From Asparagopsis taxiformis (Eukaryota; Rhodophyta; Florideophyceae; Bonnemaisoniales; Bonnemaisoniaceae): a stretch of 64,000 bases of DNA. Within the stretch, counting starts at the first letter, position 1; each line of letters starts with the position of its first letter. Positions 1 to 64,000 of this stretch are shown piece after piece. The notes under the pieces are model-generated. The model was given only the letters and a program-made list of their open reading frames with translations. It was not told the DNA's origin and ran no database searches. The translations under genes were made by a program, and so were the position numbers. Location: assembly GCA_030407315.1 (NCBI GenBank), contig JALQPE010001767.1, positions 31,380 to 95,379 of the forward strand, in the 5' to 3' direction.

Positions 1-1127
1 ATTCACAAAGAAAGGAATCAGCTGTGTCGTTACATTTTCGCGACATGAAATTTGACGGATCAAAGGAACAATCTATCAGACGAAGCATCATGGATTATAA
101 CATTTGTACTAGTCAATAAGAGTCGACATACATCCAAAAGAAACGCTTCTTTATCAATGTATTTGACGGAGCAGCACGCATTTTCTTTTGCGATAATACG
201 CACGAGAATATGAGCTTCGATGGGCTTGCTAAAGTTATGAGCGAAGAGTACGACAATGATGCACGTCAATTGTCACTACTCACAGAGCTAAGCACCATCA
301 CGTACGAGAAGATGTCCAAGAAGATAGAGTCTTCTGACCCTGGCGTTGCGTTATCTAATCTAGTTGACACAATCAACTCTCTCTCGCCACAATGTCCACC
401 AGCATTCAGAAGAGATGAGAAAAAATCTCACTTCTTGAGCCAAGCTGCCATTCGACAACACTGGGCTGAGAATTCCAAATCCGAAATTACAACGGTCGGG
501 TACAACTTCAACAAGTTCGTAACTTCACTTCGAGTCAAGATGCAATTGTACGAAGAGAAGAAATCGTTGGAGCCCGAAACGGAGAGCTTGTACCAAAGGT
601 ATGGCCGAAAAATATCACAAGTATCGCGCCGCACAAAGCCGTTCGACACACAGCGTCCAATACAAAGCTTCAAACGGAAGAAGAACAAGAATCCCCTTGA
701 CAGTGATGAAAAACGTATGTTGTGTAAACTATGTGATGGTGACGACCACTTCGCCCGGAATTGTGATGAGAGAAACATGAGAAGAGCTGTTAGAACGCAA
801 CTTCTAAAAGGTTTCCCTGCCGTGACCCTCCTCTCAAGCCTCGTCTCGAATTATGAGAAGACCAGCCCCGCGCAAGATCATGCGGAATACTCAAGTTCGA
901 GCCCGATAGACGGATCCGAACTAAGAATGTTTGACAACCTCGAAACCGATCCCGTTGACATGATGGACAACGCCGAGGTAGACAACATCTTAGCGGAAGC
1001 TGTCGACAGTAGTCGTACTGTCAACCACATTTCATTGGCCACTGCACTCGCCGTTGGTAACCCTAACAGAACTTTCATACCTGACATCAACTGGGTGGAT
1101 CAACCTGGGGTGGTGTATTTTCATTAA
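1..1127 (+). pseudogene. Gag-like polyprotein relic with CCHC zinc knuckle
   Basis: This is the nucleocapsid/capsid part of an LTR retrotransposon. An open frame runs from an ATG at 210 to a stop at 1125-1127 (305 codons). A zinc knuckle of the form C-x2-C-x4-H-x4-C (CKLCDGDDHFARNC) lies at about codons 171-184, with basic residues just before it, as in nucleocapsid domains that bind the genomic RNA. Similar Gag-like sequence can be followed upstream of 210 in other frames (for example around 40-110 and 160-210), so the N-terminal half is frameshifted and the window starts inside the gene. The protease relic follows downstream on the same strand, which fits a Gag-Pol order. The copy is decayed and not expected to make particles. 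The CCHC motif is seen directly. Assignment to a copia-like rather than another lineage is inferred from the downstream integrase zinc-binding region. Confidence 0.75.
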
Positions 1128-1254
1128 GGCGTCGCGATTTCTCGTCTCACCGACAACGCCATAATTGGGACGACTTATCCCACCGGAAAACGATCCCGAG
1201 ACGCAAAGAGTACAAAGAATATGATCGTAATACAGTTGAGATACCTATATGTGT

Positions 1255-2905
1255 ATCTGAGTTCTCACGTACATTGAAATGTTCAAACCAGAACGCATTT
1301 TGTATGGAAACTGGAGCGCCCTGCTCAGTAATTGGTCTCCCTGAGGCCAGGAAACTAGCTAAAAGTGTTAGAAGAAGATTGAGAATGACCACTTCTCACC
1401 ACCGTATTTGTTTTGCAGGTACGACATTTCAGTCACTTGGACAACTATCAATTCCACTTCCTACTTGTAGGACCTTAGCCCTTTTAGATGGATTATACCT
1501 CCGAGGAGGATTAGAGGATAGGGATAAGGCTTCGAACTCACGAGTGAGAGCGCCGATTCCACGAGGCTGGTGCCTCGTGCGATCCTAGTAGCCCGAGGGC
1601 TGTGTCGGGTGGATCGATCCCTCGGAGCCCGGACACCTGTCTCCCAACCCGGTAGCGGGTGGTAGAGCGGGGTCCGGGACGGCTGGATCTAACCTACCGG
1701 AGGGATCTATCGGCCGTGGCCGTCCTCAACCCACTCAAGGGTTAACTAGGCACTTAGCGCGATGGATCCCCGCGGGGATTGTGGTCGCCTCCACGCGTGG
1801 TTTTCACACGACGTATTCCGCAACTGTGATACCACTGACGGCAGCGGTAGGGACCGTTTGAAAAGCCTGCGGGCGTTGGCTTCGGTTGACCGGCTGGGGG
1901 TGCCAACCGACAGCACTCCCAGTCGGCAGCCTTGTCCCGGTGGGCGGAAGGCCCCTCCCGGTCGCCTAGCGGCGTTAAAAGAAGCGGGAAGGTTCTCCAC
2001 TACCGTGGAGACGAAATGCCCTAGGGCAACCCACGTGCACTCCCGCCGGAGGAGGCTCGCGGCGGGCAATTGGGGAAATGTGCGAGCGAACCCCAATTGG
2101 AGATCGAAACGGAGCAGCGGGTATCCGGTAAGGGAATTGCCGCCGCCGTTTAGTTGTAAGTTAAACGACCACGGTCGAAAGATTTGGAACCGAGACGATC
2201 TGCCTTTATTGTAGCTTAGTGGTCAATCCGTTGACTTTAAATGGTCAACGAGACTGCCGGGACCGGACCAGGACCAATGGTTCCGGTCCGGCGTCCAATG
2301 GACCTTGTGGGGTGTTTATGTGGCCCAGGGGCCTTACAGAGTAAGTTGCTACGTTGCTACGTGTAAACTAATGGAAACGGCTAGCCGTAACGTACACGTG
2401 CACAACTGTAACGGGAGAATCCTCCCGCTCGCACACGTGTGTGACTAATCGCGCCTATATCGCTACACGTTGCACGCTCGCCGAAGGGTCCCGCGCAAGC
2501 AATGTGGCCCGGTGCCAATGCAAGGCGGCACGCGCCCATTCGCCCTTGGGCGACAATTGCCTTGCCACGTCACCGCGGCCATTGATTCCCAACGCGGCTC
2601 TTCGCGGCTGATTCCCTATCGAGCACCCACTCACGCTCTCGAGCGTACCGCTTAAGCGACCCTTCCTGGCGCCCATTCCAGACGCCTGGAATTGTCCCTC
2701 CCGCGATCGCTCGCAGCGCAATACGGGACGAGTCCCACACTACTCCTCCCGAAATTTCCCCGATACATGTCAATATGGATGTCATTAATGCTGATATCCC
2801 AGCTTTACTTGGTCTTGATGTACTTGACCGACATAACATGTACCTTGACACTGTCATTAACCAACTTGTGAAATGCACAACGATAGATAACCCCAAAAGC
2901 TAAAG
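1255..2905 (+). pseudogene. Retrotransposon aspartic protease relic, split by a solo LTR
   Basis: The left part (about 1270-1465) encodes the active-site neighbourhood METGAPCSVIG, where family members normally have D-T/S-G. Here the catalytic Asp is replaced by Glu. The right part (2745 to about 2905) encodes INADIPALLGLDVLDRHNMY, a typical C-terminal half of this protease (a hydrophobic-hydrophobic-G-x-D-h-L turn). The two halves join in a single frame when the solo LTR at 1466-2739 and one copy of its CTACT duplication are ignored, so the protease was continuous before that insertion. It would have cleaved the Gag-Pol polyprotein. The lost Asp and the insertion make it non-functional. Confidence 0.75.
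1461..2744. mobile_element. Solo LTR (1,274 bp) flanked by 5-bp CTACT duplication
   Basis: CTACT occurs at 1461-1465 and again at 2740-2744. Between them lies 1466-2739, which begins TGTAGGAC and ends GTCCCACA, so its ends are imperfect inverted repeats opening with TG and closing with CA, as LTRs do. No retrotransposon coding sequence lies inside, so this is a solo LTR left by LTR-LTR recombination. The insertion sits precisely in the protease frame of the older element. The internal sequence is GC-rich with several small open frames that I regard as non-coding. Confidence 0.8.
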
Positions 2906-2964
2906 CTACCATGTCATAAGAGATTGGTCTGTACCTGTCACGCGCTACAATAGTCATGTTTATG

Positions 2965-3156
2965 CCAGCATGGGTACGCCAAAACTGGCTTTCTTTGGAA
3001 GAGTGCAACTTGAGAAATTACATCGCCAATTCTGTCATCCCTCTGCAGACAAGTTATACCGATTGCTTAAACGCGGTAGACCAGAAGAGACAAAGATAGA
3101 AACCCTCAAGATTCTAGAAGACATATCTAAGCGCTGCGATCCCTGTCAGAGAATCC
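2965..3156 (+). pseudogene. Integrase zinc-binding (GAG pre-integrase) relic
   Basis: The frame encodes LEKLHRQFCHPSADKLYRLL and, about 30 residues later, CDPCQRI. This is the H-H-C-C zinc-binding arrangement that precedes the integrase catalytic core in Pol polyproteins. The region is in the same orientation as the Gag and protease relics upstream and belongs to the same old retrotransposon. The frame is lost just after CQRI, where a gypsy-type LTR begins at about 3157, so the integrase core and reverse transcriptase are not present here. Confidence 0.75.
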
Positions 3157-3838
3157 TGTCATACCGCCTGGCGGTCCTCTCAATCTGAGCCGTGTCGCTT
3201 CCCTATTGGGTACCCACTTAAGGGATGTGCCAATCACCAGGCACCAGCCAACTGGGCGTGTTTCCTGTAATTGGGACTAGTGCAAGGCTGTAAATACCCT
3301 ACTCGGGCCTATCGGCCACGGCCAAGACCCTACAGGGGGCAAATTTCTAGCTTAAGCTGATCAGATGTACATTACAATGTAAGCCTAACTGGCAATAACC
3401 TCGCGGGTAGGCGAGTGCCGTTAACTGGGCTCTGGTTGGTCACTAACTGGATATTTATTCCTAACCACTAACCTTAGCTTACAGTAGACTTAGTATAAAT
3501 ACACCGCTGGAATAGCCAGTAGGCACGGTTTCTAGAGTAACGTAAACTCAAGTGGAATTACGACCCATTGGAACAGTGTTCGCATACCTATTGTTCAACC
3601 CCTCTCCCGGAAAATCTAAGGGTTAGCCAACAGCTCGACGGATTACGTCACTTGCTCCATTAATAACCTCGCGTGAGCGCTATAATCGCACAACCCCCTC
3701 CGGGTAGCGATACCTTCTCTCATACGAGACTACCTGCTGGGTACGTTATAAGGTTCATCTGCTCTACCACCTCCTCTACCGAGGCTCGGGACACCTGTCG
3801 GGTGGTTTGCCGCTCCTGCAGATTTTCTACCTACTACA
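3157..3838 (+). repeat. Probable 5' LTR of a gypsy-type retrotransposon
   Basis: The integrase frame of the older element breaks at 3157, where the sequence begins TGTCATACC. It ends CTACTACA at 3838, followed one base later by TGGTCTCTCGACC, which looks like a tRNA primer-binding site. A TATA-like box at 3494-3501 lies inside and could drive the Gag transcript starting downstream. The left boundary is supported by the break in the host frame. The right boundary is inferred only from the CA end and the candidate primer site, because the second LTR is not in the window. Confidence 0.5.
3494..3501 (+). promoter_or_regulatory. TATA-like box in the LTR
   Basis: TATAAATA lies about 420 bases upstream of the Gag ATG at 3917 and within the presumed LTR, the usual position for an LTR promoter. 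No other evidence. Confidence 0.4.
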
Positions 3839-3839
3839 T

Positions 3840-3853
3840 TGGTCTCTCGACCT
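3840..3853 (+). other. Candidate primer-binding site
   Basis: TGGTCTCTCGACC begins one base after the presumed LTR end. Retrotransposon primer-binding sites start with TGG because they pair with the CCA end of a tRNA. I did not match it to a specific tRNA. Confidence 0.4.
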
Positions 3854-3916
3854 AGAACCTTGTACCCTCTGGTAACTCTCCTTGGGAGAACTTCCCCTTT
3901 TCACATCATCTCCACG

Positions 3917-5198
3917 ATGCCTCGTAACCCTACAGCGGGACTCTCTAGTGAGGACATAGCGCCTGCCAGCGACTTATCCGATTCTGATCTGATCGCCGAA
4001 GAAGGCGTGGTGATCAACACCCTACAAGATCGGGCTGACCGAATCTTCAACGAACGGTTGGAAGAGTTCAAGGCTGAATTCAGCACCGTCGTCGAGAAGA
4101 CTGTTCAAGACCGCAGGGCGGAGATCGTAGACGCCACGGTCGAAACCGTAATGGAACTGGTCGAGCCAAAGCTGATGGCCGCCAGCCGAGAAGCCACCCA
4201 AGATCGGGACGCCGAGTTCCTAGCGGAAACCTGGATGCAGGTCAAAGCCGAATTCGCTAAACGCGTATCCCGTCTGGAAACTCGTCTGGAGGAGCTTTCA
4301 ATTCACGGCTTTAATGCCAGTCCGTTAGGACAACAGGAGTTACCTTCGGGCCGCATCCAATCGGCTGACTTCCCCGATCCTATACCCGGTAGGGAGAAAG
4401 AAGAAGAAGATCCCCGATTAGATCAAGTCGCCGAAGCGACCAGACACCTGTCGGACCGTGTCGACGCCCTAGCTGAGTCGCTATCCCAGACAGGGAACAT
4501 CTCTCGCACGAGACAACACTCCCGTGCCACCGGAATCGAACTGGAAAATCCCTCGTGGGACGATGAGGAAGGAACTCTTGAAGAAGGATTAGTGCCCCTG
4601 AAGGATCGCGAACCCGCGTTCGACCAGGTGGTCTCCTATCGGTACTACCGACTCAAGAACAAGTCCTTAACGACCGACACCTCAATGGGGAAACTAAGAA
4701 GCTTATACAAGCTAACAGAGAAGATCTGTAATTTTAATGCGTCACTAACGCCGTTCGATGGTACGGAACCTATCGACATCCTCCGGTTCCTCGCGGAATT
4801 TCAAGATGCATGTGATTCATGTGGAGTCTTGGAGGGAGAAGCTACCAAGTTACTGAAGTATTTCCTAGAAGGAGAACCCCAACGGTTTATCGCCGCTGAG
4901 GCGCGAAAGTGCAAGCTTCTCAACCATCTGCAACAGCAGATCACTTGGCCTCAAGCCGTTAACGCCCTTCTGGCTCGCTACGCGACGGACAATGTCCTAG
5001 CGGACGCATATGACGCAGTAACGCGTATTCAGCAAGGCCCGGATGAGGATGAAGCTGCATACGCAGACAGACTGCAGGACGCTGCTCTCCTGAGTGCGAA
5101 CGTTTTCTCGAAAAGAGACTTGGTAAACTATTACCTCAAGGGCCTACGCCCAGAGGTTAAACACACCGTCAAGGTTACAATTGGCCGCTCCGGCGGAG
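3917..5198 (+). pseudogene. Gypsy-type Gag, truncated by giant-element insertion
   Basis: This encodes the capsid protein of a Ty3/gypsy-type retrotransposon. The ATG at 3917 starts MPRNPTAGL; the frame is also open upstream into the leader. The first 180 or so residues are acidic and heptad-rich, probably coiled coil. A retrotransposon capsid domain follows around codons 300-420 (recognisable stretches LKYFLEGEPQRFIAAEARK, WPQAVNALLARY, YADRLQDAALLSANVFSK and YYLKGLRPEVKHTVK). Immediately after LRPEVKHTVKVTIGRSGG the frame runs into the left end of giant element copy A at 5199, and the last 74 codons of the open frame belong to that element. No zinc knuckle, protease, reverse transcriptase or integrase of this element remains in the window. 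Confidence 0.8.
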
Positions 5199-5492
5199 AA
5201 CGTCTGTGTTCTCGGAAATGGACGCGGACGTCCACAACCTCTAGTACACCTAGTATTACTAGGCGGACGTCCATGTTCTCCAGTATTTTTGGATGTCCGC
5301 CTAGAACCGGACGTCCATGCGGTCTAGTACGTCTAGTATTACTAGGACGACATTCATTGTTTCTAGTACCACGGATGTCCCCCTCGGGATGGACTTCCAC
5401 CATGTCTATTTCAACCTAGGACGAGCGCCGGTTCAGAAATTCAAAAATTTCGACCCCAGAAATTTCTGCCGCCGTGCTCGACATGGATGTCC
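5199..5492. repeat. Terminal cluster of GGACGTCC-type palindromes, copy A
   Basis: The first 300 bases of copy A hold GGACGTCC at 5226-5233, 5265-5272 and 5309-5316, and variants GGATGTCC or GGACTTCC at 5291, 5373, 5391 and 5485. CCTAGTA-T-TACTAGG type palindromes lie between them. The same arrangement is conserved in copy B from 43168. GGACGTCC also occurs near the right side of most R units. Repeated short palindromes at an element end are typical of transposase-binding sites; that role is an inference here. Confidence 0.7.
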
Positions 5493-6504
5493 GCATCCAT
5501 CACGGCGACCACTCTATTTTTCTTGTCGGTCGGCTCCAATTTTGTCTTCAATTTTTTCATCCTCTCGCTCACACCCCCTTCCAGTTGGTGCTCACCTCCC
5601 CTGTACTGTACCTCAAACACCCCCATTACCACTCTAGCACGCATTTTCAGCTACCTATCCCCGCTTCCACGGTGCACACCTCCATTCCATACCTACTTTT
5701 CTGCTCTACCGTACAGATTTCGTATAACCAGTCCTCATACTACCTCAGAATAGGGAAAAACACCCCCTATCTCCTCGACCATGCTCTCCCCCATCACCTT
5801 TGCAACGTATTGTTCTTCAATACTCTCTCTCCTCTACCTTCAACCCCTCCCCTTCGCCCTCTCCACAAACTTCCCCTGCAGTTTACTCTTCGAAAACCTC
5901 TCACTCCCCATCCCGTACCCGACCGGCTCCACCCCTCCCTCCCTCAGCTGCTCCATGCCCCCACGCCATCCGCATCTTCGATACCGTATACACCACCACC
6001 ACCGGCCCACGCTCCCGCTCCCCCGCCGTCTCCCCAGAAACCTCCCCGCTCTGAACCACATATCAACCCCCCACTTCGCAGCCATCCTCCCACTCCCCTC
6101 CCTCCCCAAATACAATAACCCATTCTTCTCCATCACATCCCCACTCAACACAGCCAGAACAGACGCCACCCCCCTCCCCCCTCTTTCTCCTCACTTTCCT
6201 AAAACCCCCCTCCTTTCGGGGCCTTCAACCGCACCCTCCTACGGTCCCACCTAAACACCTCCTCCGCCCTCACTACCCCAACACCCCGCAGCGTCTCCCC
6301 AATCCCCATAATATGCTCGTCGGCACTCCTCTCCGAATCACACTCCAATCTAAACCCGCACTCCGTACATTTCCACCTCCCCCTGTACCATCCCAAGATT
6401 CCATCCACCCCCCCACAGAACACATCCTCATACCTCATCCTTAAAACCTCCATCAGCTCCATGTAAATTTCGATGTAAATATTTTCTCTACTATGCAATC
6501 TCAA
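5441..6504 (-). pseudogene. Unrecognised decayed minus-strand gene (copy A), Cys-pair motif
   Basis: The minus strand carries consecutive open stretches in shifted frames (about 6504-6199, 6169-5840 and 5644-5441) and has a clear counterpart in copy B at 43411-44508. The first piece starts MRLHSRENIY and contains WKCTECGF followed by several acidic and His residues (ECDSERSADEHI), possibly part of a zinc-binding site. The plus strand of this region also has long open frames, but these are proline/serine-rich and are explained by the C-rich composition. I do not recognise a family. The coding sense is suggested only by the Cys pair and partial conservation between the copies, so confidence is low. 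Confidence 0.35.
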
Positions 6505-6779
6505 ACAAGTATGAGCCTATGCCTTTCCGCTTTGTCAACCCTGAATATTGGTACTCATGTATTCATAAAATAGGGCCACCCACATCCCTATCCCGTTCTG
6601 CAAGCTTTACAAACCACTAGACGCATACTCCACAACTCAGTTGTATAGGCTATACAACAAACACTACTCGCTATTTCAGACGATGCGGTACACAAGTAGC
6701 GTAGTCTCAACCTTCCGTGACGCCTTCCCTGATGCGTACAAGTGCGAAACACGTCTAGACGTATATCAGAAGTGAGTGC

Positions 6780-7372
6780 GGGAATTTTCGGCACAGGAGA
6801 TGCTGGGCCACCAAATTGATTTTTCGGAAATTTTAGAATTTCTGGGCTGGCCAGCAATGCAATCGAGCTGGACATCCACCGGACGTCCATTTCAGGTTGG
6901 TCGCGAGAGGGTGGGGCGGGACCATGATGAAACAAGGACCAAGACCTTTCCCTGACGTGTTGAGCCTGAAATCGACCCTTCGTGAGACGCGATTTTGGCT
7001 TACAGTTGGTGCTAATAGAAGCCAGTGATAGCCCCGATCGGGGCGGCAGCCGGCTCCGGCTTACAGTTGGTGCTTACAGACGCCAGTGATAGCCCCCGAT
7101 CGGGGCCGGCGGTCGGTTCCTGGGGCCGTTGTGGCCAAATTAGACACCCTGATTTGAATTAAAATTTGGGCTATTCTCAAAAACATGCACATGTGAACAT
7201 GTTTTTGAGATGGGGGTGTGCCGTACGGCACAATCGACCCGCCGAAATCGATGATTTTTTACAATTTTTCTCTGCCCGAAATTTTAAAATTTCTGGCCTG
7301 GCCAGTAGTGCAATCGAGCTTGACATCCACCGGACGTCCAACTCAAGCTGGTCGTGTGTTTCAAACTTGAAC
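6780..7372 (+). repeat. R units of copy A (one partial, one with hairpin core)
   Basis: 6780-7060 matches the right-hand half of an R unit (GAAATTTTAGAATTTC, GGCTGGCCAGC and the GGACGTCC box). 7130-7355 is a unit with the full palindromic core. The core at 7174-7236 has a 12-bp inverted repeat CTCAAAAACATG/CATGTTTTTGAG around the palindrome CACATGTG, then the perfect palindrome GTGCCGTACGGCAC. Copy B has three core-bearing units in the equivalent place, so the array length differs between copies. Confidence 0.85.
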
Positions 7373-7608
7373 CCATTACCGGAAGCTAATAGGCGATGAA
7401 GCACGTTCACGCCCAATTTTTTTTAATTATGGCTTAGACCATCTAGTCTAGTCCAGAGATATTTGGGAATCGTCCCGGATTGCAATGGAAAAACGGGTCT
7501 GAGAGCATGATACGGAAGCTGATTAGAAATGGTTCATAGAACGAGAGCGATAAAGGCGATGATTATATTCTCGATAATTGTTTACTAATGTAGTTGCTCT
7601 TGAAGTAT

Positions 7609-7904
7609 CTAGCTGTCGGAAAATTGTTCATCCTCTTCTTCCTCGCTATAACTAGAGTCTCCTTGCACAGGCTCTATCGGCAGCCGCGGAGTTGAACTTC
7701 TCCTGATGTTCTCTTCAGCAATTGAGGGATTTTTCTTCCTCACCCGAAGGAGTCCGAGCTGCCCTGTCTTCGGCCTACGATCTTTCTTGACCGGGACGGG
7801 AACAACTGTCTTGTGGCGAACATTGACAGGTGCCGGTTGACTTTGCCTGGCAGACCGGCGCGGAGCATTGGGGATTACTTCTTCTTCGAATCCCAACCGC
7901 CTGA
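7609..7904 (-). pseudogene. C-terminal tail of the 2OG-Fe(II) dioxygenase gene, copy A
   Basis: The minus strand encodes LGFEEEVIPNAPRRSARQSQ, a basic stretch with PVKKDRRPKTGQL, and an acidic end (EEEEDEQFSDS). It aligns with the last 95 or so residues of the copy-B dioxygenase (46441-48585), with a divergent section in between. It is the 3' part of a gene whose catalytic region now lies at 19244-19917. The gene is cut at 7905-7908 by element 1. The 3' flank (7400-7608) is also alignable to 46210-46440 in copy B. Confidence 0.85.
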
Positions 7905-7908
7905 TGAA

Positions 7909-9881
7909 AACAGTATATTCGTGTAGATGAGAATAAGATTAAAACATGAGAATGAAATTCTTAGTTGGAAATATTGGAATATTTTTATAAATTAAATGAG
8001 ATTGCTGCACGGAAAAATAATTCCATAGTGATTGAATGCCGCTTCCAGCCGTAGATGTACATTCATATTCACTGCATTTGGAACAGATCAGGCAGTAGCG
8101 CAGCTGCTTGTTATTGCACCATAACACAATCTTCCTATGGGAACCAATCTCTAGTCAGTAGTCTAGTGCTCCCGCAATCTCATAACTAACTAGAGCCACG
8201 ATCTGAATCTTTCAATTTGCTACCAGTCATTATCTCAATGCATTTATTCTCACTTGTTTCCTTTACCACAACAGCATTCACACTTCATGATTATAAATAG
8301 AACCAAACCTGAGCTCATGAAACTTTGGCAAAGCATGAGCAGCATAGTCGATTATCACTGTACCGTGAGGGTCTCGTCGCAGACCCAAAATGATGCAGAT
8401 GAAGACACAAATTAGACCACATGAAAACCTGTAGAACATGAACGTCATCATATGAGCATGCATGCTTCGTAGATATAGACAAACAGGTATGACATCTCAG
8501 AAACAGCGCATGTCGCAACAAGGTTGCATACATCAGCATGGCATGGATAAGTATGGGCATGATGGAGAAAATTTGCGCTGGAGCTGAAGCTAGAGGATCG
8601 TCCGAAGCGTGAAGAAGCGTCAAACTCTCCGCGAACCTGCAGCGTAGCTCTGATGCTTCCATATAATGAGGCTAAAAAGGGCCCATTTTCAATGATAGTG
8701 TGTGAGGGAGCTGTTATATTTGGTCACCAAGCTGGTGGGTGAGTCGGGACTAACATCTTGTGCGATAAAGAGCACTTTCCAGTGCCTTCGTTGAGATTCA
8801 AGAGCGATGTTCAGCCGTATAGTTGGACACTGATGTGGCAAATGGAGTGACATCGGTAATGGTGGAGCTCCGTAAATTATTTGCGCGGCATGGTGGCAGC
8901 TAAATCTGTACTTGTGGCTCCGAAAGAGGCGCAGGACGCACAAGAACTGCAGTGGAAAGGCTGGTTGTATAATATGGGCACGAAAACGAAGCAGTGATCC
9001 ATATGCTGCCCAGCGGGCAGTAGGTGTGCTATTGTGGGGCTCATTTCGGAACGTTATCAAATTCCTCCTTGAGCAGCATGAGCAGTGTTGTAGAAGCAGT
9101 ATAGCTAGCCACTGGTGTAGATGGATGTATCAAGCTCGTTCGAGCATGATGGATCAGATGATATGACACCATAAGGTGGAGATGCTGCGTGGTGTGGTGG
9201 CAGCTAGAACAGATTATGTCAGTATGGGAACGACGACGAAGCAGTGTACCACAAAATGCATATTGTGTAACAAGCACATTGTATACAGCATGCTGATTTG
9301 GTGCACCGCGCACGGATGATCGTTGTGGAATGAAGGTACATTGCGCTAGATAAAGAGTGAGGCGCACAATAGGAGAGGAACTGCTGTTGGAAGTACCAGG
9401 ACGTGGGCTGCTCGCACGGGATATATGGGCGTGATATGCAGGCAGCGATTCTGTCCGCGTTCCGGGCAGTAGGAATGCTGCAGCATAATTGCATACGTGA
9501 TGAGGCGCGCAGTGATTTTCTTCATGGTATGAAGACAAATTGCGCTAGATGAAGAGTGAGGCGGAAAACAGGAGAGAAGCAGTTATTCGAAGCGCGGGGG
9601 TTCTGGCGATCTGGATGGGTTACATGGGCGCGGTGTGCGGAAGGTAGGAAGGTAAGTCGAACCGAGCTAGTACGTCAACGGCTAGGCCGTCAAAATACAG
9701 CAGTAGTTCAATGGTCAAACCTTACGAATTTCTGGAAGCCAACATTTTTCTGTCAAGACAGACTGCTATTGGTCATTCACATAAACTGTAATCTTCGTAA
9801 ATTATGACCAATTGATGGTTTGCAGCGGCAATGGCAGCGTATGCTTTTTGAGCAGCTTCAATGATATTCAAACCAAGTGGC
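7909..9881. repeat. Left terminal inverted repeat of element 1
   Basis: This is the inverted copy of 17271-19243. Identity is lost after 9881, with one mismatch a few bases inside. Within the arm are degenerate internal repeats, for example two versions of a stretch reading 'ATCTAGCGCAAT' followed by CTTCATNCCA (near 9340 and 9530) and two of GTGGTGGCAGCTA (near 8890 and 9190). These are candidate subterminal transposase sites. Small open frames in the arm have no recognisable features, and I treat them as non-coding. Confidence 0.9.
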
Positions 9882-10494
9882 GTCAGCTGCTACACGTGGT
9901 CTCAGATTCTATCATTTGCAGTATGCCGGTCATCCAGGAGAGAACAGCTGGTAAAAAGAGTAGAGGCACCTCATGAACTGTTGATATCAGATACGATCGT
10001 TGAAGAAATTTCAAAGTTGTATCGATTATCAAAACGGCGACGATGACCTCCGTGGGTTCTGTCAGTCTAGAACCCTCGAAGATTCAGCAATGCTTCAATG
10101 CTGCGAACACATATTGGAGTCAACTTTCATTATGAAAGGCAAACTACAAACCTGATTTGTCCCATAACGCTTTCCAAGTTTGTCGAAAGAGCAGATGTCA
10201 TTGCAGATAACTACGACATTTCACAGATGGGCGGAGGATTCAATGACATGTCCTGGAGACACCTATCTGCATTTAATGCATTCAGAGGCCTGTTCAGCAG
10301 TATTTCCATGACCATATCTATCATTCTGTCGGATTTGGACATTGAAATAGATTCTAAGCGCTTCTCTATCAATCTAAATGTCGACTAGTCTGCCAAAACA
10401 CCAACGAAATATCGCTGTTTAATTCTAATGAGTCGAGGCTGAAGTTGAGTGTGCTAGGAGATAGCAGAACATTTGTTTCAGCTTCGATACTATC
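9882..10494. other. Unique left interior of element 1, no gene seen
   Basis: Between the left TIR and the 3' end of the methyltransferase gene. Only short open frames (for example 10098-10388 plus) without recognisable motifs. Probably 3' untranslated and spacer sequence. Confidence 0.5.
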
Positions 10495-13044
10495 CTATAC
10501 TTCATCACTCTCAGAACCTTTGGATGCTTCAATATCTTCTCCATCACATTGACTATTTTCACCATCACTCGGGTCATCTTCGGTACTTTCGGTTCTGCTC
10601 TGTGTCTGATCTCCATCATCCTGTCGGTAACGCTTCCTCTTGGTTGACAATTCTGCTGTGATATGTTCAAGTATAGAAGATATCGTTTCAGATGTCTGCC
10701 TCACGTTACCATGGGTAGCGGGGTTTCTGGGTAATTTATCGTTCAGAATGTGCGCGCAAATCCTTTTCAGTCTTTGTAGTGAGAGGTTGTAGCAATGAGG
10801 GTCTTTCTCCACAATTATGCATTTTCTTGAGGTAAAAGCGCATGAAATCGCCGTCGTCATGGTACCCGCGTAGCCGTCGAAGACCAATCCTCTGGGAGGG
10901 CAGAACGTGGCTAGTATTTCCGTCAGAGCGACGGTACTCTTTTCTTCAATACGTACCGGTGACTTCCCTACGCAGAGTTTTTTCGGAACCTTGACATTGT
11001 CCAATACACAGAATTTGCGAGAGTGATTACACTTAAGTACTGAGTATGAACTGAACAGATCGAGTTTGAATTGATTTGATTTCCCACCTGGTAGATATCC
11101 CATCACTGCAGGCTCTACACAGTTCTGAGGAGCGAAGCTACTCTTGTTCCTGGTCAACGTCGCTGAATCCTTCACAAGTAATAATGGATAACTTATTACC
11201 ACCATTCCGGCCTTGCGAAGGGCACTCCACCAAGAAGGCAGAAGTTGAAAGGAAGAAAATATGATGAAATAACAACCTGGCTTCAGTGTACGACGACAGA
11301 ATCGACTAAAAGATTCTATTTCCTCTTCATCGATATAGTCATTGTAGCCTCTCCCAGTAGAGGATTGATTGCATGAACTCAAAGAATAGGGAGGATCAGT
11401 TAGAATGAAATCAAACTTGTTGCATTCTCCACTACTAGTGTTCCGAACAGACAGCTCATACTGCTGCCAAGTCATCTGGTAATGCCTTATGCCAGCACGA
11501 ACCAAGGACTCTTCTCCTTCCATATTGCCTTCTCCCGATGGATTTCCAGTAGACAACAGACGAGTACAATGTTCACTTTTCTCAGGTGAATCCCCTGAAG
11601 TCTCTCGTTCTTGGTGATCGGTAGCATGGATGTTCTCAGTACCAGATGACTCAAACGGTACAACTTCTGGAGGTTCATCACTATTTGCAGAATCTAGAAT
11701 GTTAAGAACTGTGTCAGCTTCTTGTCTGCACAAAGATCCTGCCTGCAACGCTGAGGGAGCTTCCTCTGAATCAAATGAAGCTTTGAACTTCGCATGCAAT
11801 AGAAAAGAGTCATCAGGGAACTTGGAACGATGAAGTTCAAGCAATGGAGGTAGTATGTCTTGCTCGTTTCCTCTATTTGAGTCAATCGCGGCATCGAACA
11901 ATGTTGTGTGAAGCAAATTTCCCTTCGCTGCTTTCATTTCCTCTGGCCACAGATCTGTTTGTAAGTACCGCTCAAATTTAATGGCCTCTAGACGCGCTGC
12001 AACTGCTGCTGCATATTGCTTCTCGACGATTGCAAAGGAGACCGGCTTGTAGTTATTCTGAGAAGCATAATACTTCACTCGCTTCAGGGTGTTGATGGAG
12101 TCGGTGATATCTTTGCACTTCATGAAGTTAGTGGCCTGCTTCAGAGATGAAGAACTAATGATGTCCTTATATATACGACAATCAGGAGTGCCGCGACATC
12201 GCCTGTGTGGTGGTAATTGGTTTTGAAGGGTTTGAGCCAGAGCTGGGTGCTCCGAGTTCAAAATTTCTCCCAGTTCTTCAATGACCTCCTCTGAAAGCCG
12301 CGAGGCTGTGCGGGCAAGCTGTGTCATTGTTGACACCGCCCAATTCTGCCCAACCATTACCTTCTTAGCAATTTGCACTGCACTTGGAGAAGAACCATGT
12401 TCTGCAATGTACTTGTTGATTTCGTCTTTCAAATAACGTAAAGTGTCGTAATCAGTTTGTACGACCACATACTCTTCTTTTTGCTTTTCATTAACATTGC
12501 GCGCAAATGATCGCAGCTCACCGAGATCCGTTGACTTTATGACCATCACAGTCCAAGAGAAACCGGACCATCGCCGAGGCTCTTCTCTGATCAACTCTTC
12601 AATTGCCCTTAATCTGTGAGCACCATCCACAACTCCATACCAAACTGGTTGGCTACCAACGATCTTGGAAGCTTCGTTTTCAGATTCTTCATTAGATAAT
12701 CCTCTTCCTTTCATCACAACTTTCCAGTACTCAAGAGGATAGGAGTTGTATGCACCGTCCAGCATGACGACAGTTGGAATCACCCCACCAGATGTAACAC
12801 CACCATTCCCCTCAATATTACCATGGAATGATTCCTTCAGACGTTTGATACCAGACGCTGACAATTTGCGAACTCTTGTAAATGGGATGCAAGATTTTGG
12901 GTCTACTGTAGTTACTGATGCATCCTTGACCAGTTCTCTGAAGGCCTCTTTTACGACCTCCATACCCGATGGATCAATTGATAAATCCTCCGCATGAAGA
13001 TTCTGCTTCCTTTTCTTTGTCACTGATCTTGTTTTCCGACTCAT
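10495..13044 (-). CDS. ParB-like domain fused to beta-class DNA methyltransferase (element 1)
   Basis: The frame is open from 13155, but I favour the ATG at 13044 because it opens a basic, nuclear-signal-like stretch (MSRKTRSVTKKRKQ). This gives 849 residues. Using numbers from 13155: a ParB/sulfiredoxin-like domain with the motif VVDGAHR at about 175-181; an alpha-helical middle; an acidic linker (about 490-550); then a DNA amino-methyltransferase domain with motif IV DPPY at 587-590 preceding motif I (FDGYAG, 759-764) and an acidic strand-2 end (IIVEKD). Motif IV before motif I is the order of the beta class, whose members methylate adenine-N6 or cytosine-N4 using S-adenosylmethionine. ParB-type folds bind CTP/nucleotides or DNA in other proteins; here the role is unknown. 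The C-terminal tail is acidic. The gene faces away from the transposase across a 1.7-kb spacer. All key residues are present, so it is probably active. A close relative is at 34502-37411. Confidence 0.85.
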   Translation of the reverse strand: MSRKTRSVTKKRKQNLHAEDLSIDPSGMEVVKEAFRELVKDASVTTVDPKSCIPFTRVRKLSASGIKRLKESFHGNIEGNGGVTSGGVIPTVVMLDGAYNSYPLEYWKVVMKGRGLSNEESENEASKIVGSQPVWYGVVDGAHRLRAIEELIREEPRRWSGFSWTVMVIKSTDLGELRSFARNVNEKQKEEYVVVQTDYDTLRYLKDEINKYIAEHGSSPSAVQIAKKVMVGQNWAVSTMTQLARTASRLSEEVIEELGEILNSEHPALAQTLQNQLPPHRRCRGTPDCRIYKDIISSSSLKQATNFMKCKDITDSINTLKRVKYYASQNNYKPVSFAIVEKQYAAAVAARLEAIKFERYLQTDLWPEEMKAAKGNLLHTTLFDAAIDSNRGNEQDILPPLLELHRSKFPDDSFLLHAKFKASFDSEEAPSALQAGSLCRQEADTVLNILDSANSDEPPEVVPFESSGTENIHATDHQERETSGDSPEKSEHCTRLLSTGNPSGEGNMEGEESLVRAGIRHYQMTWQQYELSVRNTSSGECNKFDFILTDPPYSLSSCNQSSTGRGYNDYIDEEEIESFSRFCRRTLKPGCYFIIFSSFQLLPSWWSALRKAGMVVISYPLLLVKDSATLTRNKSSFAPQNCVEPAVMGYLPGGKSNQFKLDLFSSYSVLKCNHSRKFCVLDNVKVPKKLCVGKSPVRIEEKSTVALTEILATFCPPRGLVFDGYAGTMTTAISCAFTSRKCIIVEKDPHCYNLSLQRLKRICAHILNDKLPRNPATHGNVRQTSETISSILEHITAELSTKRKRYRQDDGDQTQSRTESTEDDPSDGENSQCDGEDIEASKGSESDEV

Positions 13045-14749
13045 AGCTTGTTTCGAGGTGTTCTGCAGAGCGGTAGTTCTGCCAAAATGCGGGAAAGCGG
13101 ATTTAGTAAGCTCAGGAATGTATTGGTATTCCAGTTGAAGACCAAGTGTAAACAAATCAGCTCAAGCTTTTGTTGGGGTGCAAGCAATAATATATGACCG
13201 TTCGTGGAAGAGATCTTCTAAAACGCTCAAGTCTCGCACAGAAAAAGGTCAACTCGGAAACCGTGATGTAATTTAACCTTCAAAAGTTTTTGGTTCAGCC
13301 TAGTAATTTTTCCTATTCAGCAAGCGGCTGTTCACTCAGAATGCGTTGAACAGCACAGGTGAAATTATCGTAACGTACAATGAATGTCACATATCACGGC
13401 TTTCCGAACTGACATATACGCCATTGATGATTTCAAGTATGTCTCTAGAATTTGCTTGCCCTTGAAAATTCACTGAATGGAATGTGGTAGAGGACGAGGT
13501 GAGCTGCACTGCAAACTTTCTCACATGACAAATGATACTCAATACTGAAGGAGATCTCTATAGAGCTATGTGCCAATACTCATATTGCACCAATAGCTCA
13601 TAGAAAGAAGCATAATGAGTTGTTGTTCCAATGCAATGAAACAATTCTCGTCTGAACATACCGCGAAAGAGCATTTGATCAGTCATCATATCATCATTGA
13701 AAAAGGTTCATGGATGCGAAATAGAGCTCACATATGGCCCATTATTGATATTGCCAGTTTGTCTGACAGTTTTGCTGAACGTACACGGAAGTACCAGCGT
13801 ACACTGGTGACGGTTCTGTCCAGACAGAATTGAGAATGTACGGCACGCGATGATATAGATGTGCACATCTGTGAAAGTGCAGTATTAATACACCCCACTT
13901 GCTGAAATCACCTGGATAAAACACGTTAGATTTAGATTAGTCCCGAGGGATACTTCCAGGAATGATGTCTGAGCATATGACGTATGGTGTCATTATGATG
14001 GCGACCATTGAATCTTCGAATGAGTTCATTATCATACGCAGATGAACAACGTGGCATGATACTGTCGAACAAGTTTTGAAATTTCCCCTTGCCAGGATTT
14101 TTTTAATATAAGGCGGATAGGTATGATTCCAAGTCTATACGTGTCATGAGTACAGCGATGGGCATGAATATGGGCATGAATAATAATCCATCAAGGCTCG
14201 ACCGAGCCTGTCGGTTCATAGCCGAGATTTGAGCTTCCTGAATACTAGAACGTCTTTTTGATGTTCCATGCGGCATGCTAAACTGTAAAACTAGCGATCA
14301 ATACGTTTCGAAAGTAGGTATGGCTGCGCAAAATCATCTTTCACACTCAATTGAGCTGAAATTTGGAATACGCTTATTCATGTTTGTCTATCACTAGTCA
14401 GTTGAAATTAGAAAAGACTATGGAAGCTGAGTGTGATGAAATACTCTCGAACCCTCGTTGCTCCGTGACAACTTGTTAGATTGAAGATGAATTTGGTATA
14501 CATAGTGCCGCATCTGGACATGCCTGTAGTGTATCCAGTAGAGCTGTTCATTTATTGTACCTCTAGTGTATCATAGGAATGGAGAACATTCTTGTATTGC
14601 ACTTCGTCCTTCTACAGGATACTCCCTAACAGAAATCCGGACTGCTTCAATCATGGCCGGAAGATAAATTCCGATCATCTTCCAGGCACCAACTCAAATG
14701 CAACTGTCAACAAGAGCGTTCAGAGTCTATTAACCACTATAAATCACGA
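13045..14749. promoter_or_regulatory. Divergent intergenic region of element 1
   Basis: About 1.7 kb between the starts of two outward-facing genes, so promoters for both should lie here. I could not pick out a convincing TATA box or repeated operator. Small open frames (for example 13615-13833) show no recognisable domain. Confidence 0.5.
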
Positions 14750-16948
14750 ATGGAGCACCTTATGGACGAGGAAGTCCCGAAACGGCGGTACAAATTTACC
14801 TTAAGAACCAGGAGAGAACATACGGCTCCCAGTATGCTCTACAAACGTCGCCAAGAGATGGCAACTGTCAGAGACATGAGTCACCTAAAATGTTGCAAAC
14901 ATCAATGCATTCTGGAAGCCGATCAAAGATATCTACATGCTCAGAAGCAGCGCATCTTATCAATGTCTTGTGAAGAAAGGAAACAAAGTCTAACAGAAAT
15001 GCTGCGAAGCAACTTTTTCTGGTTCAACTCTGATCGAGTATGCACAGAGTTCCTGGTAAAAGCATTTGGATTTTCTAGGCAGCTGCAAGGGTCAGTGAAG
15101 CGGCTTCCGTCTGCGTCGGCGTCATCTGCTATTAAGAATCCTCCCAGGTTGCGAAGAGGGCGCAATCACTGTGACACAATATTATGCTTTCTCAGTCACA
15201 CTGCTCAGTACAATGCTGAAAGGATGCCAGACTGCAGCGAAGTCCATCTTCCTTTTTTTCGTAAGCTTGACGCCTATATATCATTCAGGGAGCACTTTGC
15301 AGAAGTTGATAGCAGCGGTTCACCGGTTGCTCCACCATCTTATACGTACTTTCTTCGCGTTTGGCGTGAAAACTATCCCCATATCAAGGTCAGGAAGGTG
15401 CGGAGATTTACGAAGTGTGAGGAATGTGAACTCCTCCGTTCGAAACTGGAGAAAGCAGGCATGAGCGAGTCCAAGTCAGCACCAATACTTCTGAAGTACA
15501 AAGAGCACCATAAGTTCATTGCTAGAGAGAGACAAGAGTACTACAGCAACAGATTGAGGGCTGCTCACAATCCTTCTCTAGTTTGCTCCATGATAATTGA
15601 TGGAGCAGACCAATCTGCCTTCGGTTTGCCCCATTTTGTCATCAGAACGAAGGCAGAAAGGGGTCATTCTATGAAGATTAAGCTAATTGGATTGATCGAT
15701 CATGGAGCTATTAACCGATCTCACCTTTTTTTAATGACCGAGGAGTTTGAGACTGGTTCGAATCACGTAGTGGAAGCTCTACATCGTGCTCTCACTGTCA
15801 AATCCCAAACCGGGAGTCTTCCTGACACCCTATTCTTGCAGATGGATAACTGCACTCGGGAGAACAAAAATAGATTCACCCTATCCTATGTTGAATTCCT
15901 TGTTTCAATGGGTGTGTTCCTGGAGGCAACCGTTGCATTCCTACCAATTGGCCACACCCATGAGGATATCGATCAGTTGTTTTCGAGAACAGCAACTCAC
16001 TTACGAATTCGCGATGCTGTCACGATCGAGGACTTGGCAAAAGAGCTTCGTGAATCATACACGCCAACTCCTAATGTTTCCATAATGCGAAACATAGCGA
16101 ACTTCTCTGGACTTCTCACCAAAAGTGGATGCGTATATAATAGAACAGCTCCGTTTTCGCAGCTCAGATATTTTCGGTTCACCAGAGCCATTCAAGCCGC
16201 CAACGTTCACAGCCCTTTCCGGACTCATCTAGCCGTCAAAATAGACTGTTCTGAAGAATGGAAACCATTCCCGGGAAACTCTCCAGGAAAAGGATTTCTC
16301 AAAGGCTGCCCAGATCTAAGTGAAACCCCCGATACGAAAATTGTATGTCCACCAAACATTCAAGATGTCACCAAGCGTATACAGTCTGTTGAATCAGTTT
16401 TGTCCAACTATTCAAAGATTAAATCTTTGTTAGCGCTGAGAGACCAAGTATACCGTACTCGAGAAGAAAAGTTCCATTGGGATATTCAGCGATGCCCAGA
16501 ACTAAATGGAAGGCACAGATCGATCTCAGCCCAGGATGATGCAGAACTTAGCGGTGTGGCCGATGATGAATTGAGCCCATCGGAAAGCATTTTATGCGAC
16601 TACAGCTATAGCCCAAACGAGTTTGTTGCAGTGAAGACGGGAGAACCCTCCTGCCCATTCTGGATAGGAAAAATACTCCGTGTGTACAAAAACGAGAGCG
16701 ATATTGTTTCTGATCTTGACCTTCTATGGTATCAGAAGTACTGCACAAAGAGAAGTCGCTATAATAGTCAGGATATCTACACTGGACAGTACAGTGTAGC
16801 AGTCATGCAAGACCGGAACGGAAACGAGACTCAATGGACTGACAAAGTTTCAGTCCAAGCTGTTGTTGTTAAATTCAACAGTTTAAATGCAGACAGGCGA
16901 CTTAGTGTTTCTGTGAGGAAACAAATAAAAGAGTGTCTCCGAACCTAG
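14750..16948 (+). CDS. DUF7869-type transposase candidate (element 1)
   Basis: 732 residues from the ATG at 14750. An N-terminal part has Cys/His clusters (LKCCKHQC at 47-53; TKCEECELL at 221-229) that may bind zinc. The core has three strongly patterned acidic sites: IIDGADQS (D284), LQMDNCTRENKN (D366) and GHTHEDIDQLFS (E405/D406/D408). This spacing and strand-strand-helix setting fit an RNase-H-fold DDE/D nuclease, and I recognise the GHTHxDIDQ signature from proteins annotated DUF7869. The C-terminal 120 residues (FVAVKTGE...CPFWIGKIL...) look like a small SH3-like beta barrel (Tudor/BAH-like), a possible chromatin reader. It is the only candidate transposase in an element with perfect TIRs, which supports that role. 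No stop or frameshift is seen. A frameshifted homologue is at 31698-34074. Confidence 0.75.
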   Translation: MEHLMDEEVPKRRYKFTLRTRREHTAPSMLYKRRQEMATVRDMSHLKCCKHQCILEADQRYLHAQKQRILSMSCEERKQSLTEMLRSNFFWFNSDRVCTEFLVKAFGFSRQLQGSVKRLPSASASSAIKNPPRLRRGRNHCDTILCFLSHTAQYNAERMPDCSEVHLPFFRKLDAYISFREHFAEVDSSGSPVAPPSYTYFLRVWRENYPHIKVRKVRRFTKCEECELLRSKLEKAGMSESKSAPILLKYKEHHKFIARERQEYYSNRLRAAHNPSLVCSMIIDGADQSAFGLPHFVIRTKAERGHSMKIKLIGLIDHGAINRSHLFLMTEEFETGSNHVVEALHRALTVKSQTGSLPDTLFLQMDNCTRENKNRFTLSYVEFLVSMGVFLEATVAFLPIGHTHEDIDQLFSRTATHLRIRDAVTIEDLAKELRESYTPTPNVSIMRNIANFSGLLTKSGCVYNRTAPFSQLRYFRFTRAIQAANVHSPFRTHLAVKIDCSEEWKPFPGNSPGKGFLKGCPDLSETPDTKIVCPPNIQDVTKRIQSVESVLSNYSKIKSLLALRDQVYRTREEKFHWDIQRCPELNGRHRSISAQDDAELSGVADDELSPSESILCDYSYSPNEFVAVKTGEPSCPFWIGKILRVYKNESDIVSDLDLLWYQKYCTKRSRYNSQDIYTGQYSVAVMQDRNGNETQWTDKVSVQAVVVKFNSLNADRRLSVSVRKQIKECLRT

Positions 16949-17270
16949 CGAGGGAAACTCCTGATTGATCTATGACCTGAACGCATTGGAAAAGCCTACG
17001 CTCCATCATCCTTTCATCTCGTATCCAAATGGAAACAACACAATATCGAAGCTAAAACGTAGCTTCTGCTTTACCCTAGCACACTCAAATTACGCTGAGG
17101 TACGAGGCATTTGGTGCATATCGAACTGTTCTCCAGTGAATTTTAGCCTCATTTTTTCCTTCCTGCTCTTCGTCCACCCATTTGAAAATTCCTGGTATCA
17201 GCGATTAGATGTGGCTGCAATCATTACCGCTGCACCATAGTGTATGAACCCATCAGAAAAAATTTCTATT
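16949..17270. other. Unique right interior of element 1, no gene seen
   Basis: Spacer between the transposase stop and the right TIR. Small open frames only; probably 3' untranslated sequence. Confidence 0.5.
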
Positions 17271-19243
17271 GCCACGTGGTTTGAATATCATTGAAGCTGC
17301 TCAAAAAGCATACGCTGCCATTGCCGCTGCAAACCATCAATTGGTCATAATTTACGAAGATTACAGTTTATGTGAATGACCAATAGCAGTCTGTCTTGAC
17401 AGAAAAATGTTGGCTTCCAGAAATTCGTAAGGTTTGACCATTGAACTACTGCTGTATTTTGACGGCCTAGCCGTTGACGTACTAGCTCGGTTCGACTTAC
17501 CTTCCTACCTTCCGCACACCGCGCCCATGTAACCCATCCAGATCGCCAGAACCCCCGCGCTTCGAATAACTGCTTCTCTCCTGTTTTCCGCCTCACTCTT
17601 CATCTAGCGCAATTTGTCTTCATACCATGAAGAAAATCACTGCGCGCCTCATCACGTATGCAATTATGCTGCAGCATTCCTACTGCCCGGAACGCGGACA
17701 GAATCGCTGCCTGCATATCACGCCCATATATCCCGTGCGAGCAGCCCACGTCCTGGTACTTCCAACAGCAGTTCCTCTCCTATTGTGCGCCTCACTCTTT
17801 ATCTAGCGCAATGTACCTTCATTCCACAACGATCATCCGTGCGCGGTGCACCAAATCAGCATGCTGTATACAATGTGCTTGTTACACAATATGCATTTTG
17901 TGGTACACTGCTTCGTCGTCGTTCCCATACTGACATAATCTGTTCTAGCTGCCACCACACCACGCAGCATCTCCACCTTATGGTGTCATATCATCTGATC
18001 CATCATGCTCGAACGAGCTTGATACATCCATCTACACCAGTGGCTAGCTATACTGCTTCTACAACACTGCTCATGCTGCTCAAGGAGGAATTTGATAACG
18101 TTCCGAAATGAGCCCCACAATAGCACACCTACTGCCCGCTGGGCAGCATATGGATCACTGCTTCGTTTTCGTGCCCATATTATACAACCAGCCTTTCCAC
18201 TGCAGTTCTTGTGCGTCCTGCGCCTCTTTCGGAGCCACAAGTACAGATTTAGCTGCCACCATGCCGCGCAAATAATTTACGGAGCTCCACCATTACCGAT
18301 GTCACTCCATTTGCCACATCAGTGTCCAACTATACGGCTGAACATCGCTCTTGAATCTCAACGAAGGCACTGGAAAGTGCTCTTTATCGCACAAGATGTT
18401 AGTCCCGACTCACCCACCAGCTTGGTGACCAAATATAACAGCTCCCTCACACACTATCATTGAAAATGGGCCCTTTTTAGCCTCATTATATGGAAGCATC
18501 AGAGCTACGCTGCAGGTTCGCGGAGAGTTTGACGCTTCTTCACGCTTCGGACGATCCTCTAGCTTCAGCTCCAGCGCAAATTTTCTCCATCATGCCCATA
18601 CTTATCCATGCCATGCTGATGTATGCAACCTTGTTGCGACATGCGCTGTTTCTGAGATGTCATACCTGTTTGTCTATATCTACGAAGCATGCATGCTCAT
18701 ATGATGACGTTCATGTTCTACAGGTTTTCATGTGGTCTAATTTGTGTCTTCATCTGCATCATTTTGGGTCTGCGACGAGACCCTCACGGTACAGTGATAA
18801 TCGACTATGCTGCTCATGCTTTGCCAAAGTTTCATGAGCTCAGGTTTGGTTCTATTTATAATCATGAAGTGTGAATGCTGTTGTGGTAAAGGAAACAAGT
18901 GAGAATAAATGCATTGAGATAATGACTGGTAGCAAATTGAAAGATTCAGATCGTGGCTCTAGTTAGTTATGAGATTGCGGGAGCACTAGACTACTGACTA
19001 GAGATTGGTTCCCATAGGAAGATTGTGTTATGGTGCAATAACAAGCAGCTGCGCTACTGCCTGATCTGTTCCAAATGCAGTGAATATGAATGTACATCTA
19101 CGGCTGGAAGCGGCATTCAATCACTATGGAATTATTTTTCCGTGCAGCAATCTCATTTAATTTATAAAAATATTCCAATATTTCCAACTAAGAATTTCAT
19201 TCTCATGTTTTAATCTTATTCTCATCTACACGAATATACTGTT
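17271..19243. repeat. Right terminal inverted repeat of element 1
   Basis: Inverted copy of 7909-9881, with the same length (1,973 bp) and apparently almost no differences. This points to recent insertion or ongoing gene conversion between the arms. It ends CGAATATACTGTT, directly followed by the duplicated TGAA. Confidence 0.9.
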
Positions 19244-19917
19244 TGAAACCAAACGAAACATTGTCGGGAATCGGATACGACGCATTCCTGAAATACGTGT
19301 GATACCTCGTTGTCGTGTGTGACACAACTCTGTCGACATGCCCTGCCCCGGCATGTTGTACATGGCCGTGACCGATGAAGACTGAACGTGGCGGAACGAT
19401 TACCTCCTTCAGCTTCATCGTCTTGGCGTACATATCTAATTCCAGCGCTTTGGAAAAGACGTACTTGTGGGACCCTGGACACACCCAGATAGGGAATGGG
19501 TCATCTCCGTTGGCAATAACAAAGTAACCCGGAAGTTGATCTTTACGGTCGCGAGGAGGAACAGGGAAATCATTGTGTGGGACCTGCCGAGGACACCCTT
19601 TTCCCGTTATCAAAAACCGTCCCCCAGATGCCGGCATGACAAGTTTTTCTCCCGGCAAGCCGCAATCTTCCAGCCCTATCAACCGGACAAGGATTCCCAA
19701 CCACACATCCAGCAGGGCTCGCCGCGTCACAAACTTGAACCGGTCGATATGCGTCTCGTCGTTCTCGGCATAGTCAACCAGGCAGTGGCGCGTAGACGTG
19801 AAGCGAGCCCTCCCCTCATTCCGGTTCTTCTCATCTGTATCATCATCCCCTGTATTGACAATGGGACTCCACAGCTGCCGGTTTCCAGGGTCCTTGTGCA
19901 CCTTCTCCCCCTCCCAC
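19244..19917 (-). pseudogene. 2OG-Fe(II) dioxygenase catalytic segment, copy A
   Basis: The minus strand encodes the catalytic barrel that matches copy B: VPHNDF (the H-x-D iron pair), FPIWVCPGSH, the distal-His loop GHGHVQHAG and TTRYHTYF (the 2-oxoglutarate-binding Arg). Coding continues out of frame with nothing on either side. Towards the 3' end it is cut by element 1 after DNVSFGF; towards the 5' end it is cut at 19917, just before WEGEKVHKDPGN, by the 10.65-kb insert. The iron- and 2OG-binding residues are preserved, so the break is probably younger than any loss of catalysis. The frame is non-functional in this state. An ATG at 19985 that appears to start this frame lies inside the insert and is fortuitous. 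Confidence 0.85.
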
Positions 19918-20202
19918 CCCAGTAAGAAAAGTTGACGATCCGCTGACCTCCTGCAGATGTACGCTTTTTGATGTACGCATGACATTCGAAAGGGTGACTT
20001 TCAATGTACTCTGGATATCCGCATAGCGATGTCTGTATGATGTACTACTGATTTACGAAGGATGCCAGACTATGATCAAGTTTGTTTGAGGGAAGATATG
20101 GGAAAATCTGGGTTCCTTATTTTTCAAAGTGCTTATGAATTTTGCATAATTTATACACGAGACGGTAAGAGAGGATAAGTATCGTCCACAATTAGTGGCA
20201 GA

Positions 20203-20272
20203 AAACCATGCGAACACGCAATCTCAATATTGAATCAATCTCTATATTCGAGATTGCGTGTTCGCATGGTTT
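20203..20272. repeat. Inverted repeat with 23-bp perfect arms
   Basis: 20203-20225 is the exact reverse complement of 20250-20272, with a 24-base AT-rich spacer. It lies about 285 bases inside the left end of the 10.65-kb insert. Could be a hairpin or a subterminal binding site. Confidence 0.9.
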
Positions 20273-20284
20273 GCTGACAAAGAC

Positions 20285-20322
20285 GTGCAAACTGGCTCTG
20301 AATATTCAGAGCCAGTTTGCAC
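20285..20322. repeat. Perfect 38-bp palindrome
   Basis: GTGCAAACTGGCTCTGAAT at 20285-20303 is followed immediately by its exact reverse complement to 20322, with no spacer. It lies 12 bases after the preceding inverted repeat. Confidence 0.95.
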
Positions 20323-20983
20323 GGCTTTGTCCTCGCCAGCAAGGTACTTCAGGTTCGATGGCAAAGGATAGCTACGCATCATTAATATCATCATTAAATT
20401 TTACCTACACTCACTTTACGAGCACATCGATTACGTACACCTTTCAAATCACGCGAAACTCCGGCGTTGACTTGAATGAACGCCAGCGCTCAGGCTTGGC
20501 TCAGTTACTAGAAATGAAACAAGTATGGGTAGCATCGGCACATACCAGGGGTAGTATGGTTTACCGGTGCACGCAACGGACAAGATGAACACATGGGTGG
20601 TACCCTTTCTGCGTGCGTATAGACATCAAAATTCCACTATCATGGTGCTCAATGACGACGCGTGACATTATTTCCACGACCTAAATGTAATGGGATTACT
20701 AGGTAGAATGCGGAAAGAGGAGGGGATGAAGAATGGAGGTTGAAGAACATTGTCTATGGAAATTGAACAGCGAAGGGGCCGCTAGAATCGAGTGACTAGC
20801 TTCAGGACGAGTCTAGATGGAGTTTGCTTTGGAATGCTGGCGACTCTTCGTAGAGAAGTTGAAGATATGTACATTGTTGAGCGAAGAAACAATCAATAAT
20901 TACTATCCTTGCGCAGCTCGACTGTACCGTCCACTTTTTCAATACGATAGAGAAACTGATGAAGGCGTCATTTCGCACCACAT

Positions 20984-22554
20984 GCTCCCTCATATACTTA
21001 TCGTTCTCCGTCCCCTTCAGCTTCCACAATTATTCTTCCGCCTCCGTGCCCCCTCTCACGGTTTCCATTCTTTCATCTCCACCATCCCCTCCACTTGTCT
21101 GCAGACATGCTCGATACCCGTCCACCAGCCGACCATGCCACCTCCGTACTCCCTCCCTCCCCTCTGCCATTCCCACGAACACGTCTTGGACAAGATCATG
21201 TAGTCGTGCCCCCATCACCAGTCCCCCCTCATCTTCTTCTAGCCATACCACACTGTGCCTCGAAAACATACGCACCACTGACAATACATCATCCACATCC
21301 CACAGCTTCTCAATCGCCCCCAGTGGAAGACACATCTTCTTCTACACACGCAAAACTACTGAAACATCTCTCCCACTCTCATCCTCTGCCCCTCCTACAC
21401 TCTCTCCAGACACACTAGGTGCGACTGTATAGCTACATCCAACCCCCGATGTCTACTCTAGCTTTCTGCCCCCGACAGCTGTACACTGCTCCGCCTGAGG
21501 CTCTCCTCGTATTGATCAATGGCATTCGGTCCACACACATCTCGGAGTCGACCAAACACCTCTTGCGTCCCAGACCCAGCAACACTCAGTGCCAGTGGCA
21601 GTCCCACACATACCTCAATGATGCCCTCAAGTGCATCACGGTTGGCGGATAACCACGACACCACCTCGTTACTCTTGATCCTAGCGTACTTGCATAGAAT
21701 CTCGGTACATGCTTCCCTTCGCAAATCTTCAGGACTCACTGCAATTGGCACACCATGCGTCGGTACTCTCCTAATCGCCTCATTCCCCGTCGAAGTCAGC
21801 ACTTTGAAACTTCCTCCCTCATCAATCTCTTGCACACCTTTACAGGCGGTATCCACCAACGTGTGCACAACGGGATCGAGATCCCACACGTCGTCGAAGA
21901 TGAGGAGGAAGCGCTTCGCCGCTAGTAGGTCGAAAAGCTTTTCGAAAATGATAGATCCATCATGTTCACACGCGTATTGTCTTTTGCAGCGAGATGAGTG
22001 ATTTTGTCGAGGAAATCTGGGAACGCATCGGAGACAATCTCCGAAAGCTAGTCGAATAGCCTCTGCACTTTGGCGTTGTGGCCCAGTTCAATGTAACACA
22101 CGCCGTCTGGGAAGTTTTGCGAAACATCTGCGCGTCTGCCGAGGGCGCGCAAGATAGTGGTTTTGCCTGCGCCTCCGATGACGACAAGTGCTATAGCGGT
22201 TTTGTTTGGGTTGTTGGACAGAATGGAGAGCTTGGCCTTGCTTTCTGGAGTGCGGGAGTTTCGGGAAAAGTCGAGTACAATCTGGGGAGAGTTTCGGGGG
22301 ACGTGGAAAACGGAGGGCTGCAGGGTGTGCGGGGAATGTGACGGCTGGATGGAACATGGTGCAGGAGTCGAATGGGGAGGCAGATGAGAGGGCTGGGACA
22401 CTGGATGGGGTGAGGAATACTGAGCGATGGGGGAGTTGCTGCGGTGGAGGGAACGGGACTTGTGGTATGAGGTGGGGGCGCTGGATGGCTCGGAGGAGGA
22501 GGGATTCGGGGTGGGGCTGAGCGGTTGACTCGGAAATTTTGCGTGACGATGCAT
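20984..22554 (-). pseudogene. NB-ARC NTPase relic
   Basis: The minus strand carries the hallmarks of an NB-ARC STAND NTPase in shifted frames. From 5' to 3': a Ser/Pro-rich low-complexity start; the P-loop VVIGGAGKTTILRAL near 22150-22190; the Walker B block RFLLIFDDVWDLD near 21880; VCVGLPLALSVAG (the GLPL motif) near 21600; and an ARC2/winged-helix-like piece (LHDLVQDVFV, then WHGRLVDGYRACL) near 21100-21200. There is an in-frame TAG soon after the P-loop (about 22050) and frame changes before Walker B and again before the winged-helix part, so it is broken. NB-ARC proteins act as nucleotide-switch sensors in immunity and cell death. The gene lies head-to-head with the tubulin-cofactor-D relic, almost touching at 22553. 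Confidence 0.8.
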
Positions 22555-25249
22555 GTGTGCATTGTCCGAACGTGGAAAAATCTCTGAAGCTGCTGCACGG
22601 TTACTTGCTCGTGTGCTCTCCCGGCATGATATGCACCATCATCGAAACAATATTCTCAACTGGTCCGTTGACGAAGCCCTGACATCCTCTGCGACACAAC
22701 AACTACGAACAAGTCTGTTGTACTTTCTCGGTGCCTTGTTCAAACACGCGCAACGTTCAGATTTGCGCGATGTTGTACCGCAACTTCTCTTTCCAATCCA
22801 ACAGTTGTCTAGCGAAATAGAGCAATATTCAGAGACTGCCACCACCACCAGTGATGCGCATCTTGCGGTCAAACTTGTGCAGCGTGTCGCACTTGTGTTA
22901 CTTCCACCGCGTGTGGTATCTTGGCGTTACTCGCGTGGAACAAGCGTTTTCTTCGCACCTTCAATGCAGGTGACACATCCAGAACGTTCGGAGACACCAG
23001 ATAATTCAAAAGTACAGTCAGTTGAAGATCCGGATGATGAAATCGATGAGCAAACTGCCGAGTACCTCGAAATCATCATCGACATTTTACTCACCGGACT
23101 GCAACATCGTGATACAGTAGTGCGATGGTCGGCCGCAAATGGCATCGGGCGAGTCTCAGCTCGTCTACCGCAGGATCTTGCTCAAGACGTCACCGACTCC
23201 ATCATGGAACTTGTTGCGAATCCTTCAGCGGCTCGAGCCGATGCAGGCTGACAAGGTGCCTGCCATGCAATTGCTGAACTGGCTCGCCGCGGTCTAATTC
23301 TGCCGGCGACACGTCAGTTTTCGTCTATATTCTCCGTCATTCGCAAAGCGGCCGTTTTTGACGTCCGGCGTGGCGCAAATTCAGTTGGTGCGCATGTACG
23401 CGATGCTGCCTGTTATGTTGTTTGGGCTGTCGCGCGAGCTTATGCAAGTGAGGATGTTGCAGCATATGCTGATATTATCACAAATTTTATGCTGCCTGTG
23501 GCGCTTCTTGATCGAGAAGTGAACTGTCGTAGAGCGGCTGCTGCTGCGTTGCAAGAGTGTGTCGGGTGTCTATCGACAGATCTGTTCAGAGAAGGTATCA
23601 GGCTAATCACAGTTGCGGATTATTTTTCTCTCGGCGACCGAAACAGCGCATATCACAGTCTAGCTCCTGAAGTTGCTGGCTTACCTGATGGGATTTACTT
23701 CAAATGCATCGTTGACGAGGTTTGGATGAGAAAGCTTGTGCATTGGGACATTACCATCCGAACACTTGCAGCAAAGGCTCTTACCGCTCTGGTCGCAGTT
23801 GATAAAGAAAATGTTATTGCTACCAGGGTACTGCCAGAGCTACTGGACATGGCCACTCGAAGGGGTGACCCGGTTATCCGTCATGGCGCTACACATGGTA
23901 TTGCAGAAATTGTCAAGGTGGTACATACTGGTGGTCTCAAGACACATGGAGCGGCGATCATTGAAATACCGGTACGTTGCGTTTGATTGGTTGTTTTCAA
24001 TAAGCGATGAAAAAGAAAACTTGTAGCTGACCAGTCGATCATATTTTTCGCACACACAGGAGCGTCTGAAGAATGGCAACTTTTTCAAAGGGCGAGCGGG
24101 AGATGAACTGCGGATGGCGTGTTGCTATCTTTTGGAAAGTGTGGCGACTGGAGCTAGTGAATTGTTGCTCAAATTGGCGAACGGGAGAAAGAGTGCTGAA
24201 CTGGGCTTGGGAATATTCTCGGTTGTGGTAAGGAGAACATGTATGGTGCAGCGAGCAGAGCTTATACAGCCATTTGCACAAGAGTAATTGCGAATGATGT
24301 TGAGTGGCACACTGCAGTAACGAAGCGGATTCTGGACGGGCTAAGAAATAGTAAATTGCTTGAGCACCAGTGTGGGTTCGCACTGGTGGCCGGAGCTTGT
24401 GCGGAATCGGAGATTTCAGAGCAAGTTGTTGATGTATTGGCCAGACAAGTATGGGAAAACAAGGATGCTGCGGTGAGACGCAACGCGGCGACATCGCTTG
24501 GCAGGGTACCGGTGGGTGTGATGTATGAAAAGTTTGTAGAGATTGTTGATGCACTTGTATGTGGGATGGGCGACTATGGCACGGACGAACGGGGTGACGT
24601 GGGGTCATGGGTAAGAGAGGCCAGCATGCGAGCTTCGACAGATTTGGTGGAAAGCATGTGTAACTGTGATGCAAGAGGAATTGATTTGGAGAGTACAGAG
24701 GCGTTGATGCGCATTTCGCGAGGCATTGTTAAGCAATTCTGTGGAAGAATCGATCGCACGAGAGGCATTGCGGGCCAGGTACTTGCGTCATTTTGCAAAT
24801 TGTTTACAAAGCGCGAGGGGTTGGAAACAATTAGGACGGTGTGCAACGAACTGAAGCGCGTTTTCCGACTGGGCGCGCAGGAGCAGTTGGAAGTAGTGGA
24901 CTTTGTGGACTGCAATAGCGTATTCGGAGCGGCGACGGAGCTGTTGGAAAGTGAGGATTTTGGGGCGTGTGTGATGCAGGGGTTTGTATCTTCTGGCGGT
25001 GGAATGGGACATCAATCGAGGAGCGCGCTCAATTTGTTAGGGCAGTATATGCGCGATGCGAATGTGGCATCGAGGAACAGTGCTGTACTGAGAATCGCTG
25101 GAATAGTCGAAGACGGGGACCAACGACGGAGGTTGGCGGGGATGCACGTGATCGAGGAATTGGCGATAAGAGAGGCATCGTGGCAAGTTGATGCTGAAGT
25201 GAAGGCTGTGAGCTCGGCGGAGCTGATTGGCTACAGCGCAGGACATTAG
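22553..25249 (+). pseudogene. TBCD: Tubulin-folding cofactor D (TBCD) relic with an intron
   Basis: The plus strand encodes HEAT-repeat sequence characteristic of tubulin cofactor D, the chaperone that binds beta-tubulin during alpha/beta dimer assembly. Recognisable stretches are DTVVRWSAANGIGRVSARLP, CHAIAELARRGLILP, FDVRRGANSVGAHVRDAACY and GDVGSWVREASMRA. There is an in-frame TGA at 23249-23251, where the family has a Trp. A spliceosomal intron is clear at 23970-24059 (GTACGT...CACACAG). Near 24270-24290 the frame shifts by one base. Compared with about 1,200 residues in the family, the N-terminal 100 or more residues and part of the C-terminus are missing. With a stop, a frameshift and truncations this is a pseudogene. 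The retained intron shows it came as genomic DNA rather than through an mRNA. It lies inside the 10.65-kb insert. Confidence 0.85.
23970..24059 (+). other. Spliceosomal intron in the TBCD relic
   Basis: 90 bases, GT...AG, with a pyrimidine-rich end before CACACAG. The cofactor-D protein sequence continues on both sides in a consistent frame (...AAIIEIP | ERLKNGNFF...). Confidence 0.8.
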
Positions 25250-28200
25250 AATCCGGAGAAATGGTGATGATGGTGATGGATTACATCCTACTGTGGAAGG
25301 CAGGGAAAATTGGCATTGGTTGCAGACGTTTAGAACCTCAGCTGTCCAATGCCATGAAAGGCAGTCTTTGGAAAGCCTTGGGCACGGTGCAAGCTCTTTC
25401 CTTGCCTCTGATCGGGTTTGATAACGCCTCTGGCAGCGAATCACGGCAAGAAAAATTGGCTGATATGAGATGTCGTATATTGTCTGCCAGTTGGGACTCC
25501 CAACTTGGGAATCAAGGGACGAAATGGTGCCTTGCTGGCATCGAGTATACACGTGTACTCGGGGGAGGACGAGGCGTTCGACGTTTATCTGCAAAACTGA
25601 CGAAAGAAAATATCTCTACCCTGATTCATGCGCCCTAATGAGGCCAATACAACGTGTCGGATGTCGCCCACGTTTCCATATCCTGTTTGCGAACACTACA
25701 CATACTCTATTCCTATTCGACTTGTCTCAAGGTAGAACAAGTACTATACACAAAGTACACCCGGACCACGGTTCGTGTACACTTTTCCATGGTGTATCAT
25801 GTGTACACTAGCACTACATGCAGCGCATGGTGTACTCGTTCGAACCAACTGTTGCACCCACGCGGGAGCAAATGTATACGTTCAGTAGCTACCCGATTCC
25901 GCCCACCATCAAGTTCAGCGAACAATACCGCTAGTCGAGCTCAAGTCTTCCAATCTGTAGCCACTTTCCGATTTTTCCAAACCCGAAACAGGCGTTTGCA
26001 ATGACGCCAAATAACTTCCAGTCGCAACCTGAACATGCTGCCATGTTGCGTTCGACGAGTACATTCACAGCGACCCCTCCGTAGGCAGCATCCATCACCT
26101 GATCAACTCGCAGTCCACAACTGAACAGAACCTACAGCATCAAATTCCGCTCGCAAAATCTATCGTACGCCATTGAGCAGGATTTCTGCAAGAGGTAATG
26201 ATACTTCAACCTGTAACTGCACGCGCATACAGACACATTGTTTGCTTTCAGCCCGTGTGTCCGACGCAGCCTGTGAGGCAGTAGGAAATGGATTTGTGCG
26301 GGATATCATACAGCAATAGCTTGGTTGTTCCCATGCATAGTCTACGACCTGCGTTGCGCTCGTTCTCAGCAATATTCCAAGTCCATCGTTATCCGTTTGG
26401 TGACTACAATTGCTGAACGGATTTCAGATCTGCATGCAAAGTAGAGTGGATAGCCACTTGACAATCTTCCCTCGCTAGTGTAGTTTGCACATATACGAGC
26501 ACTTTGACCGACGAAGCGTTCCGCGCCCCTTCGTTTCACTTTCGCTAGCGGCCGTTGTAGGCGGACGCCTGTTCCGTCCAGCAAGTAGTAATCCATCCAA
26601 GCATGGCTACTCACAACTCGAAGAAGATCTCATTGCCCGAGTCCACTGTTCCGCAGCACATGAATAGTAGCGCTACACGACGATGGGGTCTGCTCGTATA
26701 GCGCACTGCTGCACTCTACCCATCCCTAAAACGTTACACTACCTCCAATCTACGTACCACATAATTCCATACGCATTCCGCAACTTGCCCTACTATCAAT
26801 CGTCACTGCAAAATAATAAATGCATGCATGGGGAGCGTCAACGGATCAGCACCTCTTCTGGTTTCCAGACGCATCCCGGTCTCCATGATCGTGTTCTCAT
26901 TCTCGTCTATAAACCTGTCCTGTTTCCTTCTTTTGCACTGCCCTCATCTTTCAACTTTTCTGACATCTACAGAGCCGGTGCGACTGAAAGAAGCTGCCAC
27001 ACATTGAACGCCATCAGTGTTTGTGGTCTAATACTATGTAGTTGTAAATATCGCGCTGTCGTAGTACTCGGAAGAACAATGGTTCTGGTGCAGTCCAGAT
27101 AGTCGATCCGGTCACGAAAAACAATTACTGGACGCGTGAGACTGTAAGTATGAATAGTGTGCATAGCGTATGTAGGCGGAACTAAAATAGTTTAACAGCG
27201 AATGTATCCAACCATGCGTTGATGGAATAGAGTATGGCATGGAGCGGATCACGTAGTCGCAAGTGCCGCAGTGCAGAACCTGAGAAACGCATTCAGCGCC
27301 ACGATGGCATCAACACTCAGCGGTCACAACCAACACATTCATTCATGTGACGCAACCGGTGCGCGCACTCAGATGCTATCAGTGGTGGGAAGAATGGTCC
27401 AAGCATTTCGCATCGTCATTATTATCGCGTCGCACGAGGTGGTTTTGACGCGACGCGGCGGCTCGCAAGACCAATACAGTGTACATACTGTCGCGCTCTC
27501 TTGCTTAGCACCCACTACCATGGGCAACGACAACAATTGCTGTCGAGCGCTACCACAGTTGCATCCATCGCGACAACGCTGTGGCGAAAACACAGACCGC
27601 ATTCCCGGGGAGTACGCATGCCAACGTGAGCTTTCGTGTGCGATGATGTCGATTCGACACTCTCCTCATGTTCGGTAGTGTATGGTTTGAGCTCAGTGTC
27701 GATTGAAACTTCCAAATAGTTCACATTGACTCGGAATCGCTCTGTCCACATCAATTAACAGTTCGAGTCGTCTCAATCTTCGTAAAAATCTCGATCCATT
27801 CCGATTTGCGTCCATCATTGTGCACTCATCATGATCCAACAAACGGCAAGCCAGTTTTCATCCCTGCGCCATCCGAACTTAAAATCCATCCCCCGAAATG
27901 GCGCCGATGGCCGCAACATTGCCAATTGTTGTCTGCAAGCAGCTCATACGTCTCGTGTAGCAGTCTCAACCTCACAAGAACTTCCTGACTTCTAAAGATT
28001 GATTGTTCTACATGTCGAACACACAATTGTGACTGGTGCAGGGATGTTTTCTGTGTCGGAGTGCACTTAGCTGTGACCGATCATGGTCGACTGTTGCTCG
28101 CGCCGTTTGTGAAGATGTGTACGGAAGCCAGTGCTTACCATGATGCGTGTGAAATCCGAAACGCTGCGAGGTGCACCGTATACGTCAACTGGCTCCACGT

Positions 28201-29278
28201 TTCCAGTCTACGTACGAAATCATCACGTGCATGTATCGACCCCCGGTTGCAACAACAGTCTTGACAGCATTCACCCAGACCGAATCCTACATCTCGTTGT
28301 ATAGCGGTCGCGCTGCATTTGAAAACATAACGTCTGTGTCACACACTGTCACCATTGCACCTCGTCCGTTTCAACCATAGCTTAATTAATTCCAGCACAA
28401 CTACGTTGACTTATAGCCTCGATCACACAATTTTTGATTCCAGCATTCCTTTATCATCTTTCTACCTTTCACTCTACTATTTCTCATCCACGAGTACTAC
28501 TCGGACCAGCAGCCCGCCCCCTCTTCAGACGGCCCATCGCCTCCACGATCGCATCTCCGATCTTCTCGACAAATGTACATATACTACTCTATAATATATA
28601 TTATAGAGTAGTATACGTCTAGCCGAATGTTTGTGCGAGCAAGAAGCAACCAGTTCAATTCAGGGCGAAGTGATTTGACTCCTTTCACTTCATTCCAGTT
28701 CATGAATGCATTGTATTTTAATTTGACAGTCCGTCGGTTGGTCGGATGGGGCTGAATAACGCAACACAGGTTTGACCTACGCATGCGTGATATCGCCAAA
28801 GACTGCGGGCATGTGTGGTCGGGTCACGTGCCAGGCGTCAGGGTGTGAGCCAGCACAGACGGTCGCATGAACACCGTCAGATGGTTACCGTCTGCTTAGA
28901 ATAATATGTTGCCGACAACTGGCCATGTGAATCAACCATATGATTGAATAGATTTAAAAAAGTGAGTGAGCGAGCGAGTGGCAGAAATAGTAGGTGAGCA
29001 AAATTGAAGAAGGAAACGATACAGACGTACATCTGTGTACAACTGCAACAAACTGTACAGTCATCAAGTGGCAGTGGTTCGTGATATAGTGTCCCCCAGA
29101 CATATACCAAATTTCCCGACGTCAGCACAATGCTGCGCATTGTTTACAAAAGAACAGTGCCCGGATATACCGAGTTGAACATGGACCGGAACACGCAGTC
29201 CGTCTTGCTGATGCAAACAGTTTCATGAATCAAGCCCTGCGAAAAAAACGGTGGATTCGCCCACAAGAATGACATTGG
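25250..29278. other. About 4 kb of the 10.65-kb insert without a recognised gene
   Basis: Many short open frames on both strands, none with a recognisable domain. The first of these, 25261-25638 plus (MVMMVMDYIL...), directly follows the TBCD relic and might be a degraded extension of it; I could not confirm that. The rest looks like decayed non-coding sequence, apart from the palindrome at 28580-28615. Confidence 0.4.
28580..28615. repeat. Perfect 36-bp AT-rich palindrome
   Basis: TATACTACTCTATAATAT (28580-28597) is immediately followed by its exact reverse complement. No spacer. Within the 10.65-kb insert. Confidence 0.95.
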
Positions 29279-29662
29279 TCACTGTCGCAACATCACAGAG
29301 CCGTCCGAGCCGGGAGGAAATGCGAAACGTGCCCTACAAATTACTGAGCGTCTCCGTGGCGCGGGGATGATGGTGCGGAATGAAGGCTGGCAAGCCTTGA
29401 GGAACACGCAGAAAATGGTGGACTGCAAATCGGTGGCAGCAAGAGCAGGGAAGTTGTTGAGGTCTGCAATGGAAACCCTAAAGTTGGGCGTGTTGACCTG
29501 GGTGCCGCGGGAGAAATGGATGCGGAAGTCGAGGTTGCTGGGACCGGAGTGCACGGCCTGGGGCTTTGTCGAGGCCGAGACTGGGGATCGAGGCGACAGA
29601 TACGGAGAGCAAGCAGGAGAGCAGAGCGAACAGCAGGGAGAGTGTACCGGAGCGAGCCATTG
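29279..29662 (-). pseudogene. Possible small secreted-protein relic
   Basis: On the minus strand an ATG at 29662 begins MARSGTLSLLFALLSCLLSV, a good signal peptide. After about 30 codons the frame shifts by one base into HSGPSNLDFRIHFSRGTQVN and NNFPALAATDLQS, which continue to 29279. The join across a single-base shift suggests a broken gene for a small secreted or lumenal protein. No family recognised. The signal peptide is the only firm feature. Confidence 0.35.
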
Positions 29663-30567
29663 CAGCGAGCGGGTGAGCGAAATGTAACGAGCTGGATGTG
29701 CGATTGATGGATGGGGAAAGTGACGTCAAGTTTGATGACAAACTGATGATGATGATGGCGTTGTACAGAGACTGGTGTTGTAGCGTTTAAAAGGTTGATG
29801 GGCAGCGACCGCGAGATGGGAGTGGGGAAGGTGATGTGGAGCTGTGGCTATGAGTGTGAATTGATCGACGCACCATGGCGGGACGGGATGAGATGGTGCA
29901 CGGTGGAACGTGCAAGGACGGATGGCAAAGGAGAAGTTAAGTTGAGCAGTAGATAAATTGCTCAACCCAGGGTAGGGTTACTGGATTCCTTGAGATAAAT
30001 GTGCCAGCCATATAATTCTTCGTTCCGAAGCTAGAAATATCTTCTACGTGCCTTGGAATCTCAATTTTGATCAATGTATAATTTAAAAGTAAATATTGCA
30101 GCAAATTATGAACATCAATTCGAAATATTTGAGTCTCAGCCCAAAAAGTTCCGTTCGAAAAATCTGTTTACGGGATGGCACATATCGATCAATGTAATGT
30201 CTTATACAAATGATTAAGCTTACAGTTGTGAGTAATAAATTTTAGGAGAGGTTTTGAGTAAGTGAGAAGTTTTCAAAACAGCCTATCTGTTGTTCATCTT
30301 TCGGGCATCTGCCGAAACTGAGCCATTCCAACGGGAAGGAATGAGATAGGAATCCAGGTCAGCGAACATCTTCCGTACATCAACCGCGGCAGTGGACTTG
30401 AATTGGCTTTCATAGGGCTATCTTCCGTCTATCGATGTTTCAATGCATACAAGCTGACGAATTTGCAATTATCACATCTGCCACACCATTGTACATCATG
30501 CAGTAATCATTTCAAAATTGCTGTTCATCAGACATGTATCATTCGGCTATCTTCATGTCTTACTGGG
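29663..30567. other. Right end of the 10.65-kb insert, no gene seen
   Basis: AT-rich sequence ending in TCTTACTGGG. I see no coding signal and no subterminal repeat matching the left end. Confidence 0.4.
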
Positions 30568-31549
30568 CACGTTCCCAAAAAGTACCCAAACAATTCCTGG
30601 ATTGGAGTTTGTTCCATGGGACCCAAGTCAAATGGGAACTTGTCCGACGTATCGAGATAGGTTGCATCCGCGAAATTTTCCATCACTGTATACCCTCGCT
30701 CGTTGATTTCCGTTCGGCAATTGTGGAAGTACGCCATACCAGTGCCGGCCTCATACGAATACTTCCAGCTTGCAGACATTCGCGCAACCTGGGCAAAGTC
30801 CAGCCTCGAGGGTAGAAACGTCGATGTAGGCTCACACATCGCCTTGACAGCCATCTTCCACGCTGCGAAGAACATCGGATAGACGTGATCGATTTCGAAT
30901 AGCACACGAGCCCGATGTTGTTCCGGAATATGCAGCCCCTCGAACACAGGGTCCATTGCCACTTTCTTCAAATATCTCACCTCTCTGCCCTCCTCATCGA
31001 TTTAGACACTCTCCAGTAACAACCTGAGCTCAATCGGGGGCAGACAGCCAACCCTCACCGATGCGATGAAGTCCGCGGGACACTCCGCCAGATGATGCCC
31101 TTCGGCTCGGTCTTTGGCTTGGAAATCTTCAGGAAGAGATGGAATACGGTCGTCGAACAGGAGGTCGTCTTCAGAAGCAGAGTCACGAACGATGTAACCG
31201 TCTTCATCGACTTCCACTCCTTCCGGAACAGTGAATGTAATTGTCACTTCGCGGACCCCCTTGCTTTCGACTTGGCCCTCGTCTGCACCCTTTTTGTCTT
31301 CCTCGTCCGAAGCGGTATGGACAGATTCTTGGTCGGAGGGAGTCGCGCCAGCACCTTGCTTATCTTGGGGGACAATCTGAAGGGCAGAATCGGGGGAGCG
31401 GGCGGAGTCTTCGTCACCCTCATCACCGGAAGCAGTGGCTTGTTGTTGATCGGTGGGTTTATCAACAACGGCATGTTCTTCTTCCCCGGCGGATTGTTGT
31501 ACCACAACCGGCTCTTCTTCCTCGAGGCGTGTGCTCCCCGTCGAGCGAA
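30568..31549 (-). pseudogene. N-terminal and middle part of the 2OG-Fe(II) dioxygenase gene, copy A
   Basis: The minus strand matches residues about 70-390 of the copy-B protein: the acidic linker, VTITFTVPEGVEVDEDGYIV, IDEEGREVRYLK, AMDPVFEGLHIPE, and QELFGYFLGT at the insertion point. An in-frame stop replaces a Glu codon after LLLESV (about 31006-31011), where copy B reads ESVEIDEEGRE. The gene is cut upstream at 31549 by element 2, removing the basic N-terminus, and downstream at 30568 by the 10.65-kb insert. It is clearly dead. Confidence 0.85.
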
Positions 31550-31607
31550 AACACTGATTTCGCTATGAACAGAACGTACTTTCCAAACCAGAATCCAACT
31601 TTCTGAA

Positions 31608-31670
31608 GTTGATTGAACATGAGAGGTGTTTTTCATATTGATTGAATAGGATAACAAAGTTGATTGAACT
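31608..31670. repeat. Subterminal TTGATTGAA repeats of element 2
   Basis: Three copies of TTGATTGAA within about 60 bases, starting roughly 58 bases inside the left end. Their spacing suggests binding sites for the element's transposase. Inference only. Confidence 0.6.
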
Positions 31671-31697
31671 ACTCGTGTCGTCGAAGACGAGGCGTTT

Positions 31698-34074
31698 TTA
31701 CTTCGGAATAGACGCCAGGCCTGACCTGATCTCTTTCTCTACTCCAGCTCTTATCATCTTGTTTGTTAGTGAAGGGAACTCTGCAATGACGGTGTCAACC
31801 GAAATATGTCCCTTCCAAGCCACTGTTGTTCTCCCCTTGCGAAGCATGGCAGGCCTATACTTACCTGACCATGCGTCTCTTCCATCGTAGACCTCGTACC
31901 ACCGAACACACAGCTGACAAATAACCCCTTCGTTGTTTTTCTTACAACTCATAATTTGTCCTAGCCAGAACGGCATCTCAGTAGTACAGTCTTCTCCATT
32001 TACAGCCACGAAGCGATTCACCGAGTAGGGCAAGTCTGATAGTGGTATGCAATCTGCAGTCGACATGAGTTCCTCCTCTATCGGCACGACGTTCCGATTC
32101 CCTTTTCGATACATGCCATTCATCTCGAAACATTCGGTGAGGTTCGAATGAAAAGAATCTTCCCTTTCCTCATAAACCTGTCGTAGAAGCTCATGTATCT
32201 GATCCATTTTAGAATTGTTATTGACCCTGCTCTCTTCCGAACGAAAACGGAGCAGGACCTCATGTCGATCTGGAGGAGAACGTATGATATTACTCGGTGT
32301 TCGTTTCAGTTCAGGAGGCTTAACCAGGAAACTATTCAGCCCCGGAGTGAGAACTGGGAGAGGCTTCCAGTTGTCTTCACAAAATATCTTAACATCGCAT
32401 GCAGTTCTGTAGAAGTCATAACTTTTTCCTGTATCTTGGGATCGGTGAAACCTGAAGTATCTGAATTTTGAGAAAGCATGCACTTTTCCAACCGAATTCT
32501 CACTCCGGCAGAGAACGGAGAAGTTTGCCACGTGCAACATACGAGAGACAGAGGGTTCCGGAGTATAGGACACTCTGAGTTGTTCAACTAAATCTTCCAT
32601 AGTGACGGCGTTGTGGGAACGTAGCCTGCGAGAGGTACAGCTAAAGGCCTGGTCGATGTCTGCATGGGTGTGGCCGATGGGTAGGAAAGAAGCGTGTACT
32701 TCTTCAAACACACCCCAAGCAACGAGACATTCTAGGTAGCAAAACAGAAACGTGTTTTTGTTCTCTCTTGTGAAATTGTCTACCTGCAAGTACAGTGTTC
32801 CCTGAAGACTCGAACCCATAGCCTTTTTGGTAAGAGTCCTGTGAATTGCCTCGATGATATGATTTGCCCCAGTTTCGAATTCAGCAGTAAGTGTTGTATA
32901 ACGAAAGATGCTTTCGGACACCATGTGAGTGTGTGACTATGAGTCTCACCTTCAAACTATGACCAACAGTCGCTTTTGTACATACCGTGAAATGGGGAAG
33001 ACCGTATCCTGATTGATCAGCCCCGTCTACGATCAGAGACGTGAACCTGGAGGGATATAGTGACGCTTCTTCACACTTCTTTTGATACTCCCTGCGTTCC
33101 CGTGCCACCATCTCGATATGACGCTGGCGACGTTCCAGAAGCGGAACAGTGCGTTGAATATCTGTCCCGATAGCTTCCAGTTTATCACGTATGTACTCAC
33201 ATTCCGAACATTTCGTGAACCTCTGGACACGCCGAACCTTGATATTCGCACAAAACGTGTTCCAGGTGTTGTAGAAGTAGCTCAAAGTTGGTGGGTTCCG
33301 GTTCGAGTATAATAACGTAAATTGGTCGCAGAACATCTCGTACACAGCCTTCTTCTCGAAAAGAGGCAGATGCTTCTCTCCACTGTCTGGCATCATATCA
33401 GCAGTCGAGGCAGACAAGCGTTCAAGGAAGCAGATCACTGCATCTCTATGTGGAGAGCCAGAAATTCGTTTCGGAGAAGCCATAAATGGAAGACTCCCAT
33501 TCTGGCAAGCTTTCTTTACCGAGGTCTGCATGTGTCGTGAAAACTTGAAGCTGAACTCGAGGAATTCGCAACACACAGGCTTCCCAGAGAAGTAGAACCG
33601 GTTACTGTTTGGTTCCAGTAGAGCGTGCAGATACCTGCGGCGATCGTCCCTGTTGTACAACAAAACTCGTTCTGCTTCATTCCGAAGGAAAACATGGTCG
33701 GTTTTTCTGAAGCATCCCTTATTGCAGCATGGTATTCTTCTTATATCTGTTTTGGGCAGTGACAAACTGAATTTCACCCGCCTCTCTAGCATGCTGCTCT
33801 TTCGACGAACTGAACTGGACCTCGTCACACTTTCATAATTCTTCCTGTGTTGTAGTCGTGAAAATGGTTTATACGTCGAAGCCGTGGATCGGAAAGAGTC
33901 GGAAGAAGTACCCACTATTCCATGCATCACTTCATCGTGGCTACGCGTCATAGATATGGTTTCAACAGAAGGAGCGTGTTCTGATTCGGAGTCCCTAGAA
34001 AGAGATTTCATGTATGATTCGGCTTTCTCCAGTGCGTCATTCCTAGCTTCGGCGAGATGAAAACGCGGAGCCAT
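31698..34074 (-). pseudogene. DUF7869-type transposase candidate, frameshifted (element 2)
   Basis: Homologue of the element-1 protein (14750-16948). It starts MAPRFHLAEARNDALEK at 34074 and shows the same zinc-like TKCSECEYI, the first acidic site LIVDGADQSGYGLPHF, the second QVDNFTRENKN, the third GHTHADIDQAFS (Ala where element 1 has Glu), and a C-terminal SH3-like segment (MPFWLGQIM). The frame changes once, near 32889-32902. Upstream the sequence reads HGVRKHLSLY and, one base later, TLTAEFETGANH, which aligns without a gap to the element-1 protein. I therefore read it as a one-base frameshift rather than an intron. With that break the gene is probably inactive. Confidence 0.75.
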
Positions 34075-34501
34075 CTGCAGTGGGAGCAGAACGAATTATC
34101 TCTGAACGGTAGTTAGATTTGCAGGTAGCGTGGAAAAGAGATGGCCGCAAGACGAGTATATCGGTTGATCAAGATGCATGGTGAGTAGGAATGACACCGG
34201 TGAGACGTTCATCTAATATGGATGCAGAGTGGCCTCCTCGACGGCGATAGTTGGCCCAGGATACAGCGCCAAATACCTATGTCAAATCAATCTCTGTTGT
34301 GAATGGAGTACGGCTGATTGGTTGATTTGTCCTCTTCATGTGCCCATGATTACGGGGGAAAATGACAACAATCTTTCCTCTCTGAAGGTTTACAAATGGT
34401 ACGAAACAGAGCTAAAGGTTTATTGCAGCGGTTTTGTTCAAACCTGCCGAGCGAAACTATACGTAATAAGACTAAGACAACGGCCTCATCTTGTTCAAGT
34501 C

Positions 34502-37411
34502 TCATGCGAATATCCCGTTCAGCCCTTTCAAAGTTCCAGGAGGAGGTTCAATACCACCGTATTTGTACGGGTAAGGACAATCCAAACAACATTCGTTCGG
34601 TTCGAACATATAACAAGATACAAGTTTCTGATCCTCACCTTGAAAGTTCGCTAGAGGTACATTGTGTATTGTAGTTTGGAACCTCTCATCACTAGTTCCT
34701 GCACAAAGGAGAGACGCTTTTCCGACGACCTGATCCAAAATGTACAGTTCAACAGAATCTCCTCCTTTCAGTACTCTCTCTATTCCTTCGATAGTGGATT
34801 TACCGGCATTTGTATTATCATCTTTTCCCTTTTTCTGTAGCGAACAGATTTTCGGTTGGCTTAGCAGAACGCCATCCTCTGCATGATTCCCTGTTCTCCT
34901 CTTCTTCGATCCGATACGTGATCTCAGATCATTATGATACAAAGCATCGGCAATAGAACGAAGTCTTTCATGAGCGAGACGGAAAATCTTGGTACTAGCT
35001 TCCACAACCACACATGAACGGGCTGTCTTCATCGCTGCGATCGCAGTAGTAAGTGTTCCTCCGTAAACATCAATAACTGAACCCCTCTCAGGACAAAACG
35101 TGTTGATTATCTCGGATAACATTCCAATATGTTTCTCTTCTGTTAGAACAGGAGATTTTGTTCCTGGAGTGAGAAGTTTGTCTTTCGAAACGGGAATTCT
35201 GGACATTGCAGCGAATTTCCGTTTCGTTTCTGTTGGGACGAGGTGATATTGGTTTCGAAGGTCTGGTTTGAAACCGTCCTTACGATGTCCGGGAGCCCTG
35301 GCAACAACTGCAAACTCGCACGCGTTTTGTGGGAACATATCTCCGCGATGTGCTTGTACAGTGTTCGTGTCTTTCATGAATACGAAAGGGTATTCCGGAC
35401 CGTCGAAACCGACGTTTCTCAGCTCATGCAGGAATTCTGGAAAGTTTCGGAATGATACAAAACAGAAAAACCAACCACCTGGCTTCAAGGCTCTCCTTGC
35501 AAACTGGCATAATGCATTGAGTTCCTTATCATTTATGAAATTGTTATATGCGGTATTACAAAGGGATTTAGAATTCGGAGTTACATACAGAGGTTCGGTA
35601 AGAACTAAATCCTGAAGAGGGTACTCATCTGTCCATATTTCCTTGTCGAAGTCCTGCCATTTCATCTGATAGCATGTAATTCCCATTTCAAGAACGTAGT
35701 ATTTTCTTTCTGGCTCATTCGTACCAGATGAACCGCGTTTAGAATGAAGGTTGAGGCGGTCTGAGTTGATACTAGGTGAAGCAGAGACATCGTTCTCTGT
35801 TATCATTCGGTCGACTGGAATAGAAGTTTTCGGTCCGGTGATAACCTTTTCAGAAGCGTCAACTTCATCTTGTACAGATTCTTGCGTTATCTGGCTCATC
35901 TTCGGTACCGAGACTATATCCTCATCACATATTTCGGAGCCTAGTTGAGGAACACTATCTTCCTTCGAGACATCTTTTTGTTTCTCTTCTTTCGCGTCCC
36001 TTGTATCTGCATTTTCGTTATCGGCTGCCGTCTTGCCAATTTCCTGACAGAAAGAATCGGGATCTGGGTCTTTGCGATGGCTTTCCCGATACTTCTTTTC
36101 CTTCATGGGAGCAATTTGAGGGCAAACTTTCCGGTACTGCTTCAAAAGAGCATCCAGAATATTATAATCATTTCCCATGTTCTCCATAACATCAGTATCG
36201 AACTTTGATGAGCGAAGTAGATTCAGCTTGATTGATTCCATGCCCTTTGGCCATACCTGTCCTTCATGAAGAACCTCGAACTTACGCGCTTCTTTCATCG
36301 CTGCGCATGTGTATTCGTATTGCTGGAGGGTATCTTTGTATGATACTGGTTTGAATTTATTCAATCTGGAGATTCCCCGAAGCCTGTAAAGAGTATGAAC
36401 TTGAACTTCTTCAGCATCAGTACCCGAAGCGTTCATGAACTTGGTTGCAGATTTCAAAGATGTTATATTCACAAATTTGCGATACACGCGACAGTCAACG
36501 CTTGTCATTGGGGTATTAGTACCCTTTCTCCGAGTTTTCACTGCCATACTGTTGCTAGAAGGAGGTTCTGCCAAGTCTGGATGCTCCGAATTCATAATTG
36601 TTCCAATCTCTTCGATCACTCGCGCAGGAAGGCGCAATGCCGTCGCAGCAGTCTGTCTGACGGTGTTATCCTTGAGGTGGGAGCAACCATCATATGCGGC
36701 AGCAACTTGTTTGGCTGTAGGTGGCTTTGAGGTCATGCTCTGCATCCGGTGGGCTTCTTCTTTCATTCCGCTCAGGATATCATAGGACGTGGTTTCGACA
36801 TATAATGTTGCATCATGCTTTCGGTTCTGATGTCTGCCTAGTTGTTTCAGAACTTGGATAGAATGACCTCCTTTCAGTATCATGACAGGCCACATAAAAG
36901 AGTCCCACCTCTCCGGGTTCTCATCCATTAACTCCTGGATTGCAGTCAGTCTGTGCATACCGTCAACAACTCCGTACCAAACGGAACGGCATTCGGACTT
37001 CTCTTTCGCCTCACTGTCAGAAAGAAAATCACCCTGAGGACCGCGTATCGTTTTGAAAAAGTCAATAATGTGGCGCTGGAACGACTCGGTCAACTCGACT
37101 ACGATCGCATTGTCGGAACCCGAAATGAATCCATCAATTTCGTTTGTTTCATCTTGTTCTTGACATTGTGCTGACTTCATGTTTCCAGAAAATATCGACT
37201 TCAATCGCAACACACCAGAGCGCACTACTTGTCGAACAGCAGTGAGTGGGATGCATGCCCGCGGATCAACACGTGTGTTCGTAGACCCTTCCATGACGTC
37301 TGCAAATAAGGCGGTATTAGTGTGCTTCATGGTGGAGGTACCCGGTTCCTCTTCTGGAGGACCTGATTTGGAACTGAGTCTGGACCCACTCCTCTTGAAG
37401 AATCTCTTCAT
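34502..37411 (-). CDS. ParB-like/DNA-methyltransferase fusion with altered catalytic motif (element 2)
   Basis: Open from 37504. I prefer the ATG at 37411 (MKRFFKRSGSRLSSK, basic), giving 969 residues. Numbered from 37504: a conserved VDPRACIPLTAVR block (80-91) shared with the element-1 protein; ParB-like motif VVDGMHR (179-185); an acidic linker; methyltransferase motif IV at 637-640, which reads EPLY instead of DPPY; and motif I IDVYGG (811-816). Loss of the Asp and second Pro of DPPY predicts loss or change of amino-methyltransferase activity. The C-terminal 110 residues are absent from the element-1 protein. Part of this tail, about 80 residues (VELYILDQ... TIHNVPL... CPYPYKYGGIEPPPGT), resembles the N-terminus of the copy-B ParB-like protein. 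The long, unbroken frame despite the altered motif suggests selection for another function. It lies upstream of the frameshifted transposase on the same strand. Confidence 0.8.
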   Translation of the reverse strand: MKRFFKRSGSRLSSKSGPPEEEPGTSTMKHTNTALFADVMEGSTNTRVDPRACIPLTAVRQVVRSGVLRLKSIFSGNMKSAQCQEQDETNEIDGFISGSDNAIVVELTESFQRHIIDFFKTIRGPQGDFLSDSEAKEKSECRSVWYGVVDGMHRLTAIQELMDENPERWDSFMWPVMILKGGHSIQVLKQLGRHQNRKHDATLYVETTSYDILSGMKEEAHRMQSMTSKPPTAKQVAAAYDGCSHLKDNTVRQTAATALRLPARVIEEIGTIMNSEHPDLAEPPSSNSMAVKTRRKGTNTPMTSVDCRVYRKFVNITSLKSATKFMNASGTDAEEVQVHTLYRLRGISRLNKFKPVSYKDTLQQYEYTCAAMKEARKFEVLHEGQVWPKGMESIKLNLLRSSKFDTDVMENMGNDYNILDALLKQYRKVCPQIAPMKEKKYRESHRKDPDPDSFCQEIGKTAADNENADTRDAKEEKQKDVSKEDSVPQLGSEICDEDIVSVPKMSQITQESVQDEVDASEKVITGPKTSIPVDRMITENDVSASPSINSDRLNLHSKRGSSGTNEPERKYYVLEMGITCYQMKWQDFDKEIWTDEYPLQDLVLTEPLYVTPNSKSLCNTAYNNFINDKELNALCQFARRALKPGGWFFCFVSFRNFPEFLHELRNVGFDGPEYPFVFMKDTNTVQAHRGDMFPQNACEFAVVARAPGHRKDGFKPDLRNQYHLVPTETKRKFAAMSRIPVSKDKLLTPGTKSPVLTEEKHIGMLSEIINTFCPERGSVIDVYGGTLTTAIAAMKTARSCVVVEASTKIFRLAHERLRSIADALYHNDLRSRIGSKKRRTGNHAEDGVLLSQPKICSLQKKGKDDNTNAGKSTIEGIERVLKGGDSVELYILDQVVGKASLLCAGTSDERFQTTIHNVPLANFQGEDQKLVSCYMFEPNECCLDCPYPYKYGGIEPPPGTLKGLNGIFA

Positions 37412-38571
37412 GTCATCCAGTTCTGAAATAATGAAGTGCCGGGTAAGAAATGAAGGGGAAACAGAAGCTATAAAACTCTGTATCAATTTCTCGCACTTTC
37501 GCATGAAGGACTTGAAATGATTGTCATGAACGCCATACTCAAGTACAGTGTACTATGCATGGTGAAGCATCTTGGCCATGCAGGGCACGACACGGCTCAA
37601 ACCGGATTACGACGGCGGTGGTGGCCCGTGTATCGTGGTTCCCATTACTAGGGAGACAATTGAAGTGGATAGGAGACGCAAGCACTCTCCCAATGATTGC
37701 CAATCAGAAATATCAGTAGCGGGGTATTGTAAAAATTATATTGCGCCGGGCCGTGTCTATCCAGATGATGGAATGATTTGGCAATCTGATTTGCTATATT
37801 GCTCACAACACTTGGCATATTTTTTTTCATATTTCCCAGGAATGGCCCATCTCACCAGGACTATTTCCTATACAGAAAATGGGCCGTACACATCATCCTT
37901 TCGCTGCTAATAGCAGGAATGTCTGAACAGGTTTCGCCACCTTACCCTGCGATACCAATATTACCGAACAGGTCTGAGTATCTTTCACACCGAAAAACCA
38001 TTCTCATGTCCCCATTGCAATGCCATTTTTCAGTAAACAGCGCAGCTACCAGGTTTCTTTCATCCCTTACTACATTCCATATCCTACATTACACCTTAGA
38101 GTACATTCCTACCCACTGCAACTTAGACGATAAACAATGCATATTAGAAATAGAAACTCAGACTGAAACTTGATTATTGTTGTTCCAACGGCACATGAAG
38201 CAGGTTAGTCAAAAAGTAGATCGTCATACTGTTCTCAGTCTACAGGACCTTAATTCGATTGTTGTACAAGATGGTAATCCCAAGGCTCAAGTGCAACAGC
38301 ATGCACCTTGATACATATACTTACACATCAGAATACCATTTATAAATGAGCCAGAAGGCATATCTTCTGACTCCATTCAATAAACAGAAAATTGGTCTAC
38401 TAACATGTGGAATAATACTGATTTCTGAGAATGAATCGTGCCATCAAGGAATATTTGCACTAGAGGTCGAGCAGACAATATGTCTTTGCACCGTCATTGC
38501 TGGTTGTACTGTAATGCCCTCTCGGTGAACAAAGTACAGCTTCTCACTCGTCTCGCCAAACGCAATCGTCA
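37412..38571. other. Upstream region of element 2 and flank, no gene seen
   Basis: Should contain the promoter of the 34502-37411 gene. Short open frames (37572-37910, 37799-38173 plus) have no recognisable features. The lost right end of element 2 would be expected in this stretch. Confidence 0.4.
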
Positions 38572-39339
38572 TCACAGACTATGTGTCGGATTTCCATGTC
38601 TTGGTCTGCAGTGTAGCCTGAGCCTCTCCCGGTCACGCCTTTTTTGCTGCACATGCCACACGCGCATCCTCCCGTCGTATAAGCTCGCAGCGATCCACTG
38701 TTTCTCCTCGCGGAAGCTCAGGCTGCTCACTTCGTATTCGTGACGTTTCACTGCTGACCCAACAGGTTTACCGCTCTCCATATCCCACACTCGCACCGTG
38801 CAGTCCCACAACCCAGAGACTAGCATGCTACCGCGCAATGCATTAGAGCGCCCCTCGGCGCTGTGTCCCTCTAGCACGTGTACTGTTGTGAAATCAGATG
38901 CATTCCATACGATTATCTTGGTTTCCTCGCCGCTCGACACGACATGATCTCTATCATCGTTTGCCACTACGCTTAACACGGAACCATCATAGCCGAGATG
39001 GCTACCGTCTCGGATCTGGATTCTAGGACTGAATGTACATCTCTATCTGAGTAATGACAGTATCCCGCTGTCGCATCCCGCCATGAATCTTCCGTCGCTC
39101 CCGCACGCTGCAATGGCATACACTCCTCCGTTCTGCACCGAGCAAGTTTGCAATACGTTCCTGCTTCTCTTGTTGACCATTGACACGAACCCGGTACTGT
39201 CCCCGATTAATACCTCCCTCCCACTATGAAACGTATGAACTGCTCTCCATTTCATGTCTATCTGTGATTGGACCAGGGCATGATTCCTTGTCGCAGTTTC
39301 ATCATTTGTTAATTGCTTGTCCACATTGCGTGTCATCAA
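38572..39339 (-). pseudogene. WD40-repeat protein relic
   Basis: On the minus strand, two open stretches (39339-39043 and 38979-38572) carry beta-propeller repeats. The second shows VVSSGEETKIIVWN, LVSGLWDCTVRVWDMESGKPV and WIAASLYDGRMRVWHV, each ending in the hydrophobic-x-h-W-D/N type repeat edge. The first shows VLIGDSTGFVSMVN and FMAGCDSGILSLL. The two pieces are out of frame with stops between them. The protein would be a protein-interaction scaffold of unknown identity. It could be a fragment of a host gene trapped between element 2 and the copia element. Confidence 0.55.
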
Positions 39340-39596
39340 AAACGGACTGACACGTAATATACTTTAAGTTGCAGTAATGCGATCTACCCGTTGTTGCTGT
39401 TGCTACCCAAGAACTTCTGCTACCCATAAAGTTAGACATAAATACGCAGCTTAGATTAGTAAAAGCAGAGATATGATCATTCTGCTCTGTTCATTGCAGC
39501 AGCCTCCCCAAGAGCTACCTCGACAAACCAACAATCAGGCTCTGCAACCGATTCAACTAAGAGATACAGCGAACTGTTACCTTTCGTTTCAAAGTT
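39340..39596. other. Leader of the copia element, LTR not resolved
   Basis: Should contain the 5' LTR end and primer-binding site of the copia element. I could not define either; no TGG-type primer site stands out before the ATG at 39597. Confidence 0.35.
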
Positions 39597-41147
39597 ATGG
39601 GCCCAGATACGGCCGACCTACCCTCTAGACCGCGATTCTCGTCGGATGCCAGGACTGTACCCTGGACAGATGGCAAAGGTAATCAAGAAGATTATGCCAG
39701 AGCTGTCCAAATGTGGAGAACGTTCCATAGGAAGCTCCCAGATGGTCATGCAGCAAAGATACTACCATCTTTGCAAGGAATCATGTTACAATCACAGTTG
39801 TATGGACGCGCACGAGATCTTTGCATGCAAATCAGCTCTGATGTGATCGAGAGCGAAGAAGGTCCTGAAGCTATTGTGAATGCTATACACAAACGTGATG
39901 CTCTAGCTGTCATAAGCGAAGTCTACAATGACTTTCTGGAACTACTGAACACAAAACGTGCTGCAACAGAATCCTTTCGAAACTTTGAGAGACGTTTTGA
40001 AGCAAAAACATCGAAATTCAACTCTAATGCTACGACTTCTAAGCTACCAGAGTCGCTTGTAGCATTCATGCTACTCGCCAATTCGTCTGTCGACAGCAAC
40101 CAGAGAATTTCTGTGCTGGCATCGTCTGCCCCTCGTGATGCATCACTTTCTGCGTCGAGCACAACGGATGATTTCTTGAAATCACTATCGTATGAGTCTA
40201 TTGCGTCAGTCATCCGTCAATGTGACAAGCCGAAAGGGCAGCAGAATGATACACCCTTGCATGTGCACGCTTCTGGAATGCATAGGAACAAGAAGAAGCT
40301 CAGCCCAAGTGAGCTTGCTGATCTAAAATCGAAAAGCCGCTGCCGTAAATGCAAGCAGATTGGACATTGGGCCATTGATCATTTGTCTGATCCTGAAAAA
40401 TTCAATTCAAGTAAGAAGAGCGGATCCTCCTCTAGTGCTAATCCGCCATCAAGGCCGAAAAGCTCTTCAATCACGTTTAATATGGCTACCTTACCGACAA
40501 ATGACGCGCAATACCCGCTACAGTTCAGAGGGCCACTTGTCGATAATGCAGCCCCTTACAGTGGTATTGGAATGAAAGAATTCCAGCTTATTCAACCTAT
40601 TATTGCACCAGACTGGAATGGAGAATTTGATCCATTACCAGACTCAGTTGCAGATCGGCCATTCTGGCAGTACGGTTCAGGTTCGCACAGCTCCGATTCA
40701 AGAGAAATAATTGGTTCTGTTCTACTTACATTGCGATCAAATTCCGGTACTGCAGTATCTGTACGACATCTCGTCATTGATGGATCGTCCCAGTGGGTTA
40801 TTGGGCGGAATATTGTACGCAAATGCAATCTGATTTATGATGGCTGCAATATATTAGCATTGCCCCTGTACACTGCATCTGGTGATCGCGACTTCATTCC
40901 GTTAATTGACGAAGACATGCACTCATACATAGCCTATGAGAAGTTCATAAGTGCTGAACACATAAGTTCTGATTACGTTGACAAGTCATTTTATTGTGCT
41001 ACTGCACAGCTTCCTATTCGTGAAAAGTTGAAGCTTAGCTTTGATAAGCTGAAGCCGATAATTGATATTGTTCACCGACATGTATGTGGACATTCGTCTT
41101 ACAATGATATCAAGACTCTCTTAGATCGGAATGGAATATGGAATTAA
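39597..41147 (+). CDS. Copia Gag / protease / GAG-pre-integrase region
   Basis: 516 residues. The N-terminal two-fifths are a helical copia Gag (MWRTFHRKLPDGHAAKIL; LELLNTKRAATESFRNFERRF). A zinc-knuckle-like motif CRKCKQIGHWAIDH is present at about 255, with His in place of the last Cys. The protease site reads VDNAAPYSGIG, where D-T/S-G-A would be expected, so the catalytic Thr/Ser-Gly is altered. The C-terminus has VHRHVCGHSSYNDIKTLL, the His part of the integrase zinc site. The stop at 41147 separates it from the Pol frame that restarts at 41220; in an intact element these would be one polyprotein or joined by recoding. The non-canonical knuckle and protease suggest a decaying copy. Confidence 0.8.
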   Translation: MGPDTADLPSRPRFSSDARTVPWTDGKGNQEDYARAVQMWRTFHRKLPDGHAAKILPSLQGIMLQSQLYGRARDLCMQISSDVIESEEGPEAIVNAIHKRDALAVISEVYNDFLELLNTKRAATESFRNFERRFEAKTSKFNSNATTSKLPESLVAFMLLANSSVDSNQRISVLASSAPRDASLSASSTTDDFLKSLSYESIASVIRQCDKPKGQQNDTPLHVHASGMHRNKKKLSPSELADLKSKSRCRKCKQIGHWAIDHLSDPEKFNSSKKSGSSSSANPPSRPKSSSITFNMATLPTNDAQYPLQFRGPLVDNAAPYSGIGMKEFQLIQPIIAPDWNGEFDPLPDSVADRPFWQYGSGSHSSDSREIIGSVLLTLRSNSGTAVSVRHLVIDGSSQWVIGRNIVRKCNLIYDGCNILALPLYTASGDRDFIPLIDEDMHSYIAYEKFISAEHISSDYVDKSFYCATAQLPIREKLKLSFDKLKPIIDIVHRHVCGHSSYNDIKTLLDRNGIWN

Positions 41148-41219
41148 GACACAAAGAGATATCTTGCGCAAACTATCGAAACGTGTAAGAGCTGTAAGCA
41201 CACGAGCGAGCCTACAGGA

Positions 41220-43167
41220 ATGAGAAAGGTCTCACTAAGTTCTATGTCGCGAGAGTTCAATGACCTCGTATGTGTTGACCATCTATTCATTGATCGTGCC
41301 TGTATCTTCCACGCCATGGATTCAGCCTCCCGTTATTCTGTTGGGACACTTGTCCCTGATACGTCAATGCTACAGGCTGTTACTGCCTTTGAAGCGCATT
41401 GGGTGTCCCAATTCTGGGCACCGACGAAAGTTCTTTTCGATCCTGGATTCAAAGGCATTGAATTTACAAAATACTTGCAAGATATTGGGTGTCAAACTGC
41501 ACCGCTCCCTGCTAGACGTCATAACAAGAATGCTATCGAATCTAAACACCGCATTCTACGAGACATTTACTTGAGGTTACAATCTGCCAACGCAGATACT
41601 ACAGCCGCTCTGCTTGTTCAGCAAACTTTTCGGATTTCAAATGATCTATACGGTAATAATGTTCTAAGTGCCCATGAACTTGCAAAAGGGTACACTAGAC
41701 CAGTTGTACCAGGTAATAGTTTCATCACTGTACCCGCTGATCTCGCTGAAGCCCAGAAAAAGCTTCTTGCCAAACGGAAATTAATGCTCATCCTGAAATC
41801 CAAATCAATTTCAGAAACACCGATACACCCAGGAGACACCGTTGAAGTTTTTATAAAACGTTCGAGAGAGAAACGTGGTAAGTGGTCTGATCCCAAGACA
41901 GTTCTTGGGTATGATCACCAGAATAGGACTGTACGCTTGCCTGGAAAAGACGGGAATGAAATACATGCAGCCGTTGAAGATATCAGACCGGCCATTTCTG
42001 AGAGCCCATTGGCAGTTGCCATACAATCCAACCTTGATGAGCTGGATGATGACATTCAATCTCATCTTGACACAATAGAAACACAGCCAGACTCGCGTAT
42101 GATAACTCGAACATATGATGCTGATTTTGATATGGCTGATGACAATACTGCGACCATTACTCGCCAACCACATCCACCTGCTGTTGGTGATAAAGTCGCT
42201 ATATATTGGCCGGACGATAATCAGTATTACAGAGGGACAGTCTCCAAACATTTCGCAAGAAGTGGGAAATACAAGATACTGTACGATGATGGACAAACTG
42301 AAACACTTGATATGTCCAACGAAGTCTGGAAATATGATACTATTGGTAACACCAGCACGTTGACATCCAATGAGATCACAGTTGTTCCTGGTACAGAATT
42401 GACCAGTCATGAAAAAAGCGCTACTGAAATATATCATAACCGGTTTGGTGGAAAAGAATTCCTCCTCAACCAAGCTCAGGACCTACCCCAATTTGTTACT
42501 CAAAACGCCTACGGCAGAGAAGAGTCATCTTTTAAGAAAGCTGTCAAAGAGGTACATGTATCGAAAGTACCGGACAATTCCAATATTATCTCGAGTCATG
42601 TGTTGTACAAGGTCAAAACACTCGATGATGGCTCACGCATTTTGAAAGCCAGAATTGCACCTCATGGTAACAAGGATAGAGACAAGCACATGTTGCGTAC
42701 TGACTCTGCGTCCTGTCCCCCTGTTGGTTTGCGAACCCTGCTGTCTATTTGCACCATATTTCACTGGTGTTTGGTCAAAATAGACGTCAAGTCAGCATTT
42801 TTGCAGACAGGCCCAGCTACACGCGATGTATACGTCGTACCACCGCGAGAATCTAGCAATCGATTGTTCTATTGGCTGTTATTAACAGCCTCTTATGGGC
42901 TTGCAAATGCGAACGCGAAGTGGCAGGATCACAGTGATCAGTTCCTAGTTGATATTGGATTCGTACAACTTGCGTACATCCCCCAGCTCTTTTACTTTGC
43001 CACTGATAGTGGCCTGAAAATGGTTGCCATCAAAGTTGTTGATGATTTTCTATTTGCCGGTGCTCGCACTGACCTTCAGCTATTGGTCGAACGAGCAGAA
43101 AAGAGGTATGATCTTGGTACTATTGTTTACAGTCCAGGAATTTTTAAGTTCTTTGGACTTGATATAC
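41220..43167 (+). CDS. Copia integrase, Tudor-like insert, reverse transcriptase (3' truncated)
   Basis: About 650 residues belong to the element. The integrase core has acidic residues at D20 (VCVDHLFID), D74 (VLFDPGFKG) and E107 (NKNAIESKHRIL). Between integrase and polymerase, at about 320-373, lies GDKVAIYWPDDNQYYRGTV followed by a YDDGQTETLD turn, which reads like a Tudor-type small barrel. The reverse transcriptase has motif A VKIDVKSAFLQ (about 519-529) and motif C KVVDDFLFAG (605-614), where copia polymerases often have YVDD. After FFGLDIQ the frame enters copy B at 43168 and continues open by chance to 43388. RNase H is missing. Confidence 0.85.
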
Positions 43168-43460
43168 AACGTCTGTGTTCTCGGAAATGGACGCGGACGT
43201 CCACAACCTCTAGTACACCTAGTATTACTAGGCGGACGTCCATGTTCTCCAGTATTTTTGGATGTCCGCCTAGAACCGGACGTCCATGCGGTCTAGTACG
43301 TCTAGTATTACTAGGGCGACATTCATTGTTTCTAGTACCACGGATGTCCCCCTCGGGATGGACTTCCGCCATGTCTATGTCCACCTAGGACGGGCGCCGG
43401 TTCAGAAATTCAAAAATTTCGACCCCAGAAATTTCTGCCGCCGTGCTCGACATGGATGTC
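43168..43460. repeat. Terminal cluster of GGACGTCC-type palindromes, copy B
   Basis: Nearly the same sequence as 5199-5492, with the GGACGTCC boxes and CTAGTATTACTAG palindromes at matching positions. Its conservation in a second, independent insertion marks it as a true element end. Confidence 0.75.
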
Positions 43461-44508
43461 CGCATCCATCACGGCGACCACTCTATTTTTCCTTGTCGGT
43501 CGACTCCAATTTCGTCTTTAATTTTTTCATCCTCTCGCTCACACCCCCTTCCTGTTGGTGCTCACCTCCCCCGTACTGTACCTCAAACACCCCCAATACC
43601 ACTCTAGCACGCATTTTCAGATACCTATCCCCGCTTCCACGGTGCACACCTCCATTCCATACCTACTTTTCTGCTCTACCGTACAGATTTCGTATAACCA
43701 GTCCTCATACTACCTCAGAATAGGGCAAAACACCCCCTATCTCCTCGACCATGCTCTCCCCCATCACCTTTGAAACGTATTGTTCTTCAGTACCCTCTCT
43801 CCTCTACCCTCAACCCCTCTCCTTCGCCCTCTACACAAACTTCCCCTGCAGCTTACTCTTCCAAAACCTCTCACTCCCCATCCCGTACCCGACCTGCTCC
43901 ACCCCTCCCTCCCTCAGCTGCTCCATGCCCCCACGCCATCCGCATCTTCGATACCGTATACACCACCACCACCGGCCCACGCTCCCGCACTGCGGGGTGG
44001 CTCCCCCGCCGTATCCCCAGAAACCTCCCCGCTCTGAAACACATATCAACCCCCCACTTCGCACCCTTCCTCCCACTCCCCTCCCTCCCCAAATACAATA
44101 AACCCCTTCTTCTCCATCACATCCCCACTCACCACAGCCAGAACAGACGCCACCCCCTCCCCTTCTTTCTCCTCACTTTCCTAAAAACCCCTCCTCTCGG
44201 CGCCTTCAACCGCACCCTCCTACGGTCCCACCTAAACACCTCCTCCGCCCTCACTACCCCAACACCCCGCAGCGTCTCCCCAATCCCCATAATATGCTTG
44301 TCGGCACTCCTCTCCGAATCACAATCCATTCTAAACCCGCACTCCGTACATTTCCACCTCCCCCTGTACCATCCCAAGATTCCATCCCCCCACAGAACAC
44401 ATCCTCATACCACAGAAGAATTTTCTTCCTCTCATACCTCATCCTTAAAACCTCCATCAGCTCCATGTAAATTTCGATGAAAATATTTTCTCTACTATGC
44501 AATCTCAA
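43411..44508 (-). pseudogene. Unrecognised decayed minus-strand gene (copy B)
   Basis: Counterpart of 5441-6504. Minus-strand pieces include one starting MRLHSRENIF and containing WKCTECGF. It differs from copy A by small insertions (for example an added stretch near 44400-44430) and frameshifts. The family is unknown. Proline-rich plus-strand frames here are composition artefacts. Confidence 0.35.
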
Positions 44509-44779
44509 ACATGTATGAGCCTATGCCTTTCCGCTTTGTCAACCCTGAATATTGGTACTCATGTATTCATAAAATAGGGCCACCCACATCCCTATCCCGT
44601 TCTGCAAGCTTTACAAACCACTAGACGCATACTCCACAACTATACAACAAACACTACTCGCTATTTCAGACGACGCGGTACACAAGTAGCGTAGTGTCAA
44701 CCTTCCGTGACGCCTTCCCTGATGCGTACAAGTGGGAAACACGTCTAGACGTATATCAGAACTGAGTGCGGGAATTTTC

Positions 44780-46195
44780 GGCACAGGAGATGCTGGGCCA
44801 CCAAATTGATTTTTCGGAAATTTTAGAATTTCTGGGCTGGCCAGCAATGCAATCGAGCTGGACATCCACCGGACGTCCATTTCAGGTTGGTCGCGAGAGG
44901 GTGGGGCGGGACCATGATGAAACAAGGACCAAGACCTTTCCCTGACGTGTTGAGCCTGAAATCGACCCTTCGTGAGACGCGATTTTGGCTTACAGTTGGT
45001 GCTAATAGAAGCCAGTGATAGCCCCCGATCGGGGCCGGCGGTCGGTTCCTGGGGCCGTTGTGGCCAAATTAGACACCCTGATTTGAATTAAAATTTGGGC
45101 TATTCTCAAAAACATGCACATGTGAACATGTTTTTGAGATGGGGGTGTGCCGTACGGCACAATCGACCGCCCAAATCGTTGATTTTTGCAAGATTTTTTG
45201 TGCCCGAAATTTTAGAATTTCTGGGCTGGCCAGCAGTGCATCTGAGCTGGACATCCACCGGACGTCCATTTCAGGTTGGTCGTGTGCTGCCTACATCCAC
45301 GCATTGCAGAAACTAAGCCAGCGGGTTCACTACTAATACAAAGTACACGGAATATGAGTAACGTGATAGGTGAGTAGTGTTTGTGTTGAGGGAGTAAGGC
45401 GGGACCATTATGAAACACGGAAGAAGATGCGTACCTAGCATAACTTAGGCTTGAAGCCTGGAATCGACCCATCTTTCGGCGCCATTTAGCCTCACAGTTA
45501 GTGCTTACAGAAGCCAGTGATGACCCCGCTCGGGGCGGCGGTCGGTTCCTGGGGCCGTTGTGGCCAAATTAGACACCCTGATTTGAATTAAAATTTGGGC
45601 TATTCTCAAAAACATGCACATGTGAACATGTTTTTGAGATGGGGGTGTGCCGTACGGCACAATCGACCGCCCAAATCGATGTTTTTTGCAATATTTTTCT
45701 GTGCCCGAAATTTTAGAATTTCTGGGCTGGCCAGCAATGCAATCGAGCTGGACATCCACCGGACGTCCATTTCAGGTTGGTCGTGAGAGAGCGGGGCGGG
45801 ACCATGATGGAACAAGGACCAAGACCTGTCCCTGGCGTATTGAGCCTGAAATTGACCCTTCGTCAGACGCCATTTAGCCTTACAGTTGGTGCTTACAGAA
45901 GCCAGTGATAGCCCCGATCGGGGCCGGTGGCCGGTGCCTGGGGCCGTTGTGGCCAAATTAGACACCCTGATTTGAATTAAAATTTGGGCTATTCTCAAAA
46001 ACATGCACATGTGAACATGTTTTTGAGATGGGGGTGTGCCGTACGGCACAATCGACCGCCCAAATCGATGTTTTTTGCAATATTTTTTTGTGCCCGAAAT
46101 TGTAGAATTTCTGGGCCGGCCAGGAATGCATCTGAGTTGGACATCCACCGGACGTCCATTTCAGGTGATCGTGTATCGTGCACGTCCAGCCATTA
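44780..46195 (+). repeat. R-unit array B (one partial and three core-bearing units)
   Basis: Tandem units of roughly 385-490 bases. Each core-bearing unit contains, in order: the 12-bp stem CTCAAAAACATG/CATGTTTTTGAG with CACATGTG in its loop, GTGCCGTACGGCAC, GAAATT...AATTTC, a GGCTGGCCAGC-like box, and CCGGACGTCC. A CCCCGATCGGGG-like palindrome separates units. Cores start near 45100, 45600 and 45990. The array lies between the decayed gene and the 3' end of the dioxygenase gene. Confidence 0.9.
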
Positions 46196-46440
46196 CCAGA
46201 AGCAAGTTGGCGATGAAGCACGTATAAACCCAATTGTTCTGCTATTTCTAGCATAGACCATCGAGTCTAGAGATGTGAGGGAATCGTCCTGGAATCATGC
46301 TCCAACCCACTAGGGAATGGACAATCTAGTTTGAAAGCATGGAACGGAAGTGCATTATAGTAGGTTCATAGATTGAAAGTGATAAAGGAGATGATTATAT
46401 TCTCGATAATTGTTTGCTAAAGTAGTTGTTGTTAAGATAT
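46196..46440. other. 3' flank of the dioxygenase gene, no gene seen
   Basis: Alignable to 7400-7608 in copy A, so part of the element; probably 3' untranslated sequence and terminator region of the minus-strand gene. Confidence 0.5.
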
Positions 46441-48585
46441 CTAGCCGTCGGAAAACTGTTCTTCCTCTTCGTCCTCACTATGATAGTGAACTAGATATCC
46501 AGGTTGTCCCGGCAGAAGAGGCACTACCGGGGCCACACTCGGTGTGTGCATTACATCCTTGCGAGGTTCTGTCGTCTTCATCCGCATCATTCGGAGCTGC
46601 CCTGTCTTCGGCCTACCATCTTTCTTGACCGGGATGGGAACAACTGTCTTGTGGCGAACATTGACAGGTGCCGGTTGACTTTGCCTTGCAGACCGGCGCG
46701 GAGCATTGGCGATGACTTCTTCTTCGAATCCCAACCGCCTGATGAAACCAAACGAAACATTGTCGGGAATCGGATACGACGCATTCCTGAAATACGTGTG
46801 ATACCTCGTTGTCGTGTGTGACACAACTCTGTCGACATGCCCTGCCCCGGCATGTTGTACATGGCCGTGACCGATGAAGACTGAACGTGGCGGAACGATT
46901 ACCTTCTTCAGCTTCATCGTCTTGGCGTACATATCTAATTCCAGCGCTTTGGAAAAGACGTACTTGTGGGACCCTGGACACACCCAGATAGGGAATGGGT
47001 CATCTCCGTTGGCAATAACAAAGTAACCCGGAAGTTGATCTTTGCGGTCGCGAGGAGGAACAGGGAAATCATTGTGTGGGACCTGCCGAGGACACCCCTT
47101 TCCCGTTATCAAAAACCGTCCCCCAGATGCCGGCATGACAAGTTTTTCTCCCGGTAAACCGCACTCCTCCAGCCCTGTCAGCCGGACAAGGATTCCCAAC
47201 CACACATCCAGCAGGGCTCGCCGCGTCACAAACTTGAACCGGTCGATATGCGTCTCATCGTTCTCGGCATAGTCAACCAGGCAGTGGCGCGTAGACGTGA
47301 AGCGAGCCCTCCCCTCATTCCGGTTCTTCTCGTCTGTTTCATCGTCCCCCGTATTGACAATGGGACTCCACAGCTGCCGGTTCCCAGGGTCCTTGTGCAC
47401 CTGCTCCCCCTCCCACGTTCCCAAAAAGTACCGAAACAATTCCTGGTTAGGAATTTCTTCCATGAGACCCAAGTCAAATGGGAACTTGTCCGACGCATCT
47501 AGGTAGCTTACATCCGCGAAATTGTGCATCACCGTATACCCTCGCTCGTTGATTTCCGTTCGGCAATTGTGGAAGTACGCCATACCAGTGCCGGCCTCAT
47601 ACGAATCCTTCCAGCTTGTAGACATTCGCGCAACCTGAGCGAAGTCCAGCCTCGAGGGTAGAAACGTCGATGTAGGCTCACACATCGCCTTGGCAGCCAT
47701 CTTCCACGCTGCGAAGAACATCGGATAGACGTGATCGATTTCGAATAGCACACGAGCCCGATGTTCTTCCGGAATATGCAGCCCCTCAAACACAGGGTCC
47801 ATCGCCACTTGCTTCAAATACCTCACCTCTCTGCCCTCCTCATCGATTTCCACACTCTCCAATAACAACCTGAGCTCAATCGGGGGCAGACAGCCAACCC
47901 TCACCGATGCGATGACATCCGCGGGACGCTGCGCCAGATGATGCCCTTCGGCTCGGTCTTCGAAATCGTCAGGAAGAGACGGCATACGGTCGTCGAAGAG
48001 GAGGTCGTCTTCAGAAGGAGAGTCACGAACGATGTAACCGTCTTCATCGACTTCCACTCCTTCCGGAACAGTGAATGTAATTGTCACTTCGCGGACCCCC
48101 TTGCTTTCGACTTGGCCCTCGTCTGCACCCTGTTTGTCTTCCTCGTCCGAAGCGGTATGGACAGATTCTTGGTTGGAGGGAGTCGCACCAGCACGTTGGT
48201 TATCTTGGGGGACAATCTCAACGGCAGAATCGGGGGAACGGGCGGAGTCTTCGTCAACCTCATCACCGGAAGCAGTGGCTTGTTGTTGATCGGTGGGTTT
48301 ATCAACAACGGCCTGCTCTTCTTCCCCGGCGGATTGTTGTACCACAACCGGCTCTTCTTCCTCGAGGCGTGTGCTCCCCGTCGAGCGAAGTCGCTGTGAA
48401 CGGCGGCGGATGCCATGCGAAGCAGGCTCATGTTCGACATTCCGCTGCTTCTTGTGAGTGAGTCTCACATTGGCAGCAGAAGGGCGGCGTTTGCGTCGAG
48501 CCTTAGTCTTCTTCTTCAATGTCGGATTGAAAAACTCTTTCAAGTTCGTTTCCAAATCCTGTAAACGCGTGGTTCTCCGTCGCAT
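46441..48585 (-). CDS. 2OG-Fe(II) dioxygenase with basic N-terminus
   Basis: 714 residues. The N-terminus is strongly basic (KKKTKARRKRRP at 24-35; more Arg/Lys to about 66), like a nuclear/DNA-binding tail, followed by an acidic linker (75-210) and a conserved domain (about 225-390). The C-terminal catalytic barrel carries the iron ligands H504-x-D506 (PHNDF) and H578 (VQHAG) and the likely 2-oxoglutarate-binding R594 (TTRYHTYF), with FPIWVCPGSH between them. These features define a double-stranded beta-helix 2-oxoglutarate/Fe(II) oxygenase of the phytanoyl/prolyl-hydroxylase type. I cannot place it in TET/JBP or AlkB with confidence. All catalytic residues are present and the frame is intact, unlike copy A. 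The ATG at 48585 overlaps the end of the ParB-like frame by 46 bases on the same strand. Substrate unknown; methylated DNA or histone is a hypothesis from the neighbours. Confidence 0.85.
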   Translation of the reverse strand: MRRRTTRLQDLETNLKEFFNPTLKKKTKARRKRRPSAANVRLTHKKQRNVEHEPASHGIRRRSQRLRSTGSTRLEEEEPVVVQQSAGEEEQAVVDKPTDQQQATASGDEVDEDSARSPDSAVEIVPQDNQRAGATPSNQESVHTASDEEDKQGADEGQVESKGVREVTITFTVPEGVEVDEDGYIVRDSPSEDDLLFDDRMPSLPDDFEDRAEGHHLAQRPADVIASVRVGCLPPIELRLLLESVEIDEEGREVRYLKQVAMDPVFEGLHIPEEHRARVLFEIDHVYPMFFAAWKMAAKAMCEPTSTFLPSRLDFAQVARMSTSWKDSYEAGTGMAYFHNCRTEINERGYTVMHNFADVSYLDASDKFPFDLGLMEEIPNQELFRYFLGTWEGEQVHKDPGNRQLWSPIVNTGDDETDEKNRNEGRARFTSTRHCLVDYAENDETHIDRFKFVTRRALLDVWLGILVRLTGLEECGLPGEKLVMPASGGRFLITGKGCPRQVPHNDFPVPPRDRKDQLPGYFVIANGDDPFPIWVCPGSHKYVFSKALELDMYAKTMKLKKVIVPPRSVFIGHGHVQHAGAGHVDRVVSHTTTRYHTYFRNASYPIPDNVSFGFIRRLGFEEEVIANAPRRSARQSQPAPVNVRHKTVVPIPVKKDGRPKTGQLRMMRMKTTEPRKDVMHTPSVAPVVPLLPGQPGYLVHYHSEDEEEEQFSDG

Positions 48586-50372
48586 TCGAACCTCACTGCT
48601 CCGGTCGTCCCTCTATACATTGCAATGGCATTGGTGAGATGCCATTGCAACTCCTTCGGCTGCTTAACCGACCCAATTGCCATCTCTGTGCTCAGAAATG
48701 ACTTGCGCATAATACTCTTTGGGCGCCCAAACGCAGCGTACAGAGAATTTGCTATTGCAGTCACGCGACGGACGTATGTATAAAAGTCGTTCACGTCAAA
48801 GCGTCCATCCGGACGTCCGCCATGAGCAGGGTTCAAGTACTCCGAAAGACCACGCAAGACGAAGACAAAGTTTTCTTCCAGCAACTCGCGCACTATCTTG
48901 TGGTCCAGGTGCGTTATCCCAATCTCGTTGCGGCGCTCGGAATTGTTCAGCTCACGCAACACGTCGTCGAGAACAGGATGCTTCAGCGTTGCTATAGCCA
49001 AACGCGTCCACCGCCGAGCCGTGTTCGTCGAATTCATCATCCCCATGAACTGCGCCTCGAACAATGTTCGGATGACATCAGACTCACGCAAGTCGCCAGC
49101 GTTTTCCACGTTGTTTGCAACAGCAATCGTACGGATGAACTGCTGGATGGACGACAAGATTCGAACCAGGGAGCGCTCCGTCAGTTGCGTCCCAGTCGTA
49201 TGGTTCGACTCTGCACTCTTGTGGATGATCTCATGAGGCTGGAGATCACTGTCGTCCTTGCGGCGAAGGTAGTACACATCCAGAGGCTGAGTAACCCAGC
49301 GCAAGCGGTTTGCCTCCTGTGGCAGCTTGGTTCTGTGCATACGGGTGAGGCGCGTGAAGTCATCCGCAATGCTATGCATAGCATTGAGACGATGCAGTCC
49401 GTCGATCACGGTCACGTTCGCATTGGCATGGAATTTGCCATTCTGGAACAGACGCGTGTCGGCGGACAAATGCGTGTTCTGCGACCTCAGCACCGTCACA
49501 GTGATACGCGAAGAGCTCACATACCCCACCGCCAACATATTGTTGCGCAGGTCCTCCACGTGGTCTTCTTTGACATCGCGAAGGGTCACGGCCGGTTCCA
49601 CTAGCTGCCTCACCAACACAGTCGCTCCTTCTCCGACGTAATCCGACGTCACAAACTTGGGCACCGTAATTTGCGTCCCCTGCTGCTCACGAATGCTTTC
49701 CGCCACCTCCGGTTCGTCGTCCACCTCGGTTACGTCCTGCGTAGTAGCTTCGGTGACGTTGGAGCGAGCAGGGTGCTTCGTGCCTCCACTGGAGGCTCTG
49801 GCAGAGCGAGCAGGGCGCTTCGTGCCTCCCGAAACCGGGACGGAGCGTGCTGGATGCTTCGTACCCCCCGAACCAGTGATTTCGCCTGCTGGACCGGTAC
49901 TGGGCATCCGTCCCGAGCTGGCCTGGTTCGTCGCTGCGTTGAAGTTTGACGCTGCAGCAGGGGTACGAATGTCGCTAGAGCCATCCTCCGCAGCGGGGCG
50001 CATCATCCGAGTATCCCAAGGGTAAAACGCCGCGGCGTATGCTCCACCCATCGTCTCCGGCGGTCCCTCGGCGCCATCAAACATGTACGGGAACGGGAGG
50101 TCCTTGAACTTGTCCTTAGTCGCAATGTTGCGCACGACGATATAGTCGGCCTCGTCGGTTTCCGGCAGCTTGTGGTTGTGCAGCGTGCGCGGAAGGCCAA
50201 CATCGCCACCAGCAGTGCTCACCGAAGCCGTCCCAATATGCACAGCCGCACCGTCCACGTCCGCAAACAAGTCGACATCGACGCCGCGCTTGAGTCCGCG
50301 CGACTCCGCTGACGCGCTCACTTGATCGCCGCAAACCGTTGAAAACAAACTGCTGAAATGCGTATCCGCCAT
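48540..50372 (-). CDS. ParB-like nuclear protein
   Basis: Open from 50555. The ATG at 50372 is preferred because its context (ACAACCATGG) is a strong eukaryotic start and the upstream residues look random; this gives 610 residues. Numbered from 50555: an N-terminal module at about 95-177 (DLFADV..., TLHNHKLP, LPFPYMFDGAEGPPETMGG) that resembles the C-terminal tail of the element-2 methyltransferase; three repeats of SGGTKxPARS at about 228-265, basic and perhaps DNA-contacting; then a ParB-like domain with VTVIDGLHRLNAMH (381-394) and a helical C-terminal domain. In elements 1 and 2 the ParB-like domain is fused to a methyltransferase; here it stands alone, immediately upstream of the dioxygenase, with which its frame overlaps (48540-48585). 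It could be the DNA-targeting or nucleotide-switch partner of the dioxygenase or of the MTase-SET protein. Confidence 0.75.
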   Translation of the reverse strand: MADTHFSSLFSTVCGDQVSASAESRGLKRGVDVDLFADVDGAAVHIGTASVSTAGGDVGLPRTLHNHKLPETDEADYIVVRNIATKDKFKDLPFPYMFDGAEGPPETMGGAYAAAFYPWDTRMMRPAAEDGSSDIRTPAAASNFNAATNQASSGRMPSTGPAGEITGSGGTKHPARSVPVSGGTKRPARSARASSGGTKHPARSNVTEATTQDVTEVDDEPEVAESIREQQGTQITVPKFVTSDYVGEGATVLVRQLVEPAVTLRDVKEDHVEDLRNNMLAVGYVSSSRITVTVLRSQNTHLSADTRLFQNGKFHANANVTVIDGLHRLNAMHSIADDFTRLTRMHRTKLPQEANRLRWVTQPLDVYYLRRKDDSDLQPHEIIHKSAESNHTTGTQLTERSLVRILSSIQQFIRTIAVANNVENAGDLRESDVIRTLFEAQFMGMMNSTNTARRWTRLAIATLKHPVLDDVLRELNNSERRNEIGITHLDHKIVRELLEENFVFVLRGLSEYLNPAHGGRPDGRFDVNDFYTYVRRVTAIANSLYAAFGRPKSIMRKSFLSTEMAIGSVKQPKELQWHLTNAIAMYRGTTGAVRFECDGEPRVYRIWKRT

Positions 50373-50654
50373 GGTTGTTGAGTTGGAAAGGAAAAGAGAT
50401 GGTTGACGTTGACGTATTCGAGTGATGTGGATGGTATGTTTCACGTTAAGTTGAAGAATGGTCGTGAACGCCAATCGCTGGAAATAATAACACAATACAA
50501 CCGAAATTTTGTTAGGTACACACCTATCGTGACCGCTGGAATGCAAGACAGGCAATCGAGATGTGAGTGTCCGTTCAGAACGGGCCCGAGTCGGGCTCTC
50601 GAAACCTGACGAGGTGGCGTGAAGCAGGCAGTGTCCTTGATGTGTAATGTGTTA
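50373..50654. promoter_or_regulatory. Upstream region of the ParB-like gene
   Basis: Leader and promoter region between the preferred ATG and the outer edge of R array C. No clear TATA box. The edge sequence ACAGCTGTCAAGCTAGG (50660-50676) recurs inverted upstream of the gene at 57624. Confidence 0.4.
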
Positions 50655-51835
50655 AAATTACAGCTGTCAAGCTAGGCGGCTTTTGGGGCGGCTGCGAGCA
50701 CCCCTTTATCCGGGGAACACCCTGATTTGAGTTAAAATTTGGGCTATTCTCAAAAACATGCACATGTGAACATGTTTTTGAGATGGGGGTGTGCCGTACG
50801 GCACAATCGACCCGCCCAAATCGTTGATTTTTGCAAGATTTTTTGTGCCCGAAATTTTAGAATTTCTGGGCTGGCCAGCAGTGCATCTGAGATGGACATC
50901 CACCGGACGTCCATTTCAGGTTGGTCGTGTGCTGCCTACATCCACGCATTGCAGCAACTAAGCAGGCGGGTTCACTACTAATATAAAGTGCACGGAATAT
51001 GAGTAACGTGATGGGTGAGTAGTGTTTGTGTTGAGGGAGTAAGGCGGGACCATGATGAAACACGGAAGAAGATTTCTCCCTAGCATAACTTAGGCTTGAA
51101 GCCTGCAATCGGCCCATCTTCCGGCGCCATTTAGCCTCACAGTTAGTGCTTACAGAAGCCAGTGATGACCCCGCTCGGGGCGGCGGCCGGTTCCTGGGGC
51201 CGTTGTGGCCAAATTAGACACCCTGATTTGAATTAAAATTTGGGCTATTCTCAAAAACATGCACATGTGAACATGTTTTTGAAATGGGGGTGTGCCGTAC
51301 GGCACAAACGACCCGCTGAAATCGTTGATTTTTTACAATTTTTTTGTGCCCGAAATTTTAGAATTTCCGGGCTGGCCAGCAGTGCAATCGAGCTGGACAT
51401 CCACCGGACGTGCATTTCAGGTTGGTCGTGAGAGAGTGGGGTGGGACCATGATGGAACAAGGACCAAGACCTGTCCCTGGCGTATTGAGCCTGAAATTGA
51501 CCCTTTGTCAGACGCCATTTAGCCTTACAGTTAGTGCTTACAGAAGCCAGTGACAACCCCACTCGGGGCGGCGGTCGGTTCCTGGGGCCGTTGTGGCCAA
51601 ATTAGACACCCTGATTTGAATTAAAATTTGGGCTATTCTCAAAAACATGCACATGTGAACATGTTTTTGAGATGGGGGTGTGCCGTACGGCACAATCGAC
51701 CCGCTGAAATCGATGTTTTTTGCAATATTTTTTCTGCCCTGAATTGTAGAATTTCTGGGCTGGACAGCAATGCAACTGAGCTGGACATCCACCGGGCGTC
51801 CATTTCAACTTGGTCTTGTATTTTGCATCTGCACG
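50655..51835 (+). repeat. R-unit array C (three units, plus orientation)
   Basis: Cores near 50741, 51243 and 51631, with the same order of palindromes as array B. The outer edge reads TTACAGCTGTCAAGCTAGG, then GCGAGCACCCCT and CCGG before the first unit. The same edge, inverted, closes array D near 57400-57440. Arrays C and D therefore form an imperfect inverted repeat around the MTase-SET gene. Confidence 0.85.
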
Positions 51836-52035
51836 CATAACAGCAACCAAGCAGTCAGGTTCACTGCTCGGACGAAGTGCACCTAGAGTGTGAACGATTG
51901 GTTTTTGACAGGCGAGTACTGCCGAATAGGTTTCACCCTGGACTAATGGTGGCTGGACATTCTGCATTATATGATATACTTCAACTCTGGAACGTAGCTT
52001 TATTTGTAGTCGAAATGAAAACATCTTTCGTGACC

Positions 52036-55000
52036 CTAATTCCATGCTCTAAACGCTGTCCCATAATGAACGTAGAGCTCCTGCCCCGGACGGATATCGC
52101 GGATTGCACGTACTACAATGATCTTCGGATTTTCTAGGTCCTTCGCCTTGAGCTTCTTCCCCGTCGAACCGCTGCTGTAGTTCTCGACAAACTCGACGTT
52201 GGCCATCCGCCTGGTGTCTTCCGCCGGAGTGTCCTCACCTCGCAAATACCGCGGGTCGTTGATGAACTGCGCCGAACAGAACGGAGCCGGAACAATCCAA
52301 ATTGGATGCTCGATGTTTTCGTCGTCCTCCGCTGTTGCATACAGCTTGATAGCATACATCAAGAATGTTTCCTTCGTTATCGCCATGTGACCCTCTCCGT
52401 ACGCGAACCTCATCGACTCCTTGCTCATATCAGAGTACACAACAGTTCCGTAGTATGCACATACTTCGTCACCAACATTAAATGTCTGTTCAGCGAAGAG
52501 CCCTCTTCCTGCATTTGGATGCTTAATCAGCGATGGTCGAACGCTCAATTTTTTCGCAACACAATCGTGTGCCCGCATCACGCGAGGGTTTTCAGTTTGC
52601 AACCAGCGGCGCAGGGAAGGTGGCCAATAATGTACCGGTTTCTCCATGTGCTCGCGCGACGCAATCGACTCTGGGCACAGCTGCCAGAGGTACTGCCGAA
52701 TATATTTCGGGAACCTCTGGTACAGGGGAAGGCCAGGTGGGGGTTCGATGATCCTGCGTTCCCTCTGCGTACGCATCGTGACAGAGGGGGACGCCAAGAA
52801 CTTCTCAGCACTCTGTTTCGCTTCTGTCGTGACCCTCATGTCAGTGTTGTTTGAAAGAATTACACGTGACATGACTGCACACAGCTTTGGAAGCGATCGT
52901 ACCACACACAATTTGTCCATGTCACTGCCGACGAAAACACGGTGCTCAGGCAAGCTCATAGCTGCTTTTCCCGTTGCGAAAGTGCCAGAGAATGGATCGA
53001 CAACAATATCACCAGGCTGTGAATGCTGGCTGATCAACTCCATCATGAGAGCGACGCTCTTCTGCTCTGCACGAACTCTGACCGTAGCACCGGTTGTGCT
53101 CCTTGTTCGCCACACCATCTCATTCGAATCGATGGCGGGCATATTGATGGTGACGTTGCACCACGCCGGGTACGTGCCGTCCATGTATCCGTGGTTCCTA
53201 TAGGCCACCATCTCGCTTCCGGTCTTGAACGGAACACCTCGCTTCCAGAAGTGGATAGCGACCTCTGCCATGTTCATGCGTTGGTACCTCTTCCGCCCCG
53301 GCATTTGATAGAGGTGCCCAGGTAGTCGGACAAACAACAGAGGTACCTCGTCAACGAAGAAAACTGAATTCCGAACGACGTCCTCCTCGTCCTCCTCCTC
53401 ATCCGCACTTTCTTCGCCACTGTGCTGCGATGCTTCGGAGTCCGAATTCATGGACGTAACCTCTTCTTCATCCGACCCGTCATCACTGGCAGCAGTATCG
53501 GTTGGGCCTTCTGACTGCGGTCCTTTGTACGTTTCCAAGTAATGGAACCATTCGTAGAACTGCAAAACCGAGCAGAACACGATGCCGTGGCCACCGGGGC
53601 GCAACAGCTCGTCAAACACTTCGATGCTAGCCTGCATATCTTCTGCAGTTAGCCTGTCGTACGAAGAGTTGGAATCGTTCCTCTTACGACGAACATTGTA
53701 GGGCGGATCAGTCAGAATGAGCTGAACGTTGCCCGTGATGGGCACGTGTTCTCGGCTCTCGTCGGCACTGACCAAATCTTCGAAAGGGACGTCGTACACC
53801 CGGCAATACTGACTCATTTTCGAAAGAAAGTCCTTTGCGAGAGCCTGCCCTTCACTTTCCTGCTCTTCTGTCGCATGGGGTGACGGTGACGGGGGAGACG
53901 GCCCTTGGGCAGTAAGACTGGTCCTCCCAGGTCCAAGTTGAAGCCTGGTTGTGTGTCTTGTCGACGGAACCAAACCTCTCCCTCCTGTGTTGCGACGAGT
54001 GGGAGTGTCATCAACCGGCTTGGGGACCTTTTCTGCGTCCGCGGCTTGTGGTGCCGGGCGGAGGACAGCCATAACGTCTTCGTCGAGGGTGTCAAAATAC
54101 GCTGGCAGCTTGTCCGGATTTCCGCTTGAGAAGTATATTTCCAGTGCCCCCCAGCGGTCGGACTCCGGCCAGGTGTACAGGTCCGGGTTGACGATAAGAA
54201 ACTGCAACCGGTCGAAGAACTTCCTCACAAGGTCCCTAAATGCACTGTGCTGCGCACTGGTTCTTGTCTCTACTTTTCCACCATATCCATCAGGATGAGA
54301 TAGGGGAGCTTTGTTGTGGTAGAGATCTAGCTTCTGCTCCATCGGTGCGAATAGACCTTCATCGAGCACGTCAAACCAATGCTCACTGCTGTCGAAAATG
54401 ATGTACGGCGCCATCAACTCTTCGAAGCTGGAAAACTTTGCGGCGTAGGCCACATCGGTCCAAGCATGGTATAAAACTTGAACCACGTAACAAGCTCGAT
54501 TAGTGCTTTTCCGATGGGCTGGGACGCGTGCGGCTTCGTTCCCCTCTTCGGCCGCATCTCCTATTCGGCGACGCGGCAGGTTCTTGTTGTGATTTCGGAT
54601 GATAGACAACGCTTGGAAATACATCAATACCTCGAACGTTTCCGGTGGAGCAAGAACGAAGGCGCTTGGTTCCCCGCGCTGCGGCGCCTGTAGTGGCGAA
54701 GGAAGCATGTTACATCCAATAAGGAAGGTCTGCGGCACGATCCCAGAAAGGATGCAGTGCTCAACCCATTGCCCGATACGCTCATCCTGTCTTGAAAACT
54801 CGGCAATGGGTAATGCCAGACGAACAATCTGCTTGGCTCGCTCAACGTTCATCTCTGCCATGACGATTTCGGCAACATCCGCCTCGACTCCAGCATTCTT
54901 CGAACGACCGCTGAAGGACATGCTGAGTCGACCTTGCAGCGCCACAAATTGTTCTTCCGTGCCCTGCGCAACCCAAGCGCCAAGGTCCGCGTATGTGAAA

Positions 55001-55227
55001 CCTCCCGGCTTGTCCGTCAAGTCTGCGAAACTTGAGTGGGCGAATAAATCCAGCAAGAGGCGGAGGAAGTCTTTGCCAGCGAGAGTAGTTTCGCGGGCGG
55101 CGCGACCTACGTTTCGACGTGTACCCATGTCACTAGAATCCTCCCAAGGGCTAGCGGGTTCGCGCAGAATTGGCACGGTTGCGTCGTCAACGATCGGATT
55201 GCTGTTGCGCCTGCGCTTATTCGTCAT
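52036..55227 (-). CDS. DNA methyltransferase-SET domain fusion protein
   Basis: Open from 55485. The ATG at 55227 (MTNKRRRNSNPI) is the likely start, giving 1,063 residues; earlier codons look like leader. Numbered from 55485: a large helical N-terminal domain (about 130-480) of unknown type; a Pro/Thr-rich linker; a DNA amino-methyltransferase with motif IV LTDPPY (591-596), an acidic insert (660-705), and motif I VVDPFSGTFATG (828-839). This is again the beta-class order, with N6-adenine or N4-cytosine as target. The last 160 residues are a SET domain: GRGLFAEQTF (993-1002), YYGTVVY (1011-1017), FINDPRYL (1074-1081), ANVEFVE (1095-1101) and RPGQELYVHYG (1132-1142). SET domains methylate lysines, typically on histones. 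Both catalytic centres look intact, apart from the SET motif FINDPR where FINHSC is usual. The gene sits between inverted R-unit arrays. A DNA and histone writer in one polypeptide is unusual. Confidence 0.9.
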   Translation of the reverse strand: MTNKRRRNSNPIVDDATVPILREPASPWEDSSDMGTRRNVGRAARETTLAGKDFLRLLLDLFAHSSFADLTDKPGGFTYADLGAWVAQGTEEQFVALQGRLSMSFSGRSKNAGVEADVAEIVMAEMNVERAKQIVRLALPIAEFSRQDERIGQWVEHCILSGIVPQTFLIGCNMLPSPLQAPQRGEPSAFVLAPPETFEVLMYFQALSIIRNHNKNLPRRRIGDAAEEGNEAARVPAHRKSTNRACYVVQVLYHAWTDVAYAAKFSSFEELMAPYIIFDSSEHWFDVLDEGLFAPMEQKLDLYHNKAPLSHPDGYGGKVETRTSAQHSAFRDLVRKFFDRLQFLIVNPDLYTWPESDRWGALEIYFSSGNPDKLPAYFDTLDEDVMAVLRPAPQAADAEKVPKPVDDTPTRRNTGGRGLVPSTRHTTRLQLGPGRTSLTAQGPSPPSPSPHATEEQESEGQALAKDFLSKMSQYCRVYDVPFEDLVSADESREHVPITGNVQLILTDPPYNVRRKRNDSNSSYDRLTAEDMQASIEVFDELLRPGGHGIVFCSVLQFYEWFHYLETYKGPQSEGPTDTAASDDGSDEEEVTSMNSDSEASQHSGEESADEEEDEEDVVRNSVFFVDEVPLLFVRLPGHLYQMPGRKRYQRMNMAEVAIHFWKRGVPFKTGSEMVAYRNHGYMDGTYPAWCNVTINMPAIDSNEMVWRTRSTTGATVRVRAEQKSVALMMELISQHSQPGDIVVDPFSGTFATGKAAMSLPEHRVFVGSDMDKLCVVRSLPKLCAVMSRVILSNNTDMRVTTEAKQSAEKFLASPSVTMRTQRERRIIEPPPGLPLYQRFPKYIRQYLWQLCPESIASREHMEKPVHYWPPSLRRWLQTENPRVMRAHDCVAKKLSVRPSLIKHPNAGRGLFAEQTFNVGDEVCAYYGTVVYSDMSKESMRFAYGEGHMAITKETFLMYAIKLYATAEDDENIEHPIWIVPAPFCSAQFINDPRYLRGEDTPAEDTRRMANVEFVENYSSGSTGKKLKAKDLENPKIIVVRAIRDIRPGQELYVHYGTAFRAWN

Positions 55228-55540
55228 AATGGAATGAGTGGAAAATTCGGTACAGGATGGCGACCGCTCGGCGAGACAGTCAAATTTGACGACGTATCTC
55301 GTGACGTTTGCACTCTTTCGTGAGGAACACTGGTTGATATCGAACGGAACAGAGTATACGGGTACACAGCACTGGAAAGGTCTTGAAACCCGTAACCGGT
55401 GTAGGTAATAAGTTGTGACGGATACGTGGTAGAGAAAAAATTTTAAAAAGATTGTGATTCCCTGCCTTTGAGTGTTGTACTGCAAGGCCGCCAGTCACAT
55501 AGGTTGACACAGGTGCCTCACGCTTACCAGGTGAGCGACA
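55228..55540. promoter_or_regulatory. Upstream region of the MTase-SET gene
   Basis: Leader and promoter between the likely ATG and the first inverted R unit. The frame is open into it but the encoded residues look non-coding. No clear core promoter motif. Confidence 0.4.
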
Positions 55541-57450
55541 TCCGGACGGCCACTGGACGTGGGGATGTCCGACTCAGATGCATTGCTGGCCAGCCCAGAA
55601 ATTCTACAATTTCGGGCAGAAAAAATATTGCAAAAAACATCGATTTCGGCGGTCGATTGTGCCGTACGGCACACCCCCATCTCAAAAACATGTTCACATG
55701 TGCATGTTTTTGAGAATAGCCCAAATTTTAATTCAAAGCAGGATGCAGATATTCGTCTTCTACCATTGTCAGAACACATTCGTATAACCACATTTGGAGA
55801 ACCTGAGCCCAGAGCTATCGGTTTTGGCGGGAGCTAAGCCATATCTCATATAATCAGTAACTACTTCCCGCCAGCTGAGTGGTGGAACCCCTGCTATTTC
55901 TACCAACGAGACATACGGGGTGTCAACTCGGCAATCGTATATGATTTGGGTGCTAAATTTATTCAAGAGACGAATGGGCTTCGAAAAGGAGCCCAACTAC
56001 GTCTACTTGTGATCCATGGGTATAGGACTATTCTATTCTTCTCCAGGCTTCCACCGTAGCCGCCTCCTCCGCCTCCGTTAATGGAAAGAATATCCGAACC
56101 GCACCTCAACATGTTCTTCATGTGATCCATGGGTACTGACATCTCACATGCTCTCCAGGCTTCCACCGTAGCCGCCTCCTCCGCCTCCGTTAATGGCAAC
56201 AATATCCAAACTGGACCTCTACATGTTTTTCTTGTGATCCATGGGTACTGACATCTCACATGTTCTCCAGGCTTCCTCCAAAGCCGCCACCTCCACCTCC
56301 GTTAATGGAAAGAATACCCGAACCGCAGGCTTCCTCCATAGCCGCCTCCACCTCCGTTAATGGCAAAAACATCTCACCGGGCTGAAAACGGACGGACGAC
56401 ATTGGGTTCGTTCCGCTGCGTAGACGTTTAGAATCTTGTTAGAAAAAAGTAAACGAAAGAGAATGACATCTCATCTCTGTCGCAATATGTTCCATTTTCA
56501 AGTTCTCGGGTTCCACACCCATCAAGGCCTGGATCGAACCCTCTTCGATGGATAGGACAAATAGTGGAAGGCTTTTAAGCCTGTGACCAAGCGGCTATTG
56601 ATTGGTTGGAGGAAGGAAATTACAGAGGAAATTTAGCTGAGTACGGTGCTCGCGATAGCTGTTAGGTTAAAGTCAAATATGTGTTTCGATTATTTTTCGT
56701 ACGAAAATGTCTTGCAAAAGACGATGCTTTGTCGTTCTCCTGGAGGGAGTCCGTTGCATTGCACTCAATTCGAGAGCATCGTCATGAAGGAGAGGATTCT
56801 TTCTGCTTGTTAGAATCGGTTTAGAGCACATAGCTAATGCATTACTGGCCAGCCCAGAAATTGTAGAATTTCGGGCAGCAAAAATATTGTAAAAAACCTT
56901 GATTTGGGCGGCCGATTGTGCCGTACGGCACACCCCCATTTCAAAAACATGTTCACATGTGCATGTTTTTGAGAATAGCCCAAATTTTAATTCAAATCAG
57001 GGTGTCTAATTTGGCCACAACGGCCCCAGGAACCGACCGCCGCCCCGAGCGGGGTCATCACTGGCTTCTGTAAGCACCAACTGTAAGGCTAAATGGCGTC
57101 TGACGAAGGGTCAATTTCAGGCTCAATACGCCAGGGACAGGTCTTGGTCCTTGTTCCATCATGGTCCCGCCCCGCTCTCTCACGACCAACCTGAAATGGA
57201 CGTCCGGTGGATGTCCAGCTCGATTGCATTGCTGGCCAGCCCAGAAATTCTAAAATTTCGGGCACAAAAAAAATATTGCAAAAAACATCGATTTGGGCGG
57301 TCGATTGTGCCGTACGGCACACCCCCATCTCAAAAACATGTTCACATGTGCATGTTTTTGAGAATAGCCCAAATTTTAATTCAAATCAGGACGTCTTCCG
57401 GACATAGGGGTGCTCGCGGCCTAGCTCGACAGCTGTAATTGTACCTCATT
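55540..57450 (-). repeat. R-unit array D (three units, minus orientation) with a 1.1-kb spacer
   Basis: Cores at about 55655-55720, 56918-56980 and 57308-57369, all inverted relative to array C. The first unit is separated from the others by about 1.1 kb that contains the 112-bp minisatellite at 56009-56360 and no recognised gene. The outer edge (57405-57440) matches the outer edge of array C in inverse orientation (GAGCACCCCT, then CTAGCTCGACAGCTGTAAT on the plus strand in reverse). Confidence 0.85.
56009..56360. repeat. 112-bp minisatellite
   Basis: GTGATCCATGGGTA recurs at about 56009, 56122 and 56234, a period near 112 bases, each followed by CCAGGCTTCC and a CCGCCTCC-rich block ending CCGTTAATGG. 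A shorter fourth partial unit follows near 56320. The minus strand could encode Gly-rich stretches (INGGGGGGYGGSLE), but the period is not a multiple of three, so coding is unlikely. Confidence 0.85.
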
Positions 57451-57623
57451 AAATACTGTTGATGACTGCCTACCGTATACAATCTGGGCTGTTGGCGTAT
57501 TATCCGGTACTTGACCTGACCTGAACGTTCATCGCAGACCGTTGTGGTTACCGACACTATACAGCAATCTTTTTTGTATCTCGTGCAACTCAATCGTTCC
57601 ATCGCTTCCGGGAAAGCTTCATT

Positions 57624-59908
57624 ATGCCGCCGCGTATTGCGAAGAAAGCTCCAAAGCCTCCGGGCCTCCAGAAAACCGGTCAGCAGCTGCTGTATCGAGT
57701 GCCCGACAATCCCGTGCGAAGAAGCGGTCTGGGCCTACCGGCAGCATTGAACCGCGGTCCGGTAGTCGCAAGACGGACCGGCGCAGAACTGGGGATCCGC
57801 AGCGAGAAAGTGAGGAAGGAGGAACGGCGCGGAGAGAGATGGGGCTTGACCGAGGCAAGCGTGCTCGCAGGGACAGTGAACATCATGATGATGACATGAT
57901 AGTGGCTCAAAACATGTTGGAATTGCGGCAGAGTGCTATGGCAAAGGTAGTTCCTCCCGGGTTGGCAGATGCGGAGGTGCTGCAGACGGAGTCCCAGCCG
58001 GGGGTTCCCGAGACACTGGAGGCTGTGACCCCCACTGCGCCAACTATGCCGAGTACATCAGCCCCAGCAGGTAATGCAGTCAGGGACCCGAGGATAGCGG
58101 CAAGGGATGTTGTTTCTGAGCAACGTTCACAGGATGCCAACTATCATCGGCGGTCAGGTGGTACTGAGGGGAGAGAGCAGCCGGAGTGCGGGCCTCGTCA
58201 CAACAGACTGTCATTGGTGCCAAATATGCGCGTAACGCCCCGCGACGTCAGGCTATTGGCGATGGAGGACATCATATTCCCGATAGCGTGGGAGATGGGG
58301 GGACGGTGAGGGCAGAGAGGTTGCATCCGCCGGAATCCATCGATTTAATGGCGAGTCGCATCAATGCGCAGAAGAAGAAGATCGCGGAGCTGGAAAAAAA
58401 AAGTGTTTAGCCAGGACATAGCAAACAAGGCGCTCACCACGGAGATTGTTGCGTTGGAGGCTAAGGTGAAGACTCTGCAGGCGGAAAATGCCAGCCTTAC
58501 TGCAATTGCGAGAACAGGTAGAATCAGTGATCACGGTGGCGGTAAGTCGAAAATACAGAAAGCCATTCCTGTGAAATACCTTGGAGTTCTTAGGGCGGTT
58601 GAGGAAAACCTGACAAAGTGGTGCAAGAACGAGACTATGGAGCTGGACCCTATAGCGGAACAAACGCAGAGACGTTGGACTGGACGTACCATCGAGGTAG
58701 AGCCGGTAGAAGGGGCACTTTGGAGCGAAAACGGTGTAGGATATATTGCTACCCCTCCGGGCTATATCATCAAGAATCTGCAGTGGTATACACCTTCGTA
58801 CAGGGACGAGAGTGATCTGCTGAATGACTTGGTGCGACACGTACTGCGTCAAAGTCCGTGGTGTGATGTGTTTTCCGATGAGGAGCAGCGTGTGTGCTGT
58901 CAAGAGGCTGTGGCGGGGAGCAAGGAATTGAAAGTGAAGGTGACGCAGAAACTGTCCGACGTGATGAGTGCACGGAAGCGTAATGCGAGGGACAGATTGT
59001 TCGGTTCGCTGGGGTACACGAAATTAATGTCTAGATGCACGATGCTGACGACGCGAGCTGAGATGGACGAGCGAGAGGAACAAAAGCGCGAAGCGTCTGA
59101 GAAGCTTTTGAAACGGGAAAGTAACGGTGATTTGGATATGGGGAGGTGGCGAACGGCACCGTTCTCAGAGCTGCGATACAGCAAAGGCTTGGTTCCTGAC
59201 AGCTTCGAAATGGAAGTGAATGGTGATGCATGGTTTAACAACCGAGTAGCTGTGAATGTGCTGGACATCTTCAGGGGTTATTCGATACGACCAGAACAAG
59301 TAATGGACATAGAGACGAGCATACTAACGCTGGCGCGCCTGGATGCTTGGCTAGTGACTACTGTGGAGTGTTTGGATGAACCGAAGGGGAAAGGAGGTGC
59401 ACGGCAGAAGGAGTTTACAAGGCGGTACAGTCAATATGTGGGGGTAGCTTTTCAGCAATTAGTTGGTATGGTGGTGTACTGCATGTCTTGTCTCCAAGGC
59501 TCGCAAGCAAGGGAAGAAACGGACGTTGTCGAGAGCGAACAGCGGACTAGTGCACAGTCACGGCATGTGTTTGCAAGCCGTACTGTGACGAGAGAGGCTG
59601 TTGAAGTGTGGCAAAGCGGAGAGGGGTCTGGAATTGTTCATGTCGTTGATGATGTAAACCGCTGCTCATCACTTGTTCTAGTGTCCGAGGATTGGATTCA
59701 ATCGCATATTACGTCAAACCTCGGTGCTGTAATGGATTGTGTGATTGCGCAAGGACTAATTGGCGCAGAACTTTTCGTCGTTGACCCATATGCTGGACAC
59801 CTGACTGCAAACCTGAATGTCGAAATCAATGCCCCACAGTATGGGGGCATGGAGCGGCGCCATGCAGCCACTGCTGATAACGGTTTTGGCGTAATGGAGG
59901 ATGGTTGA
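57624..59908 (+). pseudogene. Unrecognised coiled-coil protein gene, frameshifted
   Basis: One gene appears to span three frames. The start could be the ATG at 57624 (MPPRIAKKAPKPP, basic). The 57700-58300 part encodes an Arg-rich, polar stretch (GKRARRDSEHHDDD). The frame then shifts at the G6 run near 58296 into PPESIDLMASRINAQKKKIAELEKK, and shifts again at the A9 run near 58394-58402 into FSQDIANKALTTEIVALEAK, which together make a continuous heptad coiled coil. The remaining 450 or so residues to 59908 (WRTAPFSELRYSKGLVPDSF; VDDVNRCSSLVLVSEDW) form a globular domain I do not recognise. Both shifts are at homopolymers, so they may be assembly errors or real decay. It lies head-to-head with array D and tail-to-tail with the transposase gene. 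Confidence 0.5.
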
Positions 59909-59985
59909 AATTAGTGCAGTAAATGTGACGTTGACTAGAAGGTTTATCATGTAGTACATTATCAATAGAGTGCTGCGATTTAGAT

Positions 59986-62900
59986 TTATTCTTCTTCATT
60001 ATCATCTGTGAATTGGTAATCAGTGTTGGTGTAGAAGCGGTTGAGATAGAAACGGTGGTCCGACCAGTGCATTTGTTTCGTAAATGGCTTGACTGGAAAG
60101 TTACTTCGTACGATGTGCACGGTGCCAGATATAGTAGATGCAGGAATGAGGTCAAACCAAGGACCACCTGCACTGTGGGATGCAGTGTCATTGCTGTCAA
60201 CGGATCCGTTGTCCGGGTCCCATGTGGACCACTTTAAACAAATGCACCCAAGTGATTTTTCCACAGCGGTTTTTGGGGCAAAGCAGGTCATATACTGAAC
60301 GAAAGCGAGTTCTACAGGTTGAAACAGGTTTGGAGACTGCAGGCGTACCAGTGCCAGGACGCGCCCTACCCATATGGTTCTGTAGTCATCGGCAGTTCCG
60401 GAGATGACGACAAAGGAGTACTGCGATCTCTTTGCGGGGCCGAACGATGAAGTTGCAAAGACGCGCTGCTGCTTGTGCCTCGACACGTTTGTGGGGCGAA
60501 GCATGCCACTGTGCGGGTCAAAGTCGTCGGCATCTGGGACGTACCCTCCCATGACGTAGGCGGACTTTACCACGGTGACGGAAATGTCCATGTCATGTAT
60601 TGGAGGGCCTTCTGCCGTGGCGCGCAGTCTAGCGAGGGTGAGGAACGCTTGTGCAGCTGTGTCACCGAGTTGCTGGAATAGCGTTATGGTGCCAGACGGG
60701 AACGAGGAGTTGTGCAGCGGCAAAAGAGTGGCAGGATCGGGCTGTCCGTCGATATCTGCAACGAGGAGGGTTGCATCGGGCAGCAGGGAGGCAAAGTCGT
60801 GCAGTGCAACGGTGAATCCGTCGCGAACGAGTACTGCACCGTCTGTGGGCGATATCATGCGTGCGTTCCCAATGTGTTCGATGGGCGAGTATGACCAGTT
60901 GGAGTGGCCAAGGAGAATTCCATGTGGCGAATAGTCTCTTCCATGGCTGTGGAGCGCCTTCGAGAGGTTTTCCTATAACTCTGTTTGAACAGAAGATGCG
61001 AGTGTTCGTAGGGGCCTGCATCAATGTGTTCCAGGGCGCCATATCTCTGCAAGTCACCGGGAAGATGGTCTAGAAGATGGAACTTGAAAGTTTTGAGACC
61101 TGTGGTGTGGAATGGGCCGAGGGTGGAGAGCATTGATTGTTTGAAATAGGAAATGGAGTTCTGGAGGCTTTCTAGTTCGGCGGCAGTCCAGTGCTTGATG
61201 CGACCGCGTTTCATGACCCATGCGACGAGGTCAGAGTATTGCGTGCAGATGGAAGTGAGGGGGGCTGTATCTACTTCGTCACAGCATGTGTCAATGAATG
61301 CTGCGATGAAAGGGAACACCATGTCGACATGGTGATAGTCTTTGGCTGCGAGCATGCCGCGTATGCCGTCTCCGTGAAGAGGCCGTTCAAATTGGTGCCC
61401 TTCTCACCCTTGGAGAAGTCGACATGAAGACCGGTGATGTAGTAGTCGCGTTCGATAGCGGACAGAATGCTGTTTGAGCCGGCGAGGATGGATTTTTTCA
61501 CCTTCTTGAAGGTGCGAGGTGTCCCGGAATGGGAGGCAGTGGTGGTGAGGTCTGGGGAGCTGAGGCGGTGGACAATGCACTGTTTGATGAGCTTTGAGAT
61601 GCCGAGGTGGAGATTGTGCAGAGGCTCGAAGGAGAAAATGTTGTAGGGGTCTAGGGGACTGTTGGTGGGTAAAAGAGCGGTCGATTCGAGGACAGAGTGT
61701 TGTTCGAGGAGGGAGAGAGCTTCGAGCGGAGCAGTTGTATGCTCCTGAGCGCTCTCTTGGCGTGCAGAGCGTGTATCATCGAGGGAGCGGGGCTGGTGTG
61801 GCGCGCTGGATTCAAGTTGAGTGGCGGGGATGTAGCAGCGGTGGCAGGGATGTGTGGTGGTAGTGCTGTTGCGAGTGCATGAGAGCTCTTTGGCCTCTGG
61901 AAAGTCGCAGCAATAATTGGCTAGGATGGGAAAGCATTGGCGGGCAGTTGCAGTGGAGTCTGTGCAGGGGAACCCGGAAGAGAACGCGGTGGATAGGGAC
62001 GAAAACACTTTTTCGAGTGCTTTATGAAGAATATCAATTTTGCGAGCGCGACTAGCAGAACTAGAGGTTGTCGGCATTTCATCACCGAACAAGGCGTTGG
62101 ACGAAGGGTTAACAATGTACGGAAGATACCCGACGATGGTGAGGCCGGTACGGATGCAGTGGCGACGGAGGGGGGCGGAGAAGTTGAGCAGTGTGACGTG
62201 TATGGGGTATGCGACGATTGCGGAGCTCTTGAGGCTTGTGCTGCTCTTGTCGGAGTACACTTGGAGGAGGCCGGCAAAGGAGGAAGCGGTGGGATCATTT
62301 TCCTCTGCCCATACGACCTGTGGATCTTCCGAGAGCTGCACGCGCTGTCTAGTAACCTGGTGCAGCGTTTTCGCGAATTCTGTGTGTAGGGGATGAGAAA
62401 TATTGCGGTGCCGTCTGGGGCGGTCTGTGGGGAGGGGTGGAAGAGAGTATTTTGGTCGTTAGCCAGTGCTAACTGCCTGCGGAGCATGTCGACTGGGTCG
62501 CGGAGGTACAGCTGTGCCGAGTACTTACCAGTTTTGTCTGGAATGATGTGGCTCTTGTAACCTTCGGTGCGGAAATGTGTTTCGACCATGGAAGCGGTAA
62601 CGTGGCGACATTCTTCTACGGTGCGAACGGCGCTGTTGAACTTTTCTAGGGAGAATGCGGGGTCTTGTAGGATGGTGATGACTTCGCTCACGCGGCCAGC
62701 GCCGGCCTTGTACTCGAGGGTTGTGAGACTGGCGGCGAGGGATTGCACGAGGAGGTCTGCGCGGAGGGGGTTGAGGTTGGTGGCAGTGAAGCGTCACAGG
62801 GTGAGTCGCTGGAGGAAGCACGACCAGATTCTGGGTCTGGGGAGCTGGGTTGCGGGGAATCATGGTCGCCGTTTCGAGCAGGCTCATGGGTGACGGCAGG

Positions 62901-63022
62901 GACACGAGCGTTGTTGAAATGTTGGGGAGAGGGGTGAAACGGTAGCGACACGTTCGCTCATGCAGCGCGAGCGCATAAGCATCTACGCAGTAGTAGAAGC
63001 ACCCTTCATACTTGCATTCCAT
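59986..63022 (-). pseudogene. Plavaka/CACTA-like transposase, frameshifted
   Basis: Minus-strand pieces in shifting frames read as one protein. N-terminus MECKYEGCFYYCVDAYALAL with C-x4-C and H-x4-C residues (zinc-finger-like); Ser/Pro linker; IIPDKTGKYSAQLYLRDPVD; VWAEENDPTASSFAGLLQVY, followed by a central core with PILANYCCDFPEAKELSC and HPCHRCYIP; FEPLHNLHLGISKLI; HLLDHLPGDLQRYGALEHID and YEHSHLLFKQSY; and a C-terminal part with TIWVGRVLALV and DHRFYLNRFY. The order and several motifs (CDxPE, HxxHLGI, YEHSH, WVGRVL) fit Plavaka-type transposases of the CACTA group as I know them. Single-base shifts are clear near 61370 and 60908, with another near 62350-62450. It is therefore inactive as it stands, or the sequence has errors. 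It is the only transposase candidate in copy B. Confidence 0.6.
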
Positions 63023-63616
63023 GTCGAGTTTTGACGCAAAAGGGAGGATTGCGAGCTGAACAGGGGAGACTGTGCCGTCCAGATGCGACCAATTTTATTT
63101 TTGTGGTGCTTTCGAGACTTGGAATGTAACGTGTTCGTAGTTTTTGGGTAGTAGTTGTGCTCACTCCAGCTGACATCCCAACGGTGGAATTTAACGAGAG
63201 AGTTCAATCATTTCCAACTGTTACATCACATTGCGTGCTGGCAACGTGTGCATGGAAGGACGAACGACTGCCCTGGGAGATGAATTTTCAATTAATTCAT
63301 TTGTAATAATAAACTTTTTATTTCCAAACTTCGTGGAATCTGAATGTGCTTTACAGCGGATATGCCACAGATCATGTAAGGAAAGCAAATGGATTCTCAT
63401 ATATATGATTATATGTTTATATTCGTTGTTCTCGATCCGGATCTCTTTGTTCGGGGAATCAGAGACCATGGCTTGGGCCATACTCAATCTCACTGCCGGC
63501 GATGATTTCGAGTATGCACAGCAAGACTTAAGCGGACGCAGAAAGCTGTCCGGTCGACGCCGCAGGCTCCACTCCGCCCTCATCACCGACTGATCTTCTT
63601 TGACCGACTTTGCTTT
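63023..63616. other. Upstream of the transposase relic, no gene seen
   Basis: Leader and promoter region of the minus-strand transposase. A plus-strand frame at 63231-63593 has no recognisable domain. Confidence 0.4.
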
Positions 63617-63654
63617 GTACGTGCGCGAATCTTGATCAAGATTCGCGCACGTAC
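63617..63654. repeat. Perfect 38-bp palindrome
   Basis: GTACGTGCGCGAATCTTGA (63617-63635) followed directly by its exact reverse complement. No spacer. It has the same arm length (19) as the palindrome at 20285-20322 but a different sequence. Confidence 0.95.
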
Positions 63655-63680
63655 CTTCGTTCCATCCTCTACCCTCGAGG

Positions 63681-63866
63681 GTATGCGTTGAGGGAAGCGT
63701 GGGTTTTGAGTCTGACTATTTCCGTTGATGCGATATTTTTCATGGGAAGCCTGTTGACTGATGGTGTGTATTGAGCGGAGGATGGAAGAAAGAGGTACGT
63801 GAAGTTTTGAAAGTATGCTGTGAGGGAAGGTTGATTTTGAGTCTGACTGTTGTGGTTGATTCCGAT
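63681..63866 (+). repeat. Two direct repeats, period about 131 bp
   Basis: GTATGC-GTTGAGGGAAG near 63681 recurs as GTATGCTGTGAGGGAAG near 63812; both are followed by TTTTGAGTCTGACT and a GTTGAT block. The repeated segments are about 53 bases long and imperfect. Confidence 0.7.
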
Positions 63867-64000
63867 GTTGTGTAGATGATGCAGGAATGTGATGACGGAA
63901 GGTAAGTTCATTGAGTGCCAAGATTGCTTTGCGAAGATATGGACTGCTGACTATGATTATTGTTAATTGCAAGGTTTTTGGATCATGGGTTTGTATTGTG

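Follow-up and report, generated by a model that had tools for sequence, protein, structure and literature searches.

The Sola1-1_Ec32 transposon of Ectocarpus and transposons reported from green and red algae carry an amino-methyltransferase (MTase; 4mC or 6mA) together with a ParB-like domain. For the ParB-MTase of Sola1-1_Ec32, binding to and modification of the element that encodes it were proposed, and a text search of the account found no mention of a SET domain or a dioxygenase (PMC12477816). SET histone-methyltransferase genes have been captured by the HarbingerS and MuDR DNA transposons of Phytophthora, for which the sections available mention no protein that also contains a DNA MTase, and fungal DNA transposons including Plavaka carry a TET/JBP 2-oxoglutarate (2OG) dioxygenase with a proposed anti-silencing role (PMC12730594). 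The cargo named for the giant Plavaka repeats of Amoebidium consists of tyrosine recombinases, and the terms 'SET domain' and 'ParB' are absent from the text available (PMC11244446). The bdelloid N4CMT joins an amino-MTase with an SPPY motif to a chromodomain, which is a histone reader and not a writer, and is described as a bacterial capture rather than a transposon gene (PMC8885841). SETMAR, a primate gene, likewise joins a SET domain to a transposon-derived DNA-binding protein, the mariner transposase, and no DNA methylase is named in the material available on it.

In the 64,000-nucleotide stretch of DNA analysed here (the window) the MTase is instead fused to a SET domain, and the ParB-like domain to a dioxygenase of PhyH-like fold, and the transposase of the element is of the Plavaka family; in Sola1-1_Ec32 it is ParB that is fused to the MTase (PMC12477816), and the fungal transposon dioxygenases are TET/JBP (PMC12730594). 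The first-pass annotation knew of no described system of this kind. In the literature surveyed this holds only for the MTase-SET fusion, whereas published accounts exist for transposon ParB-MTases, for SET genes and for TET/JBP dioxygenases (PMC12477816, PMC12730594). With its DNA methylase and SET domain on a single chain that has persisted through deep divergence, and with a candidate targeting site, the element bears on the open questions of how transposons of eukaryotes escape host silencing and whether prokaryote-type 6mA/4mC writers play real chromatin roles there. The sequence suggests that the element brings its own chromatin-marking tools, and this ~23-kb transposon with a Plavaka-family transposase is tentatively read as carrying a self-directed, anti-silencing chromatin-marking kit of two fused proteins.

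Table 1. Features of the element and its genes in the window.
Feature	Position	Strand	Remarks
Giant transposon (form A), window part	43169..64000	.	left terminus at 43169
Left terminal inverted repeat, ACGTCTGTGTTCTCGGAAATGGACGCGGACGTCCA	43169..43203	+	33/35 identical to inverted right end of copies C503 and C436
Left array	44817..46182	+	3 full copies of 195-nt palindrome unit (45074, 45574, 45963)
ParB-dioxygenase gene	46441..50372	-	two ORFs in window
2OG-Fe dioxygenase-part ORF	46441-48585	-	
ParB-part ORF	48540-50372	-	
Middle array	50645..51882	+	3 copies (50718, 51219, 51607); between the two genes
MTase-SET gene	52036..55227	-	1063 aa
SET domain, residues 907-1056	52060..52509	-	PF00856, Foldseek, profile
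Beta-class amino-MTase domain, residues 501-772	52912..53727	-	low-confidence acidic insert 572-612
N-terminal helical domain, residues 35-392	54052..55125	-	AF2 helices, mostly high pLDDT
Right array	55554..57451	-	3 inverted copies (55554, 56837, 57197); upstream of MTase-SET start
Plus-strand gene	57542..59908	+	two window ORFs; one 761-aa ORF in C503
Plavaka transposase region	59986..63022	-	several overlapping ORFs in window

Domains and predicted fold of MTase-SET

The open reading frame of MTase-SET spans 52036-55485 on the minus strand, with an ATG at 55227. The first-pass annotation had reported MTase and SET motifs in a single unbroken frame, and this was confirmed, both domains scoring above the curated Pfam cut-offs: N6_N4_Mtase (PF01555) at 3.5e-15 and 57 bits (cut-off 26.7) and SET (PF00856) at 1.1e-6 and 29.5 bits (cut-off 22.4). 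The MTase motif DPPYN is located at residue 507 and the SAM-binding motif DPFSGTF at residue 744, an order that identifies the MTase as the permuted beta type. Bacterial N6A-MTases have DPPY and most N4C-MTases have SPPY (PMC8885841); the DPPY motif thus only hints at adenine-N6, which is the most likely target base as judged from the sequence.

The AF2 model of the whole 1063-residue chain gave a mean pLDDT of 81, contained a Rossmann MTase fold and resembled solved structures in both the MTase and SET domains. A SET fold in the C-terminal part, on which the first-pass annotation had staked its claim beforehand, was found by the structure model, by Foldseek and by profile. Foldseek with the full-chain model matched 3s8p at 3.8e-5 and 6u9m at 3.2e-5, with values of 3.2e-5 to 4.2e-5 and a probability of 1.00 against MLL1 and SUV420H1, while the profile matched KMT2C at 1.7e-6. 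A profile of the helical domain matched the middle of ParB-MTase P0053 at 22.1 bits and P0054 at 9.0 bits (best domain); E1 and E2 were not matched in the same search.

The transposon and its copies

Carriage by a mobile element, also proposed in the first pass, was borne out by the termini, 35-bp inverted repeats, the Plavaka transposase and hundreds of site matches. Similarity between copies ends at 43162-43169 and the flank differs in each of the six copies read. The right terminus lies ~1.9 kb past the end of the window, which is also the end of the contig; right ends were located in copies C503 and C436, giving full lengths of 23157 and 23387 bp. The termini read ACGTCTG...CAGACGT and are flanked at both ends by TA in both copies read to both ends, the boundary being ambiguous by one base. 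The transposase formed an open frame of 1036 aa in all three other copies examined, and matched PF18759 (Plavaka transposase; cut-off 26.3) at 3e-24 and 86.3 bits in the window and at 1.7e-24 and 87.1 bits in C503. Plavaka elements have target duplications of 2-3 bp. Their termini are given as TGT..ACA (PlavakaA) or CATCA..TGATG (PlavakaB) (PMC12730594). The termini found here fit neither, and the element was accordingly assigned to neither group. The two window ORFs of the plus-strand gene gave no Pfam match above cut-off, and the second no PHROGs match below 0.1. A search of Rfam yielded no match.

The element is amplified in the 141.5 Mb genome in which copies were counted, with 1319 matches to a 41-base terminus (reversed control 0) and ~950 matches to the SET site. 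Five copies (C68, C476, C480, C495 and C503) showed no base difference from the window MTase-SET over 1063 aligned codons, their frames each being two codons longer. These coding-identical copies and the ~950 site matches indicate recent strong activity, which argues against an element that silences itself by self-limiting heterochromatin and so does less damage to its host. Such an element would be analogous to the bdelloid 4mC/SETDB1 case, in which amino-MTase and SETDB1 variants were proposed as partners on transposons (PMC8885841), but the motif here is DPPY and not SPPY, and self-silencing appears quite unlikely.

Conservation of the fusion

A search for the same fusion in other genomes, as proposed in the first pass, gave 54 relatives in the public protein set, of which 42 retained all four SET features checked and 12 lacked at least one. 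The frame was also intact in 40/40 scored genome copies. Adjoining genes fused by chance or by assembly are thereby refuted, a possibility given practically no weight, and the relatives exclude chance by having mostly retained their catalytic motifs. The distances of the MTase and SET domains co-vary (r 0.71, n=43 sequences), and none of 2000 permutations gave a value as high.

The canonical SET motif is RFINH, with NH, and cysteines after a SET domain form the post-SET. The window SET has ND at the NH position, as do 41/54 relatives, and no cysteines were found after the final YG of the MTase-SET sequence. In P0039, 41, 42, 46, 51 and 52 the SET motif is degraded while the MTase is retained, suggesting that SET is dispensable in some relatives. 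One or both domains might on these grounds be catalytically dead and serve as readers or scaffolds that bind DNA and nucleosomes. This is improbable, however, in view of the MTase, whose SAM-binding and catalytic motifs are almost invariant (DPP[YF] in 51/54 relatives, motif I in 53/54), and of the SET Tyr present in 44/54 and the later Asn in 51/54.

The element occurs in two arrangements; the window copy represents form A and was compared with four form B copies. Three of these had open frames of 1066-1067 codons with 21-24 base differences and pN/pS of 0.22-0.29, values that rest on ~10 replacement changes per copy and are signs of purifying selection on MTase-SET. The fourth, L053, was truncated and more diverged with a pN/pS of 0.39. 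Its domain-wise replacement and silent counts (N-terminal 53.5/34.5, MTase 2.0/1.0, SET 1.0/6.0) were set aside because of the truncation and the small numbers.

The ParB-dioxygenase gene

The first-pass annotation had placed a dioxygenase and a ParB-like protein beside MTase-SET. Both regions do adjoin it, but not as two separate genes: they are halves of one gene lying in different frames in the window copy, and form a single protein in 5/8 other element copies and 8/10 relatives. Aligned with the window, all eight other copies show one gap in the junction stretch, which together with the read-through indicates a length change in the window copy, either a mutation or a sequence error. An intron between the ORFs, for which 60 GT-AG pairs are possible, was rejected as five of the eight copies read straight through.

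The HxD...H iron triad of the dioxygenase (H866, D868 and H941) and distal R957, in the numbering of P0055, vary little or not at all in alignment A2. The fold matches listed for the homologue P0055 are PhyH-type and other 2OG enzymes, leaving a TET/JBP identity unsupported but not refuted. In the ParB part DGLHR fits the DGxHR box, and BLASTP matched P0053 at 1e-4, with values against E1 (0.18) and P0054 (0.58) that were not significant. In a five-sequence search a family profile of this part scored 13.5 bits for E1 and 11.3 bits for E2, while the DndB profile matched E1 only, at 17.1 and below its cut-off of 29.1. The Pfam scan of ParB-dioxygenase gave no match, including to any curated ParB profile, and its fold-match lists were filled by the dioxygenase part; a search with the ParB protein, a query with low-complexity stretches, returned no matches. 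A dioxygenase relative occurs in the red alga Gracilaria domingensis, and in two relatives both genes are on contigs of equal length (P0022/P0058, 15726; P0031/P0060, 7918).

Palindrome arrays and proposed function

The palindromes of the three arrays are strictly conserved, with 3/83 columns variable in the core versus 37/91 in the right flank, the core limits having been set after alignment. Ten exact palindromes were observed against 0.02 expected, and 7330 sites were counted genome-wide (reversed control 0). Gene conversion among young repeats could account for part of this conservation. The length of the left array differs between element copies.

In the preferred anti-silencing reading, protein A would consist of the helical domain followed by a beta-class DNA amino-methyltransferase and then a SET lysine methyltransferase, and protein B would link its ParB-like domain with a PhyH-like 2-oxoglutarate/Fe dioxygenase. 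Protein B, and perhaps also the helical domain of protein A, would recognise the palindrome pair in the arrays flanking both genes. Protein A would be brought or confined to the arrays and would methylate the DNA of the element and its nucleosomes, the marked element staying transcriptionally and transpositionally permissive in the face of host silencing, while the dioxygenase may remove or edit marks.

The presence of arrays near both ends and between the genes, their palindromes and the abundance of SET-site matches (~950) would also suit a kit for transposition or copy control, in which DNA methylation of ends or arrays would let the transposase or replication machinery tell new copies from old and SET would methylate the transposase or another non-histone protein. 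This is possible if unlikely: the left terminus is without the array palindromes, and both profile and fold place the SET domain nearest to histone methyltransferases, though the fold leaves the substrate unfixed.

The MTase-SET segment sits between inverted arrays and both orientations occur among copies, a pattern that either true inversion or misassembly could produce. A bolder and rather unlikely extension of the anti-silencing reading has the element as an autonomous chromatin domain in its host, with a dual writer and an eraser, targeted by palindromes. One enzyme would jointly write marks on DNA and on histones, ParB-dioxygenase would nucleate on the parS-like palindrome arrays and from there target and edit the marks, and the MTase-SET segment would be an invertible or recombination-switched module. 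With a single recombinant protein and native long-read sequencing, joint writing on DNA and histones becomes directly testable, and MTase-SET might yield a dual epigenetic writer that can be programmed.

Viral and prokaryotic relatives

Viral carriage of the fusion was considered and rejected on the matches listed: at least 21 IMG/VR loci matched, and among those listed none extends beyond residue 811, so that these loci are without SET; two motif patterns gave no matches. The viral fold matches listed, judged by names and lengths only, appear to cover one half at a time. A SET pattern gave no matches in prokaryote genomes, the pattern being insensitive since it finds only 13/54 known relatives. 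In the MTase tree 3/10 phage outgroups were usable and the root was placed at the midpoint, so that architecture counts as much as the tree in ordering ParB-MTase and MTase-SET. The PHROGs search gave no SET match for the phage DNA methyltransferases of phrog_67, which is the best PHROGs family for all three MTases of the window.

Conservation and origin of the MTase-SET protein

The first-pass annotation had described a DNA methyltransferase (MTase) and a SET domain fused in one transposon-borne protein, and this observation was right. A protein search with residues 470-1063 of MTase-SET as the query gave 54 relatives, and all 40 of the gene copies scored, drawn from 4565 first-look candidates, were full-length, free of internal stops and 100% identical after rounding. 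Motif I was kept by 53 of the 54 relatives and DPP[YF] was present in 51, while all four of the checked SET features were found in 42. The canonical residues of one SET motif are NH; the window protein and 41 of the 54 relatives have ND at this position. The 12 relatives lacking the full SET features comprised two ParB-MTases without SET (P0053 and P0054), one protein in which SET was absent (P0044), two with one SET residue missing (P0028 and P0040) and seven with a degraded SET motif (P0035, P0039, P0041, P0042, P0046, P0051 and P0052). In the MTase tree P0041, P0042, P0046, P0051 and P0052 clustered with a support of 100/97, which was 87/37 when P0039 was included. It was also observed that these six proteins have lost the SET catalytic motifs and retained the MTase.

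The MTase and SET distances of the 43 complete members co-varied with an r of 0.71 (0.68 after leaving out P0001), a value reached by 0 of 2000 permutations, as expected if the two domains have travelled together. Judged by these sequences the MTase-SET fusion is old and conserved. In a profile search of five sequences, giving E-values not comparable with those of other searches, the N-terminal helical domain of MTase-SET matched the middle of P0053 and P0054; no match was revealed between this domain and the proteins of E1 and E2, two other window loci encoding ParB-like-MTase proteins. We infer that MTase-SET arose from an ancestral ParB-helical-MTase protein by loss of ParB and acquisition of SET.

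Boundaries and amplification of the giant element

The setting of the fusion was stronger than the first-pass annotation could see. Flanking sequence was taken for ten element copies, of which C476 was rearranged and C933 had just 326 bases available on the 3' side. In the six copies with a readable left flank the similarity ended at window position 43162-43169, the flank differing in each, and the shared letters at the left end started with ACGTCTG at 43169. The left ends of four additional copies were also read. The window and contig C1645 of the 141.5-Mb assembly end at the same position, and the right terminus, as read in copies C503 and C436, lies approximately 1.9 kb further on. These two copies are 23157 and 23387 bp long and are flanked by TA on both sides on one reading of the boundary, and the element ends are 35-bp inverted repeats matching at 33 of 35 positions. 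Judging by the offsets, C436 and C503 seem to have different copy numbers of an approximately 43-bp repeat near the right terminus (L048/L051).

The Plavaka transposase was a 1036-amino acid open frame in three of three copies examined (1.7e-24), and C503 also encodes a 761-amino acid protein of unassigned function on the + strand. In the window copy both of these genes are broken up and MTase-SET is intact; no family was found for the window pieces of the + strand gene. Genome counts, made with 41-base sites and up to 3 mismatches, gave 1319 matches for the left end, 950 for SET, 964 for MTase, 905 for the dioxygenase and 988 for the transposase, with reversed controls of 0 for all five. If each of approximately 950 sites represented a complete copy, the element would account for at most approximately 22 Mb (15%) of the assembly.

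Both window copies of the element begin inside retrotransposon open reading frames, indicating at least two insertions into retrotransposons (see table).

Positions of transposon features in the window
Feature	Position	Details
Region in which the giant element begins	41220-43388	Inside Copia pol ORF
Region in which the second, nested copy begins	3839-5419	Inside gag-like ORF (24.2 bits against 24.1)
E1 transposon	7913-19243	1974-bp inverted repeat, 99.9-100%
E1 ParB-MTase fusion	10495-13155	
E1 DUF7869 protein	14750-16948	Strand opposite to ParB-MTase
E2	31698-37504	Second ParB-MTase and DUF7869 pair; MTase protein 34502-37504
10.65-kb insertion	19918-30567	CCCAGTAAGA inverted ends, CAC 3-bp duplication

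Repeat arrays and the two arrangements

The window element contains nine copies of a 195-nt unit (three left, three middle, and three right and inverted), of which one matches over 168 nt; the second element copy contains one. Every unit contains the perfect palindrome TGTGCCGTACGGCACA and also CAAAAACATG-N10-CATGTTTTTG, both mismatch-free in 10 of 10 units against 0.02 and 0.01 expected in shuffles. Across the 10 units the core was variable at 3 of its 83 columns and the right flank at 37 of 91; a Fisher test of the core against 72 right-flank columns, 25 of them variable, gave P 4e-7. The limits of the core were chosen after the alignment was seen. Upstream of the two genes, the nearest units start at approximately 327 and 346 bases from the gene starts. 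Searched together with the ten bases next to it, the palindrome gave 7330 genome-wide matches (reversed control 0). The array palindromes would be the best candidate for a ParB target.

The first 100 listed matches of each site yielded 95 typed SET, 90 transposase and 54 dioxygenase places. A transposase site lay within 11 kb of 59 of the 95 SET sites; 50 of these 59 had the transposase 3' of SET on the opposite strand at approximately 4.87 kb (form B), seven had the window arrangement (form A) and two had another. With the dioxygenase also placed, the counts were 18 form B, four form A and three other. Because both forms were counted among the SET sites, the MTase-SET segment is present in both orientations relative to the element. 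Both orientations would be expected from an inversion that used the inverted arrays, and the segment may be invertible in this way; alternatively, the two forms may arise by misassembly. Five copies (C68, C476, C480, C495 and C503) were identical to the window at every base of the 1063 aligned codons, and form A was established for C68, C495 and C503. Three of four form B copies had 21-24 base differences and a pN/pS of 0.22-0.29, and the fourth, L053, with an incomplete gene, was more diverged (pN/pS 0.39). From these differences and ratios the compared copies appear to represent young subfamilies that evolve under purifying selection.

Comparison with published systems

Published accounts describe TET/JBP dioxygenases carried by fungal transposons including Plavaka, and SET genes in Phytophthora HarbingerS and MuDR (PMC12730594); giant Plavaka-flanked repeats with tyrosine recombinases in Amoebidium (PMC11244446); the fusion of an amino-MTase with a chromodomain in bdelloids, and a DPPY versus SPPY contrast among amino-MTases (PMC8885841); and methyltransferases in viral Mariner elements (PMC3627910). 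The proteins of the giant element, as putative epigenetic accessory proteins with a predicted activity and target, would belong to this known transposon-borne kind. Neither the MTase-SET nor the ParB-dioxygenase fusion was found in the literature searched, in the portions available (subscription papers and Repbase lay outside its coverage). The giant element combines this fusion with high amplification and testable candidate cis sites.

Other transposons in the window

The 10.65-kb insertion is perhaps a gene-capturing transposon. E1 is inserted into a further copy of the dioxygenase gene that the giant element carries, with a 4-bp TGAA target duplication, which agrees with Sola. E2 adjoins a piece of the same gene copy, and no inverted repeats of at least 20 nt were found for it using 12-base seeds. 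The ParB-like-MTase proteins of E1 and E2, beside DUF7869 proteins, look like the known Sola-type case. Host-like gene pieces, named by eye as a P-loop/NB-ARC-like and a HEAT-repeat-like protein, were observed in the 10.65-kb insertion.
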